Shown here one piece after another: positions 1-64,000 of a stretch of 64,000 bases of DNA. The notes beneath the pieces were generated by a model that was given only the letters and a program-made list of their open reading frames with translations, did no database searches and had not been told where the DNA came from. Source of the DNA: Cephalotus follicularis (lineage: Eukaryota; Streptophyta; Magnoliopsida; Oxalidales; Cephalotaceae); NCBI GenBank assembly GCA_001972305.1, contig BDDD01000047.1, positions 344,607 through 408,606 on the forward strand, written 5' to 3'. Position numbers and translations under genes: made by a program. Numbering within the stretch: the first letter of the stretch is position 1; each line of letters starts with the position of its first letter.

Positions 1-2
1 CT

Positions 3-296
3 GGTACGGCCAACGTGGTTGCTGATGCGTTGAGCAGGAAGTCTTCTGTTTCCTTGGCTCACATACAGTTGGTTTACTTACCGATGCTGGAACAGTTGAG
101 ATATTTTAGGGCAGAGCTGTCTGCCGAGCACAGTGGATCAATGTTGGCTTCTATGCGAGTGAGGTCTGTTTGGGAAGAGCAGATCCAAGGAGTGCAAGAG
201 AAGGACTGGAGGTTGGCTAAGTTAATGAAACAAGTCAAAGAGTGCTCTTGGACTGACTTCTACATCAGAGGTGACGGTGCCCTGATGTTTGGGTAG
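3..296 (+). pseudogene. Ty3/gypsy pol fragment: RNase H end and linker
   Basis: The reading frame is already open at the left edge and begins with the C-terminal RNase H signature of plant gypsy elements ([11 protein letters not shown]). About 80 residues of the RNase H-integrase linker follow before a TAG at 294-296. The usual zinc-binding HHCC and integrase do not follow; copia LTR sequence begins within about 50 bases. This is therefore the broken end of an older + strand gypsy polyprotein lying outside element C1. The family assignment is firm from the ADALSRK motif. The rest of the element lies left of the window and cannot be judged. Confidence 0.85.
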
Positions 297-339
297 AGGA
301 TATCCGTGGATCGAAGTTCCACGTCTATCAGTCGTTAGC

Positions 340-1836
340 CAGTTAACCGGTGCTCATACCTTGCTCGATTTCCTTCCAGTGTACCCCTCGTCATGCTTGG
401 CTCCGATCGCGGACTAGGATTTGGATAAATGTCAACCCCTAGGTATTCAGCGATAACTATAAATCTATGAACACACTTTGACTATCGACAGACCCTCTTG
501 GAAACCCAGTTTTTGGTCTGCCAATACCTGGCTAGGACTTTACGTCTACAACGGTCAAATATATTATAGAGCTATTCACCCTCATTATGGGTGTGACAAT
601 CCCATGTTGCGCCAACTCACTCATACACCAATGTAGCTCCCCCAAGACCCGCAGACAATCCTTTTGACAGGTCGTGGTTAGACCCGGGGAAGGTGAAAAT
701 CAAAGTCAAGGAGTTACTACACGATGTAAGCCAACCGCTCAAGTATAAGGAGCATCGCAGGTCACGAATTGCCTACTAGCCTCCCATGGTTATACACTAG
801 CGAGACAAATAGGAATCCTATTGACATAGGTAATGACCATCCAAATAAGTTTCCTATGGTGGGTCAGTTCAGTGTAACATGCCCTTCAGCATGCAACCCG
901 CATCAGCTTTAGGGTTATACCCAAATGGCAATGAGATACTGCACCCTCCACCTAATCACCGGAGCAAGCATAATACGAAAAGTCTTAGCGGTTCATCAAT
1001 TTCCCTAAGAAAGTGAACCTACGACTTTGAACATTTAGTCAAAAGGGAGTAAGGATTTCATTCTCATAACCTCACAGGCACGAGATCCAACCACTCGTAC
1101 AATAGGGCGCTATATGTGTATTAAGCTGATATGGTAATTAGGATGATCCATATATATGGTTTGGGATGGATACATATAGCAAGGGTGCCATTTTTTGATA
1201 TGCACATAGAACATAAATGGAATTAAGATTGTATCAAATAGGAGTGCTACACATAAATCTGTGCAGCCAACCCTTTTGGCTTGCAGGGACACCCCTAATC
1301 TAACATACATAACATAGAACACCAGCTCAGGTCTAAGGATCTGACAGGTCATCTCAGGTACTGCTAGGCACTAAGTGCCTATACACTACCGCCACAGATA
1401 GGAATCACTACTAACACTAGATTAGCCACCATCCAAGTAGAATTCCTAAGGTAGGTCAAGTTCAGTGTACATGCTCCCAGCACACCCCCCATATTAGCTT
1501 TAGGGTTCCCCTCGAGTGGCAATGAGATACTCCACCCTTCAATCCGCGGGAACGAGCATAACACGGAAAGTCTAACTGGTTCACAAATGCCCCATATAAG
1601 TGAACCTCTGACTTGGAACAATTTAGTCACAGGGAATAAGGGAGTTTTTCTTAGAGCCCCCAGGCCTTACATCCAACCCTTGATATGACTGAGCACCATA
1701 TGTGTAAGCAGATAAAATGCTTCGATGATGTGATAAAACACATATGTCACATAAATGGAATAAGACTGTTTTAACCAAGAGATTATAATGGGTACACCTA
1801 GCCACTCGGTGGCTTGACGGGTTATCATCTCTAACA
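340..1836 (-). mobile_element. C1 3' LTR, truncated
   Basis: In element orientation the LTR begins at 1836 with TGTTAGAG, directly after the polypurine tract. It aligns by eye with 55085-55980 of the 5' LTR, including the blocks near 'actatcgacagaccctcttgg' and 'cagctcaggtctaaggatc'. The distal part seen at 53541-55050 in the other LTR is missing. The left end is therefore truncated against the gypsy fragment at 3-296, and the start coordinate is approximate. Confidence 0.6.
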
Positions 1837-1849
1837 ATCTCCCACTTGG
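1837..1849 (-). other. C1 polypurine tract
   Basis: On the - strand this reads CCAAGTGGGAGAT and is followed at once by the LTR start TGTTAGAG. A purine run of this form next to a TGTT LTR start is the usual plus-strand primer site of plant copia elements. Confidence 0.7.
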
Positions 1850-3260
1850 TCCTCAAGCAACGAGGACCATGTATTCAAGTCCATCGCCCTACAATGAATC
1901 TCGAATGTTAATCTGCCCAGAGCTATGGATCTGCTATGTTCACCTTCAAGGTGACACTCTAAAGTAATTATTCTCCCCTATCTATGATTCCCCATATCAA
2001 AAGATAGAGCTAATAAATGTGTATCGCAAGTGAGACCGGGGTTCCTTGGCCTGTGCATTGGCCTCCATCGTAGTCGCACTGCTGGACTATTGACGGATGG
2101 AACAATACTAAGTTCCTTCAGGAACTTCTACATCCTTACACCATTCTTTGCAGTAACTTGGTTTGCTATGTATATGGCTTTAGCCATGGAATCCACCATG
2201 AATTCCAGTTGCAAGCTCTGACAGTTCTTTTCACCCCGTTTAGTGTATAAACTTATCTCGATAGTATTGGTGATTATTCATATGAAAAATAAAGTTGAAC
2301 TCTATCAAGAGCTCCAATTACAATCAACTTAATCCATCTTAGTCCAAGAAGACATCCTTTGTGCCTCCAAGGTACCTCAGGATTCCCTTGACTATATTCA
2401 TGAGTTCAAATTGGAATTGGACTGATAGCTGCTTATCACAAGCATGATATCAAGCCTAGTACTCAACATGGTATGCATGACCGATCCTTCAGCCTCACTT
2501 AATGGACAAATTCCATGTATGTTCTCCAAGAACACCTTTAGCAGAGAATTGAATTCCATAAGAAAATAAGGAATTCTCCACGTTGAATAAATTCAGTACT
2601 ATGCTGACGTACTAGATTTGGGAAAGCCTAAACAACCTATTAGATCTTCCCCGAAGATCTCCATGGGTGGCTTCTCCCAAATCCATGATGGAGAAATTCT
2701 CAGCATTCTACACCAACAAATCAGACACCTACGATGTTTATAATCGGCAAGATGCAACTCCCAATATAGAACCTAGAATTTATGTTAGGAACTGTTTTAA
2801 CATCGGTAGACACATGGCTTCTTCGCATTCTTAAAGAAGTCAAAAGATCTGACTGCTTCCTTAGAATCGATAATACAACTATCAGATGCTTGCTTAAGGT
2901 CGTAACGACCTTACAAGTTAGCACACTATGTGCAAAAAATCGTTGGATGTAAATCCCTTACAGTAAGACATCCATTTTCCCAATGTCATAACCACGATGA
3001 GTGGCAATAGCAAACAAAATCCTAATGAATTTGAGTGCAACTATTAGTGGGAAGGTTTCTGGTATAGTTGACGCCATGTCGTGTACAACCTTTCAAAACT
3101 AATTGCATTAAGAATGCCTCCATATTCCATTTAGGATTTTGTGGCTTTTAGCCAAGCCTCGAATTCAGTGCCTTTCACTGTATTCTAATAGCTAACATGC
3201 TTGTCATCCTTGATGACACTGGATTTATCAATGCCCTTGATGAGAAAACCTTATCTCTCA
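1850..3260 (-). pseudogene. C1 pol remnant: reverse transcriptase and RNase H
   Basis: On the - strand, short translated stretches match the order expected in copia pol. A piece near 3120-3260 resembles the start of the reverse transcriptase (LKATKS-MEYGG). Stretches around 2700-3000 follow. Near 2350-2480 is the segment before RNase H (TMLSTRLDI ... SYQSNSNLN, then ILRYLGGTKDVFL). Stops and shifts interrupt every stretch, and no continuous domain can be read. RNase H sequence should occupy 1850-2300 but is too decayed to show catalytic residues. Domain identity is moderately sure; exact borders are not. Confidence 0.6.
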
Positions 3261-3362
3261 AGTACTGATCAAATCCTACCAAAACTACTAACCATAGGAG
3301 TGCCCAACCTCTAATTCCTTTAAATCTTGCATGGTTTCTACCTGTGACAACTCTTAGAGTTC

Positions 3363-3863
3363 CACTTTACTCCCATTGCTTACTTGGAAAGGATACTCCC
3401 TCTCCAGGATCATAGCAGTGCATGTAACAAATACCTTTGTATTTGTTGGGACGATAGAAATAGTATCCCTCAGTTTCCTGAGGAGACTCCACAAACCGAC
3501 AATGGTCTAACCGTGCCTCTAGCTTATTAGACTCTACCCTATTAATGTAAAGCCAGACAATCCTAAACATCATTTAGGATGGACTGCCTCTTTATCTATA
3601 CTTAGTATAGAATAAAGGACACGAATCTTAAAGGAATCCGATTTAGGGTGTAAGTCACTGCTTTCAACTCATAACCCCAAATAGGAGGTAGGGAAGTCAT
3701 TAAAAGATAATAGGGACTGGATAATGACCATGACGATCCGGTTCCTCCTTTGGGACACACCATTAGCATACAGTGTTCCTGGAGATGTCCATTGAGAGAG
3801 TATTCCATTATCTCTCAGATAATCTTGGAATTTGTCAGATAGGTATTTGCATACTCGATCCAA
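3363..3863 (-). pseudogene. C1 pol remnant: end of copia integrase
   Basis: Two - strand frames carry the C-terminal half of a copia integrase. At 3669-3863 it reads FQDYLRDNGILSQWTSPGTL, matching the family's 'F..YL...GI..Q.T.PGTPQ.NGV.ER' block around the catalytic glutamate. At 3602-3700 it reads AVTYTLNRIP, the usual 'A.Y.LNR.P'. At 3367-3573 it reads KLEARLDHCRFVESPQETEG, matching the 'KL..R...C.FVGYP..T.GY.FY' block. The pieces lie in different frames with stops between them, so this is a dead copy. The upstream HHCC zinc-binding part is not visible. Confidence 0.75.
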
Positions 3864-4306
3864 TTGAAGTGCTGTAACAGGCTTACCTCTCCGCTCCTCT
3901 TTGTCTTTTATGAGTTCTTTGCTGAATTGTTAAAGGTTTTGTTTCAAACTTGGGGACTATAACCAATAATCCCATTATATACCCAACCTTCATTAGACAA
4001 CAAAGAACAATCATTATTCTCTAAATCGGGCTCTAAGCTCAATTTGTATAAGTGAATAAACACTTATAACGTTTCTAATTAAGTCTAGTATATAATCACT
4101 AACTCCAAGTTTTAACACAAAAACTTTATATACAAACAATTCATAAATCCTATAGCTTCTGCAACAATCCTAGATCCAATACAAAGCTATAGATTCAGTG
4201 CTTTATCATCGCTCAGTTGTGTAGTATCTCCAACGTCCGGAGACACCTCTATGAGGTGTGTTAGTAGAAGTGGTAGCAATGAACTCCTATTAATCCCTTT
4301 AAAAAC
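3864..4306. other. Unassigned C1 internal remnant
   Basis: This is AT-rich sequence between the integrase remnant and the E1 LTR. I see no convincing frame or structural signal. By position it should be copia internal sequence upstream of the integrase. Confidence 0.35.
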
Positions 4307-5076
4307 TGTAACGCCCCAAACCACAAGCATTAACCCCCAAGGCTTGAAACGTTAGAAGTCGTACCATTCAAGCCCCTCACCAAATCATTAGCATAATTTA
4401 AAACGTCTTAACACATAACAATGCATGTGGAAAACTCAAATAAACCATGTCTTGTGTGGATAAACCCAATGTATACAATATGGTTCAAAACAAGCTCTGC
4501 CACAAACCGACAAGTCATTTTACAAATTGCAATTTCACATTTATACCAATTGGTCATCAGACTGCATTGGAGAAGAATACTTACTCGGTTACTTTAATCC
4601 TCTGCTTGCTGCGAAACTCCACCTGCATCTGATCCATTACCGAGAATGGGACAGCAACCACTGTTTTGTAGGAACTACTACATATGCATGTGAGAAGTGC
4701 AAGTGTAGCAATATCAGCGTGTATGTTATGAGAGATGCAAGAAAAAGCTGAACCATACAATACAGATAACCAAATCATTTCTAATACCATCTAACAGTCA
4801 TAAACAATCCTCCTCGGCTCCTTTTGCGCTAGGAGGAGAGGAATATGCACTCCAAATGCTTCAGGTAGAGGATCCGAGATGGGATAACCATTGCATTATT
4901 GGGTAGACAAGGTTCCTCGGCTTACTCTACTTAGGGAAGAGCAAGATACGCACTCTAGACGTTGTAGGCAGAGGGGAGGAAACAAGCACTTATGTCTACA
5001 TTTGATCAGACCTCATCACAGTTATACCATTTATACCTTAACCTTATAACTATATAGGAACATTCATTTAACATTT

Positions 5077-5260
5077 ATGGCTCATCTCAATTGGTGATCC
5101 CTTAGGCTCATCTCAATCGGTGACCCCCGTAGGCTATCAACCTCGATGACCTTCTTGGGTAATCTCGGCTGGTGACCCATTGGTTCATCTCGAGTGATAG
5201 CTTTACAGGTTCATCTCAGTTGGTGACCTAGTTCTATTTCATCTCAGTTGGTGACCAATT
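5077..5260. repeat. LTR minisatellite, 'ctcatctcaattggtgatccc' type
   Basis: Six or so imperfect copies of a 24-30 base unit built on 'tcatctca(a/g)ttggtgacc' lie in a row. The same array occurs in the other E1 LTR at about 49930-50110, so it predates the insertion. Confidence 0.75.
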
Positions 5261-5465
5261 ACATTGCGCATTAATCAGTCTAACATTAACACTCTATTTC
5301 CTGTTTAAGAGGCCTGTCTACTTTACCTTTAGTATGCCTTTATGTTTAGTCTACCTTTACACTTAGTCAGCCCATACACTTAGTCTGCCTTACAGTATAT
5401 TAACTAGTTTGTCCTCTGATCCTATGGGAAGGTCAGCTCGCCAAGTGTGAGTTAGACAAGCTCGA

Positions 5466-5606
5466 ACCCATGCTCTTGCATGCTCGGGCACATGCTCTAG
5501 CATGCTCGGACACATGCTCTACCATGCTCGGAAGTATGCTCTGGCATGCTCAGACATATGCTCTGGCATGCTCGGACACATGCTCTGGCATGCTCGGACA
5601 CGCTAG
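5466..5606. repeat. LTR minisatellite, 'catgctcggacacatgctctgg' type
   Basis: Six imperfect copies of a 22-23 base unit occur in tandem. The other LTR carries a shorter and more diverged version at about 50322-50440, so copy number has changed since the two LTRs were identical. Confidence 0.8.
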
Positions 5607-6319
5607 TCCTTCTCAGCCCTTCATCCAACATGTGTCGGAACACTAATACATTCTTTACAGTCTATAACATAGTATGTAATCGGTTAGTTAAAATTCCACC
5701 AGTTCCAGAGGACGATTGTACGCATTCATTACTTTAGAATTAACAGTAGCAGAGCTTATCATTCACATTGTCTATCTAGAATATAGACATTCGCTAGATC
5801 TTAACAATCTCAGTAGCAATTCACAACATTCATAAAATATCTATGAATTGTAGGTAGTAGATCCTACTTCGACACTTTCAAGTCTTGATTTACACTTTCC
5901 TTTCCATGGTTAAACACGAACAATTCCTCCCTTCTCTTCTAGCTAAGCTCTTTAATTCACTGTTTCTCTTTTCACTTCCTGGTTTCCCACTTTACCTCTG
6001 TCTCAAGGATAGAAGTGAGGTGATTAAAATGAGAGTGGAAGGAGAGACAAGAAATCTATAGACAATGACATTATCTTGTCTCTTTCTCTCCATTTCATCA
6101 ACAACCTTCCCCACACTCACCACATTCTCTTTTATAGCTTAAAAGGAAGGCTCTAGAATTCACTGGACACTTGCTGCCATTTCCAAATGTTGGGCTGAGG
6201 ACTGGTACAGCTGGCCCAATAGTCCTTTTTTCCTCGCAATCAATGCTTGGCCCAGTACCATAGCAACCATTTTCAATCCCAAAATACCATTCTTTCATTA
6301 TGAAATTTTGGGTGTTACA

Positions 6320-6336
6320 ATCCTCCCCCTTAAAAG
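6320..6336 (-). other. E1 polypurine tract
   Basis: On the - strand this reads CTTTTAAGGGGGAGGAT and abuts the LTR start TGTAACACCC. It is the expected plus-strand primer of a gypsy element. Confidence 0.8.
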
Positions 6337-6379
6337 AATCTCGTATTGAGATTCTAGGGTTAAAATAAATAAGGGTACG

Positions 6380-6900
6380 TAGCTTTCATACCATCCTCAT
6401 GCTCCCAGGTAGCTTGTTCAGTCCCATGATATTGCCACAATACCTTCACCAATGGGATATTCTTGCTCCTTAATTTGTTTAACTTGGTGGTCAAGGATGC
6501 GGATATGAGTCTCAACAAATCTCAAGTCCGGTCGTAACTGTAATATTTCCCACTAAAGCACATGAGAAGGGTCAGGTTGGTATTTCCATAACAGTGAGAC
6601 ATCAAAGACATCATGTGCATTCGATGAATTGGGAGGCAAGGAAAGTATGTAGGCATCCATGCCTACTCTCTCAAGGATCTTGAAAGGTCCTATGAAGCAA
6701 GGGGATAGTTTCCCTTTCTTGCCGAACCTCATGATGCCTTTAAAAGGTGACACTTTAAGAAAACCATGGTCTCCCGCTGAAAATTCTAGTTCTCTTCTGC
6801 GATTATCCGCATAACTTTTCTGTCTACTTTGAGTTGTCAAAAGTCTCTCTCTAATCACTTCAGCCTTCTCCGTTGTTTCTTGCATCAACTCTGGCCCCAA
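6380..6900 (-). pseudogene. E1 integrase C-terminus and chromodomain
   Basis: A - strand frame of 115 codons (6553-6900) carries the family's post-integrase block: AQ/TQSRQKSYAD, then GDHGFLKVSPFKG, GKLSPCFIGPFKILERVG, and NAHDVFDVSLL. These correspond to the conserved 'SRQKSYAD', 'GD.VFLKVSP' and 'GP(F/Y).I..RVG' motifs of chromoviruses. After a stop near 6550 the strand continues in another frame with a chromodomain-like end (VKVLWQYHGTEQATWEHEDG, about 6395-6455). The chromodomain targets integration to heterochromatin in this clade. Frame breaks make it non-functional. Clade placement (Tekay/Del-like) is inferred from this C-terminus. Confidence 0.8.
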
Positions 6901-7558
6901 AAGACTTTATTCTCAAACTTCAAACAAACCGATTGGGGTTCTACACTTCCGTCAGTAGAGAGTTTCAAATGGTTCCATTCCAATACTGGTATGATAGTTG
7001 TTATAATATGAGAACTCTACTAATGGCAGACGTTCATCCCAACTGCCACCCCAGTCCATCACACAGGCTCTAAGCATATCCTCTAGAGCGTAAATGGTTC
7101 TCTCAGACTGTCCATCGGTCTGAGGGTGAAAAGTTATGCTAAAATAATGTTGAGTACCAAAAGTTGCTTGTAATTTCTTCCAGAATCAGGACGTAAATCG
7201 AGGGCCTCTATCAGACACTACACTGATTGGTACACCATGGAGTTTAACTATCTCTCCAATGTATAAAGTTGCTAACCATTCAAGAGAGTAGGTGGTCTTG
7301 ATCACAAGGAAATGAGTAGATTTAGTAAAGCGGTCAAAGATCACCCATATAGCATCACGGTTAGTCCTTGTTCTTGGCAAACAAGTCACAAAATTCCATG
7401 GTGATGTGTTCCCATTTCCATTGTGGTACCGTTAAGGGTTGGAGTAACCCTGCTGGTCTTTGATGTTCTGCTTTAATTTACTGACCTGTTAGACAGGTAG
7501 TGACATATTCAACTATTTCCTTTTTCATATTATTCCAGCAATAGTTACGCTTCAAATA
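6901..7558 (-). pseudogene. E1 integrase core remnant
   Basis: The 7186-7389 frame on the - strand reads [20 protein letters not shown] and then [17 protein letters not shown], the gypsy integrase core with its second catalytic aspartate (SDRGPRFTS). Downstream (7030-7140) the complement encodes the '[12 protein letters not shown]' block with the catalytic glutamate, in another frame. Upstream near 7400-7440 is the '[10 protein letters not shown](D/E)F' block; here the first catalytic aspartate position reads E (MEF), as far as can be judged by eye. Several stops and shifts break the domain. Confidence 0.75.
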
Positions 7559-8200
7559 TCAATACATCTTGGTACTCCCTGGATGTACTGAGAATTTGGA
7601 GCAGTGAGCCTGTGACAAAAGCTCATCTTTCAATTCTTTGTCATTGGGAACACAAATTCCTTCCCGATATTTGATCAGTTCGTCACTTTGGATCAAGAAG
7701 TCGGGCTTCAACCCACCTTGACCATACAATGCCATCTTAAGCAAGTTTCCATATTTACTCTGTGCTTCTATAATTTTGTCTATTAACCATGGACGTACGT
7801 GATGGTGAGAGATTGTTAGGCATGCTGACCAGATACTCAATGCATCTACAACTACGTTAGTTGTGCCTGGATGGTTCTCAATTTTGCAATTATAATCATT
7901 GAGCAATTCCATCCATCTCCTTTGTCTCATATTCAGGTCATTTTGGGACAATAGATACTTCAAACTCTTGTGATCAGTATACACCTCAAATATCGTACCA
8001 TATAGATTGTGCCTCCACTTTCGCAGCACAAAGACTATCGCTGCCAACTCAAGGTCATGAGTCAGATATTTCTCTTCATGGGGCTTCAATTTCCTTGAGG
8101 CATAAGCAATCACCTTTCCATTCTGCATCAGGACACATCCCAAGCCATTTCTTGATGCATGACCATATATTACAAAACCTTCACTACCTTCTGGTAAAGG
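7559..8200 (-). pseudogene. E1 RNase H, linker and integrase zinc-binding start
   Basis: A long - strand frame (7559-8143) carries RNase H with [31 protein letters not shown] (catalytic glutamate) and [11 protein letters not shown] (catalytic aspartate). It ends with a worn NVVVDALS. Just upstream, the first catalytic aspartate, normally in 'YSDAS', reads YGHAS, an Asp to His change that would abolish activity. The linker and the start of the zinc-binding motif ([15 protein letters not shown]) follow. The enzyme removes RNA from the RNA:DNA hybrid during replication. This copy is dead both by the missing residue and by breaks on either side. Confidence 0.85.
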
Positions 8201-9209
8201 TTAGATCGGCGCAGAAGTTAATCGATTCTTCAACTCTTGAAATCTCCGTTCACAAAGATTATTCCATACAAATGCTACATTCTTCTGCGTTAATCGGGTC
8301 AGAGGTGTAGCTATTCGGGAAAATCCTTCCACGAAGTGACGGTAATATCCCGCCAAGCCTAAAAAGCTTCTGACCTCTGTTACATTAGTTGGCCATTTCC
8401 AGTCCTTTATTGCTTTCATCTTTGATGGGTCGACCGACAAACCGACACTGGAAATGATATGGCCAAGAAAAGCTACCTCTGACAACCATAATTCACATTT
8501 GTGGAACTTGGCATATAACCGATGATCTCTCAGAATTCGCAATGCCAAGTGTAGATGTTATCCATGTTCTTCCATCGTTTTAGAATGCACTAGGATATCA
8601 TCGATGAAGACTACAATGAATCGATCAAGATATGGACTAAACACTTGATTCATCAGACTCATAAATGCAGCAGGGGCATTAGTTACCCCGAACGGCAAGA
8701 CTACGAATTTGTAATGTCCGTAATGTGATCCGAAATCTATTTTCGAGATATCTTCCCTTGTAACTCTAAGTTGATGATATCCTGATCTCAAATCTAGATT
8801 AGAGAACACTGCCGATCCTATAAGCTGATCTAATAACTCATCAATGTGCGACAACAGATATTTGTTCTTGATAGTTACCTTGTTAAGCTGCCAATAATCA
8901 ATACACATTCGGAACGATCCATCTTTCTTCTTGACTAATAAGACCGGTGCCCCCCACGGAGACGCACTCGGTGGAATGAAACCTTTATCGAGTAACTCCT
9001 GCAATTGCACATTTAATTCCTTTAATTTGGGGGGGAGCCATTCGATAAGGAGCTCTCGATATAGGTGTTGTTCCGGGTAGAAGATCTATAGAAAACTCTA
9101 CATCTCTTTTAGGGGGTAAAGATGTCAATTCTTCCAGAAACACATCTGGGTACTCACAAACGCCCGGAACATCCTCCAACCTTGGTACCCCTCTTGTATC
9201 ATCCATCAC
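8201..9209 (-). pseudogene. E1 reverse transcriptase
   Basis: Three - strand frames together cover the domain. At 8985-9209 is the N-terminal PDVFLEELTSLPPKRDVEFS. At 8558-9010 are [41 protein letters not shown] and the polymerase box [11 protein letters not shown] (F-I-D-D in place of Y-x-D-D, common in plant gypsy). At 8201-8548 is the thumb and connection region with [20 protein letters not shown] stop and shifts separate the pieces (near 8550 and 9010). The catalytic Asp pair is intact, but no full-length protein can be made. Family identity is secure. Confidence 0.9.
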
Positions 9210-9233
9210 ATGTGCCAGATAAGCAACATAACC

Positions 9234-9760
9234 CTATCTCAAGAGTCTGTCAGCCTGCATAGCATATATCATTTGAATTGGCTGACATTCTATAGTTCCA
9301 ATAAATTGGAACGGAGATTGCCCTAACACATTGACTGTTACAACCTTCCTGTTACAATATACATAAGCATAGCGTGTCGATAACCAATCCATTCCCAGAA
9401 TTACATCAAGCTCGCCCATTGGCAACACTATCAAATCTTCCAAAAGAATATGCCCGACGATCCTAATAGCACAAGATTTTCACACCCATTCGGAGGTAGC
9501 AGACTCTCCCACTAGTGTGCTAACTTCTATTAAAAAGGGTAAGGGCTCCGGCTCTGTATTCAGATGTCGTATAATATTCGATGCAATATAAGAATTTGAA
9601 GAGCCTGAGTCTATAAGAACTTGTGCCATGTGAAGAAATATATACACCGTACCTTCAATAACTGAGGCAGATCCTGCTGCGGCTTCCTTATCCATAGTAT
9701 ATACCCAACATTGCACGATAGGTGTTGACCCCATTGGCTACTTTCTGCTGTCTCCTCATC
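9234..9760 (-). pseudogene. E1 aspartic protease
   Basis: On the - strand the 9480-9734 frame contains VLIDSGSSNSYIA, the D-S-G active-site loop of retropepsin-like proteases. The next frame (9234-9443) carries DLIVLPMGELDVILGMDWLS, the conserved 'D.I.L....DVILGMDWL' block that follows the protease in plant gypsy elements. The enzyme would cleave the Gag-Pol polyprotein. A stop separates the two frames. Confidence 0.85.
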
Positions 9761-9772
9761 CTAAGTTAGTTC

Positions 9773-10698
9773 TTAGACAACCCTCATATTGCTGTCTAGA
9801 ATTATGGTTCGGTCGGGAACCTCCTTAATAAGAAGTTGCACTCTGTCGTGGCTGATTGCCATAACCGTACCTTCCATAAGGGCATTCTGCAACTTTATGA
9901 TCTGTAGCTTCGTATACCATATATTTACCAATTTTCCATCAACAATCGTCAGATGCTTGATTCGTACGCTGACAATGTATGCATGGTTCATAAGGGGTTT
10001 AACTGCTAGAGTCGACAAGTTTGGGTTGACCCTTGGTGGTGACAATAATCCCCGGTCTCTCCGTCGAGAGCCACGACCTCTTCTTCTATGCTGGGACTTA
10101 TGAGATTGTCTTCCAAATCTGGAGGGACCAGCTGGACTACAAGTACTATGTGGAAATCCACTCTGTCTGGGACTACTGCTATATCTCGATCTTTGGGATT
10201 TATTACTACCTCTAGAACTCCTACCAGAATGTCCTCCTAGAGACACTGATCTCTTATTGTCAGTCTGGATCCTCAATCTATGTATCTCATTGGTCACAGC
10301 CTCTATGTCTCTAGCACTAATAGACAATTGAAAGAGGAATCTAAGCCTTAGAGGCACCAGCTACTGTTTGATATCAGGTCTGAGTCCTATAAGAAACTTC
10401 TTGGCCTTCCTTATTTCATTACTGACCATGTGTGGAGCTACTCTTGACAATTCTATGAATTTGGCCTCATATTGGGCCACTGTCATATCACCTTGAGCCA
10501 AGTTGAGAAATTCTGCATCTGTTTTGTCCACTTCTGCTTCAGGGTAGTACTGTTCGTTAAATTCAGTTTTAAATTGGTCCCACGATCTAACTACCCCTGA
10601 TTGTTCCCATGAGGTTTCAATCATTTTCCACCAGTGTTCAGCTTTGCCCTATAGCATATATGTGGCGAAGAGGATCTTCTGGGAGTCAGAACACTCCA
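9773..10698 (-). pseudogene. E1 gag, C-terminal two thirds
   Basis: On the - strand, 10361-10698 encodes the retrotransposon gag domain (KAEHWWKMIETSWEQSG, FNEQYYPEAEVDK, MTVAQYEAKFIELSR, KKFLIGLRPDI). It is followed from 9773 to 10357 by a basic, Ser/Arg-rich linker and a decayed zinc-knuckle region whose Cys and His residues are mostly gone. The frame runs into the E2 insertion at 10698 and resumes at 42722. Gag forms the cytoplasmic particle. A stop lies just inside the edge (near 10650). Confidence 0.85.
10694..10698. other. E2 target-site duplication, left copy (CTCCA)
   Basis: It is identical to 42717-42721 and lies immediately outside the TG...CA ends of E2. Collapsing the two copies rejoins E1 gag in frame. 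Confidence 0.9.
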
Positions 10699-12590
10699 TG
10701 TCACGCCCCGAACCGCGAAGGCGAACCCCCACGATCCGACGCGTGATATATATCATCCGTTCAGTCTTTTCATATCATATCCATACCCAATATAAAGCTT
10801 TAAATAAAGTCAAACAACATCAGCGGAATAATCAATTGGAATAAAAAATAACTCTTAAAATCTCTTAAAATTTCAGTATGAAGTATTCGTTTGTCGGACT
10901 AAACCCCCTGTAAAGCAAAACTCAATCTATATCTCCACACTCCCGAAGGAGGAATCAAAAGTTTATATACATATATGGGCTCAACCCTCAGAACCATAAC
11001 TTAACTCATAATTATATCACTCACATACGGAGGATAATTACTCAACTCCTTAACATGATGGGCCTATCCATATTCAATACATCAACATATAAATCAAGCA
11101 CTGCCACATGCCGGCAAGTCAATACAGAAGGAAAACATGTCTCTTATATAACATTTGTACATTTACATTAATCACATTTATATAAGACAGGTCAGAGTAA
11201 TGTAAATCCTTACTCTGCGATTTAGCCCGGCTGATCATTGCTGCAAGCCACCTGGACCTGAACCTGACCCATTACATTACAATACAATGAAATGGGTCAG
11301 CAACCCAAAGGTTGTGTAGGATATACATATGCAATTAACATATAAAAGTGCAGCAGATATGTGTACAATATGTGAGATATATGCATGACAAGAGATGCAT
11401 GAATGCCAATTCATAGCAATGTAACTCATAATATAGAGGTCATGCACCATAACCTAGAGACCAATAGAACATGTAATCTACCATTCGTATACAACCGTCC
11501 CATACCGGTGTATAGGAATGAGATCAAATCAATCATGACTCTTTAACAGGCCAATGCCAGACCCCAAAGGTTCTATCCCACTACAACCATTCCCCCAGAT
11601 TCATATACGCTAGTGATCTACCATTCATATACAACCGTCCCATACCGGCGTATAAGAATAGGATCAACAATAACCATCTAGGGATACATACCATGGTCCT
11701 ATCGTAACCATAGTATAGCCATACCATAACAATCAGGACCATCACGATCCATAACAATACGGTCCATAACCATATCGTATCCATCCATAGCCATAACCGT
11801 TGCCCTTATCATTCGTGTCCATATCATTCCAAAATCCTTTCAAGCGTATACAAGCTCTTCTCGGCTTCCTCTGCCAAGGTAACAGACTAGGCGCTCTTGG
11901 CGACCTAGGCAGAAGCCCTTATTCCACTAGCAGATTAGAGTAGGATCCGTAAGTAGAACAGGGAAGAGAATATGGACATTCTCTAAAACTGGTCTCTCTA
12001 GCTACAGCCACCCTCCATATCCATATATCATCACAATTAGGCCATTACGACACGTAACGACACGATTCGTAACCATATTGTATCCGTCCCATGACGTACA
12101 ATAACCATTTGGTATCCGTTCCATAATCATATGATCCATCGTCATACGAACAAAAGCCGTACGATTCATAACGTACAATCCATAGTCGTAAGATCCGTAT
12201 GGCAAAACCATACTATATGCCATAATGCAACAATATAAAGATATGCCATGCATGCCACAGGGTAGTAAGGTGTTATGCATGCATCAAGTGAAATCATAAG
12301 TCATGTGGTGAACAATATACATATATGTGTATCAGTATGCCAAGTGATGTCATGTGTATAAATGACAATCGTGGACAGCTTCAATATACCATCCATCCCT
12401 AAGCGGGTTATATTTAGCTAGCACTAATCATGTCGAGTCCACAGGCCTGTCGAGAATCCATATAAAAATTCATATCGATCATAGGGACAATCAGTCCATA
12501 GGGTCCATCCCACCCTCGATGCACTTTTGGTGTCATGGGGGAGTAAGGAATGAGATAACACTGACCACGCCATTTATTTCATGATTTGTA

Positions 12591-12720
12591 AGGGTCCTCC
12601 CAATATGTGGGGTCCACGTAATGTATATGGGTCCTCCCAACATATGGGGTCCACGCATCGTATCGGTCCTCCCACAATAGTGGGGTCCACGTATTGGTCC
12701 TCCCACAATAGTGGGGTAAG
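12591..12720. repeat. E2 LTR tandem repeat, short allele
   Basis: About four copies of a 33-38 base unit built on 'ggtcctcccacaatagtggggtccacg'. The matching array in the other LTR (41345-41602) has more copies. Confidence 0.8.
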
Positions 12721-13474
12721 CTCTTTTTTATGGTCCATAATCACAATGTGGTGTAAACTGTGGTCTAACATTCATGACGGAAATGAAAGTCAGGAATGGG
12801 TCATCTCTATAGCCTCATACAGTACAATCAATAATCCATCCCGTAGTTGTGACCCAAAATCATGTATGCTTTTAAGTAATAGGGACCATTTGTAAAGGAT
12901 CTCATGGACCCACATCTGTCAAACCATTTAGAATCATTTCCCTAGTCATAAGTCATATTTCATATCCATGAAACATTTCTGTAGCCATAGGCTAATTTCC
13001 ATATCCATAAGCCCTTTCCATAGTAATCTCTAACCATATCCATGTCCATACGTTATCATATCCATGGCCTTCGTAATCATATTCATCCATGATCGTATGA
13101 TCCATTCCATAACGATCCACATCTATGTCGGTCCTTAACTATGCCATTCATCTAATAACAATCAAGAGGTTAGCTAGATATATACACTGTCCCATACCAA
13201 CATATATAAGTAGTTAATCACATACCACTTTCAATTCATAACCTTGAAAATCATTCCAAGACATATATGAGTTACCCTCGGCCGTTTGGGCTCGAGGTAG
13301 AAGAGAAACATACCTCGGCCTCTTGGGCACGAGGTAGCATAGAAACATTGCATAACAATACTATTTCGTATACTCGTACCGTCCCATACCGGCTTATACG
13401 AATGGGATCAGGGCAACAGCCATCTAAGCATGTACCATCGGAACATATGTATACCTACCTGTTAACGGTTGATC

Positions 13475-13477
13475 TTG
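13475..13477. other. CACTA target-site duplication, left (TTG)
   Basis: It matches 27912-27914. The uninterrupted E2 LTR at about 41696-41705 shows 'gcttgcgag' at this point. Confidence 0.9.
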
Positions 13478-13780
13478 CACTACTAGAAATAGGGGATTTA
13501 GCGACCGCCATTTTTGGTGACCGCTTTACCGACCGCCTAAGCGATCGGTAAAAGTCCTATGCAAAAACAATGGCTTCTTACCCATCGCCGACCGCAATAC
13601 CTTCATGCCGACCATCAAAAGCGCTCGGTAATTAAATAATTACAAATATTCGCCGACCGCAATACATGCATGCCGACCATCAAAAGCGGTCGGGAATTAA
13701 GTTATTACGAATCTTATTATTGGGTCATTTAGGCACCGTTTTTTTAATTACCGACCGCTTTTGCGGTCGGTAATTCCTAT
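13478..13780 (+). repeat. CACTA 5' terminal inverted repeat and subterminal motifs
   Basis: The terminal repeat is followed by repeated (C)CGACCGC motifs in both orientations, including imperfect palindromes such as 'gaccgcttttgcggtcggt' (13754-13772). Such subterminal arrays bind the TNP1/TNPA protein in characterised En/Spm elements. Confidence 0.88.
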
Positions 13781-14073
13781 TAGTTTGAATTTGTACTTAT
13801 CTCCTATCAAAGACTCTCCACTCTTCACCGTTTATATCCTATCAAAGACTCTTGTTCTCTCTGTCCCATTCCTCTTTCATAACAGTTCTCCCAAACGGAC
13901 ACAGCACACATCGTTCCTCTCGCTCGCTCTCTACCTTGTCTGCCTCTCTTGTTCTTTGTCATCACCGGTACCGACGACGCCAACATCCCACCTGCTAGCT
14001 CAACATCCCCCAATATGTCTCTCTCCCTCGCAGCAACCAACCACCAACAACCGGCGTCGGTGGCAGCGGCAAC
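13781..14073 (+). promoter_or_regulatory. Possible CACTA leader exon
   Basis: A pyrimidine-rich stretch (ctcgctcgctctctacc and similar) ends at 'ggcaacag' followed by gtaatt, a plausible splice donor at 14074. By position it could be the non-coding first exon of the transposase transcript. No direct evidence of transcription is visible. Confidence 0.35.
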
Positions 14074-14389
14074 AGGTAATTTTTTCTTAGTTCAATATGA
14101 ACAACAATTCAACAGATTATAATTTTTGGTTTTTTTTTATAGATTTGTTAGGGTTTTTTTGGGGGTTTATTTAGGGGTTAGAGTGTTAGGAGAGATTTTT
14201 ATATGTATGCGTGTATAGCAGTTGTTGAGATTTTTATATGATTTTGAATGATTGAATACCTGTTACGAAGCAATCGGTGATGAGATCTTCCTCATCAGGA
14301 CCAATACAACCAGCTGTTAATGCCTATATAATTAATATGACAAAATATAATTGTGTTCCCTAATAACCTGTAATGAGATTGAAAAGAAA

Positions 14390-15025
14390 AAAAAAAGATT
14401 AGGAGAAAGGGAGATGTATAGTAGAGGCATGATGAGATCTATTATTAGAATATGAGATAGTGCAAGAGTACATGAACATCAAATTTCTGCTATTAATTCT
14501 TGTTTTTAAAAAAAATATGCTATTAATTTTCAATTTGGCACAAGCCAAGGTAAGCAACAAATTCTCTGATTCAAACTCTAAACCTATGTGAGAACTGGGT
14601 ATTCCTTTGGGAGAGAAGACCTAAGGTTTGGGCGTTGGGTGTGGTTGGGGTTGACGGCATAATGCCGCTTGTTGCGATATGGATCTTGGTAGATTAGGTT
14701 ACTCTGCCTTCTTACCACTTGGATAGAGTTTTTCTCTAGTCTAGTCTTATGGTAATATAGTTTCCCTGCATGGTTAACAAGGGGATCTAGCATGCTTGGC
14801 TTTTTGTACACAACATGCTAGTTTTTGTAACTTTTTGCTTTGTCTATAATACTAAATCAGTTACAAAAAAAAAAAAGAGTACATGAACAGAATTGAAGAT
14901 GACATACGATTAGGAAAAAGCGAAGATGTATAGTAAAGGAGGATGATGAGATATATTATTAGAATATGAGATACAGATGAACAGAATAAAAGATGGCATA
15001 CGATTAGGAGAAAGAGAAACAGGTG
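14390..15025. repeat. Tandem repeat, about 95-base unit, split by a retroposon
   Basis: The unit 'gattaggagaaag..gagatgtatagta.agg..gatgagat.tattattagaatatgagata' occurs at 14395-14465 and 14907-14972 and starts again at 15001. The LINE-like insertion lies between copies one and two. Confidence 0.75.
14479..14874 (+). mobile_element. LINE-like retroposon insertion (5'-truncated)
   Basis: The segment ends in a poly(A) run (about 14865-14876) and is bounded by a 15-base duplication AAGAGTACATGAACA at 14464-14478 and 14875-14889. Long duplications and a poly(A) tail are hallmarks of target-primed reverse transcription. The 396-base body has no recognisable reverse transcriptase motif. It is therefore either a short 3' end of a LINE or a non-autonomous retroposon. 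Confidence 0.75.
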
Positions 15026-15154
15026 TTAATAAATTTATGTTTTGTGATTTGTCTTTCAGTAGGAGGAATTATCATTTAACAACAAAACAATATAACCTTT
15101 GCACGTAAAAAAAACTATTGGTCCATTATAGCGAAAACATCAATAAGTTAGCCC

Positions 15155-15262
15155 AATATAGTGAAAAAGAACATTTCCTAACCGTTATTTTAGCCGACCG
15201 CTTTGCCGACCGCTTTAGCGGTTGGTAAATGTCCTCAACTGAACACGTGTTGCTTTTCCATC
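15155..15262 (+). repeat. Internal copy of a CACTA terminal region
   Basis: The stretch around 'ccgaccgctttgccgaccgc' at 15193-15212 follows the same order of motifs as 13499-13600 and is preceded by 'agtgaaaaagaacattt', resembling a worn CACTA terminus. A second CACTACTAGAAG word occurs at 15983. This suggests an inner, older CACTA end or a terminal duplication. Confidence 0.5.
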
Positions 15263-17532
15263 GGCAACCGCATTTTTTTGAATTGCCCCTGACAATTGTC
15301 CACAATGATAACAAACCTTGACAGACACTAGCAAACTGTTTTCTCAATACAAGTCATTTAGCTTTCATTTAAAAAAAAATCCTAGCCCAGCACCCAGATT
15401 GTAGAGGTATTAGGAATCAATAACCTTACGCCAGGTCTTATATACATATCTATGAAATTATATACATATCCTCCTTCCTCTTGTATGTTCTCATATTGAG
15501 ACAGTTTTATCATCCCGGTTAGGATTCCTCAAATATCACATCACCATTCAATTACCAAGGCACCATCTGTATCAATTGCTTTAAACATTAAGAGAATCCC
15601 ATATGTTAAAAAGGGTTGTATATGGTTAGGTTATGGATATTAATGCTTGCACACATCCATGCAAGTACCAAGATATGGCACTGAGTTCTTCTCCATACAC
15701 ACGAATCCCATATTATTAGGGTTCCCTAAGTTCTTTATAGGTTTCAGCATTAACACCCATAAAGTCCTAAGGATTTTATCAAATAAAAAGCATTAGGGTT
15801 TTAAACCAACTTTTCTATATGGATATTAAAACTCACAACCCTGAATGTGTCAAACAATACCAATTATGAACATGATTGCAACAATGCAACTATAACGTGG
15901 AGAACAAGAAGCGAGAAGCAAAGAGAAAGAAATGGGTGTCTATAATATACTAATTATAAATAAGAATAAGATCATAATCTATCACTACTAGAAGTCATTG
16001 TACACTGCTTGTTTCTCAGCCTTTTTGTACTAAAGGGGACTTGCAGCCTGCAGATAAGAAGGCATTATCACCGGCTCCTGCAAATACAACTGTGCCCAAC
16101 AGTTCTCAGAAAAGGTCTCTCTCTCTCTCTCTCTCACTCTCTCTCTCTCTCTCTCTCTCGTTACATTTTTAAATCTCGATGGCAGAGGATATTCACTTAC
16201 GTGACAGTAGATGCCTTGCACGGTTCACTCTTTGATGTTCAATGGGTATTTTTATTCACTTACGTGACAGTAGTATCAGAATCATGTTTTTCAATAATGA
16301 GTATGTTACTGTTTCTTACCCATAACGTGCTTGCTATTTCCTTATCTGGATAGTTAGTGGTATTAACTATTGTCCAATGGTTTTGGTGACATATTAAAGT
16401 CCTTGGTGACAATTTCAATCATATGATTTAATTTTCTAAAGTTGATGATCTTGCTCAAATAATAATATGGATCAAATATGTTTATACTTCCCTATTAGAT
16501 CACATATTAGTTCTGCAATCGTACATAGTTAATGATCTTGCTCAAATAATGAAATGGATCAAACTTACGTGGATTGGCACTTGGAACCAAATAAAAAATT
16601 TAAATAAAGGCCTGCACTTAATTACTAGTTTTGATTAATCTCAAACATCCAATGAATGAATAATTTGACTCCTACATCGGTTAATTATCAATTAACTTAT
16701 ATATGTTTCATTAGCCTTCTCCCCTTTTCTATTTAGTGAAGTATATTTTGTTTCCCATTTGTATGTAATGGGTTTGGTGGCATATTAAAGTCCTTGGTGA
16801 GAATTTCAAACCTAATAAGATGTTTACTTGACTGAGGGCTGAGCCCATACAGACAGATATATATACATATATTTAAACTAGGAATTGAGTTTTGAACTGA
16901 AAAATTTCTTTCACAGGTTTGGCTAATTTCGTGGGAGTCCCAATTATAGATGAACCCTACCAGTTTTTCCGTAAAAAATTAAGGGATAGAATTATTTTCA
17001 AAACTTACTGATGAATATGTAATAACATATTAAATTCTATAGTTTTATTAATAAAAACAAAATCTTGTCATAGCTATATAAGAAGTAAAGAAGGGGAGTT
17101 TGATGTCCCTTTTGAACTCCTCGGCAGAACCCAATTATATTCTTCATTCTTCATGATAAGCCTTTAATTTTGAAAAATGTTAATAATTAATTCAACAAAT
17201 TGTAAAGGACAATATAGTCATTATATATTTAAAACCTAAAAAGACTCTCATGTAATGACATTTTGTGATATAGAACTCCTCCTTTGTTTTAAAAACTGAA
17301 CATAACTCATTCTTTGTTTGAAAAAGTACCTACGGTTCTTCTATTACTAATGACATTTCAAAAAAAAAGAAAAGAAAAGGAGACAGAAATCAAAAGGAAA
17401 ACACAAATATTCATTGTCCAATTGGTAAAATAGATGTAATAATATACAGAACGTGTCACGGATGTAAGTTGCATACTTGTGTCTGAATCTACTCTATTTT
17501 TTGTGACATGTCCAGTGACACGCGTAGAGAAT
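15263..17532. other. Non-coding 5' part of the CACTA element
   Basis: AT-rich sequence without a credible gene. It holds a (CT)n run at 16112-16159. A 36-base block beginning 'catattaaagtccttggtga' is repeated near 16391 and 16779. The word 'ctgagggctgagccca' occurs at 16838 and again at 26104, near the other end. Confidence 0.5.
16112..16159. repeat. (CT)n microsatellite
   Basis: A near-perfect run of CT dinucleotides, broken by one 'cactct'. Confidence 0.9.
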
Positions 17533-20500
17533 ATGTCAGGCGATCGGAGTTGGATGCGGAGACGAGTTTTGAATCACAGATTGAATCCGGAATTTGTAGA
17601 GGGTGTGAACGAGTTTTTACAGTTTGCCTTCGCAAATGAGCGTGTTTGTTTACGAGGGCAAAATAAAATTCCCTTGCAACAAATGCAAGTTATTGAAGTT
17701 TGGGACTAAGGAAGAAGTTAAGTACCATCTGTTCAGTAAGGGGTTTACCCTTGAATATACAAGGTGGGACCAACATGGAGAAATGTCTCAGAATCATAGA
17801 GTAAATAGAAACGTCATGTATGAAAGGGCTGGTCCGAGTAATCCTTGGAGGGATTTTGTTACCGATGTAGGAGGTTTTCAGTATGATCTTAATCAAGAGG
17901 ATACAAGGCCTGAAGATCCTAATCCTGCTGCACAAAAATTTTATAGTCTTCTGCGGGAGGCAGATGAGACATTAATTGGTGGTAGTGAAAAAATGACTAA
18001 CTTATCCACCATGATGCGAATATTGAAATGGAAGTCCAGATTTATGATTCCAGAGGCAGGAACAACAGAGATTTTACGAATAGAGAATAGTGTCTTACCA
18101 GAGGGTACGGTGCTTCCCAAAAATTATTACCATTTGAAGCAACATATGAAGGCCTTTGGGATTAGGTTATGAAAAAATTGATGCATGTTTGAATGATTGT
18201 GTGCTATATTACGGGGAGCACAGGTCGTTGCATGAATGTCAGACATGTAATCATCCAAGGAATAAATCATCACGTAAAAACCTTGTACCCTACAAGGTGT
18301 TGCGTTACTTTCCTCTTACATCGAGATTACAGAGACTGTTTTACTCAAACAAAACTACTGAATATATACTTTGGCATGCAAGTAGAGTCCATAATGATAT
18401 GGAGGAGGAACCTGTGATGGTGCACCATGCTGACGGTGTAGCTTGGAAGCACTTTGATCGTACCTTTCCAAAATTTCCTGCGGAAGTTGGGAATATCATA
18501 CTGGGTTTGGCTACAGATGGGTTTAGTCCATTTGGGGTTAGCAGTAAGACCTACTCTTGTTGGTCAGTCTTTGTTTTTCAGTACAATATCCCGCCTTGGA
18601 TGTGTATGATGAAACCTTTCATGTTTTGGACATTGATCATAGAGGGCCCAAGAGGCCCTGGGAAGGATATTGATGTGTATTTACGGCCACTCATTGACGA
18701 GTTACAGATGTTATGGGAAAATGGGGTTGAGACCTATGATGCATCATGTAAGGAAAACTTTAATATGAAGGCAGCATTACTGTGGACAATTAACGACTTC
18801 CCGACATATGGGATGTTGTCTGGATGGAGCACACACGGTGGTTTTGCTTGCCCTTGTTGCATGCAAGGCACGAAGGGTTTATGGTTGACTAATGGTGGAA
18901 AACATTCATGGTTTGACAGTCATCGTAAGTTCTTGCCTCTAGATCATCCATTCAGGGGTGCAAGAAAGGGTTCTTGAAGGGGAGACGTGAAAGAAATGTT
19001 GGTGTGGAACGGTTGCAGGGTGATCAAATTGCATCCCAATTGTCACAGTTTCATCAAGTTCAATTTGGCAAAGGCGTAGATTCGCAGAAGTTGCCTGGAT
19101 ATGGAACTCATCACAACTAGACAAAACTTAGTATATTTTTTGAGCTTCCATATCGGAGTGCATTACTTATCCGTCACAAATTGGATGTCATGCACATTGA
19201 GAAAAATTTCTTCGACAATTTGTTCAACACAATCATGGATGTGCCGTCAAAAACAAAAGACAATTTGAAATCTCGTGCAGACCTGGTACAATTGGACATT
19301 AGACGTGATTTACACCCTGTTACCGTGGGTGACATGCTGAGAGTGCCTAAAGCTAAGTATTGTTTGACAGGACAAGTGATTAAAAAAGTATGTGAGTGGA
19401 TGGTAGACATCAAGTTACCTGATGGCTATGTTTCAAACATTTCGCGGTGTGTCAATGCTTCTAGCTGTAAAATATCGGGTTTCAAGAGTCATGATTGTCA
19501 TGTCTTAATGCAAAGGTTGTTACCAGCAGCTTTCTGTGAGTTCTTACCTCAACATATTTCTCAAGTTGTGGCAAAAGTCAGTCAATTTTTTCGGCGTATA
19601 TGTTCAACCACAATAAGGGAATCAAATATGGCTACGCTACAGAATGATATTGTCCAGACAGTTTGTAAGCTGGAGAAGATATTTCCCCCATCTTTCTTTG
19701 ATTCTATGGAACATCTTCTCATACACTTGCCATAAGAAGTAATACTTTGTGGACCTGTACAACATGTATGGATGTATCCCATTGAAAGGTACAAATTTAT
19801 TTACGATATCATTTTTGAACCAGTAATTTAACTCTAATATATATTTGTAGTATATTGCAAGCTTAAATATATGAAATTTCTTTTTAATCACTCCTAGAGA
19901 ATTGCGTGACCTAAAGAAAAAGGTGACGAACAAAGCTCGAGTTGAAGCATCAATAGCAGAAGCATACCTCATTGAGGAACTTACGATATTTGTCGCACAT
20001 TTCTTTGACGACGACACCCCATCGAAGTTAAATTGAATTGTATGGAACTTTGATGGGGGTGAAATTCTGTCACATGGGAGATTGGCTATATTTTGTCATC
20101 CAGGTACTCCACTTGGAGATATGTCAAAAGATTATATGAGTAACGTGGACTACAAAGCTGCTTACTTGTACATACTTCTAAATTGTGAAGAAGCTGGACA
20201 ATTCGTTACGTAAGTATCTTAGCCCACTATGATAAGTTTTTATTTTTTATCCTATTAACTATATAATGCCATGTAGTGAATACGAAGAAAGTCTACGGGG
20301 TTTGAATCCATACATCACAAATGAAGCAATTGAAAGAGGGAAAGAGAAAGACTTTGTAGGGTGGTTTCAATCACGAGTAAGTATCTAGCTAGCATTGAGT
20401 GGACATTATTTTTGTCAACTGGAAATGTTTCAAGCATTTTGATCCTAATATAACCATGAATTCGCTTTTTTCCTAGATTGGCGGTGATATGACTGTGGAT

Positions 20501-21253
20501 TGATGGTTACGACAGCTAGCCTTGGGACCATATACATCAATTTGTAGTTGGTCTGGTTATGTGTGGAACGGATTTAAATTTCAGACTAGGTTTGCGTCTG
20601 CTCACCAAGTAACCCAAAATTGTGGGGTGATGATCAGGGGAAGCATATGGGATGAAAGTTGTACTAGTGACTACTACGGGTTTTTGGTTGATGTTATTCG
20701 ACTCGAATTCCATGGTAACAATAAGCGTCTTGTTTTGTTTCGATGTGACTGGATTGACCCTACAAGAAGAGGTACATGGGTGGATGAGTTTGGTATTGTC
20801 CGTGTCAATCCCTCACGGAAGCTTAAGACATACGAGCCATTTGTGTTGGCAAGTCAAGTTGTGCAGGTCTTCTATGTCCCTAGCGTGACAAACAAAAAGA
20901 AATACGAGAATTGGGTTACAGTGGTCACAACTAAGGTTAGGAGCATTTACAATGTTAAGGAATATGTTGCAGCTAATGACACCACCCCTGGACTAGACGA
21001 GGTGTTACAAGAAGATGATCTCATGCGTGCACAATTACATGATATTGGTCCTAATGATGATGAAGGTTCTCTTTGTAGAGATAGGGATGAGGAGATAGTT
21101 CCCCTACCTGATGTTGAGGCTATTGAAGAAGGATATGCAGACGAAGATCTTCTTGATGACAATGACTCAGAGACTGAGGATGAGGAGGGCATGGAATTTA
21201 ATTCATCTGATGGATCTGATGATGAGAACATGAGTGATGATGATGATCTGTGA
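17533..21253 (+). pseudogene. TNP2-type CACTA transposase, broken
   Basis: In order: an N-terminal transposase-associated domain (DRSWM, LNPEFVEGVNEFL, then PCNKC of the zinc motif), the TNP2 catalytic region (CLNDCVLYYG, HECQTC, ATDGFSPFG, GMLSGWSTHGG, CPCC, LDVMHIEKNFFDN), a DUF4218 region (LPAAFCEF, HVWMYPIER) and a DUF4216 region ending in an acidic tail (DDDDL). Likely introns are 19789-19897, 20210-20276 and 20377-20476, all GT-AG. Frameshifts fall near 17640, 18160 and 18962. In-frame stops occur at 19118, 19733, about 20033 and 20501. The protein would cut and join element ends in the nucleus. This copy cannot make it. The start was chosen because the conserved domain begins there. 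Confidence 0.9.
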
Positions 21254-21447
21254 TTTATTCTGTCATGTTAATTTGGAATTTTTGTTTTCATTATTATAAT
21301 TGTGAATAATAAATATGTATTCGTTAGCTGTTATCGAAGGCATAATTCTAAATTGGTAAATTACGTAATTCTATTTTGTACATATTTGGTATGACGTTTC
21401 TATCACCTGTCATTTTATATTAACAATTACAGATATTTTACATAGAC

Positions 21448-23613
21448 ATGGCTCGTGGAAGTCGATCTTATCGTTCTACCTCTATGAGTGGACGTGGTAG
21501 AGGTATGTCTCCTCGTGCTGATGATGGGGAGCATGGCTTCACAGGCACCACCAATGGTATGTATGTTGTTGAATTCTATTCTTCAATACAAAATTAATGA
21601 CTCAGATTTATAAGTTTACAGATATGAATTATGTTCGTATTCTTCGATAATGCACGTGCTTTATGATGTTATATAGGTCCTGAGCTAGATGGTGTTCTGA
21701 CCCAGGTGGCGGGGTCCGCCACTCCTGCATCCAGTTCAGGCAGAGTTACGGGCAGGGACCACCCCTCCACAGCCACTGCCAGTGGTTTGTTATTTTTCTT
21801 CAATATAATAGGAAAACTTGTTAAACTTATGAATATAATGGATATATAAATCTTTTCAATCACGTCACTTGGTTCACAATATCTTGTAGGTTCTCAGTCC
21901 CGCATTAGAGGATCCATTGTAGGTATTGATCTTCCGGCACAGCCGGAGGCTCGGGTGTATGTATCGATCGTTGGAGAGAGGTAGCTATACATATGGATTT
22001 AAAATTATTCTAACGATGATGAATCTCATGTGAATGTAGGAACCATAATTTTTAATTTGGTTTTGCATTGACTTTCCAATCCCTATAGTTAAATCCAAGA
22101 TTGGTGCGTTGTTTAGAAGTAGGTTGCTACAACCCTGGCACAAACACAGTTTGTGGCCTCAGGATGAGCTTGATCGGCTGTGGGAGAAGTTATGTGTAAG
22201 TCAATTGTTTAACATTTTATTTTGTCACGCTGTATACATGTAATATTCAATTGTCTGTCCCGCATTCATAGTTTGCTAACAACCTCAAATGATTTTGTAT
22301 TTGTAGGAGTTTTTTTATTTTGATTCCCCAGGTAAAGCTCGAGCAATGTTTGACCAGTACTGCAAAATTAATTACAAAAAGTGGATGTGCGACTTGAGGA
22401 ATGAGTCGAAGATGCTTGCAAAAGTATATGACCTGACAGAGGCCTGCAGGCAGTTCCCCCCAAGAATCGTTCCCCCACCAGTTTGGGAGCAACTGATGGA
22501 TATATGGTTGGATCCTGGTTGGCAGGTTACCTATTCAAGGCATAAGAACAATAGGTCTAGTGCAAGTCATCTTCCCTACACTGTAGGAAATCGCAGTATG
22601 AGCCAACGGCTGAAGGAGGCGGTACATAACCGATAACTTAATCTTTATTAATCATTTATTTCTCACTTGCTGTCCATTAACTTGAATTGTTTTTTTATTT
22701 TTTGTAGTTAGGAGAAAAGTAATGAAGACTTGGTAGATCTTTTTAATAAATTTCACACTCCCAAAGGTGCTACTGAGCCTCGTGAAGAAGTTGCTGCTTG
22801 CTTTGTAAGTTATACTTACAGTGAATTTAGTATAAAGTGAATATGATTTTATTTATGATGCAAATCTTGAGGAATAACATACATAATTTTTTTTATTGTT
22901 TCTTTGCAGAATACGTACAAAAAGCTAAAGGTGGATGCTGCAATGAGAGGAGGAGGAGAAGGGGGGCGGAGGCATCATCACAACCACCTGCGAAGGTGGT
23001 TGACTTGGACATGTGGTTGGAGACAGTGGGAAAGCCGAAGAAGGGGTTAATTCGTGGCCTTGGAAATTTTATAAATGCTAAAAAGGCAAAGAAGAAGTAT
23101 CAATCGAGCTCATCATCATGTAATGATCATCGTGTAGATAGCGGAGGTTCAGTTCATGGTGGTCCTGATCATACTGTGCCTGATGAGAGCATGGATGAGG
23201 TGGTTCAACGACATATTGGAGGACTGCGTGAGGAACTTATGGCAGCCATGAGCCCGTAGATTGCAACTATTCAGGACATGTTTGCAACGCATATGAGAGG
23301 GTCATATCCTGGAGCATCGCACAATACCCCAAATGCGACTACACACTTTGATCCTGGTGTTGGTCCGCCCTCGACTACTTGTCCTGTTATTTTGTCATCG
23401 CAGCAGACCTCATACGGTCCTCAGTTGGATCCTCCACATCTGATTACTCACCCAGCAGCTCCTCCATCGCAATTTGGTCAGCCTACCCCTTCTCGACAGC
23501 ATGCTTATCATGACCCACCTTCTCCGTACCCAGATGTTCATATGTATCGGTCACAGCATGATGATGATGATGATGAGGAGGAGGAGGAGGAGGAGGAGGA
23601 TAATGATGATTAG
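21448..23613 (+). pseudogene. TNP1/TNPA-type accessory transposase (Ptta/En/Spm family)
   Basis: Probable exons are 21448-21556 (start ATG; Arg/Gly/Ser-rich MARGSRSYRSTSMSGRGRG), 21677-21784, 21890-21980, 22089-22195, 22307 to about 22620, 22708-22804 and 22910-23613, mostly with clear GT-AG borders. The core reads HSLWPQDELDRLWEKL, ARAMFDQYCKINYKKWM, PPPVWEQLMDIWL and SMSQRLKEAV, the plant transposase family often found beside TNP2. A likely frameshift near 22955 and a TAG at 23257 precede a Pro-rich tail and an Asp/Glu run (23564-23610). Family knowledge says this protein binds subterminal repeats and helps TNP2. The exon model is by eye. Confidence 0.78.
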
Positions 23614-23873
23614 GATCACGATGATGCGCGCTATTATACTGATGATTAGATGTGAACATTCGTCAAAGTTTTTTTGCTGTTACATTGCAGGGGAAATTGA
23701 ATAAGATACTGTTTTCATGCTGTCCTTTTCTTGTGACAGCATTTATGAATTTTGATATTGGAATTTCATATTTGTTCTTATTGTTTGGTTGCCTTTTTGC
23801 TATGTTTCTTCGGAATTTAAAAGTAGATATCCTTTTAAGTGTTTAATAATGGTGCTATACCCACTTCTATTAC

Positions 23874-23909
<36 letters not shown>

Positions 23910-24540
23910 GCCTATTGATATTTATCTAACATTTTTTTGAGACCTGGTGAAAATCATGTAGTAATGGTTGTTTCTAAATTTTTCTTGAATATATTGTTTT
24001 GCAGATATGCATTGCCACGCGGTCTGGTAAAGCAGCTTGGGAGAGGCATTTGGTTTTATTTCTTCCTTTCATTTCAAAACTTGTATTTCAACTGGAAAGA
24101 AATTGGAGGTCCCATCTTCTTCAGGTATGACTTATGCTTTGAAGACTGATTGATTTACAAGATTGTTAGCAGCATTTTCTATGATAATTTTGATCATCTT
24201 CAACACATTTTCAAATCTCTGATAAAAAATTAACGAATAACCTTTTTTATAAAAAAAACACAATAAAGTGTCCAAAAGTCCCAATTATTTCCTATTTTTA
24301 GAAAGAAATAGCATTCTAGTCTTGCTTGCACATGATGATGTGGGTTAACATTGGTCTTATAGTTGTGTAATTATGAAAGGCTTGCTCTCTTCTAGAATTT
24401 TTTTGACAAATGAATTTCTGGGTTAAGTTAGAAAGATGGACCCTAGTTTTTGGCGTTTATTTGTTGCTAAGATCATAAAGGTTGCAATTACGTGGGTGTC
24501 TTTTTCTGGTTCCAAAAAAGTAGATATATCCTTCGAAACC
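23614..24540. other. Spacer before the captured fragments
   Basis: No recognised gene. A segment at about 24006-24125 is bounded by 'ttgcag' and 'gtatgac', looks exon-like and is open on the + strand. I cannot identify it and it may be chance. The last 150 bases could be 5' flanking sequence captured with the MYB fragment. Confidence 0.35.
23877..23906. repeat. (CA)n microsatellite
   Basis: About 15 uninterrupted CA units downstream of the TNP1-type gene. Confidence 0.95.
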
Positions 24541-24790
24541 ATGGACCGAGGACAAAGGAAACGGAAAAAAAAGCACCATTTTTGAAACTGAAGGTCAGTG
24601 TTCTACATATATTAATTTCTCTAGGTCCTTTATGTTTTATCCCATGTAATGGTTTGTTTCTGTTCATGTTTATATATAACGTCTCATTTGTTTTATTGGC
24701 AGAGGTTAGTAGTATTGAATGGGAGTTCATCAAGATGACTGAACAAGAAGAAGATCTCATCTATAGAATGTATAAACTTGTTGGAGGTAG
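24541..24790 (+). pseudogene. Captured R3-MYB fragment, CAPRICE/TRIPTYCHON type
   Basis: Exon 1 (24541-24593) starts ATG and encodes a basic MDRGQRKRKKK leader, then hits TGA. A GT-AG intron (24594-24702) follows. Exon 2 (24703-24790) encodes EVSSIEWEFIKMTEQEEDLI and then YRMYKLVGGR, ending at a donor (gtaagc). This is the first half of the single R3 repeat, with the start of the bHLH-binding signature D-L-x2-R-x3-L. The remaining exon (WxLIAGRIPGR and the C-terminus) is absent. Full-length proteins of about 80-110 residues repress trichome formation or promote root-hair fate. This is a gene piece carried by the CACTA element, with its intron kept, so it was copied from genomic DNA. Confidence 0.87.
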
Positions 24791-24852
24791 GTAAGCTGCA
24801 GACCCAATAGACTTATATATTTTGAGACCCAACAAACTGGTTGGTGATAACT

Positions 24853-24875
24853 TGTTGGAGATAGGTAAGCTGCAA
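24853..24875 (+). repeat. Local duplicate of the MYB exon 2 end
   Basis: 'cttgttggagataggtaag' repeats 'cttgttggaggtaggtaag' of 24777-24795, including the splice donor, about 76 bases downstream. It is a small tandem duplication after capture. Confidence 0.7.
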
Positions 24876-25463
24876 TTCTGAGTCTTCACTAAATTTGGTC
24901 CCACAATCAGATTGTGTGGCCCATTTAATCAACAAAGGACAGATATCACTATGCTATGTCGTAGAGGGGGTCTCAGTACGCTTTCTGTAAGATCCCCTCT
25001 TTGAACTATTTTATTTTCCCCAATCTTGAGATAGCCTAGAGGACATTTTCTTAATTTGTGCATGCATGTGCACTTATTATGTTGCTGACATGCTACTGTT
25101 TCAATTGTCTACTTGATGTAGATTATTTAATTTACACATTCTCATGCGAGATTTTGTGATTTAGGTTCAATATAGTTCTCATATTGTATTAGTGACCATG
25201 TTTCTCCATTGGAATAATTTCCATCACAATCAGGAAGATGACATGCTGTAGCCTGAGTCCAAGGTAATCTAACTTAGAAGATTCAGTCGCAGTAGTTGCT
25301 GAGACAGTAAAATGAGTACATTGATTGCGTAATCAAATACTTATTTAAATTTCCGTTCAATTATCTTACTGTACATTGGAAATGTTGGGTACTTTATAAT
25401 TTTACAATAGAAGAAAAAAACGATCATCTTGATGGATAAGACTTGTGCTTATTTTGGAAGTAG

Positions 25464-26052
25464 GTGAAGGTGCTTAAGGCTACCATCGGTCAACTACCTA
25501 AACGAAGTGCACAGTATTGCACTGATGCATGTTTGAAGAGATATTTGGAAGCTCGAAGCTGGAATGTAGACAAATCAAAGAAAATGCTGGAAGAGACACT
25601 TAAAATGGAGATCCACCTATAAGCCTGACGAAATGCATTGGGTAAGTTAAATTTTTATATTCTTGCATATTTACTTACAACAACAAATTTCTAATAAAAC
25701 GATGCTCTAAATAGTCCTTCCTTCAGTAGTTAGTTCAATGATAGGCCCTTCTCAATCTGTCAGATTGGTGATCTATTTTCTTGATGATCTTGGTAAATAT
25801 GACTTTCATTGACCATTTAAATGATCTTTTTTTCCAGCGTCAAGTTGTTGTTGAAGGTGAGACTGGAAAAGTATATAGAGTGGGTTTTCATGTCCGACAT
25901 GGTAGAACTGTTCTTATTTTGAGACCTGGAATGCAGGTGGGGAACGTATTGAGAATCAGTATTTTACCTATATAACAAATATGTTTTGTTATCACCAGTT
26001 CTGAAAATTGACACAAACATCTCAGAACACAACTTCATTGGACAATCAGAAT
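25464..26052 (+). pseudogene. Captured SEC14-like gene fragment
   Basis: Three exon pieces keep GT-AG introns. Exon 25464-25641 encodes TIGQLPKRSAQYCTDACLKR, YLEARSWNVDKSKKML, and after a shift KWRSTYKPDEMHW, the CRAL-TRIO N-terminal helices. Exon 25838-25936 encodes EGETGKVYRVGFHVRHGRTV and LILRPGMQ, the start of the lipid-binding domain. From 26026 a partial exon reads NTTSLDNQ and then decays. One extra A in 'taaaatgg' (25601-25608) shifts the first exon. SEC14 proteins carry phosphatidylinositol or other lipids between membranes. Most of the lipid-binding fold is missing. The assignment is strong from two consecutive exons in the right order. Confidence 0.85.
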
Positions 26053-26392
26053 TCATCATTAATTGAGATTAGAATGATATGATTTAGATTTAGGTGTGGT
26101 CTGCTGAGGGCTGAGCCCAAATATACCAACTGTGTTTTTCTTTCAGGGGGCATAGTCCGATAAACGAATACATCATGCCCGATTTTTGGGAGAATTTAAG
26201 AGTTAGAATTAATTTTTGTTGATCTTTCTACTTGCTTGACTTTGATTTAAATGTTTATATTTATAACACTTCTTGGGATAATTTGAGTTGATCCTCCAAG
26301 CATTTTGTAAGTTTTCTTTTGTGAAATAGGTATTTGTTTTGGAGTGTTAAGCTTTCCTTTCTAACGCCTTTTTCTTGTCTTCTTGATGCTAG

Positions 26393-26745
26393 ATCAATCG
26401 CGATCATGGGGCAACTCAGATGCAAAGAATGCAGAGCCAAATACAGCAATTGCAAGCTGAGCTTCTTTTTTATCGTGGTAATGCTGGAGCACCATTTGAT
26501 GAACTTCAGGTATATCAATTGTGAGAAGTTGAGCATATGCTTATTAGTTATTGAATTTGGTTGCTTACTTAGCCTTGGTTTTCTAGATCCTCAAACACAA
26601 AGTATATTTACTTGAAGCACGCAATGCAGAGGTACTGCGTGAGCTCCAAGGACACAGAGTCACCTGTGATGGTTTCTCAAACCATGTTCCGGATGTTAAG
26701 GTTCTGTTTGCTGGTAGTGTTGAGTCAGATGATATTTCAAGTTAG
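26393..26745 (+). pseudogene. Captured kinesin-4 coiled-coil fragment
   Basis: Exon 26393-26509 encodes MQSQIQQLQAELLFYRG and APFDELQ. After a GT-AG intron (26510-26586), exon 26587-26745 encodes ILKHKVYLLEARNAEVLREL and QGHRVTCDGFSNH, ending at TAG 26743-26745. The 'LQAELLFYRG...PFDELQILK.K...LEA.N.EL.REL' run is characteristic of the stalk of plant kinesin-4 (KIN-4, FRA1-related) proteins. The motor domain is absent. Unlike the other two fragments, the joined exons stay open to the stop. It could encode roughly 90 residues of coiled coil if spliced into an element transcript. Subfamily placement is less certain than kinesin-4 itself. Confidence 0.75.
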
Positions 26746-27239
26746 ATAGGAGAAGAAATACTCTATTATTGCTTGAAATTGGTTATTTAGATCAGTAAAA
26801 TTGTGAAACCCTCATCTTTTGTATAAGAGACTTGAACAAAAGGAGGTTAATTACTCTCTAGATTACAAACGCTAGTGTCATGTATATATTGCAGCCTAAT
26901 TGTACACAAATTGCTATAAATCTGTTGACATATTGTAGATTTTAGGATGTAAATTTTGAGTGGATCATATTTCTTATCATTATATCAAAAAATTGTATAA
27001 CAAGTGGTATAAGCTTGTTGAAAAGACTCATTCCTGTCAATTTTTTTTTCTAATGAATTGGCAATTTTTCTTTTATACTCTTGCTCACGTACATGCAATC
27101 TTTGGATCTGTACATGGGAATCAAATAAAATGTTAATTGCAAATCATCGTATTGGTTGCTTGTCCACAAAACAATCTAACTTATAATAGACCAAAAGTTA
27201 CTGGTCACAACAATCATGGTAGCAAAAATTATATAATTC
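26746..27239. other. Spacer between kinesin fragment and CACTA 3' end
   Basis: AT-rich, no gene recognised. It may include the 3' part of a captured intron. Confidence 0.4.
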
Positions 27240-27911
27240 TCATAATCTAAATTACCGACCGCTTCAAGCTTTCCCGACCGCCCAGAACGGTCGGGAAGCA
27301 ATTATAAAATTCATTTAATATAAAAAAAGATTGATAATTGTTGACCGCTTATATAATCCCCGACCGCCATAGCGGTCGGGGGTCCTTATTCAATTCATTT
27401 AATTTCAAAAAAGATTGATAATTGCCGACCGCTTACATATTCCCAGACCGCCAGAGCGTTCGGGAAGTCCTTATCAAATTAATTTAATTTAAAAATTATT
27501 GCTAATTGCCGACCGCTAAAATATTTACCGACCGCTTTTTGTGGTCAGGGAACCATTACAAAACTAATTTACTTTCAAAAATTATGGTTAATTCCCGACC
27601 GCTAATTTATTTACCGACCGTTTATAGCGGTCGGCAAACCTTACAAAATAAAATTAATTTCACAAATTTCTTTTATTTCTCGACCACTTACAACATTCGC
27701 CGACCGCCGGAGCGGTCGGTAAACCCTCATAAAATTTAATTTCTGGTTTTGACGGTCGGCAAATGGAGAAGGCGGTCGGGAAACGGTCGGGCTATAATCC
27801 GCGACCCAATTATAAGCGGCAGCCATTGCGGTCGGGGAAAACTTTGGCCGACCGCTTTCAAGGTTTTGCCAACCGCTTTGGCGGTCGGTAAATGCTCTTT
27901 TTCTAGTAGTG
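27240..27911 (-). repeat. CACTA 3' subterminal motifs and terminal inverted repeat
   Basis: There is a longer array than at the 5' end: roughly 60-base units, each with a GACCGC...GCGGTCGG pair separated by AT-rich spacer, ending in the terminal repeat. The 5'/3' asymmetry is typical of CACTA elements. Confidence 0.88.
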
Positions 27912-27914
27912 TTG
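27912..27914. other. CACTA target-site duplication, right (TTG)
   Basis: It is the partner of 13475-13477. Confidence 0.9.
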
Positions 27915-28079
27915 CGAGTCGTGAGGACTTGCAGCAGAATCCATGAACTACCACCTCCTCTAAGCTTCACTCGCTGTCACGAGCACAACTCCATCTTTTG
28001 TCCACGGAGTTCTCTTTCTCTCCTCGTATCACTGCAATAACCACCACACATTCTGTTACGACTTACACAAATGTAGCAA

Positions 28080-28540
28080 TTACACATTGTCATCACCGGA
28101 GTTCCGACCAATTTCCGGCCAACACATCGAAACTCCAGCCACGCCATAAACAGGCTCTAAATTGGCCAATCTATGCACTGGTAGTCGTGACTCGTCGTGA
28201 ATCGCAGTCACAGCCAGCAGTGAGTCAACTCACTGAGTCAACTCGCCGGTCAACCACAACTTCGGTCACCACCCGAAATCACCACACAATCATCAATTCT
28301 ATGCGTCACTGCCAAATCGCCGTGACTCGCCGTAGAAAGGGCTGTCACGGCCGGCCAGTGAGTTCAACTCACTGAGTTGACTCGCCGGTCGTCCACAACT
28401 CCAGTCACCACCATAAAACACATCGCAATCATCATATCAACACATCCATGCCCTTAACTCACCGAGACTCGGTGCCAAATGCGTGGTCAAAGGCGATAGT
28501 GAGTTGACTTCACTGAGTCAACTCGTCAGTAGGAATCCGG
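28080..28540. repeat. E2 LTR module with three diverged ~150-base units
   Basis: Each unit contains 'agtgagt.aactcactgagt' followed by 'caactcgccggtc' and 'ccacaact.cggtcacca'. The module recurs in the other E2 LTR at about 41870-42330. A related form lies in the copia C1 LTR at 53850-54260. Confidence 0.7.
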
Positions 28541-28918
28541 CCGTTTCCGGCCGAATGGCACCAAACCAGCCACTGAAATAGGTGTAGCCGGCCTCCTAGG
28601 TGAAGACTTGACCTTCCTGCGACGCTAACCGGTGGTGGAACGCACGGCAGAGGCGTGACAGAGGGGGTCTGGTGAAGAAGAAAGAAAGAGAAAGGAGGAA
28701 GAGAGAGTTACCATCGGTTGAGGCGAGCACCGCACGTCCTCCGGCCGTCGTCGCTTTGCCCGGCGCCGTTCCTTCTCTCCAGCACCATCTCTCCCGCTCT
28801 CTCTCGCTTTCTCTCCCACACTCTGTCTTCTCTTTCTTCTTAGCGCAAGTGATTCGCCTGATGGCTTTTTTTTTTCAAATATACAAACCTATATATATAT
28901 ATATATTGGGGGCTTACA

Positions 28919-28934
28919 TCCTCCCCCCCTTAGA
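28919..28934 (-). other. E2 polypurine tract
   Basis: On the - strand, CTAAGGGGGGGAGGA leads directly into the LTR start TGTAAGCCCCC. Confidence 0.8.
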
Positions 28935-31069
28935 GAAATCTCGTCCTCGAGATTCCTTAGGTCAAAACATGTAAGGGTTTTCTCAAGTCCATAACATTGT
29001 TATAACACTTCCATTAACAAAATACCCTTCTTTCTCAGCTGTTTGATTCGACGATCGATCATCCAAAAAGGTATCCCTTCAAGCTCGTATCTGTCCTCCA
29101 CTCTAACGGCTCATATTGTAGCATGTGAGAAGGATCTGGATAATACATTTTGAGCATTGAGACATGAACACATTATGCAATACATGACCTCCCCGTGTGA
29201 ATTCTGCTAACGGTAGGGGTCCATTCAAACTGTTATCCCTATCCATCAAGCTTCTGCGATGCCACCCCGATCCAGGGCATATACTCTACCTTATATGGTA
29301 GGTTCTGATCCCATAAGTTGGTTAGTAAGGCAAGCCTGTAAGCAATAGTGTCTGTCCTCTCTTCATATCATTCTACCAAATAGGCTTCAAATCCTGATAC
29401 ATCTTACTATTCATTAGATGTACTGAGAAACGGGAGCGATAGGCTTGTCCATAGCTTATCCATCAGCCATCTGTTGTAAAGGATACAAACTCTGCCCTGG
29501 AAATCTTATCAATCCATCACCATGGATCGAGGTTTGGAGTTTGAACTCATCTTGATCATGTAATGCATCCTTAAGCAATTCATCATCCATCTCTTGAGCC
29601 TCTCAATTCTATCCATCAACCATGGTCGTGCTTGAACTTAGGAGACCGTCAAGCAAGCTAATCGGTGACTTAAGAGGTCAGCCACCATATTAGCCTCGCC
29701 TGGTTGACATTGGATCTCACGGATGTAACCATTGAATGGCTCCATCCACCTTCTTTGTCTCATATTTAGATCCTTCTAGGAGAAAGGATGTTTCGGACCC
29801 TTGTGATCTGTGAAAACCTTAAACTTTGTGCCACATAGATAGGGTCTTAATCAGTGTAGCACACGGCTAACAGGGAAAATTCTAGATCATGAGTGGAATT
29901 ACTAACTCATGAGCTCCAACTTTCCTTAAGACATAGGCTCTTACTTCCCCATATAACCTCAAAATACAATCCAAACCGTTTCCTTCATAATTGTAATCCC
30001 ATACAACCACCATCTTTTGCATGTCAATTGGGTCAATAGCGTAGTAATCCGTAAAAATTTCTCGACAAATCGATGATAGTAACCCGCTAAGCCTAAGAAA
30101 CCACAGACTGTTGTCATGTTTATTGGCCATTTCCAATCCCTCATTACTTCTATCATTTTTAGGCCCACCAATGAATCAGCACTGAAGACAGCGTGACTAA
30201 GGAAACTACCTCCGATAACAAAAATCCATATTTGCTGAACTTGGCGTACCATTGGCGATCTCGCAAGACCTGTCATGCTCAGTGCAACTGCTTCTCATGG
30301 AATTTCGTAGACATGGAATGCACTAACACATCATCGAAGGAGACTACGATGAACTGGTCAAGATATGGACTACACACCCCTTTTTATAAGGTTCATGAAT
30401 CCAGTAGGGGTATTAGCCAACCCAAACGACATTATGATCAACTCATAAGGTCCATATCGTGACTTGGAGGCTATCGATAACAACACATATCCGTATGAAT
30501 CCATCTCTGTAACCACTTCCAATTCATCCATCGGCGACACTACCGGATCGCTTAGCAAGATCCGTTGATCTATGGGTTAGGCAGGAAACTTCTTAGCCTA
30601 CCTTACTTCCATCCTAACCATATGAGATGTTATCCTTGATAACTCAATAAACTTAGCCTCACATTGGCTACCGTCAATTTGCAGCCACTTGTCGCTGCAT
30701 CATTGCATTCGTTTGACCATCATGTCATGCATCTCTCTCAAATAATTTCTAGGATCTTCTTGAGCCAAAGTAACATGTTCTGCCTCATGGGCTGTACTAT
30801 CCTTTCACATAATTCTATTAGCTCAGGTCCGTCAGGTCGTCGGCCTGACTCCATCTCCTCTCGCGGTTCTTCCGCGTCGATCTTCCATATTCTACCCAGT
30901 ATAAGAGACAACAATCAGATATCAACTTTCATAACCATAATTCCAAGATACGCCATGTAACACTTATTATTTCGCTACTCCAAGTAACTCCAAATATATC
31001 GCTTTAACTCAATCCATCAATCCCAATTCCACCAGCCAAGGACCCTATCCTGGCGTATCCAGCATAGGA
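28935..31069 (-). pseudogene. E2 gag-pol remnant, heavily deleted
   Basis: On the - strand, fragments of gypsy pol remain. At 30370-30558 is reverse transcriptase sequence with SIASKSRYGPYELIIMSFGL and ANTPTGFMNL. At 29959-30276 is the connection region with MIEVMRDWKWP and [15 protein letters not shown]. Near 29640-29860 is worn RNase H and linker sequence. Near 29000-29120 is the far C-terminus. No frame exceeds about 100 codons, and the protease, the integrase core and most of gag cannot be found. The whole internal region is 2.2 kb, so large deletions have occurred. Gypsy identity is clear; domain borders are not. Confidence 0.75.
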
Positions 31070-31084
31070 CCGGCTCTGATACCA
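31070..31084 (-). other. E2 primer-binding site (tRNA-Met type)
   Basis: On the - strand it reads TGGTATCAGAGCCGG, the common initiator-Met tRNA complement, three bases inside the 5' LTR end. Confidence 0.88.
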
Positions 31085-32408
31085 TGCTGTCATGCCTCAA
31101 AACGCGAAGGTGAACCCCTACAATTCGACGCGTGATAAATATCATCCGTTCAGTCATTTCATATCATATCCATACCCAATAAGTGCTATAAGTATATAAA
31201 GCTTTAAATAAAGTCAAACAACATCAGCGGAATAATCAATTGGAATAAAAACTAACTCTTAAAATCTCCCGAAATTTCGGCATGAAGTATTCGTTTATCG
31301 GACTAAACCCCCTGTAAAGAAAAACTCAATTTATATCCCCACACTCCCAAAGGAGGAATCAACAGTTTATATACATATATGGGCTCAACCCTCAGAACCA
31401 AAACTTAACTCATAATTATATCATTCACATACGGAGGATAATTACTCAACTCCTCAACATAATGGGCCTGTCCATATGCAATACATCAACACATAAATCA
31501 AGCACTGCCACATGCCGGCAGGTCAATACAGAAGGAAAACATGTCTCTTACATAACATTTGTACATTTACATTAATCACATTTATGTAAGACAGGTCGGA
31601 GTAATGTAGATCCTTACTCTGTGATTTAGCCCGGCTGATCATTGCTGCACGCCACCTGGACCTGAACTTGACCCATTACAGTGCAATACAATGCAATGGG
31701 TCAACAACCTGAAGGTTCTGTAGGATATTCATATGCAATGAACATATGGAAGTGCAGCAGATATGTGTAAAATAAGTGAGATATATCCATGACAAGAGAT
31801 GCATGAATGCCAATTCATAGCAATGTAACTCATAATATAAAGGTCATGCACAATAACCTAGAGACCAATAGAACATGTAATATACCATTCATATACGACC
31901 GTCCCATACCAGTGTATAGGAATGAGATCAAATCAATCGTCACTCTTTGACAAGCCAATGCCAGACCCCAAAGGTTCTAGCCCACTACAACCATTCCGCC
32001 AGATTCATATACGCTAGTGATCTACCATTCGTATACAACCGTCCCATACCGGCGTATAAGAATAGGATCCACAACAACCATCTAGGGATACATACCATGG
32101 TCCTATCGTAACCATAGTATAGCCATACCATAACAATCAGGACCATCACGATCCATAACGATACGATCCATAACCATATCGTATCCATCCATAGCCATAA
32201 TCGTTGCCCTTATCATTCAGCGTCCATATCATTCCAAAATCCTTTCAAGCGTATACAAGCTCTTCTCAGCTTCCTCTGCTGAGGTAACAGACTAGGCGCT
32301 CTTGGCGACCTAGGCAGAAGCCCTTATTCCATTGGCAGATTAGAGTAGGATCCGTAAGTAGAACAAGGAAGAGAAGATGGACATTCTCTAAAATTGGTCT
32401 CTCTAGCT

Positions 32409-33534
32409 AAAGCTTTATGAACTATTTTGAGCACTGTGATTTCTGAGTTTGAATTGTTATATCACCTTTCTTGAAGTGCATTGTAGTTTAATGTAAATCA
32501 TTACTTTACACAAAAATGTATGTTTTGAGAAAATATATATTTCGAACCGTGAAAATGACTTCCAAAAACACCGTGAACCGAGTTTTGTGATATTGAGAAC
32601 CGAGAACCGCGACATCGTGAAAATGAGCTTGCTTTCAAGTATTTTGTTTTATAAATTACTTGGAAAACTGTTTTGAGCATCGAGATGACTGTGATTGTGA
32701 TTGAGCTTGACTGTGATTGCTGATGGTGATTGTGATTGTGACCGTACTAGTTGCGTGGCGGAGATGCCGGCGATGACTAGTGGTCGGGTCGACTCAGGGG
32801 CCAGGAGTTGGCTGGGTGACTCACTGCATCATGACCTGCTTCGTGCCATCCGGAGTCGGGACCGATGACGGGATCTACGACGTTGGGGCCAGGAGATGGC
32901 GACGCTCTTCGTACCTATCGAGATTTGTGTAGTCCTTTTTTGGACGTGATTGTGAACCGTGAAATGTGATATCGTGTTATTGTGCATCGTAATACTGTGA
33001 CATCGTGGTTTGGCATGTGTATATCTATATTTATATATATGCATCGAGATATAGTATGTACTGCGTCATGTTGCATCCATATCTTGGTTTTGTTGATCTT
33101 ATGTCGCTTTTATGACTTTGGCCGAGTGAGGACAAAGGCTAACCCCCTACTGTTACAGATTGATGCTGCGTTTTGGATATCGCCGGGCATGGCTGTATCA
33201 GACAGTGAAGTGATGGAGTTTTATGCTTTAAGTGTTTTGTAAAGCAGTGTGTAAACATGTTATACTTTGGTTCATGTGCTAATGTTTAACGAGGTTATTG
33301 TATCGACTTTTGGATCATGCTTTGTTTGTGGGCTTTTTAAACAATGCTTTACTGTGGATGTTGTGGGGATAATGTGGCATGGGACGCATGGTTCCGTTTG
33401 CTATCAGCTTATAGTTAAATGCTTCCTCAAGGTTGATGTTTAATCAAAAGTTTTATGTTTTATCGTTCTCTATATAAGCTGGATGTTTGTTAAATTGCCA
33501 TGTTGTATGTTGTTAATGCAAGCGGGGTGTGACA
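32409..33534 (+). mobile_element. E5 5' LTR, missing its first ~1.2 kb
   Basis: It matches 39876-40998 of the 3' LTR closely and ends GGGGTGTGACA. The part equivalent to 38690-39875 is absent. The same breakpoint removes 227 bases of the E2 LTR, pointing to one deletion across the junction. Confidence 0.88.
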
Positions 33535-33538
33535 GCAG

Positions 33539-33550
33539 TGGTATCAGAGC
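33539..33550 (+). other. E5 primer-binding site (tRNA-Met type)
   Basis: TGGTATCAGAGC, four bases after the LTR end. Confidence 0.92.
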
Positions 33551-33644
33551 ATAAATCAATTTATATGCTTAGCTTGGATACTATCCTTGGAAATTAACTT
33601 GTTTTCCTCAAGAGGACTAATGACATCTTTCTTATGGGAACAAG

Positions 33645-34790
33645 ATGGACGGTCGGAGAAGGCGCGGAAGGCGTAGGACCGTGAATGAGGATGTTCCCGA
33701 GGATGTGAATCCTGGGGGAGAACCGATGAATGATGTTCCACAGGGGGCAGCACCTAATGTGAGGGATCCGATGGACCGCATCGCTGACTACATCCAGCAG
33801 CAGATAGCTGCTAATCAGCAACAGATGGCCGCTAATGCAGCGAATATGGAGGAGATGCAGAGATTGTATGTTCAAGCTCAGCCTCAGCCGATGGCTCCAG
33901 CTCAGGGTGTGCACGATGATGGTAGCCAGTTTGGCAGAAACCTGGAGAGGTTCATGAGACAGAATCCACCCAGTTTTAGGGGATAGTTGGATGCGACCGC
34001 CGCTGAGCGGTGGCTACAGGATCTTGAGAAGATCTTCGAGGTGATGGAGTGTACTGACAGGCAGAAACTGAGATTTGATGTGTACTGATTATGGGGTGAG
34101 GCCACTCACTGGTGGGAGATGGTTAAAGCTAAATGGGAGGATACTGGAGTTGTAGGCACCTGGGAGGGGTTCCAGGAGGAGTTTCTGGTACCGTATGTGC
34201 CACGCATAGAGCGTGAGAGGAGAGAGACGCAGTTCTTGGAGCTACGTCAGGGGGAGATGACTGTGGCCGAGTACCAGGCCAGGTTTGTTGAGCTTGCCAG
34301 ACACTCAGCGTATTTGGTGGCAGATGAGGAAAAGAAGGTTCGGAGATTCCTGAGGGGCTTACGACCGGATCTTCGGTCTCGGATCAGAGTGATGGAGCTT
34401 GGTACCTTTGTGGAGGTTACCTAGAAAGCAAGGCTGTTGGAGAGTGTGTTGAATGAAGACAAGGCTGAGAGGGCCCGAGAACAGCAGAGCAGGCAGACAC
34501 AGAATCAGTCTAGACCAGCATCATCAAAGTGGCAGGGCAGTGGTTCCCCGTCGAAGTCCCTGAAGAACAGGTCTCAGCAGACAGCTTCACAGGGTGCTCG
34601 TAGTCAAGGGAGTGATGCAAGGACTGGGGTTTGCTTTCACTGTGGTCATGCAGGTCACCAGCAGAAAGACTGTTGGGCAAAGAAAAGGTTGTGTTTAAGG
34701 TGTGGCACAGCGGGGCATTCCGTGAGGGATTGCCCGAGAGGAACGACGACAGTATCCACTGGGCCAGCTAGTGGTAGTGCTCCTGCAGCA
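33645..34790 (+). pseudogene. E5 gag
   Basis: It begins MDGRRRRGRRR. A Gln/Ala/Met-rich stretch (IADYIQQQIAANQQQMAANA) follows, then the retrotransposon gag domain (AAERWLQDLEKIFEVMECT, ATHWWEMVKAKWEDTG, MTVAEYQARFVELAR, FLRGLRPDLRSRI). Two zinc knuckles, C-x2-C-x4-H-x4-C, come next (CFHCGHAGHQQKDC and CLRCGTAGHSVRDC, about 34631-34730). Three in-frame stops interrupt one continuous frame: TAG 33984, TGA 34086 and TAG 34422. At least two look like single C-to-T changes of Gln or Arg codons. Gag packages the RNA in cytoplasmic particles. The start ATG lies about 110 bases after the LTR, as usual. Confidence 0.9.
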
Positions 34791-35399
34791 GAACCGTCAC
34801 AACGAAGAGATATCGGCAAAGGCATAGTGAAAGGTAGAGTTTTCGTTCTTACCCAGATAGAGGTTCCAGAGTCTACTTCTGTTGTGGGAGGTACTGTGTA
34901 TGTTTATGGTTTCTCTGCCAGAGCTTTGATGGATTCAGGAGTGTCACATTCTTTCATTGCTTCCCGTTTTGCATCATGTTTGGATGTGTCTCCTGTTTGC
35001 ATGCATTTTGTTCTTGATGTGAGCACACCTTATGGAGGTTCTTTGTGTGCAGACTCGGTGTACTGAGGTTGTGAGCTTTCTGTTGCAGGTGTTTTGTTGT
35101 GTGCAGACTTGATCGTGCTACCCCTTTATGACTTTGATGTTATCTTTGGTATGGACTGGTTGTCAGCCTACCGTGCACAGCTGTACTGTTACAACAAGGT
35201 GGTGGATCTTTGCTTGCCTGATGGGACTACTTTTCAGTTCCAGGGAGACAGAGGATTCTCGTTGCCGATTATATCTTTTATTCGTGCATCAAGGTATCTG
35301 GAAAAAGGGTGCGAGGGATTCCTTATGCATGTGGTTGATAAAAGGAAGGTGAAATGAAAGAGTCTGGAGGAGGTTCCTGTTGTAAGTGAGTCTCCGGAC
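34791..35399 (+). pseudogene. E5 aspartic protease
   Basis: In the same frame as gag it carries ARALMDSGVSHSFIASRFA, with the active-site D-S-G. After a TGA at 35064 comes DLIVLPLYDFDVIFGMDWLS, the conserved block downstream of the protease. A second TGA lies at 35355. It is fused with gag and pol in one frame, as in Tekay/Del-type chromoviruses. Confidence 0.88.
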
Positions 35400-36360
35400 G
35401 TGTTCCCTCCAGATCTAGTGTCCTTACCACCGAAGAGGAGTATGGAGTTTTTAATCGATCTGGTACCGGGTACGGCTCCTGTTTCTAAGGCGCCTTACCG
35501 TATGGCTGCTACGGAGTTGCGAGAGTTGAAGTTGCAGTTGCAAGACTTGATCGATAAGGGTTTTGTGCAACCCGGTGTTTCTCCGTGGGGTGCACCAGTG
35601 CTTTTTGTGAAGAAGAAGGATGGGTCGATGAGGCTTTGCATCGACTATAGGATGTTGAATAAGGTGACTACCAAGAACAAATATCCTCTTCCACATATCG
35701 AGGATTTGTTTGACCAGCTGCAAGGGTCGAGGGTGTTTTCCAAACTCGATTTGAAGTTGGGTTATCACCAGCTGAGGGTGAAGGAAGGAGATGTAGAGAA
35801 GACTGACTGCCGAATAAGGTATGGTCACTATGAGTTCTTGGTAATGCCTTTTGGTGTCACCAATGCACCAGCAGCATTCATGTCCCTAATGAACGACGTG
35901 TTCCGACCGTTTCTCGATCAGTTTGTGGTGGTGTTTAGAGATGATATACTTGTGTTCTCAAGGAGTGAGAAAGAGCACGTCTATCATCTGAGTTTAGTTT
36001 TGCAGACTCTCCGAGAGCATAAGTTGTATGCTAAGTTTGGCAAGTGTGAGTTCTGGCTCGACCATGTGATCTTCCTGGGTCACATTGTGTCTGGAGAGGG
36101 CTTGGCGGTAGATCCGTCGAAGAGCGAGGTTTGTACGAGATTGGCCGCGCCCGAGAAATGTGACGGAGGTACGTAGTTTCCTTGGCTTGGCAGGGTACTA
36201 CCGGTGGTTCATCCAGAACTTCTCGAGGATAGTTGTACCTTTGACAAGGCTGACTCAGAAGAAGACCTTGTTTGTTTGGGATGCTGATTGTGAAGTTAGT
36301 TTCTGTGATCTGAAGGATCGGCTGATCTCCGCTCCTGTTATGGCATTACCCGAGGGTAAT
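35400..36360 (+). pseudogene. E5 reverse transcriptase
   Basis: The domain reads [86 protein letters not shown] and [14 protein letters not shown]. The polymerase box reads [11 protein letters not shown]: the Asp pair is kept, but the residue before it is Arg instead of the usual Ile or Val. A one-base shift near 36140 moves the frame before [18 protein letters not shown]. The domain copies element RNA into DNA within particles. The shift and the unusual Arg make this copy unlikely to work. Confidence 0.92.
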
Positions 36361-37018
36361 GAGGGCTTTACAGTGTACAGTGATGCTTCAGGCAAGGGCC
36401 TGGGTTGCGTGTTGATGCAACGAGGCAGGGTGATTGCTTATGCTTCGAGGAAGCTGAAGCCGTATGAGGAGAACTATCTGACTCATGATCTCGAGCTGCC
36501 AGCTATCGTTTTTGCGCTTCAGAAATGGAGGCATTACTTATATGGAGCACAGTTTGGGATCTTTACCGATCACAAGAGCCTGAAGTACTTGTTCAGTCAG
36601 GATGATCTGAATATGAGGCAGCGTCATTGGGTTGAGTTCTTTAATTACTACGACTGCAGTATTCAGTACCATCCAGGGAAGGCGAACGTTGTCGCGGATG
36701 CCCTAAGCCGAAAAGCCATGGTTGTCAATGCCATGGTGTCTCAGTGGAAATTGTTGGAGGACTTCCATAAATGGTCGCCTTATTGCAGGGCACCGGGGAT
36801 CCTTGTTGTGAGTGTTCGTGCACAGCCAGCGCTTTTGGACCACATAAAGGATGTACAACTGCATGATCCTGAGTTGCTTGAGATTCGGGAGAATTTGGGC
36901 CCAGAGTCTGAGTTTCAGTTGCATGCTGATGGTGTTATGAGGTTTAAAGGACGAGTGTGCATTCCTGGTGATGCTTTGATAAGGGGTGAGTTATTGAATG
37001 CAGCACATAAGTCTCAGT
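36361..37018 (+). pseudogene. E5 RNase H and linker to integrase
   Basis: All catalytic signatures are present: [15 protein letters not shown] (Asp), [13 protein letters not shown] (Glu) and [12 protein letters not shown] (Asp), ending with [11 protein letters not shown] linker of about 100 residues leads to the start of the integrase zinc-binding motif (AAHKSQYS), where the Cassandra LTR is inserted. Within this stretch the frame is open and the domain could fold. Confidence 0.92.
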
Positions 37019-37023
37019 ATAGT

Positions 37024-37409
37024 TGTGACACACAAAGGGCTATCCATGAGATGAAGCCGCCAAGAGGAAAGGGCTATCCATGAGATGGAGCCGCCCTTGT
37101 GACAGGAATGAACCGGATCCATCGAAATGGGGGAAAGTATGGCTGTGCTATATAAGAAATGATCCTTGAACCTAATTACATGAGGCGCCTTTTGATGGAT
37201 TGGCTGAGGAGTTAGTGGAAACTCCAAAGTTAAGCGTGCTGCGCTCAGGGCAAAACCAGGATGGGTGACCTCCTGGGAAGTCTGACCAATCCATCAATTA
37301 GGACAAAACCATGATGGTCCACGTGGAAACACAGATGTATGGGCTCTGTATGTTCTGCGTGGGACAAAAGCGGACAATTTCTCATGTGGTTAAGGATCGG
37401 GTCGTTACA
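37024..37409 (+). mobile_element. Cassandra-type solo LTR carrying 5S rRNA sequence
   Basis: A 386-base insert starts TGTGACAC and ends TCGTTACA, flanked by ATAGT (37019-37023) and ACAGT (37410-37414). Removing it with one flank restores [14 protein letters not shown] in E5 integrase. A TATATAAG box lies at 37149-37156, and a 5S rRNA-like stretch runs through its middle. Cassandra is a short non-coding LTR element whose LTRs keep 5S sequence with internal Pol III promoter boxes. Only one LTR is present, so this is a solo LTR. A 25-base block (aaagggctatccatgagatg) is duplicated at 37037 and 37069. Confidence 0.9.
37212..37284 (+). ncRNA. 5S rRNA-derived segment in the Cassandra LTR
   Basis: 'aactccaaagttaagcgtgct' (37220-37240) and 'ggatgggtgacctcctggga' (37259-37278) correspond to box A and box C of plant 5S rRNA. 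The segment between them differs. The 5' third of a true 5S gene is missing or unrecognisable here, so this is not a functional rRNA gene. Confidence 0.85.
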
Positions 37410-37414
37410 ACAGT

Positions 37415-38134
37415 ATACATCCTGGTAGCACTAAGATGTACCAAGATCTGAAAAGGAACTAGTGGTGGTCCGGTATGAAGAGGGAGATCACGTACTATGT
37501 CGCGAAGTGTTATACTTGCCAAGTAGTTAAGGCCGAGCATCAGAGGCCAGCAGGGTTGTTACAGCACCTACCGATTCCAGAGTGGAAGTGGGAGCATGTG
37601 ACGATGGATTTTGTTTCGGGTTTTCCTTTGACTCGAAACTGCCACAACGCAGTGTGGGTGATTGTGGATCGACTTACGAAGTCTGCTCACTTTTTGCCTA
37701 CTCATGTTTCTAACTCTGTGAGCAAGTTGGCTCGGTTGTATGTGAAGGAGATAGTGAGACTACACGGTGTTCCTGTAAGTATAGTCTGTGACAGAGACTC
37801 GATCTTCACTTCCAACTTTTGGAAGAGGTTTCCGACAGCGTTTGGGATGAAGCTGAACCTGAGCACAACTTTCCACCCACAGACGGATGGCCAGTCAGAG
37901 CGTACTATCCAGACCCTGGAGGATATGCTCCGAGCTTTTGTTGTTGACTTTGCTGGTACTTGGGAGGACCATATTCCTTTGATAGAGTTTTCTTATAATA
38001 ACAGCTATCATTCCAGTATTGGCATGGCACCGTTTGAGGCTCTGTATGGGAGGAAGTGTAGGTCCCCTGTGTGTTGGGACAAGGTTGGCGAGCGACCTTT
38101 GTTGGGCTCAGACTTGGTGGAGGAGACTTCTTAG
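37415..38134 (+). pseudogene. E5 integrase
   Basis: The zinc-binding half ([13 protein letters not shown], then CYTCQ) is followed by the core: WKWEHVTMDFVSGFP (first Asp), VIVDRLTKSAHFLPTH, VSIVCDRDSIFTS (second Asp) and [19 protein letters not shown] (Glu). It continues LIEFSYNNSYHSS and EALYGRKCRSPVCW. TAG at 37460 and TAG at 38132 interrupt it. The catalytic triad is preserved. The insertion of the Cassandra LTR at the start of the domain breaks the fusion with RNase H. Confidence 0.92.
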
Positions 38135-38644
38135 AAAGTCAAGTTCGTAAAGGAGAAACTGCTTGCTGCTCAGAGCCGGCAGAAGAGCTATGTTGACAGT
38201 GTCAAGAGAAGACCTTTAACCTTCAACGTCGGTGATCATGTGTTTTTGAAGGTTTCACCATGGAAAGGCGTTCAGAGGTTTGGGAAAAAGGGCAAGTTAG
38301 CTCCACGCTACGTCGGTCCCTTTGAGGTTCTGGAGAGAGTTGGGGAGGCAGCTTACCAGCTTGCCTTACCTCCTGTACTGTCAGGTGTGCATGACGGCTT
38401 TCATGTTTCCATGTTGAGGGGATATATCCGAGATCCTTCGTATGTTTTGGACTTTTATTCAGTTCCTGTGCGAGATGACCTATCTTGCGAGGAGTTACCT
38501 GTGCGGATCCTGGATTGGAAAACGCAAGGGCTGAGGAACCGAACCATTCCTATGGCGAAGGTTCAGTGGCAATTTCACCATCCTGAAGAAGCAACTTGGG
38601 AACGTGAAGACGAGATGAGAGAGCATTACTCTCACTTGTTCTAG
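38135..38644 (+). pseudogene. E5 integrase tail and chromodomain
   Basis: The same frame continues after the TAG: AAQSRQKSYVDSVKR, GDHVFLKVSPWKGVQRFGKK, GKLAPRYVGPFEVLERVG, GVHDGFHVSMLRGYI. It ends with a chromodomain-like segment (IPMAKVQWQFHHPEEATWER) and stop TAG 38642-38644. The C-terminal chromodomain places E5 among chromoviruses. No frame defect is visible in this part. Confidence 0.88.
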
Positions 38645-38675
38645 TACCGCCTTTATTTCGGGGATGAAATTCCTC

Positions 38676-38689
38676 GAAGGAGGGGTGGA
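38676..38689 (+). other. E5 polypurine tract
   Basis: GAAGGAGGGGTGGA, immediately followed by the LTR start TGTAACGGCC. Confidence 0.88.
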
Positions 38690-40998
38690 TGTAACGGCCA
38701 GGTTTTCGGTAAAGTGTAATGTTGCTTTTCCAATGTAATTTTGCACCTTGTGTTAATGGGAACCGTGTTTTTCCTCTTTTGTGTGTTGGAAGTTGCAAGA
38801 AAAGTGTGTTGGTGTGTTTTGAAACAGGGGGCAGCCGACTGCCACAGGGAGGCAGCCGATTGGGCTCCCCTGGTGAAGGAACCAGCTAGCTGCTGTGGGG
38901 AAGCAGCCGACTGTGTGTGTGTCGGTAGAAACAGACGTTTGCCAAGTCGAGGCAGTTGACTGTCAGGCGCCAGATAGCACACGTGCTGTCAGGCTTGGTG
39001 TGACAAAAGTGGGTGTTGGCTTTATATGGGCAGAAGACAGAGAGAGGGGTCGGGTTTCTCCATAAAAACACAAGCTTCTTCCTCCATCTTCATCCTTTTT
39101 CATAGAGAGTTCAGAGAGAGTGTGGAAGAGTGAAGAAAAGGGAGTGAAAGTGTGTGTGTGTTGTGGATTCAAGGAGCTTTGTGTTGAACCGTGGACTTGG
39201 AGGCTTGGACAGTGGCAAGAACGGACCAGTGGGAGTTGCTGAATGAGTTGGGGAGTGTAAAAGCCTTGGTTTTGGACTTAAAGAGGTGGATTGCAGCTCC
39301 TAACTTGGAGTTCCAAGGTAGGGGGAAAGTCATTTTTGTGATGTTAAGTTCGGTTTTAATGTTTTCCATGATATAAAATGCATGTATGTGTTGTGTATTG
39401 AGCCTGGAATGTGTTGTTGCATAAATGTCCTGTGTTGGGATGGGTTTGGTGTGTGTTGTGGCTTGTTTTGGCTGCTGCTTTCTGCGTTTTCTACAGAGTC
39501 CAGCGGACTACCCGTGTTGGGCAGCTGACTACTTAATGGTTCCAGCTGACTGTGCTTGAGGAGCCAGTCGACTGTCCATGTGTATCTCTGGGAAGTGCCC
39601 GCAGAGGTTATGTAGTCGACTGCTGTAGGTCAGCAGCCGACTGTTGAGTGTGGACAGTCGACTGTCCTGAGGGACAGCCGACTGTCGAGTGTGAGCAGCC
39701 GATTATCGAGGGAGACAGCCGACTGATTAGTGTGGTCAGCCGACTGCTAATGTTGGGCAGCTGACTGTTTGAAGGCTAACAACCGACTGCCAGTGAGGGA
39801 CAGCGGACTGTTAGGGCCTATTTTGCATTGTGCACATGTGTATGCATCGTGTATTGTGATGAGCTGCTTTGTAAAGCTTTATGAACTGTTTTGAGCATTG
39901 CGATTTCTGAGTTTGAACTGTTATATCACCTTTCTTGAAGTGCATTGTAGTTTAATGTAAATCATTACTTTACACGAAAATGTATGTTTTGAGAAAATAT
40001 ATATTTTGAACCGTGAAAATGACTTCCAAAAACACCGTGAACCGAGTTTTGTGATATTGAGAAACGAGAACCATGACATCATGAAAATGAGCATGCTTTC
40101 AAGTATTTTGTTTTATAAATTACTTGGAAAACTGTTTTGAGCATCGAGATGACTGTGATTGTGATTGAGCTTGACTGTGATTGCTGATTGTGATTATGAT
40201 TGTGACCGTACTAGTTATGTGGCGGAGATGCCAGCGATGACTAGTGGTTGGGTCGACTCAGGGGCCAGGAGTTGGCTGGGTGACTCACTGCATCGTGACC
40301 TGCTTCATGTCGTCCGGAGTCAGGGCCGATGATGGGATGTATGACGTTGGGGCCAGGAGTTGGCGACGCTCTTCGTACCTATCGAGATTTGTGTAGTCCT
40401 TTTTGAGACGTGATTGTGAACCGTGAAATGTGATATCGTGTTATTGTGCATCGTGATACTGTGACATCGTGGTTTGGCATGTGTATATCTATATTTATAT
40501 ATATGCATCGAGATATAGTATGTACTGCATCATGTTGCATCCATACCTTGGTTTTGTTGATCTTATGTCGCTTTTATGACTTTGGCCGAGTGAGGACAAA
40601 GGCTAACCCCCTACTGTTGCAGATTGATGCTGCGTTTTGGATATCGCCGGGCATGGCTGTATCAGACAGTGAAGTGATGGAGTTTTATGCTTTAAGTGTT
40701 TTGTAAAGCAGTGTGTAAACATGTTATACTTTGGTTCATGTGCTAATGTTTAACGAGGTTGTTGTATCTACTTTTGGATCACTCTCCGTTTGTGGGCTTT
40801 TTAAACAATGCTTTACTGTGGATGTTGTGGGGATCATGTGGTATGGGACGCATGGTTCCATTTGCTTTCAGCTTATAGTTAAATGCTTCCGCAAGGTTGA
40901 TGTTTAATCAAAAGTTTTAAGTTTTATCGTTCTCTGTATAAGATGGATGTTTGTTAAATTTCCATGTTGTATGTTGTTAATGCAAGCGGGGTGTGACA
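38690..40998 (+). mobile_element. E5 3' LTR (2.3 kb)
   Basis: It starts TGTAACGGCC and ends GGGTGTGACA. Its first half contains two blocks of CCGACTG-type motifs. The second half matches the truncated 5' LTR. E2 LTR sequence resumes at 40999 with 'aatataaag', which is also present in the uninterrupted copy at 12232. Confidence 0.92.
39495..39810. repeat. CCGACTG motif array in the E5 LTR
   Basis: The word 'agc(c/g)gactg' or its variants recurs about every 20-35 bases, in phrases such as 'cagccgactgtcgagtgtg'. A smaller cluster lies at 38826-38965. The 5' LTR has lost this region. Confidence 0.8.
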
Positions 40999-41344
40999 AA
41001 TATAAAGATATGCCATGCATGCCACAGGGTAGTAAGGTGTTGTGCATGCATTAAGTGAAATCATAAGTCATTTGGTGAACAATATACATATATGTGTATC
41101 AGTATGCCAAGCGATGTCAAGTGTATAAATGACAATCGTGGACAACTTCAATATACCAGCCGTCCCTAAGCGGGGTATATTTAGCTAGTCCTAATCACGT
41201 CGAGTCCATAGGCTTGTCGAGAATCCATATAACAATTCATATCGATCATAGGGACAATCGGTCCATAGGGTCCATCCCACCCTCGATGTATTTTTGGTGT
41301 CGTGGGGGAGTAAGGAATGAGATAGCACTGACCACGTCTTTTAT

Positions 41345-41602
41345 TTCATGATTTGTATGGGTCCTCCCAATATGTGGGGTCCACGCAATGTATATGGGTC
41401 CTCCCAATATGTGAAGTCCACGCATCGTATTGGTACTCCCACAATAGTTGGGTCCACATATCGTATCGGCCCTCCCACAATAGTGGGGTCCACGTATTGG
41501 TCCTCCCACAATAGTGGGGTCCACATATCGTATTGGTCCTCCCACAATAGTGGGGTCCACGTATCGTATTGGTCCTCCCACAATAGTGGGGTCCACGTAT
41601 CT
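41345..41602. repeat. E2 LTR tandem repeat, long allele
   Basis: About seven copies of the 33-38 base unit with 'cctcccacaatagtggggtc', against about four in the partner LTR (12591-12720). Confidence 0.85.
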
Positions 41603-42716
41603 TTATGGTCCATAATCACAATTTGGTGTAAACTGTGGTCTAACATTCATGACGTTCATGACGGAAATGAAAGTTATACCTACCTGTTAACGGTTGAGCT
41701 TGCGAGTCAGGAGGACTTGCAGCAGAATCCACGAACTGCCACCTCCTCTAAGCTTCACTCGCTGTCACGAGCACAACTCCATCTTTTGTCAATGGAGTTC
41801 TCTTTCTCTCCTCGTATCACTGCAATAACCATCACACATTCTGTTACGACTTACACAAATGTATCAATTACACATTGTCGTCTCCAGAGTTCCGACCAAC
41901 TTCCAGCAAACACATTGAAACTCCAGCCACGCCTTAAACAGGCTCTAAATTGGCCAATCTATGCACTGGTAGTAGTGACTCGCCGTGAATCGCAGTCACA
42001 GCCAGCAGTGAGTCAACTCACTGAGTCAACTCGCTGGTCAACCACAACTTCGGTCACCACCCGAAATCGCCACACAATCATCAATTCTACGCGTCACTGC
42101 CAGAGACTCACCGTAGAACGCGCTGTCACGGCCGGCCAGTGAGTTCAATTCACTGAGTTGACTCGCGGGTCATCCACAACTCCGGTCACCACCATAAAAC
42201 GCATCACAATCATCATATCAACACATCCATGCCCTTAACTCGCCAAGACTTAGCGCCAAATGCGCGTTCAAAGGCGACAGTGAGTTGCTTCACTGACTCA
42301 ACTCGTCGGTAGGAATCCGGCCGTTTCCGGCCGAATGGCGCCAATCCAGCAACTGAAATAGGTGTAGCCGGCATCCTAGGTGAAGACTTGACCTTCCCCC
42401 AATGCTAACCGGTGGTGGAACGCACAACAGCGGGGTGACAGAGGCGGTCTGGTGAAGAAGAAGGAAAGCGAAAGGACGAAGAGAGAGTTACCGTCGGTTG
42501 ATGCGAGCACCGCACGTCCTCTGGCCGTCGTCGCTTCGCTCGGCGCTGTTCCTTCTCTTAAGCACCATCTCTCCCGCTCTCTCTCGCTTTCTCTCCCACA
42601 CTCTGTCATCTCTTTCTTCTTAGCGCAAGTGTGCGTCCGACGCATAACACACTTGTGTTATGCGCCTGATGGATTTTTTTGTCCAAATATACAAATATAT
42701 ATATTGGGGGCTTACA

Positions 42717-42721
42717 CTCCA
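42717..42721. other. E2 target-site duplication, right copy (CTCCA)
   Basis: This is the exact partner of 10694-10698. Confidence 0.9.
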
Positions 42722-42825
42722 AGACCCTAAAAATCTTCTCAGTTTACATTAACCATCTCTCAGTCGCTATTGCATCTGGGTCCCCTGTAAACACCGGGGG
42801 ATTCAACCTCAAAAACCTAACTAGG
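42722..42825 (-). pseudogene. E1 gag, middle fragment
   Basis: On the - strand it reads VRFLRLNPPVFTGDPDAIAT and ERWLM, then TEKIFRVLE, with one stop (TAA near 42750). It joins 10698 on one side (after removal of E2 and one CTCCA) and 48692 on the other (after removal of C2). This fragment proves that E2 and C2 sit in the same gag gene. Confidence 0.88.
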
Positions 42826-42830
42826 GGATT

Positions 42831-44093
42831 TGAAATAAACACTCTTGCAATATACAAGAGGGGGGGTGAATTGAATATTGATGTAAATATCGGGAATTTA
42901 AAAACTTTAAAAGCAAAGAGTGAAGGGAAAGAAAAACTTCTCCTAATTTAGAGTGGTTCGGCTAACTCTTGCCTACGTCCACTTTTCCCAAGGGAGCTCC
43001 TTCAGTTTCCACTATCTCGAATTGATTATGGCAGCAATTCGTTACACCTTACAATTTCGTGATTGACCTCAATCACAAGACCTTGACCTCAAGACCTTAG
43101 AGGATTCTCCTCTTTTACAAGTAATTTGTGAAAGTGTTTACAAGATAACCTCTCAAATAGGTTGATATGACTTATACAGATCACAATATGAAACACTCAG
43201 AAAAACTCAAAAGATAGAGCTTAGAAGCCTTTTAGAACACTATAGAGCACTTTGAGTTTTTACACACTAGAATGCTTGAATTTGATATCTCTATTGATGT
43301 TGTGTAATTATTGTTGAATCTTGCTTGATTGTTCTGTTTCTTCTGAGGTTTGAGTCTTCCTTTTATAGGCAGAAAAGATTTGTAGCCGTTGCATAATTCA
43401 TGGAAGCTTTTGATTTTAAAATGTGTTAGTGCAACTTTGAATTTGTCTCTGCTGATATAAAGACGTCGATGTCTTTAGAAAGGTGTCGATGTCTTTGTTA
43501 GTTGCTAGCCGTTGCAAGTGCGTTTACTAGCCGTTCCATGTTTCCCGGGTCAATCCATTTAAAAAGTCGCCGATGTCTTTTTAAAGGCGTTGATGTCTTT
43601 TCTGGGAATATGTCCAGGCATTTGAAGCTATGAGCATCACATCGACCTCTTCTATAGGGGTCGATGTCTTTTCTGGGAAATGCAGATAGGTCAAGAAAGG
43701 CGTCGATGTCTATGGAAAGGGATCGACTTCTTTTCATGGACGTCGATGTCTTCAAGAGAAAGGATCGATGTGATCAATCAATTTTGACCTGTAACATTTG
43801 CACCTTAAGACGTCGATGTCTTCCTGATAGGGATCGATGTCTTTTGTACGGACGTCGATGTCTTTGCTTGTATGGATCGATGTCTTCATTAAAATTTGAT
43901 TTGTAACTTTTGGCACTAAAGACGTCGATGTCTTATTGAAAGGGATCGATGTCTTTTGTACGGACGTCGATGTCTTTGCCCTGCAGATGATTTTTGCCTT
44001 TTGTGGAACTTTCTAATATCTTGCATATCAAGTAAACTTGTTAAATGCAAATATGTTAGCATCAAAACTAGGATTGAGACTAAATCGTCAACA
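42831..44093 (-). mobile_element. C2 3' LTR
   Basis: In element orientation it starts at 44093 with TGTTGACG and ends at 42831 with ...TTATTTCA. It includes the block 'caagagggggggtgaattg' (42853-42871), which the other LTR lacks, and an array of GTCGATGTC motifs. Confidence 0.85.
43460..43990. repeat. GTCGATGTC motif array in the C2 LTR
   Basis: Some 15-20 occurrences of (a/g)cGTCGATGTCtt or gGATCGATGTCtt at irregular short intervals. The other C2 LTR repeats it at about 48040-48580. Confidence 0.88.
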
Positions 44094-44107
44094 ATCTCCC
44101 CCTTTTT
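44094..44107 (-). other. C2 polypurine tract
   Basis: On the - strand, AAAAAGGGGGAGAT leads into the LTR start TGTTGACG. Confidence 0.88.
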
Positions 44108-44733
44108 GATGATGACAAAAATTTGCTCAAAAAGGCATAAACATAAGTAATACCAATTAGAACATAAGTGATACCAATAGGGTTATCTTATAAAGTAAGC
44201 AATGTTCATAAGAATGTTCCTTTTGAATGTGCAATATCAATTAGCTATGAGTTTTGCTTTTGAGAGCTCTTTCTCCCCATTAGTTATAGGATCAAATTAA
44301 TATCAATCAAAGCTTTTGAGTTCTCTCCCATAAATTACAAACTCTAACTTTTTGAACCTTTTCTCCCCCTTTTTTGTATAGCATAAAAAAGGTAGAAATA
44401 ATTAGCTCCCCCTTAATAAAAGCAAGGGTAAAAATATGAACATAAGCATTAATGCACAAAATATCAAAATATCGGCAATAAACATAATTGAGAAAACATA
44501 TTATCATTAACCAAAATCACATTCATACAACCATATCAAAAACATCATATCATAAACACTGAAATGTATAAACACAATTTCATAAACACAATCATAATAT
44601 CATTAAGAAACACATAATTTCATTAATAATAAAAAAAACTTTGTCCTCACAAAAAAATCATAAAAATATAAATAAACACCATGGTTTATTACAACCAAAA
44701 ACAAATCAAAAAAAAAAGAAAACAGCAGCAAGA

Positions 44734-46045
44734 TCAAGCAACAGCGGGAGAGGGATCGGAATCGGAAGAGTCATCGCCCGAAGTCTCTTCACAAGTATCA
44801 ATAGTCTTGGAAGCCGCGAGTTTTCGTTCCAACCTTTTGAGATGCCTCTTTGTGACTTTTAGGTCATAGTAGATGGTTTCATCGACGTTCTCGAAGTCGG
44901 ACCGAATCGTCAAGTTGTCTTTCTCCAAGTTATCAATCCGCGAATTGGCTTGCTCAAATTTTCCTTCAAGCGAAGCTTGCATAGAATCGAATCTATCACT
45001 CATAAATGCCATCATCCTATCAAAATCAGTTGTGGATGAGGATCCATGAGCTTGTGCAGGTTGAGTTTCTTCTTGAGCTTCCCATGGAGGGTTCTCCTCT
45101 AGATATTCTCAATCAATCCTTTGCCCTTGATCAACCTTGGGGCAATAAGTCCAAATACCTCATTGTTTCTTCCATAACATCCTATTTAGAGTGCTTTTGT
45201 TATAGGTGTCCTCCTTCTTTAACTTTGTGATAATTTATCCTTCAAGCCGAATTTCGTGATATTGAAAGATTTTGGTGAGAATGGATCAGAAAGGAAGAAC
45301 AAATTTCTTTTGAGTGAATGCTCTCACCATGGTTTTGAGCAAAAGAAGGGGATAGCAATATTCGACCTTTGAGATGATGCACCAAATCAAGAATGCTTGC
45401 ATCCAAGATAGCTTAGCATATCCACCACCGGTGGGAAGAAGTTGATGCACAATGAGGTGGTGGAGGAGTCTATGATCCACAGAAAGTCTATTGGTGCTAA
45501 GAGCCATATTTGGGTGGGTGTTTGGATCGTTGGGATAAAGGATGGACAAAATGAGATTAGGGTGAAAACCCTCAACTTCCGGCCATTTCTTGTGTTCAAA
45601 AATGAACAAACCAGAGTGTGGAATATGGAGGATAGAGGCTAGAATCCTAGCATCTAGAAAGATACGTTGCCCTTTGACAGTAGAGGAGAGAGCAAACTCC
45701 TCATGAGGGCTAGAGATGATCCTAAGGTTCATATAGAACTCTTTGACCAATTTGACATAAAAAGGGTCCTAGATTTGGACAAGGGGAAGAAGATTCAGCT
45801 GCTCAAGCCAGGAAACGAAACAAAATTCAGAGGAAAAGAATGCCAGGTTGATGTTCCTGCTACCCATGACCCGTTTATCTACAAAAACTACATTTCTCAA
45901 AGGGATTTGCTCTTCGGATTCGGAATCCGATTGGAGAGCAGGGTCAGGGGAAGGTTCCCTAATGTCAAGCTTACGTTTTCTATTAGATTTCTTAGGCTAG
46001 GAAGATGATGCAGCCTTCTTAGAGGCAGTGGATTTTGACCTAACC
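44734..46045 (-). pseudogene. C2 extra ORF downstream of pol (plant transposon-protein type)
   Basis: Starting MVRSKSTASKKAASSS at 46045, one - strand frame runs to 45286 through two TAG stops (near 45997 and 45750). It is basic, then Asp/Ser/Glu-rich (SDSESEEQIP). A region resembling the 'putative plant transposon protein' domain follows: LVKEFYMNLR, KGQRIFLDARILASIL, LLHHLIVHQLLPTGGGYAKL and FLIWCIISKVEYCYPLL. A further - strand frame (44734-45015) is a predicted coiled coil (SLEGKFEQANSRIDNLEKDN) with an acidic end. SIRE/Maximus elements often carry an extra gene here, sometimes called env-like. No membrane segment or signal peptide is seen, so I do not call it env. Confidence 0.6.
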
Positions 46046-46249
46046 ATTTTATCAAACACCTGGTGTACACAACAGACAAACACAGATAATGAGAAAAACG
46101 GTTGGATTGGAAGAGAGAAAAACGGATTTTGATGACGAAAAAGAGTTGGAGAGATGATATTCAAACTATGAGAACGATTTTTGAAAGAAAAATAGAGAGA
46201 GTATAAAATTTTCGAAAATCTCAGAATAGGGTTAAAGAGTGATATGAGC

Positions 46250-46490
46250 ATGAGATCGACGTTTTTATGAAAAAGTTGATTTCAGGGTGAAAGACGTCGA
46301 CGCGTTCTTTAAAAAGAACGAAGGGAATCGATTCAGAAAACCCTGCGTTTTGAAAAGCATCGACGCGTTTATAAAGAAGTCGACGTGGTTCAGAGAAACA
46401 CAAAGAAATCGATGTTTTGTAAAAGAGATAGACGTGATTTCATAAAACATAAAATTTTGCAGAAAAGAAGTCGACGTGTTTTTGTAAAAC
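46250..46490. repeat. TCGACG motif cluster inside C2
   Basis: Words such as gaagTCGACGtg, gcaTCGACGcg and gacgTCGACGcg recur in the leader of the extra ORF. They are related to the LTR array but not identical to it. Confidence 0.7.
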
Positions 46491-46575
46491 CAGAATAGTA
46501 ACAAACAAAAACACAACAATCAATCATCATATCAAATGAACATACGATTAAATCAATCATACAAACAGATAAACA

Positions 46576-47488
46576 TCATTCAAGCTCACATAAACCTAAT
46601 TTTCTTCTAAATTTTGAAAAATAATTTTCATCAAGAGGTTTAGTGAAAATATCCGCCACTTGTTTTTCGGTGGGAATATACTCTAAAACAATATCTCCAC
46701 TTTCAACATGTTCTCTCAAAAAGCGATATCTAATGTCAATGTGCTTTGTCCTAGAATGATGAACTGGGTTCTTAGCTAGACAAATGCTACTAGTATTATC
46801 ACATTTAAAAGAGATATCCTTTACGCAAATACCATAATCAATTAATTGTTGCTTTTGCCATAAGATTTGTGCACAACAACTACCTACAACAATATATTCA
46901 TCTTCGGTGGTAGATAAAGCAACTGAATTTTGCTTTTTACTAAACCAAGAGATAAGCATGCTTCCTAGGTATTGGCATGAGCCACTACTGCTCTTGCGGT
47001 CAACTTCATAACCACCAAAGTCGGCATCCGAGTAAGAATGTAAATCAAAATTAGAGTCTCGGGAATACCACAAGCCTAATGTAGGTGTGTATGCAAGATA
47101 TTTAAAAATTCGTTTTACGGCAAACAAATGAGATTCTGTTGGATTAGATTGAAATCGGGCACACAAGCACACACTAAACAAGATATCGGGTCTACTAGCA
47201 GTTAAATACAATAAAGACCCAATGATACTTCTATAAAGCTTTTGGTCAACATTTTTACCTTGTTCGTCTTTGTCAATATTTGTAGAGGTGCTCATTGGAG
47301 TCTTACTTATTTTAGCTTTCTCCATTCCAAACTTCTTGAGAATTTCCTTTATGTATTTTGTTTGGTTGATGAAGATTCCCTCTTTGTTTTGTGTGACTTG
47401 AAGTCCAAGAAAGAAGTTGAGCTCTCCCATTAGACTCATTTCAAATTCGGATTTCATGGTATTTGAAAATTCCTTGCACAAAGAGTCA
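46576..47488 (-). CDS. C2 copia reverse transcriptase (C-terminal half) and RNase H
   Basis: A clean - strand frame of about 300 codons. It opens NDSLCKEFSNTMKSEF, then MGELNFFLGLQVTQ, GIFINQTKYIKEILKKFGM, YRSIIGSLLYLTASRPDI and HLFAVKRIFKYLAYTPTLGL. RNase H follows with LHSYSDADFGGYEVDRKS, SWFSKKQNSVALSTTEDEYI, SICLAKNPVHHSRTKHIDIR and ADIFTKPLDE, ending at a normal stop. All RNase H acidic residues appear present. The polymerase active site (YVDD) lies upstream and is deleted, so this piece has no polymerase. The open frame suggests a fairly recent element. Confidence 0.9.
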
Positions 47489-47493
47489 TTATA

Positions 47494-48691
47494 AAGAGTG
47501 AAGGGAAAGAAAAACTTCTCCGAATTTAGAGTGGTTCGGCTAACTCTTGCCTACGTCCACTTTTCCCAAGGGAGCTCCTTGAGTTTCCACTATCTTGAAT
47601 TGATTATGGCAGCAATTCGTTACACCTTACAATTTCGTGATTGACCTAAATCACAAGACCTTGACCTCAAGACCTTAGAGGATTCTCCTCTTTTACAAGT
47701 AATTTGTGAAAGTGTTTACAAAATAACCTCTCAAATAGGTTGATATGACTTATACATATCACAATATGAAACACTCAGAAAAACTCAAAAGATAGAGCTT
47801 AGAAGCCTTTTAGAACACTATAGAGCACTTTGAGTTTTTACACACTAGAATGCTTGAATTTGATATCTCTCTTGATGTTTTGTAATTATTGTTGAATCTT
47901 GCTTGATTTTTCTGTTTCTTCTGAGGTTTGAGTCTTCCTTTTATAGGCAGAAAAGATTTGTAGCCGTTGTATAATTCATGGAAGCTTTTGATTTTAAAAT
48001 GTGTTAGTGCAACTTTGAATTTGTCTCTGCTGATATAAAGACCTCGATGTCTTTAGAAAGGCGTCGATGTCTTTGTTAGTTGCTAGCCGTTGCAAGTGCG
48101 TTTACTAGCCGTTCCATGTTTCCCGGGTCAATCCATTTAAAAAGACGTTGATGTCTTTTTAAAGGCGTCGATGTCTTTTCTGGGAATATGTCCAGGCATT
48201 TGAAGCTATGGGCATCACATCGACTTGTTCTATAGGGGTCGATGTCTTTTCTGGGAAATGCAGATAGGTCTAGAAAGGCGTCGATGTCTATGGAAAGGGA
48301 TCGACTTCTTTTCATGGACGTCGATGTCTTCATGAGAAAGGATCGATGTGATCAATCAATTTTGACCTGTAACTTTTGAACCTTAAGACGTCGATGTCTT
48401 CCTGATAGGGATCGATGTCTTTTGTACGGACGTCGATGTCTTTGCTTGTATGGATCGATGTCTTCATTAAAATTTGATCTGTAACTTTTGGCACTAAAGA
48501 CGTCGATGTCTTCTTGAAAGGGATCGATGTGTTTCGTACGAATGTCGATGTCTTTGCTTGAAGGTCGATGTCTTTGCCCTGCAGATGATTTTTGCCTTTT
48601 GCGGAACTTTCTAATATCTTGCACATCAAGTAAACTTGTTAAATGCAAATATGTTATCATCAAAACTAGGATTGAGACTAAATCGTCAACA
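47494..48691 (-). mobile_element. C2 5' LTR, end deleted
   Basis: It matches 42913-44093 closely, including the GTCGATGTC array. The 82 bases equivalent to 42831-42912 and the primer site are missing at the junction with pol. 'AAAGAGT' occurs at both deletion ends. Confidence 0.87.
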
Positions 48692-49035
48692 GGATCCTCT
48701 AAGCGCGTAGGCTGATCGACCGACCTCCTAGCTGCCATTGTACGCCTAGTGAGTCTTACGGTCGGAGGATGTTCTAGAGCTTCTGCCGCACGTCTATCAG
48801 GTCTGGTGGCTGAAGTTTTTTCTGATGCAGTTGCATGTCGCTGTATGAATTCATTCATCTGGGTCATCGTTGCACGCATCCTTCACATAAGACTCCTAGG
48901 CTCCTCTCGATCAGGAGTTGTCACTTCAGCCTCTTGGGTTACATTCACTTCTTCTGCATCTCCATTTGCTCGAGTACGTCTAATTGACGGCTTGGATCTC
49001 GCTCTTCGTACAGTTCTACTTCGATGACCATCCAT
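48692..49035 (-). pseudogene. E1 gag, N-terminal fragment
   Basis: On the - strand it starts MDGHRSRTVRRARSKPSIRR and continues through a TGA at 48883-48885 to EFIQRHATASEKTSATRPD and RSVDQPTRLEDP, where C2 is inserted. The frame continues at 42825. The basic N-terminus and the position after the primer-binding site agree with gag. The ATG at 49033-49035 is the best start. Confidence 0.85.
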
Positions 49036-49140
49036 ATTTACCTTGTATGAAAACAGTGGGTTAATATCCACTTATGATATCCGTATGCAATAAACTTTAC
49101 AAGACAACGACTCTATCCTGGTATGCCCAGCATAGCAAAC

Positions 49141-49157
49141 CTGGGGCTCTAATACCA
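49141..49157 (-). other. E1 primer-binding site (tRNA-Met type)
   Basis: On the - strand it reads TGGTATTAGAGCCCCAG, one change from the usual TGGTATCAGAGC, four bases inside the 5' LTR. Confidence 0.85.
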
Positions 49158-49161
49158 AAAC

Positions 49162-51192
49162 TGTAACACCCCAAACCCCAAGGATTCACCCCTAAGGCTT
49201 GACAAGTTAGAAGTCGTACCATTCAAGTCCGTCATCAAACAATTAGCATAATTTAAAACATCTTAACACATAACAATGCATGCGAAAAACTCAAATAAAC
49301 CATGTCTTGTGTGGATAAACCCAATGTATACAATACGGTTCAAAACAAGCTCTACCATAAACCGGCAGGTCATTTTACAAATTCCAATTTCACTTTTATA
49401 CCATTCGGTCATTGGACTACATTGGAGAAGAATACTTACTCGGTTACTTTAATCCTCTGCTTGCTGCAAAACTCCACCTGCATCTGACCCATTACCAATA
49501 ATGGGTCAGCAACCACTGTTGTGTAGGAAATACTACATATGCATGTGTGAAGTGCAAGTGCAACAATATTAGTGTGTATGTTATGAGAGATACAAGTAAA
49601 AGCTCAACAATACAATATAGATAACCTTATCATTCCAAATACCATTAACATTCATAAACGATCCTCCTCAGCTTCCTCTGTGTTAGGAGGAGCAGAATAC
49701 GCACTCCAGACGTTTTAGGCAGAGGATCCGAGATGGGATAACGATTACATTATTAGGAAGACAAGGTTCCTCGGCTTCCGCAGCTTAGGGAAAAGCAAGA
49801 TACGCTCTCTAGATGTTGTAGGCAGAGGAGAGGAAACAAGCACTTATGTGTACATTTGATCAGACCTCATCACAGTTACACCATTTATACCTTAACCTTA
49901 TAACTATATAGTAACATTCATTTAACTTTTATGGCTTATCTCAATTGGTGATCCCTTAGGCTCATCTCAATCGGTGATCCCCATAGGCTATCTACCTCGG
50001 TGACCCTCCTGGTTCATCTCGGCTAGTGACCCATTGGTTCATCTCGAGTGATAGCTTTACTAGTTCATCTCAGTTGGTCACCCAGTTCTGGTTCATCTCA
50101 ATTGGTGACCCATTACATTACACATTAATTAGTCTAACATTAACACTATGTTTCCTTTTTAAGAGGTCTATCTACTTTACCTTTAGTCTGCCTTTATGTT
50201 TAGTCTACCTTTTAACTTAGTCTGCCCATACACTTACTCTGCCTTACGGTATATTAACTAGTTTGTCCTCTGATCCTATGGGAAGGTCAGCTCGGCAAGT
50301 GCGAGTTAGACAAGCTCAGACCCATGCTCTGGCCTGCTCGGGCACATGCTGTGGCATGCTCAGAATTATGCTATGGCAGGCTCGGACACATGCTATAGCA
50401 TGCTCCAACACATGCTCTGGCTTGCTCGGACGCAATAGTCCTTCTCGGACGCATGAGCTAATGATCCTCAGAGGTGGTAGTCCTTCTCGGACCTTCATCC
50501 AACATGTGTCAGAACACTAATACATTATTTACAGTCTATAACACAGTATGTAATCGATTACTTGAAAATCCACCAGTTCTAGAAGACGATTATACGCATT
50601 CATTACTTTAGAATTAGCAATAGCAGGGCATATCATTCACATTCTCTAGCTAGAATATAGACATTCCCTAGATCTAAACAATCTCAGTAGAAATTCACAA
50701 CATTCATAAAATCTCTATGAAGTATAGGTAGTAGATCCTACTTCGACACTGTCGAGTCTCGATTTACACTTTCCTTTCCACTGTTAAACACGAACAATTG
50801 CTCCCTTGTCTTCTAGCTAAGCTCCTTCCTTCACTGTTTCTCCTTTCGCTTCCTTGTTGCCCACTCTACCTCTCTCTCAAGGCTAGTAGTGAAGGGATTA
50901 AAATTGGAGTGGAAGGTGAGACAAGAATTTTCTAGGGACTGACATTCTCTTGTCTCTTTCTCTGCATTTTGGCAAAAACCGTCCCAACAGTCACCACTTT
51001 CTCTATTATAGTTGAAATGGAAGGCTCTAGAATTCACCCGTCACTTGCTACCGTTTCCAAATGTTGGGTTGAGGACTGGTACAGTCAGCCGATCACTCCC
51101 TTTTCCTCGAAATCAAAGCTTGGCCCAATACCATAGGAACCATTTTCAAGCCCAAAATACCATTCTTTCATTATGAAATTTAGGGTGTTACA
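49162..51192 (-). mobile_element. E1 5' LTR (2.0 kb)
   Basis: TGTAACACCCC...GGGTGTTACA, the partner of 4307-6319. It carries the same two minisatellites in altered copy number (about 49930-50110 and 50322-50440). Confidence 0.9.
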
Positions 51193-53527
51193 CTTTAAAT
51201 ACTCAAATAATTTTCTCATTCTATCTTTGGCAATTATCCAACTAAGCTCCCAGGTCAATCATTTATTTTCAATCCACTTGAATGGACTAGAGTTCCTTCA
51301 GCGATTCTCATCCTATAGAGCTATCGAGATTAGTTGAACCTCATAGATCCAATCTATATGTCATACAACTCTTAGAAAACTATGTAGGAAGCATATTATC
51401 GTACTGGCGCTGGAGTCAGGCACTATGATTTCTACTGCTAGGCACCATACTTTCACAATGATATCACGCCACTTGGCCATCTTGGTCAAGTCTTCATATG
51501 AGGTATCAGTACCTAGTACTCATTGCCTGCCTAGCGAACGTTTTCCAAATTGAGAAAATTAGGCCCTTTCAGTTAATTTGTCTCAAGAATAAGGGTGATG
51601 ATAGCCATATCTAGCAACCTAAGATAAGGAAACTAAAAGCAAGAGTCAGCATCTATTCCAATATTTTATGTGACTACCATAACACTTGGTCTTTTGTGTT
51701 TATGGTTCCTCCCACTATTCTAATCGTATTCCACACCCCATGTGGAATTTGGCAATTGTCCAAGCCCCTAGTGGGGATTGGATTCTATCCAGCATATTAT
51801 GGCCTAAGCTATAGCTTGACAAATCGTAATACCTTAGATAGGTAGGCTCGCTCACATATTTACACTATGCAGGGTCCCACCCTCGCTGTGTAAGATCCAA
51901 TCATAGATTCGGCCTACCAGCTCAATATGGCCTCGGTTATAGCTCAACAAACCATTAGAGCCAACATAAGTCCATACCCACAATCCTCAAAGAAATCTGC
52001 GTGTTTTGACACCCACATGTGTACATGTCCAAATGCCAAAACATCGCGATCTCCTTGCAGTGCCCAACACTACGATTGACATGACACTAGACAGACTGCA
52101 AACCTCAACTATTGCTTGACCACCCAAAGTCTGCCCATGCCACTCAACAAGAATCGTTGAAGGCCACGTCGGGTCACTAATTTGTGTCCCTGGCATTAGG
52201 ACTTATCATTTGAAAGTGGAGGAATTTGGGTGTCACATTTTAAATTACCAACCTTCAATTAATTCATTGGTTATCTTAGCCAATTCCAATTAATTATATC
52301 CAAGCATACTTGACGTGTTTGGACCATCCATCTCATGCAACCTATGTCCAACATAGAAATTAAATGGCCTGGCTAGGGACTAAAACTATAAGTGATCCGC
52401 ATGAGCCAATGCAATCACTCAGTCTCCTAGATGAACTATTTAATTCTACTTTATTACAAAATGCACCATGCATACATGGCCTTCAGTGGTCTTGTAATTT
52501 TCTTCTTTTTCATCTTCTTCCTCCTCACATCGATTACAAAATGAAATTTCAAAAATTACATTTGAATTTAAAGAATAAGAATACAAATTAGAGGGAGAAG
52601 AGATCCTATCTTAGAGAAGAATAAAAAGATAACAAATACAGTGCACACAGGCAACCTATTACAAACCATTAAAGTAATAAGTAAAATTAAACATCCACAA
52701 AAGAAACAAAAAACTAGGTCAAGACCCTTAGCCTACCATCATGCATAAGACATTCAAAAATTATATCTATTATAAACTTTGAATAAACACAAATAATTTC
52801 AATTTCCGATGGTAATCGAAATAATTTTAACAAGTTCGTCGATATTCTAGTAAAACTCCCACTAGATTAATTAAAACCTAGTTCCCCTTGGTTTACGAAA
52901 AATAATTTTAGTTTTCAAAAGTTAAAAAAAAACAATGCACGTGCGCATATGCAACCAGTGCATGCGCGTGCGCTATGTGCCCCGTACGTGTGCACAGTGT
53001 GTTCTGCACGTGCATTACATACATTCCGTACACGAACTACACATCTAGTTGGAACAAGTTTTTGTCCAGAATGCACGGCTTCCTCGCTGGTACACCTGCC
53101 ATCCTGCAGGCAGCAACAATTCTACTGCCCCCCGCCTAACAGTAGGTAAATTCCATTTGGAAACTATGTGCAGAAAAGTTCTGCACACATGTATTTTGCG
53201 CGCATCTACTCGTAACACCTTGTAACCCAGTCTGTTGACCTTCCAAGGCTCTATCAATGATCCATAACTGTATTTAGGAGCCTATTTTGATGTCCACTAC
53301 TAAACAACTCCCAGTACAGGTTTCTTGACCCAAAAAATAGTCCACTAGTCAGTCTGCGACACTAGTTCGCAAATTAAGTCCAACCCACACACAACACACT
53401 TCACAATCCAATTGCACATTTATAAAACAACCAAGGGAGGGAATTAAATCTAATATAATGCCATAATAATCATTCCAAAACAGCCACCAAAACTGAAATT
53501 AAAGTCTAACTAAAATTGAAGCAGATC
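51193..53527 (-). mobile_element. C1 5' internal region, no readable gene
   Basis: By position this is the leader and gag part of C1, but no frame matches gag or protease. It contains a block around 51740-51960 with self-similar phrases ('ggcctaagctatagcttgac', 'ggcctcggttatagctcaac'). A stretch of mostly alternating purine and pyrimidine lies at 52935-53030. Linkage to C1 rests on the primer-binding site and LTR that follow. Confidence 0.5.
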
Positions 53528-53539
53528 GCTCTGATATCA
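53528..53539 (-). other. C1 primer-binding site
   Basis: On the - strand, TGATATCAGAGC, a one-base variant of the tRNA-Met site, next to the LTR end TTTCCCAACA. Confidence 0.75.
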
Positions 53540-53540
53540 C

Positions 53541-55980
53541 TGTTGGGAAACCTGCTAGGTTCTCGGTAAATTTTTGGTGAAGGATGCTATGTGGAATAAT
53601 TTTAAATTTTCAAAACTACCAAGACTCCAAGTCAAGGTTTAACTGGCATCCTATATCTAAAATCAATGTCTTAGGATCTCCGTTTAACATTCAATCGAAC
53701 CAATTCAGTTAGTCAAGCATGCATACACCAAACCGAATTCAATTCAGCATTAACAAAGTGATTGGAACCATGACATCATTTGGAGTCTCTAGCACTTTGC
53801 CCCCACAAGCTTGAAGCAGCCTCCAATTTTGTACTAAACAAAAAAAGTTCATCACCGGAGCTCCAACCGAATTCCTGTCAACTCGCAGGAGCTTCGACAA
53901 AGCTACTTTAAGCCTGCCAATCTGCCGATCTAAACATTGGTGCCAGAGACTCGCCATGACTCACCGTTGAACGAATAGCCACACCCGGCAGTGAGTCCAA
54001 TTCACCGAGTTGACTCACCCCGCAACCGCAACTCCGTCCATGCCATCACAAGGCCACAAAATCTCCGATATGCTAATCTCTACTCAAGACTCGCTGTGAC
54101 TCATCACTAAGACATCTCGCCAAAGCTCCAGCCATATCGCCAGAGCTCCGGCCACACCACCGCTGGCCTCCAAAACATCCAATCTATCCGTTGCTACCAA
54201 AGACTCGCTGTGACTCACCCCACAATGCCTAGTCACAGCCTTCACCGCGCCAAACGAACTGAGTAGACTCAGTTTTCTAAATTTGACAAAAACAAGGCAG
54301 ATCCAAACGAAAAAATCCTAAACTAATATCAATATAGGCAGAGCTAAAGATTAGCTCCACCTACAAAGACTACCGGTGCAAAGAGAAGACGGTAGTGATG
54401 GCAAAGCACCAAACTTTGACGTTGGGGAAAAGGGAGAGAAAGAGAAGGAGAAAGAGGAGAAGGAGAAGACATACCATCTGCGGTGAACCGCTCAGCATCT
54501 CACTCTCTGTCCGCCAGTGCCTCCAAGCTGCTAATGCCTTTCTCTCTTTTCATTTTCGGACGCAATGCACCATAGCCATCAATGCACGAGCTCACTATCG
54601 TTTGTTTTCTATTTGTGTGTTCTTAACGCCTTCACAAACACGTCACGCATTTTCTATTTTAACAAAAATGCGCCGCAAATCTCATAATATCTATCTCCCT
54701 TTTACTTCTCTTTATATATCAATATGGCATCTAGTAGGATAAGATACAGGCGACCACATCCATGTGATGCCAAGTATCCCACTAATGTCCAACTAATATA
54801 TACTAGTTAAACAACTAGATTTACCACCAAGTGACATTTGTCCAACACACGTCACTCTACAATAATTAGGTGGGACCCGGAAGTTCGGATCAAAATCGGT
54901 AACATTGGTAAATTACCACAGCGCTCCAACGCACAGGTAAAATCACTGTAAATAGTCCTAAACTATTTTAACAACCCTAAAATCATGGTCAACATATTTT
55001 AGGTATGGAAATTAACCCCTGATTAATTTCCCCCTAATGTCTGTTTCCAATTCACCTGGTACTTTTTCTATCGACGGTTACTGTGCAATATAATCCCTCA
55101 TCATCTCCGCTTGTCCGTAGCCTAGGGTAAGGATATGTGTTGACTGTAGTTTAGCCCGGTGCTTATACATCCGTAATCTCATTACGACTATCGGTAGACC
55201 TTTTCGGAAAACCAGTTTTCAGTCCCCGTAACCTGTGCAGGTATTTTCAGTCTGTAATGCATACATATAGCATAAAGCCTATCACCCTCTTTACAGGTGT
55301 GACGATTCCATCTTGCATACTCGTCTACATTCATGCAGATTCAGTAAGGTCCAAAGACCGTCTGTTTGCTAACCCAGTGAGAGGACTAGATAGGGCGGAG
55401 ATCAAAGCCAAACTTTCTCTACATAACATAGAGCAGCGGCTCTGGTCTAAGGATCAGATAGGTCCTCTCAGGTCCAGCTAGGCACTAAGTGCCTATACAC
55501 TACCACCACATATATGAATCGCTACTGACACGGGATTAGCGACCATCCTAGTAGCATTCTTATGGCCGGTCAAGTTCATTGTACATACTCCCAGGACGCA
55601 CCGCATATTAGCTGTAGGGTTCCCCTAGACTGGCAATGAGATACTCCACCCTCTGACTCGCGGGAGCAAGCATAACATGGAAAGTCTTCCTGGTTCACAA
55701 ATTCCCCATATAAGTTAACCTCCTACTTGGAACAATTTACTCAAAAGGAAGAAGGGAGTCGTTCTCATAGCCCACAGGCCCGACATCCAACCCTTCATGT
55801 GACTAGGCAACATATAAGTAAGCAGATAAAATACTTCAATGATGTGATAAAACACATACAGATTGCGATAAATAATAAATTATGCACATATGTCACATAA
55901 ATGGAATAAGGTTGTTTTAACCAAGAGATTATAATGGCTACACCTAGCCACTCAATGGCTTGACGAGTCACTATCTCTAA
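53541..55980 (-). mobile_element. C1 5' LTR (about 2.4 kb)
   Basis: In + coordinates it begins TGTTGGGAAACC next to the primer site. It ends at 'ctatctctaa', two bases short of the expected LTR start TGTTAGAG on the - strand, where an inverted sequence abuts. 53850-54260 resembles the E2 LTR module, and 55085-55980 matches the other C1 LTR. Confidence 0.75.
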
Positions 55981-56787
55981 AATTGGGGCTGGAAATTGGG
56001 ATTCCGGAAAGGTCTGCCGATTGTCGTAGTGAGTTTACAGATGTATAAGCACCAGAAAAAACTAGGGTTAACACGTATCCTTACCTAGGAAACGGTTTGA
56101 GCCAAGGATGATGAGGGATTATAGTACACGGTAACTATTGACAGGAAACAGTACCAGATGTGTCAGAAACAGACGTAAATTGTGAAAAATTAATCTGGGA
56201 TTAATTTCAACACGTGGAATATGTTGGACATGATTTCAGGGTCTTAAAATAGTCAGAGACTATTTACGATAATTTTACCTGTGGGTTGGAACGCTGCGTT
56301 AATTTACCGATGTTACCGATTTTATTTTGGACTTTCGGGTCCCGCCTGATTATTGGAAAAGTGCCTTTTGTTGGACACATGCCATTTGGTAGTAAATCTA
56401 GTTAGTTGACTAGTATATATTAATTGGACATTAGTCGGATACTTGGTGCCACTTGGATGTGGTTACTTGTATCTTATCCCACTAGACACCTTATTGATGT
56501 ATAAAGAGAAGTTAAAAGTGGGGAAAGGGAGATTTAAGTGTTCTAGGCATGCGTTATAATGTTGGGCATGAAAAAGAAAAAGAGAGAGACTTGAGCGCGA
56601 TGAAAAATAGGAAAAAGAGGAAAAAGAGAGAGAGAAGGCAATCGGCGCAGCACTGCTAACCTTCGCCTTTGCCTTCAACACCGGTCACTGAGAGAGAGGG
56701 TGAGCAAAAACCGCTTCTTCTTCTCCTCCACAGTCTCATCACTCTAAGCTCGACACTTGGATAAATATCTAGATCCATAACTCCCTA
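55981..56787 (+). mobile_element. Inverted fragment of a C1-type LTR
   Basis: The reverse complement of 55985-56530 matches 54680-55225 along its length. For example, 'gataagatacaggcgaccac' at 54739 is met by 'gtggttacttgtatcttatc' at 56459. With a spacer of about 760 bases it could fold back. It reads as part of a second copia LTR in opposite orientation, truncated at 55981 and stopped at 56787 by S1. Confidence 0.7.
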
Positions 56788-57019
56788 TGTAAGGACCCAA
56801 ATTTCCATGTAAGATATTAATTATGGAAAATGATTGCTATTGTGTAGTTGGCAAATATTTCAAGGGACCCGTAGTATGACCCTACGCTCGGGGAGTACGG
56901 GGGTTCCGTTCCCCGGTGAGCGGACGGGGAGTCCCACTGCCCGGACAGCGGGCAGGGGTTTGGGAGGCAGCGCTCCCGGAAGAAAATTTTTTTTTGGCTA
57001 AGAGATGAGAAGGAAAACT

Positions 57020-57360
57020 GTCTAAAGCGTTGACAGTTTCACTTAAAGCGTCGACGCTTTGGTAGTGACGGTCGATGCTTAGAACCCTTCTATCTGCGTT
57101 TTAAACCAGTTCAAACCGTCGACGCTTAGGGATTAAGAGTCGACGCTTTGGATAACGGTCGACGCTCTAAATGTAAATGTCGACGCTTTGAAGTCAGGTG
57201 GGTCAGTTGACATTGACGTTGACGTTGACGTTGACGAAGACTTAAAAGCGGCGACGCTTTGTAAGAAAGTGTCAGCGCTTTAGTCGGGATAGAGATGAAA
57301 AAGCTCAGGTAAAACCCTTAACCGCCGACGCTTAGAGAGAAACCGTCGACGCTTTGAGTC
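57020..57360. repeat. GTCGACGCTTT motif array in S1
   Basis: About ten occurrences of (c/a)GTCGACGCTt or close variants (gcgTCGACGCttt). There is also a run of 'gacgtt' in tandem near 57212-57236. Confidence 0.85.
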
Positions 57361-57439
57361 GTTTTTCTGATGTTCTGTACGCCACGAGCAATGAATGGAG
57401 GTGGCATTTTTTTTTTCTATAAATAGCAGTGATCAGTAG

Positions 57440-57600
57440 AAAATTTTGAAAGAAAGAGAAAGCAGAGAAGGAAGAGAGAAAGAGAAAGGAGAGATGGAAA
57501 AGAGAAAGAGAAAGAAGAGAAGGAAGAGAGGAAGAGAAGGAAGAGAGGAAGAGAAGGAAGAGAGGAAGAGAGAAAGAAGGAAAGAGGAGAAAAGAGAATT
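57440..57600. repeat. GA-rich low-complexity tract
   Basis: Nearly pure purine (gaaagagaaagga, ggaagaga) over about 160 bases on the + strand. Long frames through it are translation artefacts. Confidence 0.9.
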
Positions 57601-58094
57601 TTGTTGGGATTTCAGCATAGTAATTTCTTCAGTGTGGAGAAAATAGAGAAGGAGATAAAGCAAGGTAAGGACTCCTGTTCTTTTTTTTCTAAAAATACTT
57701 TATGTTAGGAATTTCTACTCATTCTTTTAAAGTATTTGAGGAAAGTCGAGCTTTGGCAGGAGCTCATAAGTGATATTTCGGAAGGAAATTATTTTACGAA
57801 TTATGTTACGAATATAGTTTTGTGTAATAGTTTATGACATTATAAACTAATGTTTTCCGCTGTATAATGCCTTTTGATAGATCCTGTGGAAATGTAAGAT
57901 GTTGACTATAATTGTTATGATGTATGATGATTTAAATAAGAGTATAAAGTTTTAAGGTTTAGTATATCAAGATATTTATAGATTATAGCAATTAGTAGGA
58001 TTGTTAAAGGATAATAGGTTTCATCACCACGTAACGCACCGACTCCCCAAAGTTCACTTTGAGCATAAAGTAGACTCGGATCTGGGGCGTTACA

Positions 58095-58709
58095 CCCTAG
58101 CATGCCATATGTCCCTTAATTATAATAATTTATTCCCAAAGAGAGAATTAAGCTAAATTCTTCAACTGGTCTGCAAGCAAAGCGCTGACGCTTTGAAGTG
58201 AAGCGTCGCTGCTTACGAGTTTCGTCATAGCCAAATCTCCATTTGCTTTCAAAGCATCGTTGTTTGAACTGAAAGCGTTGGTGCTTGACTGCAAATCGCT
58301 GCCGCTTTCTGATAAGCGTCATCGGTTGAAGGTGTTGCCAAAGATGAAAAAATTCTGTATTAAAGCGTCGTTGGTAGGGGTACAAGCGTCATTGGAGGTG
58401 TTGCCAAAGATGAAAAAGTTCTGTATTAAAGCGTCGTTGGTAGGGGTACAAGCGTCGTTGGTTTACTTCTTAGACGTTGCCGCTTTAATTAAACCGTTGA
58501 CGCTTGAAGAGTACTTGATTTGGCATCAAGGGATCCAGTCGATGCTTTGAGGCATCCATCGACGCTTAAGCTAAACCATTGATGCTTTAAGCTAGGCAGT
58601 CGACGCTTAATACAGAAAATGTAGAAAATAATGTAAAATGAGATAGGATTTGAACAAGAAATCTTGTATAACAATATTCCAGCAACTTAATGAGAATTTC
58701 GGTCATGAC
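58095..58709 (-). mobile_element. E3 3' LTR, partial
   Basis: On the - strand an LTR-like start (at about 58709, 'GTCATGACCGAAATT') follows a purine-rich tract and gypsy pol. It carries many 'aaagcgtcg' and 'gtcgacgctt' words, and a 75-base direct repeat near 58340-58460 ('gttgccaaagatgaaaaa'). The distal end is not found, because S1 interrupts it on the left. Confidence 0.55.
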
Positions 58710-59276
58710 TATCTTCCCTTCTTACACAAATTTTGTCCTCAAAATTTGCTACATTGTACAGTTAAAAAGATGAGGATATTATTGTCTCATCGTTTCTTCC
58801 AATTCCCAGTTAGCTTCTTCAACTCCGTGGTTCCTCCATAATACTTTTACTAATGGGATTGTCTTGGTACGCAGAATTTTTTCCTTATAATCCAGAATTT
58901 CCACCGATTGCTCGTTGTATGATAAGTCTTTATGCACTTGTATCGGTTTAGCTCTCAGAATATGAGATGGGTTGGCCATATACTTCTGAAGTAGAGATAC
59001 ATGAAACACATTGTGAACGTGAGAGAGATTTGGTGGCAATGCAAGCCTATACGGAACCTTTCCATTTTTTTTCCAAAATCTCAAATAGTCAAATGTATCG
59101 CGGACTAAGCTTTCCTTTCTTGCCAAATCTCATTACTCCTTTCCAAGCCGATACCTTTAAGAAAACATGATCTCCCACTACAAACTGTAACTCCCTTTGT
59201 CTATTATCCGCATAGCTCTTTTGTCTACTTTGGGCTACTATTAGACGCTCCCGAATTAACCTTACTTTTTTCGTAG
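58710..59276 (-). pseudogene. E3 integrase tail and chromodomain
   Basis: On the - strand, 59089-59276 reads AQSRQKSYADNRQRELQF, VVGDHVFLKVSAWKGVMRFG and KLSPRYI. After a shift, 58779-59090 reads YRLALPPNLSHVHNVFHVSL, then a chromodomain-type end (IPLVKVLWRNHGVEEANWEL). Motif order and spacing are those of chromoviruses. A frameshift near 59090 breaks the protein. Confidence 0.85.
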
Positions 59277-60338
59277 TTATTTGTACCATTTCTGGTCCCA
59301 ATAACTTCTTTCTCCTACTTCTTCCCAACATATAGGCGTTCGACACCTCCATCCATAAAGTGCTTCAAAAGGTTCCATCTGTATGCTAGCTTCGAAGCTG
59401 TTATTATATGCAAATTCAATCAAAGTCACATGCTGCTCCCAATTCCCTTGCAAATCTATAACGCAAGCTCTTAGCATCTCTTCCAATGTTTGAATAGTCC
59501 GCTCTGATTGTCCATCGTTCTGCGGGTGGAAGGCCGTACTAAAATTCAATCTTGTACCCAAGGCATTTTGTAAACTCCTCCAAAATCGTGAAGTAAAACG
59601 CGGATCTCGATCTGAAAAAATTGATACAGGTACGTCATGCAACCTGATTATTTCTTGCTCATAAGTCCTAGCCAATTGACAAAATGAATGACTGTCCTTA
59701 ACCAATAGAAAATGAGCAGATTTCATTAATCGATCCACAATCACCCATATTCCGATATTACCCTTACCTGTCCTCAGAAGTCCAGTTACAAAGTCCATAC
59801 TGATATGCTCCCACTTCCATTCGGGTATGGGAAGCGATTGCAGAGTCCCTTTTGGCAACTGATGCTTAGCCTTAAGCTGTTGGCAAATAAGTCATCTTGA
59901 CGCAAAGTCTGCAATTTCTCTTTTCATGTTATTCCACCAATATAGGTCTTGAAAATCCATGTAAATCTTTGTACTTCCAGGGTGGACAGAAAAATTCGAA
60001 CTATGTGCTTCCGTCATTACTTCCTTCTTCAAATCTGCGTTGGATGGGACGCATAATCTTGAATCAAATCTCAATATATTGTCGACTCCCAAGTTAAAAC
60101 GTGACGCCTTTCCACTCTGCACCTCATCCACTATCTCCTTAAGCTCCAAATCATCAGATTGACATTGCTTTATTCTTTCAACTAGAGATGGTCGAGCTAT
60201 GACTTGAGATAGGTATGCTCCTTCTCCTTGATTTCTAACTTCTAGGCTCAATCTTTGGAAATCCCTGAATAACTCCTCTTGTGCGGTAATCATCGTCGCC
60301 AAATTTCCCATGCTCTTGCGACTTAAAGCATCCGCCAC
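59277..60338 (-). pseudogene. E3 integrase core and zinc-binding region
   Basis: The frame 59277-59858 holds [15 protein letters not shown] (first Asp), [31 protein letters not shown] (second Asp), [20 protein letters not shown] (Glu) and [14 protein letters not shown]. The frame 59892-60338 carries the end of RNase H (ADALSRKSMGN), the linker, and [18 protein letters not shown] of the zinc-binding part. The core triad is intact. A frame change near 59880 separates the zinc-binding part from the core. Confidence 0.9.
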
Positions 60339-60964
60339 TACGTTCGCTTTTCGTGGATGATACTAAATTGTGCAGTCATAATCCTTAAGTTGTTCCAACC
60401 ATCTTCTTTGCCTCATATTTAGCTCCTTCTGAGTAAAAATATACTTGAGGCTTTTATGATCCGTGAAAATTTCAGACTTTTGCCCATATAGATACTCTCG
60501 CCAAATATTTAGTGCAAAAATAACCCTAGCTAATTCAAGGTCGTGAGTATGATAATTCTGTTCATGCACTTTAAGCTTCCTAGAAGCATAAGCGATTACT
60601 TTCCCCTGTTGCATCAACACGCAACCAAGCCCTTTGTGAGATGCATCGCTATACACCACAAAACCTTCTGATCCAGATGGTAAGGCTAATATCGGTGCAT
60701 TCATTAATCTCTCCTTCAACTCCAGGAAACTGCTTTTGCATTGATCAGATCATTCGAACTTAACATTCTTCTGTGTTAACCTTGTTAGAGGGTTGGCGAT
60801 GCGAGAAAAATTTTCAACGAACCTTCGGTAGTAGCCTGCCAATCCAAGGAAACTTCGTATTTCTACTACCGACATTGGTCTTTGCCATTCTCGTATTGCC
60901 TTTGTCTTAGCAGGGTCCACTGAAATACCTTCTCGTGAAATTACATGACCCAAGAAGGATACCT
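60339..60964 (-). pseudogene. E3 RNase H and end of reverse transcriptase
   Basis: RNase H (60363-60719) reads [33 protein letters not shown] and [12 protein letters not shown], with all three acidic positions present. Before it, 60750-60964 encodes [20 protein letters not shown] and [19 protein letters not shown], the connection end of the reverse transcriptase. The E4 LTR starts at 60965, so the polymerase palm of E3 lies beyond E4 and outside the window. Shifts occur near 60735 and 60360. Confidence 0.9.
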
Positions 60965-63126
60965 TGTAGCATCCCCGACCCGTGTCCGCTAATTGCTCAA
61001 AGCGTACTTCGAGGATCGGTTGCGTTACATGGGGTGAACCGTTAGATCCTTTAGCACTATTGTCCAAAGCTACTTTACATCATAAACTCATACATTTCAA
61101 CATAATACATAGCCTTGAATTCCAACTTTGAACATTATCATCTTATCTAAAGATGTTACAAACCATAACATTCTTATACATTTACACAGCATCGTCATAT
61201 AATACAGCGAAAAAATATAGTCTTATTACATGTCAAAACATTTATGCAAACATTATTGCATAGTACATTTCCTTTACAAAACTTCTTCTTAAGAGCTTCC
61301 TCTAAAGCTCTCATTCTCCATTCAATCCTTTCCTGAAAACATTTTATTTGAAAACAAACATCAAATAGAATGAGCTCAAAAAATCTCAATAAGGGTTTCA
61401 TTGTAAAACTCATTTAATCACATCACTTTTCTAGTTAAAACTCATAACTAGAACATTTCGTAAAACATATCTCTTTTCTAGTCAAAATTCGTAACTAGAA
61501 CATTTCATAAAAACATAACATAGAATCCATAAAACCTTAATGAACCCTTTCACACCTCTTCACTGGGGCATTGTGCACTCCCCGATTACTATCCTTACAT
61601 CACATGCATGTCCATGAGCATCTCGCTCCATAACATTAATCCATCTCGGATTCATACTCCTTGGATTGCAAGCCAAGGGTGGTTCATTTCATCATTTCAT
61701 AAAACATTTCTTAATACTTTGAGCGATCAGCTCAAATTATTCATAAACATCATTGTATAATATCTCTTTCACAATTCATAAACATTTCTATTCATTTGAG
61801 TAATTAACTCAAATGCATTCATAAAATAGTTTTGCATAGAATTTCTAAATCTGGAATTTCATAGAGAAATAAGCACTTTCAAGGAAAACTTAAAACATAA
61901 ACATTAAAGTACACATCTTCACAAATTCAGAAAGCTCAAGTTCATAAAAATTGGTTGAGAATCGAATCCGTTATGAATTTTTAAAGTGGCTGGTTCCATA
62001 TGAAAATAGTACATGAGCAGTAAAATGAAACATGGATTCTCAGCAGGAATTCGACAGAATTTCAAGAAGCATAAAACATCAGTTAAAGTAGACATCTGAA
62101 AGTTTCTAAAACATTAAACCATTAGAAATTTCATCAAGAAATGAACAAGATATGAATAAAACTATCTGCTACATAATTCGAAATAAAACAGGGGATACTT
62201 TGGTGAAAATGGGTATAGAATTTCCTTGCTTTGCTTTAGATTTCCTTTTCTCCCTTCTCCTTTTGAATTCTCCACTTCACTCTCAGCAGAAGCGCTTCCC
62301 TTCTCAGCCAAAATGACTGAATTCAGGTACCTAATGCCCATAAATAGGTTGATTACTTAGGGAGTAAGTCTCCCCCTCTCTCCCTCTCATGACTCATCTC
62401 TCAAATTAACCATGTGCCTTAAATCCACCAATCAAATTGTGACACTTAGCATCTAAACATAAAATATCTGGCCTCCTTTCACCCTAGTCCGAAACTTGTC
62501 CCATAATTAATAAATGTAACTCACAATAGGGCAAAAAGTTAGATTTTGTAGCTGATCTGATGGTTTGGGTGTCGACGCTTACGCATGGCGTTGACGTCTA
62601 TGTCCTTGTGCGTTAACTTCAATGGTTCTCCGCGTTAACATCCAATGCTGTAGGCTGAAAAGTGTACTCATTCGTGTTAACGTCTAAACACGACGTTGAC
62701 GCCTTCTAGTTTGATGTTGACGCTATTAAGGTTTCACGTTAACGTCTATATCCACTGTCTAAAATTGCACCTCTTGGCGTTGACGTCTTTCCCAAAGGCA
62801 TTGACGCGTATATGCAATCCCTAGTATGTCGACGATAATAAACATCACATTGACAAGATTCATCGTGAAATGCCCAGAACCTGTGCTCGAACCCAGCATA
62901 TTGACGTATATAACATAGGCGTTGACGCCAAAAAGACTGTTCTGCATATTTTGCCTGTTTTGATCCTACCATTTTGCTTGTATGTTTTGCTTAAGCAGGA
63001 CTCCCCGTCCGCTCACCGGGGAGCAGAACCTTAGGGTCATATCACGGGTCCCTTGAAATATTTGCCAACCTCAACAATGGCAACCATATTTCCATATAAC
63101 TTTAACAAAATTTTCTAGTCATTACA
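60965..63126 (-). mobile_element. E4 3' LTR (2.2 kb)
   Basis: It begins TGTAGCATCCCCGACCC and ends CTAGTCATTACA, next to pol sequence on the right, so it is the 3' LTR of a - strand element running off the window. It interrupts E3 reverse transcriptase after 60964; the candidate duplication TACCT cannot be tested, as the other end is outside. It shares its end blocks with S1 and carries a CGTTGACG motif array at 62570-62940. Confidence 0.85.
62570..62940. repeat. CGTTGACG motif array in the E4 LTR
   Basis: About a dozen words of the form (g)CGTTGACGtc, CGTTAACgtc or GTCGACgct at irregular spacing. Confidence 0.8.
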
Positions 63127-64000
63127 TTCTATCCTCCTTACAAAAATTTTGTCCTCAAAATTTGTTACACATCAAACTCAAAAAGGTGAGGGTATTCCTT
63201 TCTCATTGTTTCTTCCAATTCCCAAATAGATTCTTTGACTCCATGATTTTTCCATAACACTTTTACTAAGGGAATTGTTTTTTTCCTTAGAATTTGCTCT
63301 TTATGATCCAGAATTTCCATTGGTTGTTCATCGTATGACAAGTCTTCATGCACTTGAATCGGTTCAACTCTTAAGACATGTGATGGATTGGCCATATACT
63401 TCTAGAATAGTGATACATGGAACACATTGTGTACATAACAGAGAAATGGTGGTAAAGCGAGCCTATACACAACTTATCCTATCCTTTCCAAAATCTCAAA
63501 TGGTCCAATGTATCAAGGACTAAGCTTTCCCTTCTTGCCAAATCGCATCACTCCTTTCCATGGTGATACCTTGAGGAAAACATGATCTCCCACGTCAAAC
63601 TGTAGCTCTCTTCGTCTTTTATCCGCGTAGCTCTTCTGTCTACTGTGGGCTATTAAGAGGCATTTCTGAATCAGTTTCACTTTCTTAGTAGTTACTTGTA
63701 CCATTTCTGGTCCCAATAACTTTCGTTCTCCTACCTCTTCCCAACAGATAGGCATTCGACATCTCCGTCCATAAAGTGCTTCAAAAGGTGCCATCTGTAT
63801 GCTATCTTGGAAACTATTGTTGTAGGCAAACTCAATCAGAGTGACATGTTGCTACCAATTTCCTTTGAAATCTATAACACAAGCACGTAGCATGTCTTCC
63901 AATGTCTGTATGGTCCGTTCTGATTGCCCGTCGGTTTGTGGATGGTACGCTGTACTAAAATTGAACTTTGCACCCAAAGCATTCTGTAGACTCTTCCAAA
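63127..64000 (-). pseudogene. E4 pol: integrase end and chromodomain, cut by window edge
   Basis: On the - strand, 63165-63395 carries the chromodomain-type C-terminus (IPLVKVLWKNHGVKESIWEL). 63513-63794 carries [38 protein letters not shown] and GDHVFLKVSPWKGVMRFGKK. From 63795 to 64000 the complement encodes the integrase block around [19 protein letters not shown], with a stop near 63855 (from 'gctaccaat'). A shift lies near 63500. The sequence is very close to E3, so the two are related families. The rest is outside the window. Confidence 0.85.

Follow-up and report, generated by a model that had tools for sequence, protein, structure and literature searches.

CACTA transposons are able to take up pieces of host genes, and capture of this kind has been described in soybean, morning glory, grapevine and wheat. 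Tgm-Express1, a CACTA element from soybean, contains five unrelated host-gene fragments that are spliced into chimeric transcripts (PMC1947982), and two copies of Cactavine-5 from grapevine carry part of a gene on the 3' side of the transposase (PMC2528002). The Tpn1 family of Ipomoea nil, CACTA elements whose copies have 3-bp TSDs with one exception, likewise captures host genic regions (PMC5105172), and for wheat 3B a total of 140 capture events by CACTA elements, with 145 genes involved, has been counted (PMC4290129). How such elements grow has been addressed by a neighbouring-insertion model, which holds that neighbouring insertions fuse after their inner TIRs have been deleted or mutated (PMC8903248). 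The element described here, from Cephalotus follicularis, is a clear example of multi-gene capture by CACTA.

The window, i.e. the whole stretch of 64,000 nucleotides that was analysed, is plant DNA rich in retroelements and contains a CACTA element of 14,434 bp on the plus strand (13478..27911) with perfect 12-bp TIRs and the TSD TTG. The left end starts with CACTACTAGAAA at 13478 and the exact reverse complement ends at 27911; these are the only 12/12 matches among the 11 sites in the window that resemble the TIR with up to two mismatches. The longer terminal arm comprises 33 nt with 88% complementarity, and TTG flanks the element on both sides, the junctions reading ...GATCTTG / element / TTGCGAGTC.... 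The outer left end (13478..13790, +) consists of the TIR and CGACCGC-type subterminal repeats, the right end (27250..27911, +) of tandem subterminal repeats of about 84 bp with CGACCGC motifs and the TIR, and 24 of the 25 occurrences of CGACCGC/GCGGTCG in the window lie inside the element. Moreover, the window holds a paralogous copy of the target without the insert, in which the site, at ~41,700, carries a single TTG (...GGTTGAGC TTG CGAGTC...). The right flank is 88.8% identical to this empty-site copy along ~1 kb; the match of the left flank is limited to its last 25 bases (24/25 identical), further out the copy lacks several hundred bases of the left flank, and then similarity resumes. Thus, based on the TIRs, the TSD and the partial paralogous empty site, the 14.4 kb are one insertion unit. 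TIRs starting with CACTA, a 3-bp TSD, subterminal repeats at both ends and a tnp2/TnpD transposase place this unit in the CACTA superfamily.

The element carries transposase genes. The tnp2-type transposase (17533..19732, +) comprises Transpos_assoc (Pfam E 1.8e-11), Transposase_21 (E 1.3e-74) and the start of DUF4218 (E 1.1e-13) in open pieces that lie in different frames, and an open stretch with DUF4216 (20504..21250, +; E 3.1e-19) forms the 3' part of the gene. Together these four domains are a usual set for a CACTA transposase. The gene is broken by frame changes and stops. It is followed by a second (TNP1/TnpA-type) gene region (21450..23613, +; start placed by eye), which looks TNP1-like, has an in-frame stop at 23257 and gives a match to Transposase_24 that is weak and below the Pfam cut-off (E 0.094). 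Among 120 of the 572 relatives of the transposase the closest by identity is the database protein P0134, with 88% identity in a stretch of 137 residues and 90% in one of 173, and others in this set score higher as they cover more of the query. The source name of P0134 includes a Pkinase_Tyr domain that is absent from its listed Pfam domains, and related copies may have had contact with other host genes.

The element may be compared with other gene-capturing elements. The element contains host-gene pieces between its TIRs and works like a Pack-CACTA element, but is not filed as one because of its strong transposase match, as the Pack-TYPE class of packFinder excludes such matches (PMC8903248). 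With Tpn1 it shares the CACTA type, the 3-bp TSD and captured host genic sequence, whereas non-autonomous Tpn1 members have host sequence in place of their interior and few copies bear transposase genes (PMC5105172). CACTA-like elements of Chenopodium combine transposase and captured gene fragments as well, although these fragments are located 5' of the first ORF (PMC8978399), and not 3' of the transposase genes as here.

Three host-gene pieces, all on the plus strand, are found at one position within 2.2 kb, 3' of the broken tnp2-type transposase. One of them is a SEC14/CRAL-TRIO piece, which an added exon 1 now extends to the start codon (25198..25263, +; MFLHWNNFHHNQ...). This exon contains an in-frame stop and was compared by eye with two database proteins, P0003 (MFRHWNN) and P0007. 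Exon 2 (25464..25641, +) encodes CRAL_TRIO_N (Pfam E 7.7e-8) with one frameshift and is followed by exon 3 (25838..25936, +). All 59 candidate proteins match exons 2 and 3 at E<=1, the best being a random slug protein 5-like protein from Trifolium (72% identical along the entire query, E 4.1e-38). At these SEC14 borders the database proteins P0004 (after ...KPGLQ) and P0007 (after ...ICW) cease to resemble their homologues, just as expected of gene models that run on into an intron, which may be taken as independent, indirect support for the borders.

The R3-MYB (CPC-like) piece consists of exon 1 with an ATG (24541..24593, +) and exon 2 (24703..24790, +; EVSSIEWEF...KLVGGR), which covers the first part of the R3 repeat. 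The frame of the ATG has stops and does not continue into exon 2; a different frame joins exon 2. Searched against the PDB, exon 2 hits CPC first (E 7.1e-5, 16/21 residues identical) and two WER chains next (E 0.0052 and 0.011), and Pfam returned no match for MYB pieces of 30 and 48 residues even at E<=10. At the border of exon 2 and intron 2 a small local duplication is found, i.e. a 26-nt copy (24849..24874, +; 96%) of 24775-24800, which is compatible with slippage during repair.

The third piece, from a kinesin gene that is putatively of the kinesin-4 subfamily, comprises two exons, 26393..26509 (+; INRD...DELQ) and 26587..26745 (+; ILKHK...), the latter with a likely donor site after 26700. 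The frame of 26393-26509 and 26587-26700 is open up to a stop ending at 26745. One of three candidate proteins, a kinesin-domain protein (PF00225) from Hibiscus, is 64% identical to the piece in a match spanning 86% of the query (E 7.4e-20), in a search that admitted proteins of up to 1.75 times the query length, full-length kinesins thus being outside its range. The PDB search with the kinesin piece gave no meaningful match. This null result, the single protein behind the kinesin piece and the shortness of a MYB piece without Pfam match are what might speak for chance or low-complexity resemblance. Yet three independent searches yielded E-values of 4.1e-38, 7.4e-20 and 7.1e-5 and the exons are ordered as in genes, so that chance has practically no probability left; for SEC14 and kinesin it is refuted by the E-values. 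The earlier note had described R3-MYB, SEC14 and kinesin fragments on the plus strand inside a CACTA element with clean termini and TSD, an observation that is confirmed here.

Among the closest counterparts is Tgm-Express1, whose CACTA ends likewise surround fragments of several unrelated host genes, introns as well as exons (PMC1947982). The soybean element has 5.7 kb, five fragments and demonstrated chimeric transcripts, whereas the element here has 14.4 kb, broken transposase genes and three identified fragments, and is known from sequence. The view of the earlier note that three donors in one CACTA element are unusual was therefore overstated. In Cactavine-5, too, a CACTA element contains its captured piece on the downstream side of the transposase gene; a single donor, a PPR gene, is reported there in opposite orientation, in contrast to three donors here, all on the plus strand (PMC2528002). 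Judged by titles or passages, no CACTA element combining kinesin and SEC14 fragments was found among the papers retrieved. The element thus described adds an example, with well-defined boundaries, of capture from several donors by a CACTA element with (broken) transposase genes, and two details are worth recording: the three donors in an element that still bears transposase genes and, as discussed below, its inner left end.

As fragments of Tgm-Express1 are spliced into chimeric exons (PMC1947982), one may ask if the chimeric stretch could be an expressed new gene. If spliced in silico, SEC14 exon 3 and both kinesin exons, all in phase 0, join in frame; the resulting open frame has 127 codons, beginning with an M close to where SEC14 exon 2 ends and running to the stop that ends at 26745. 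However, this agreement concerns the one inter-gene junction, is a coincidence expected in one of three cases and is not evidence of a gene, and the frame ends by reading past the likely kinesin donor site to the stop. Moreover, there are lesions upstream, as SEC14 exon 1 has its in-frame stop, MYB exon 1 and SEC14 exon 2 have disrupted frames, and MYB exon 2 joined in silico to SEC14 exon 2 runs into an immediate stop. From the sequence an expressed new gene appears very improbable. By now the pieces appear to be decaying passengers which, if the element is transcribed, could serve as cassette exons or as sources of small RNAs.

As to the mode of capture, all placed intron borders carry the expected signals (GT at 7/7 donors, AG at 5/5 acceptors), a count that is not independent since the borders were placed using these signals. 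As the pieces have kept their introns, capture at the DNA level, introns included, is the best reading of the sequence. We consider it highly probable that a CACTA element acquired three host-gene segments as DNA and then moved as one unit. A once-mobile CACTA (En/Spm) element would have taken up parts of three plant genes as genomic DNA, at a place flanked by its transposase genes on one side and its right end on the other, the pieces being copied as DNA together with their introns, and the loaded element would then have jumped as one unit into a copy of a repeat, giving rise to the 3-bp target duplication. Two entry routes may be envisaged. The segments may have been incorporated as filler DNA during interrupted repair of the gap left by excision, or the element may have fused with neighbouring copies that later lost their inner ends; we infer that one of these two is the most likely way of entry.

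Alternatively, the three pieces might be separate, nested insertions or might have entered together. No clear remnant of a CACTA end was found in 23614-24500, 24880-25200, 25960-26400 and 26745-27240, searched with both ends in both orientations; these four intervals around the pieces make up 16 of 36 comparisons, with 60 shuffles each. In one of the 16 a stretch of 16 bases at 25117-25132 scored above all shuffles (25 versus a maximum of 23, z 3.8), a weak excess that was taken as chance. Among 25 of 30 pairs of inverted repeats in 23600-27250 none was a convincing flanking pair, so that neither comparison, by CACTA ends or by inverted repeats, recognised own termini around each piece. A separate insertion of the pieces is thus not recognised within the limits of these searches, and chance matches are very unlikely by the E-values; the capture claimed in the earlier note is not refuted by either result. 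It fits with capture by one CACTA insertion that TIRs, TSD and empty site enclose three unrelated, intron-containing pieces. The interpretation of the earlier note is supported in part, as its repeated capture by one lineage and its chimeric, potentially transcribed unit are conjectural.

A joint entry, i.e. one capture and not three, would require that another mobile element (a Helitron or MULE) or a rearranged locus had pre-assembled the pieces, which then entered the CACTA element as a single block. The location of three pieces in 2.2 kb, in one orientation and at one position, is in line with such an origin, as is the repeat DNA between the SEC14 and kinesin pieces (26121..26277, +), which is common to the minus strand of 31175-31336 (77.6%) and 10789-10924 (73.7%) by sequence similarity. 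Against it, no flanking termini were recognised in 23600-27250 by the inverted-repeat comparison, Helitron ends being short. Such a block is a possibility to be kept in mind, although we regard it as rather unlikely.

On the left side the element has a degenerate second (inner) left end (15163..15272, +), identified by local alignment. It is identical to the outer left end, counted from base 9 of the latter, at 54/74 positions, ungapped and in register. The local score of 59 compares with a mean of 18.4 and a maximum of 25 in 60 shuffles; comparison with other parts of the terminal arrays gives scores of 37, 31, 38 and 31, and comparison with the right end in forward reading gives 45, these lower-scoring matches spanning ~26-30 bases of shared motif as compared to ~92 for the left end. 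At its start the inner left end agrees with the right TIR region in 13/14 bases, and in the whole 64 kb the right-end 14-mer is found with at most one mismatch only in the inner left end and in the right end itself. CACTA proper is lost. Alternatively, part of the end may have been duplicated, or an insertion may have split a subterminal array. Since the inner left end fits a prediction of the neighbouring-insertion model, as set out for Pack-TYPE/Pack-CACTA elements (PMC8903248), the sequence suggests that the left side may have grown by fusion of neighbouring copies. The fusion route of growth would accordingly have left its trace on the left side, with no clear CACTA-end remnant in the four intervals beside the captured genes. 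The inner left end is a new clue to how such elements grow, and it provides a concrete structure for testing the neighbouring-insertion model. One may go further and speculate on stepwise growth, in which the decayed inner left end records a fusion with a neighbour, three donors came in on the right side of an element that bears a transposase, and an exon-gathering lineage that still encodes transposase yields a spliced SEC14-kinesin product, but such a scenario, taken as a whole, is quite improbable.

Other sites resemble the ends as well. At 26708, beside the kinesin piece, a 10/12 match to the right TIR was taken as chance, as 11 sites with up to two mismatches are seen in the window and ~5 expected under equal base use. 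The site CACTACTAGAAG (15983-15994) differs from the element's TIR by one mismatch and has the same orientation; no subterminal similarity follows it (z 2.8 and 2.9, which the best shuffle equals or exceeds), and it is possibly due to chance or the trace of another CACTA family.

Additional exon-like segments are present within the element. Just 3' of the second transposase-type gene an open segment of 120 nt with AG/GT borders (24005..24124, +) is a possible fourth donor, for which Pfam and PDB searches found no family. In the left arm, 16020-16114 (PFCTKGDLQPADKKALSPAPANTTVPNSSQK) is likewise open, exon-like and bordered by AG/GT; it is possibly a further captured exon, and Pfam and PDB gave nothing useful for it. 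Pfam searches with 20 of the 54 open segments of at least 48 codons returned only two weak matches, both below the family cut-offs, and this sample assigned no identity to the stretches 13.8-15.15, 15.3-17.5 and 23.6-24.5 kb. In 13400-28000 no Rfam family matched at the gathering threshold.

The surroundings of the element are repetitive. The stretches 10699-28918 and 31088-42716 are two copies of one repeat (K 0.063-0.075), the first being split by the CACTA element, while a Ty3/gypsy-type element appears to split the second and has LTRs of ~1.1 kb (32408-33534 and 39872-40998, K 0.044). The K of 0.063-0.075 bounds the age of the CACTA insertion only if the flanking repeats are sister LTRs. 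Direct repeats at 42915-44093 and 47493-48691 are 95.7% identical and are probably LTRs around a copia-type coding sequence (RVT_2 at 46579-47550). A 2-kb direct repeat with 87.5% identity is located at 4302-6319 and 49157-51192.
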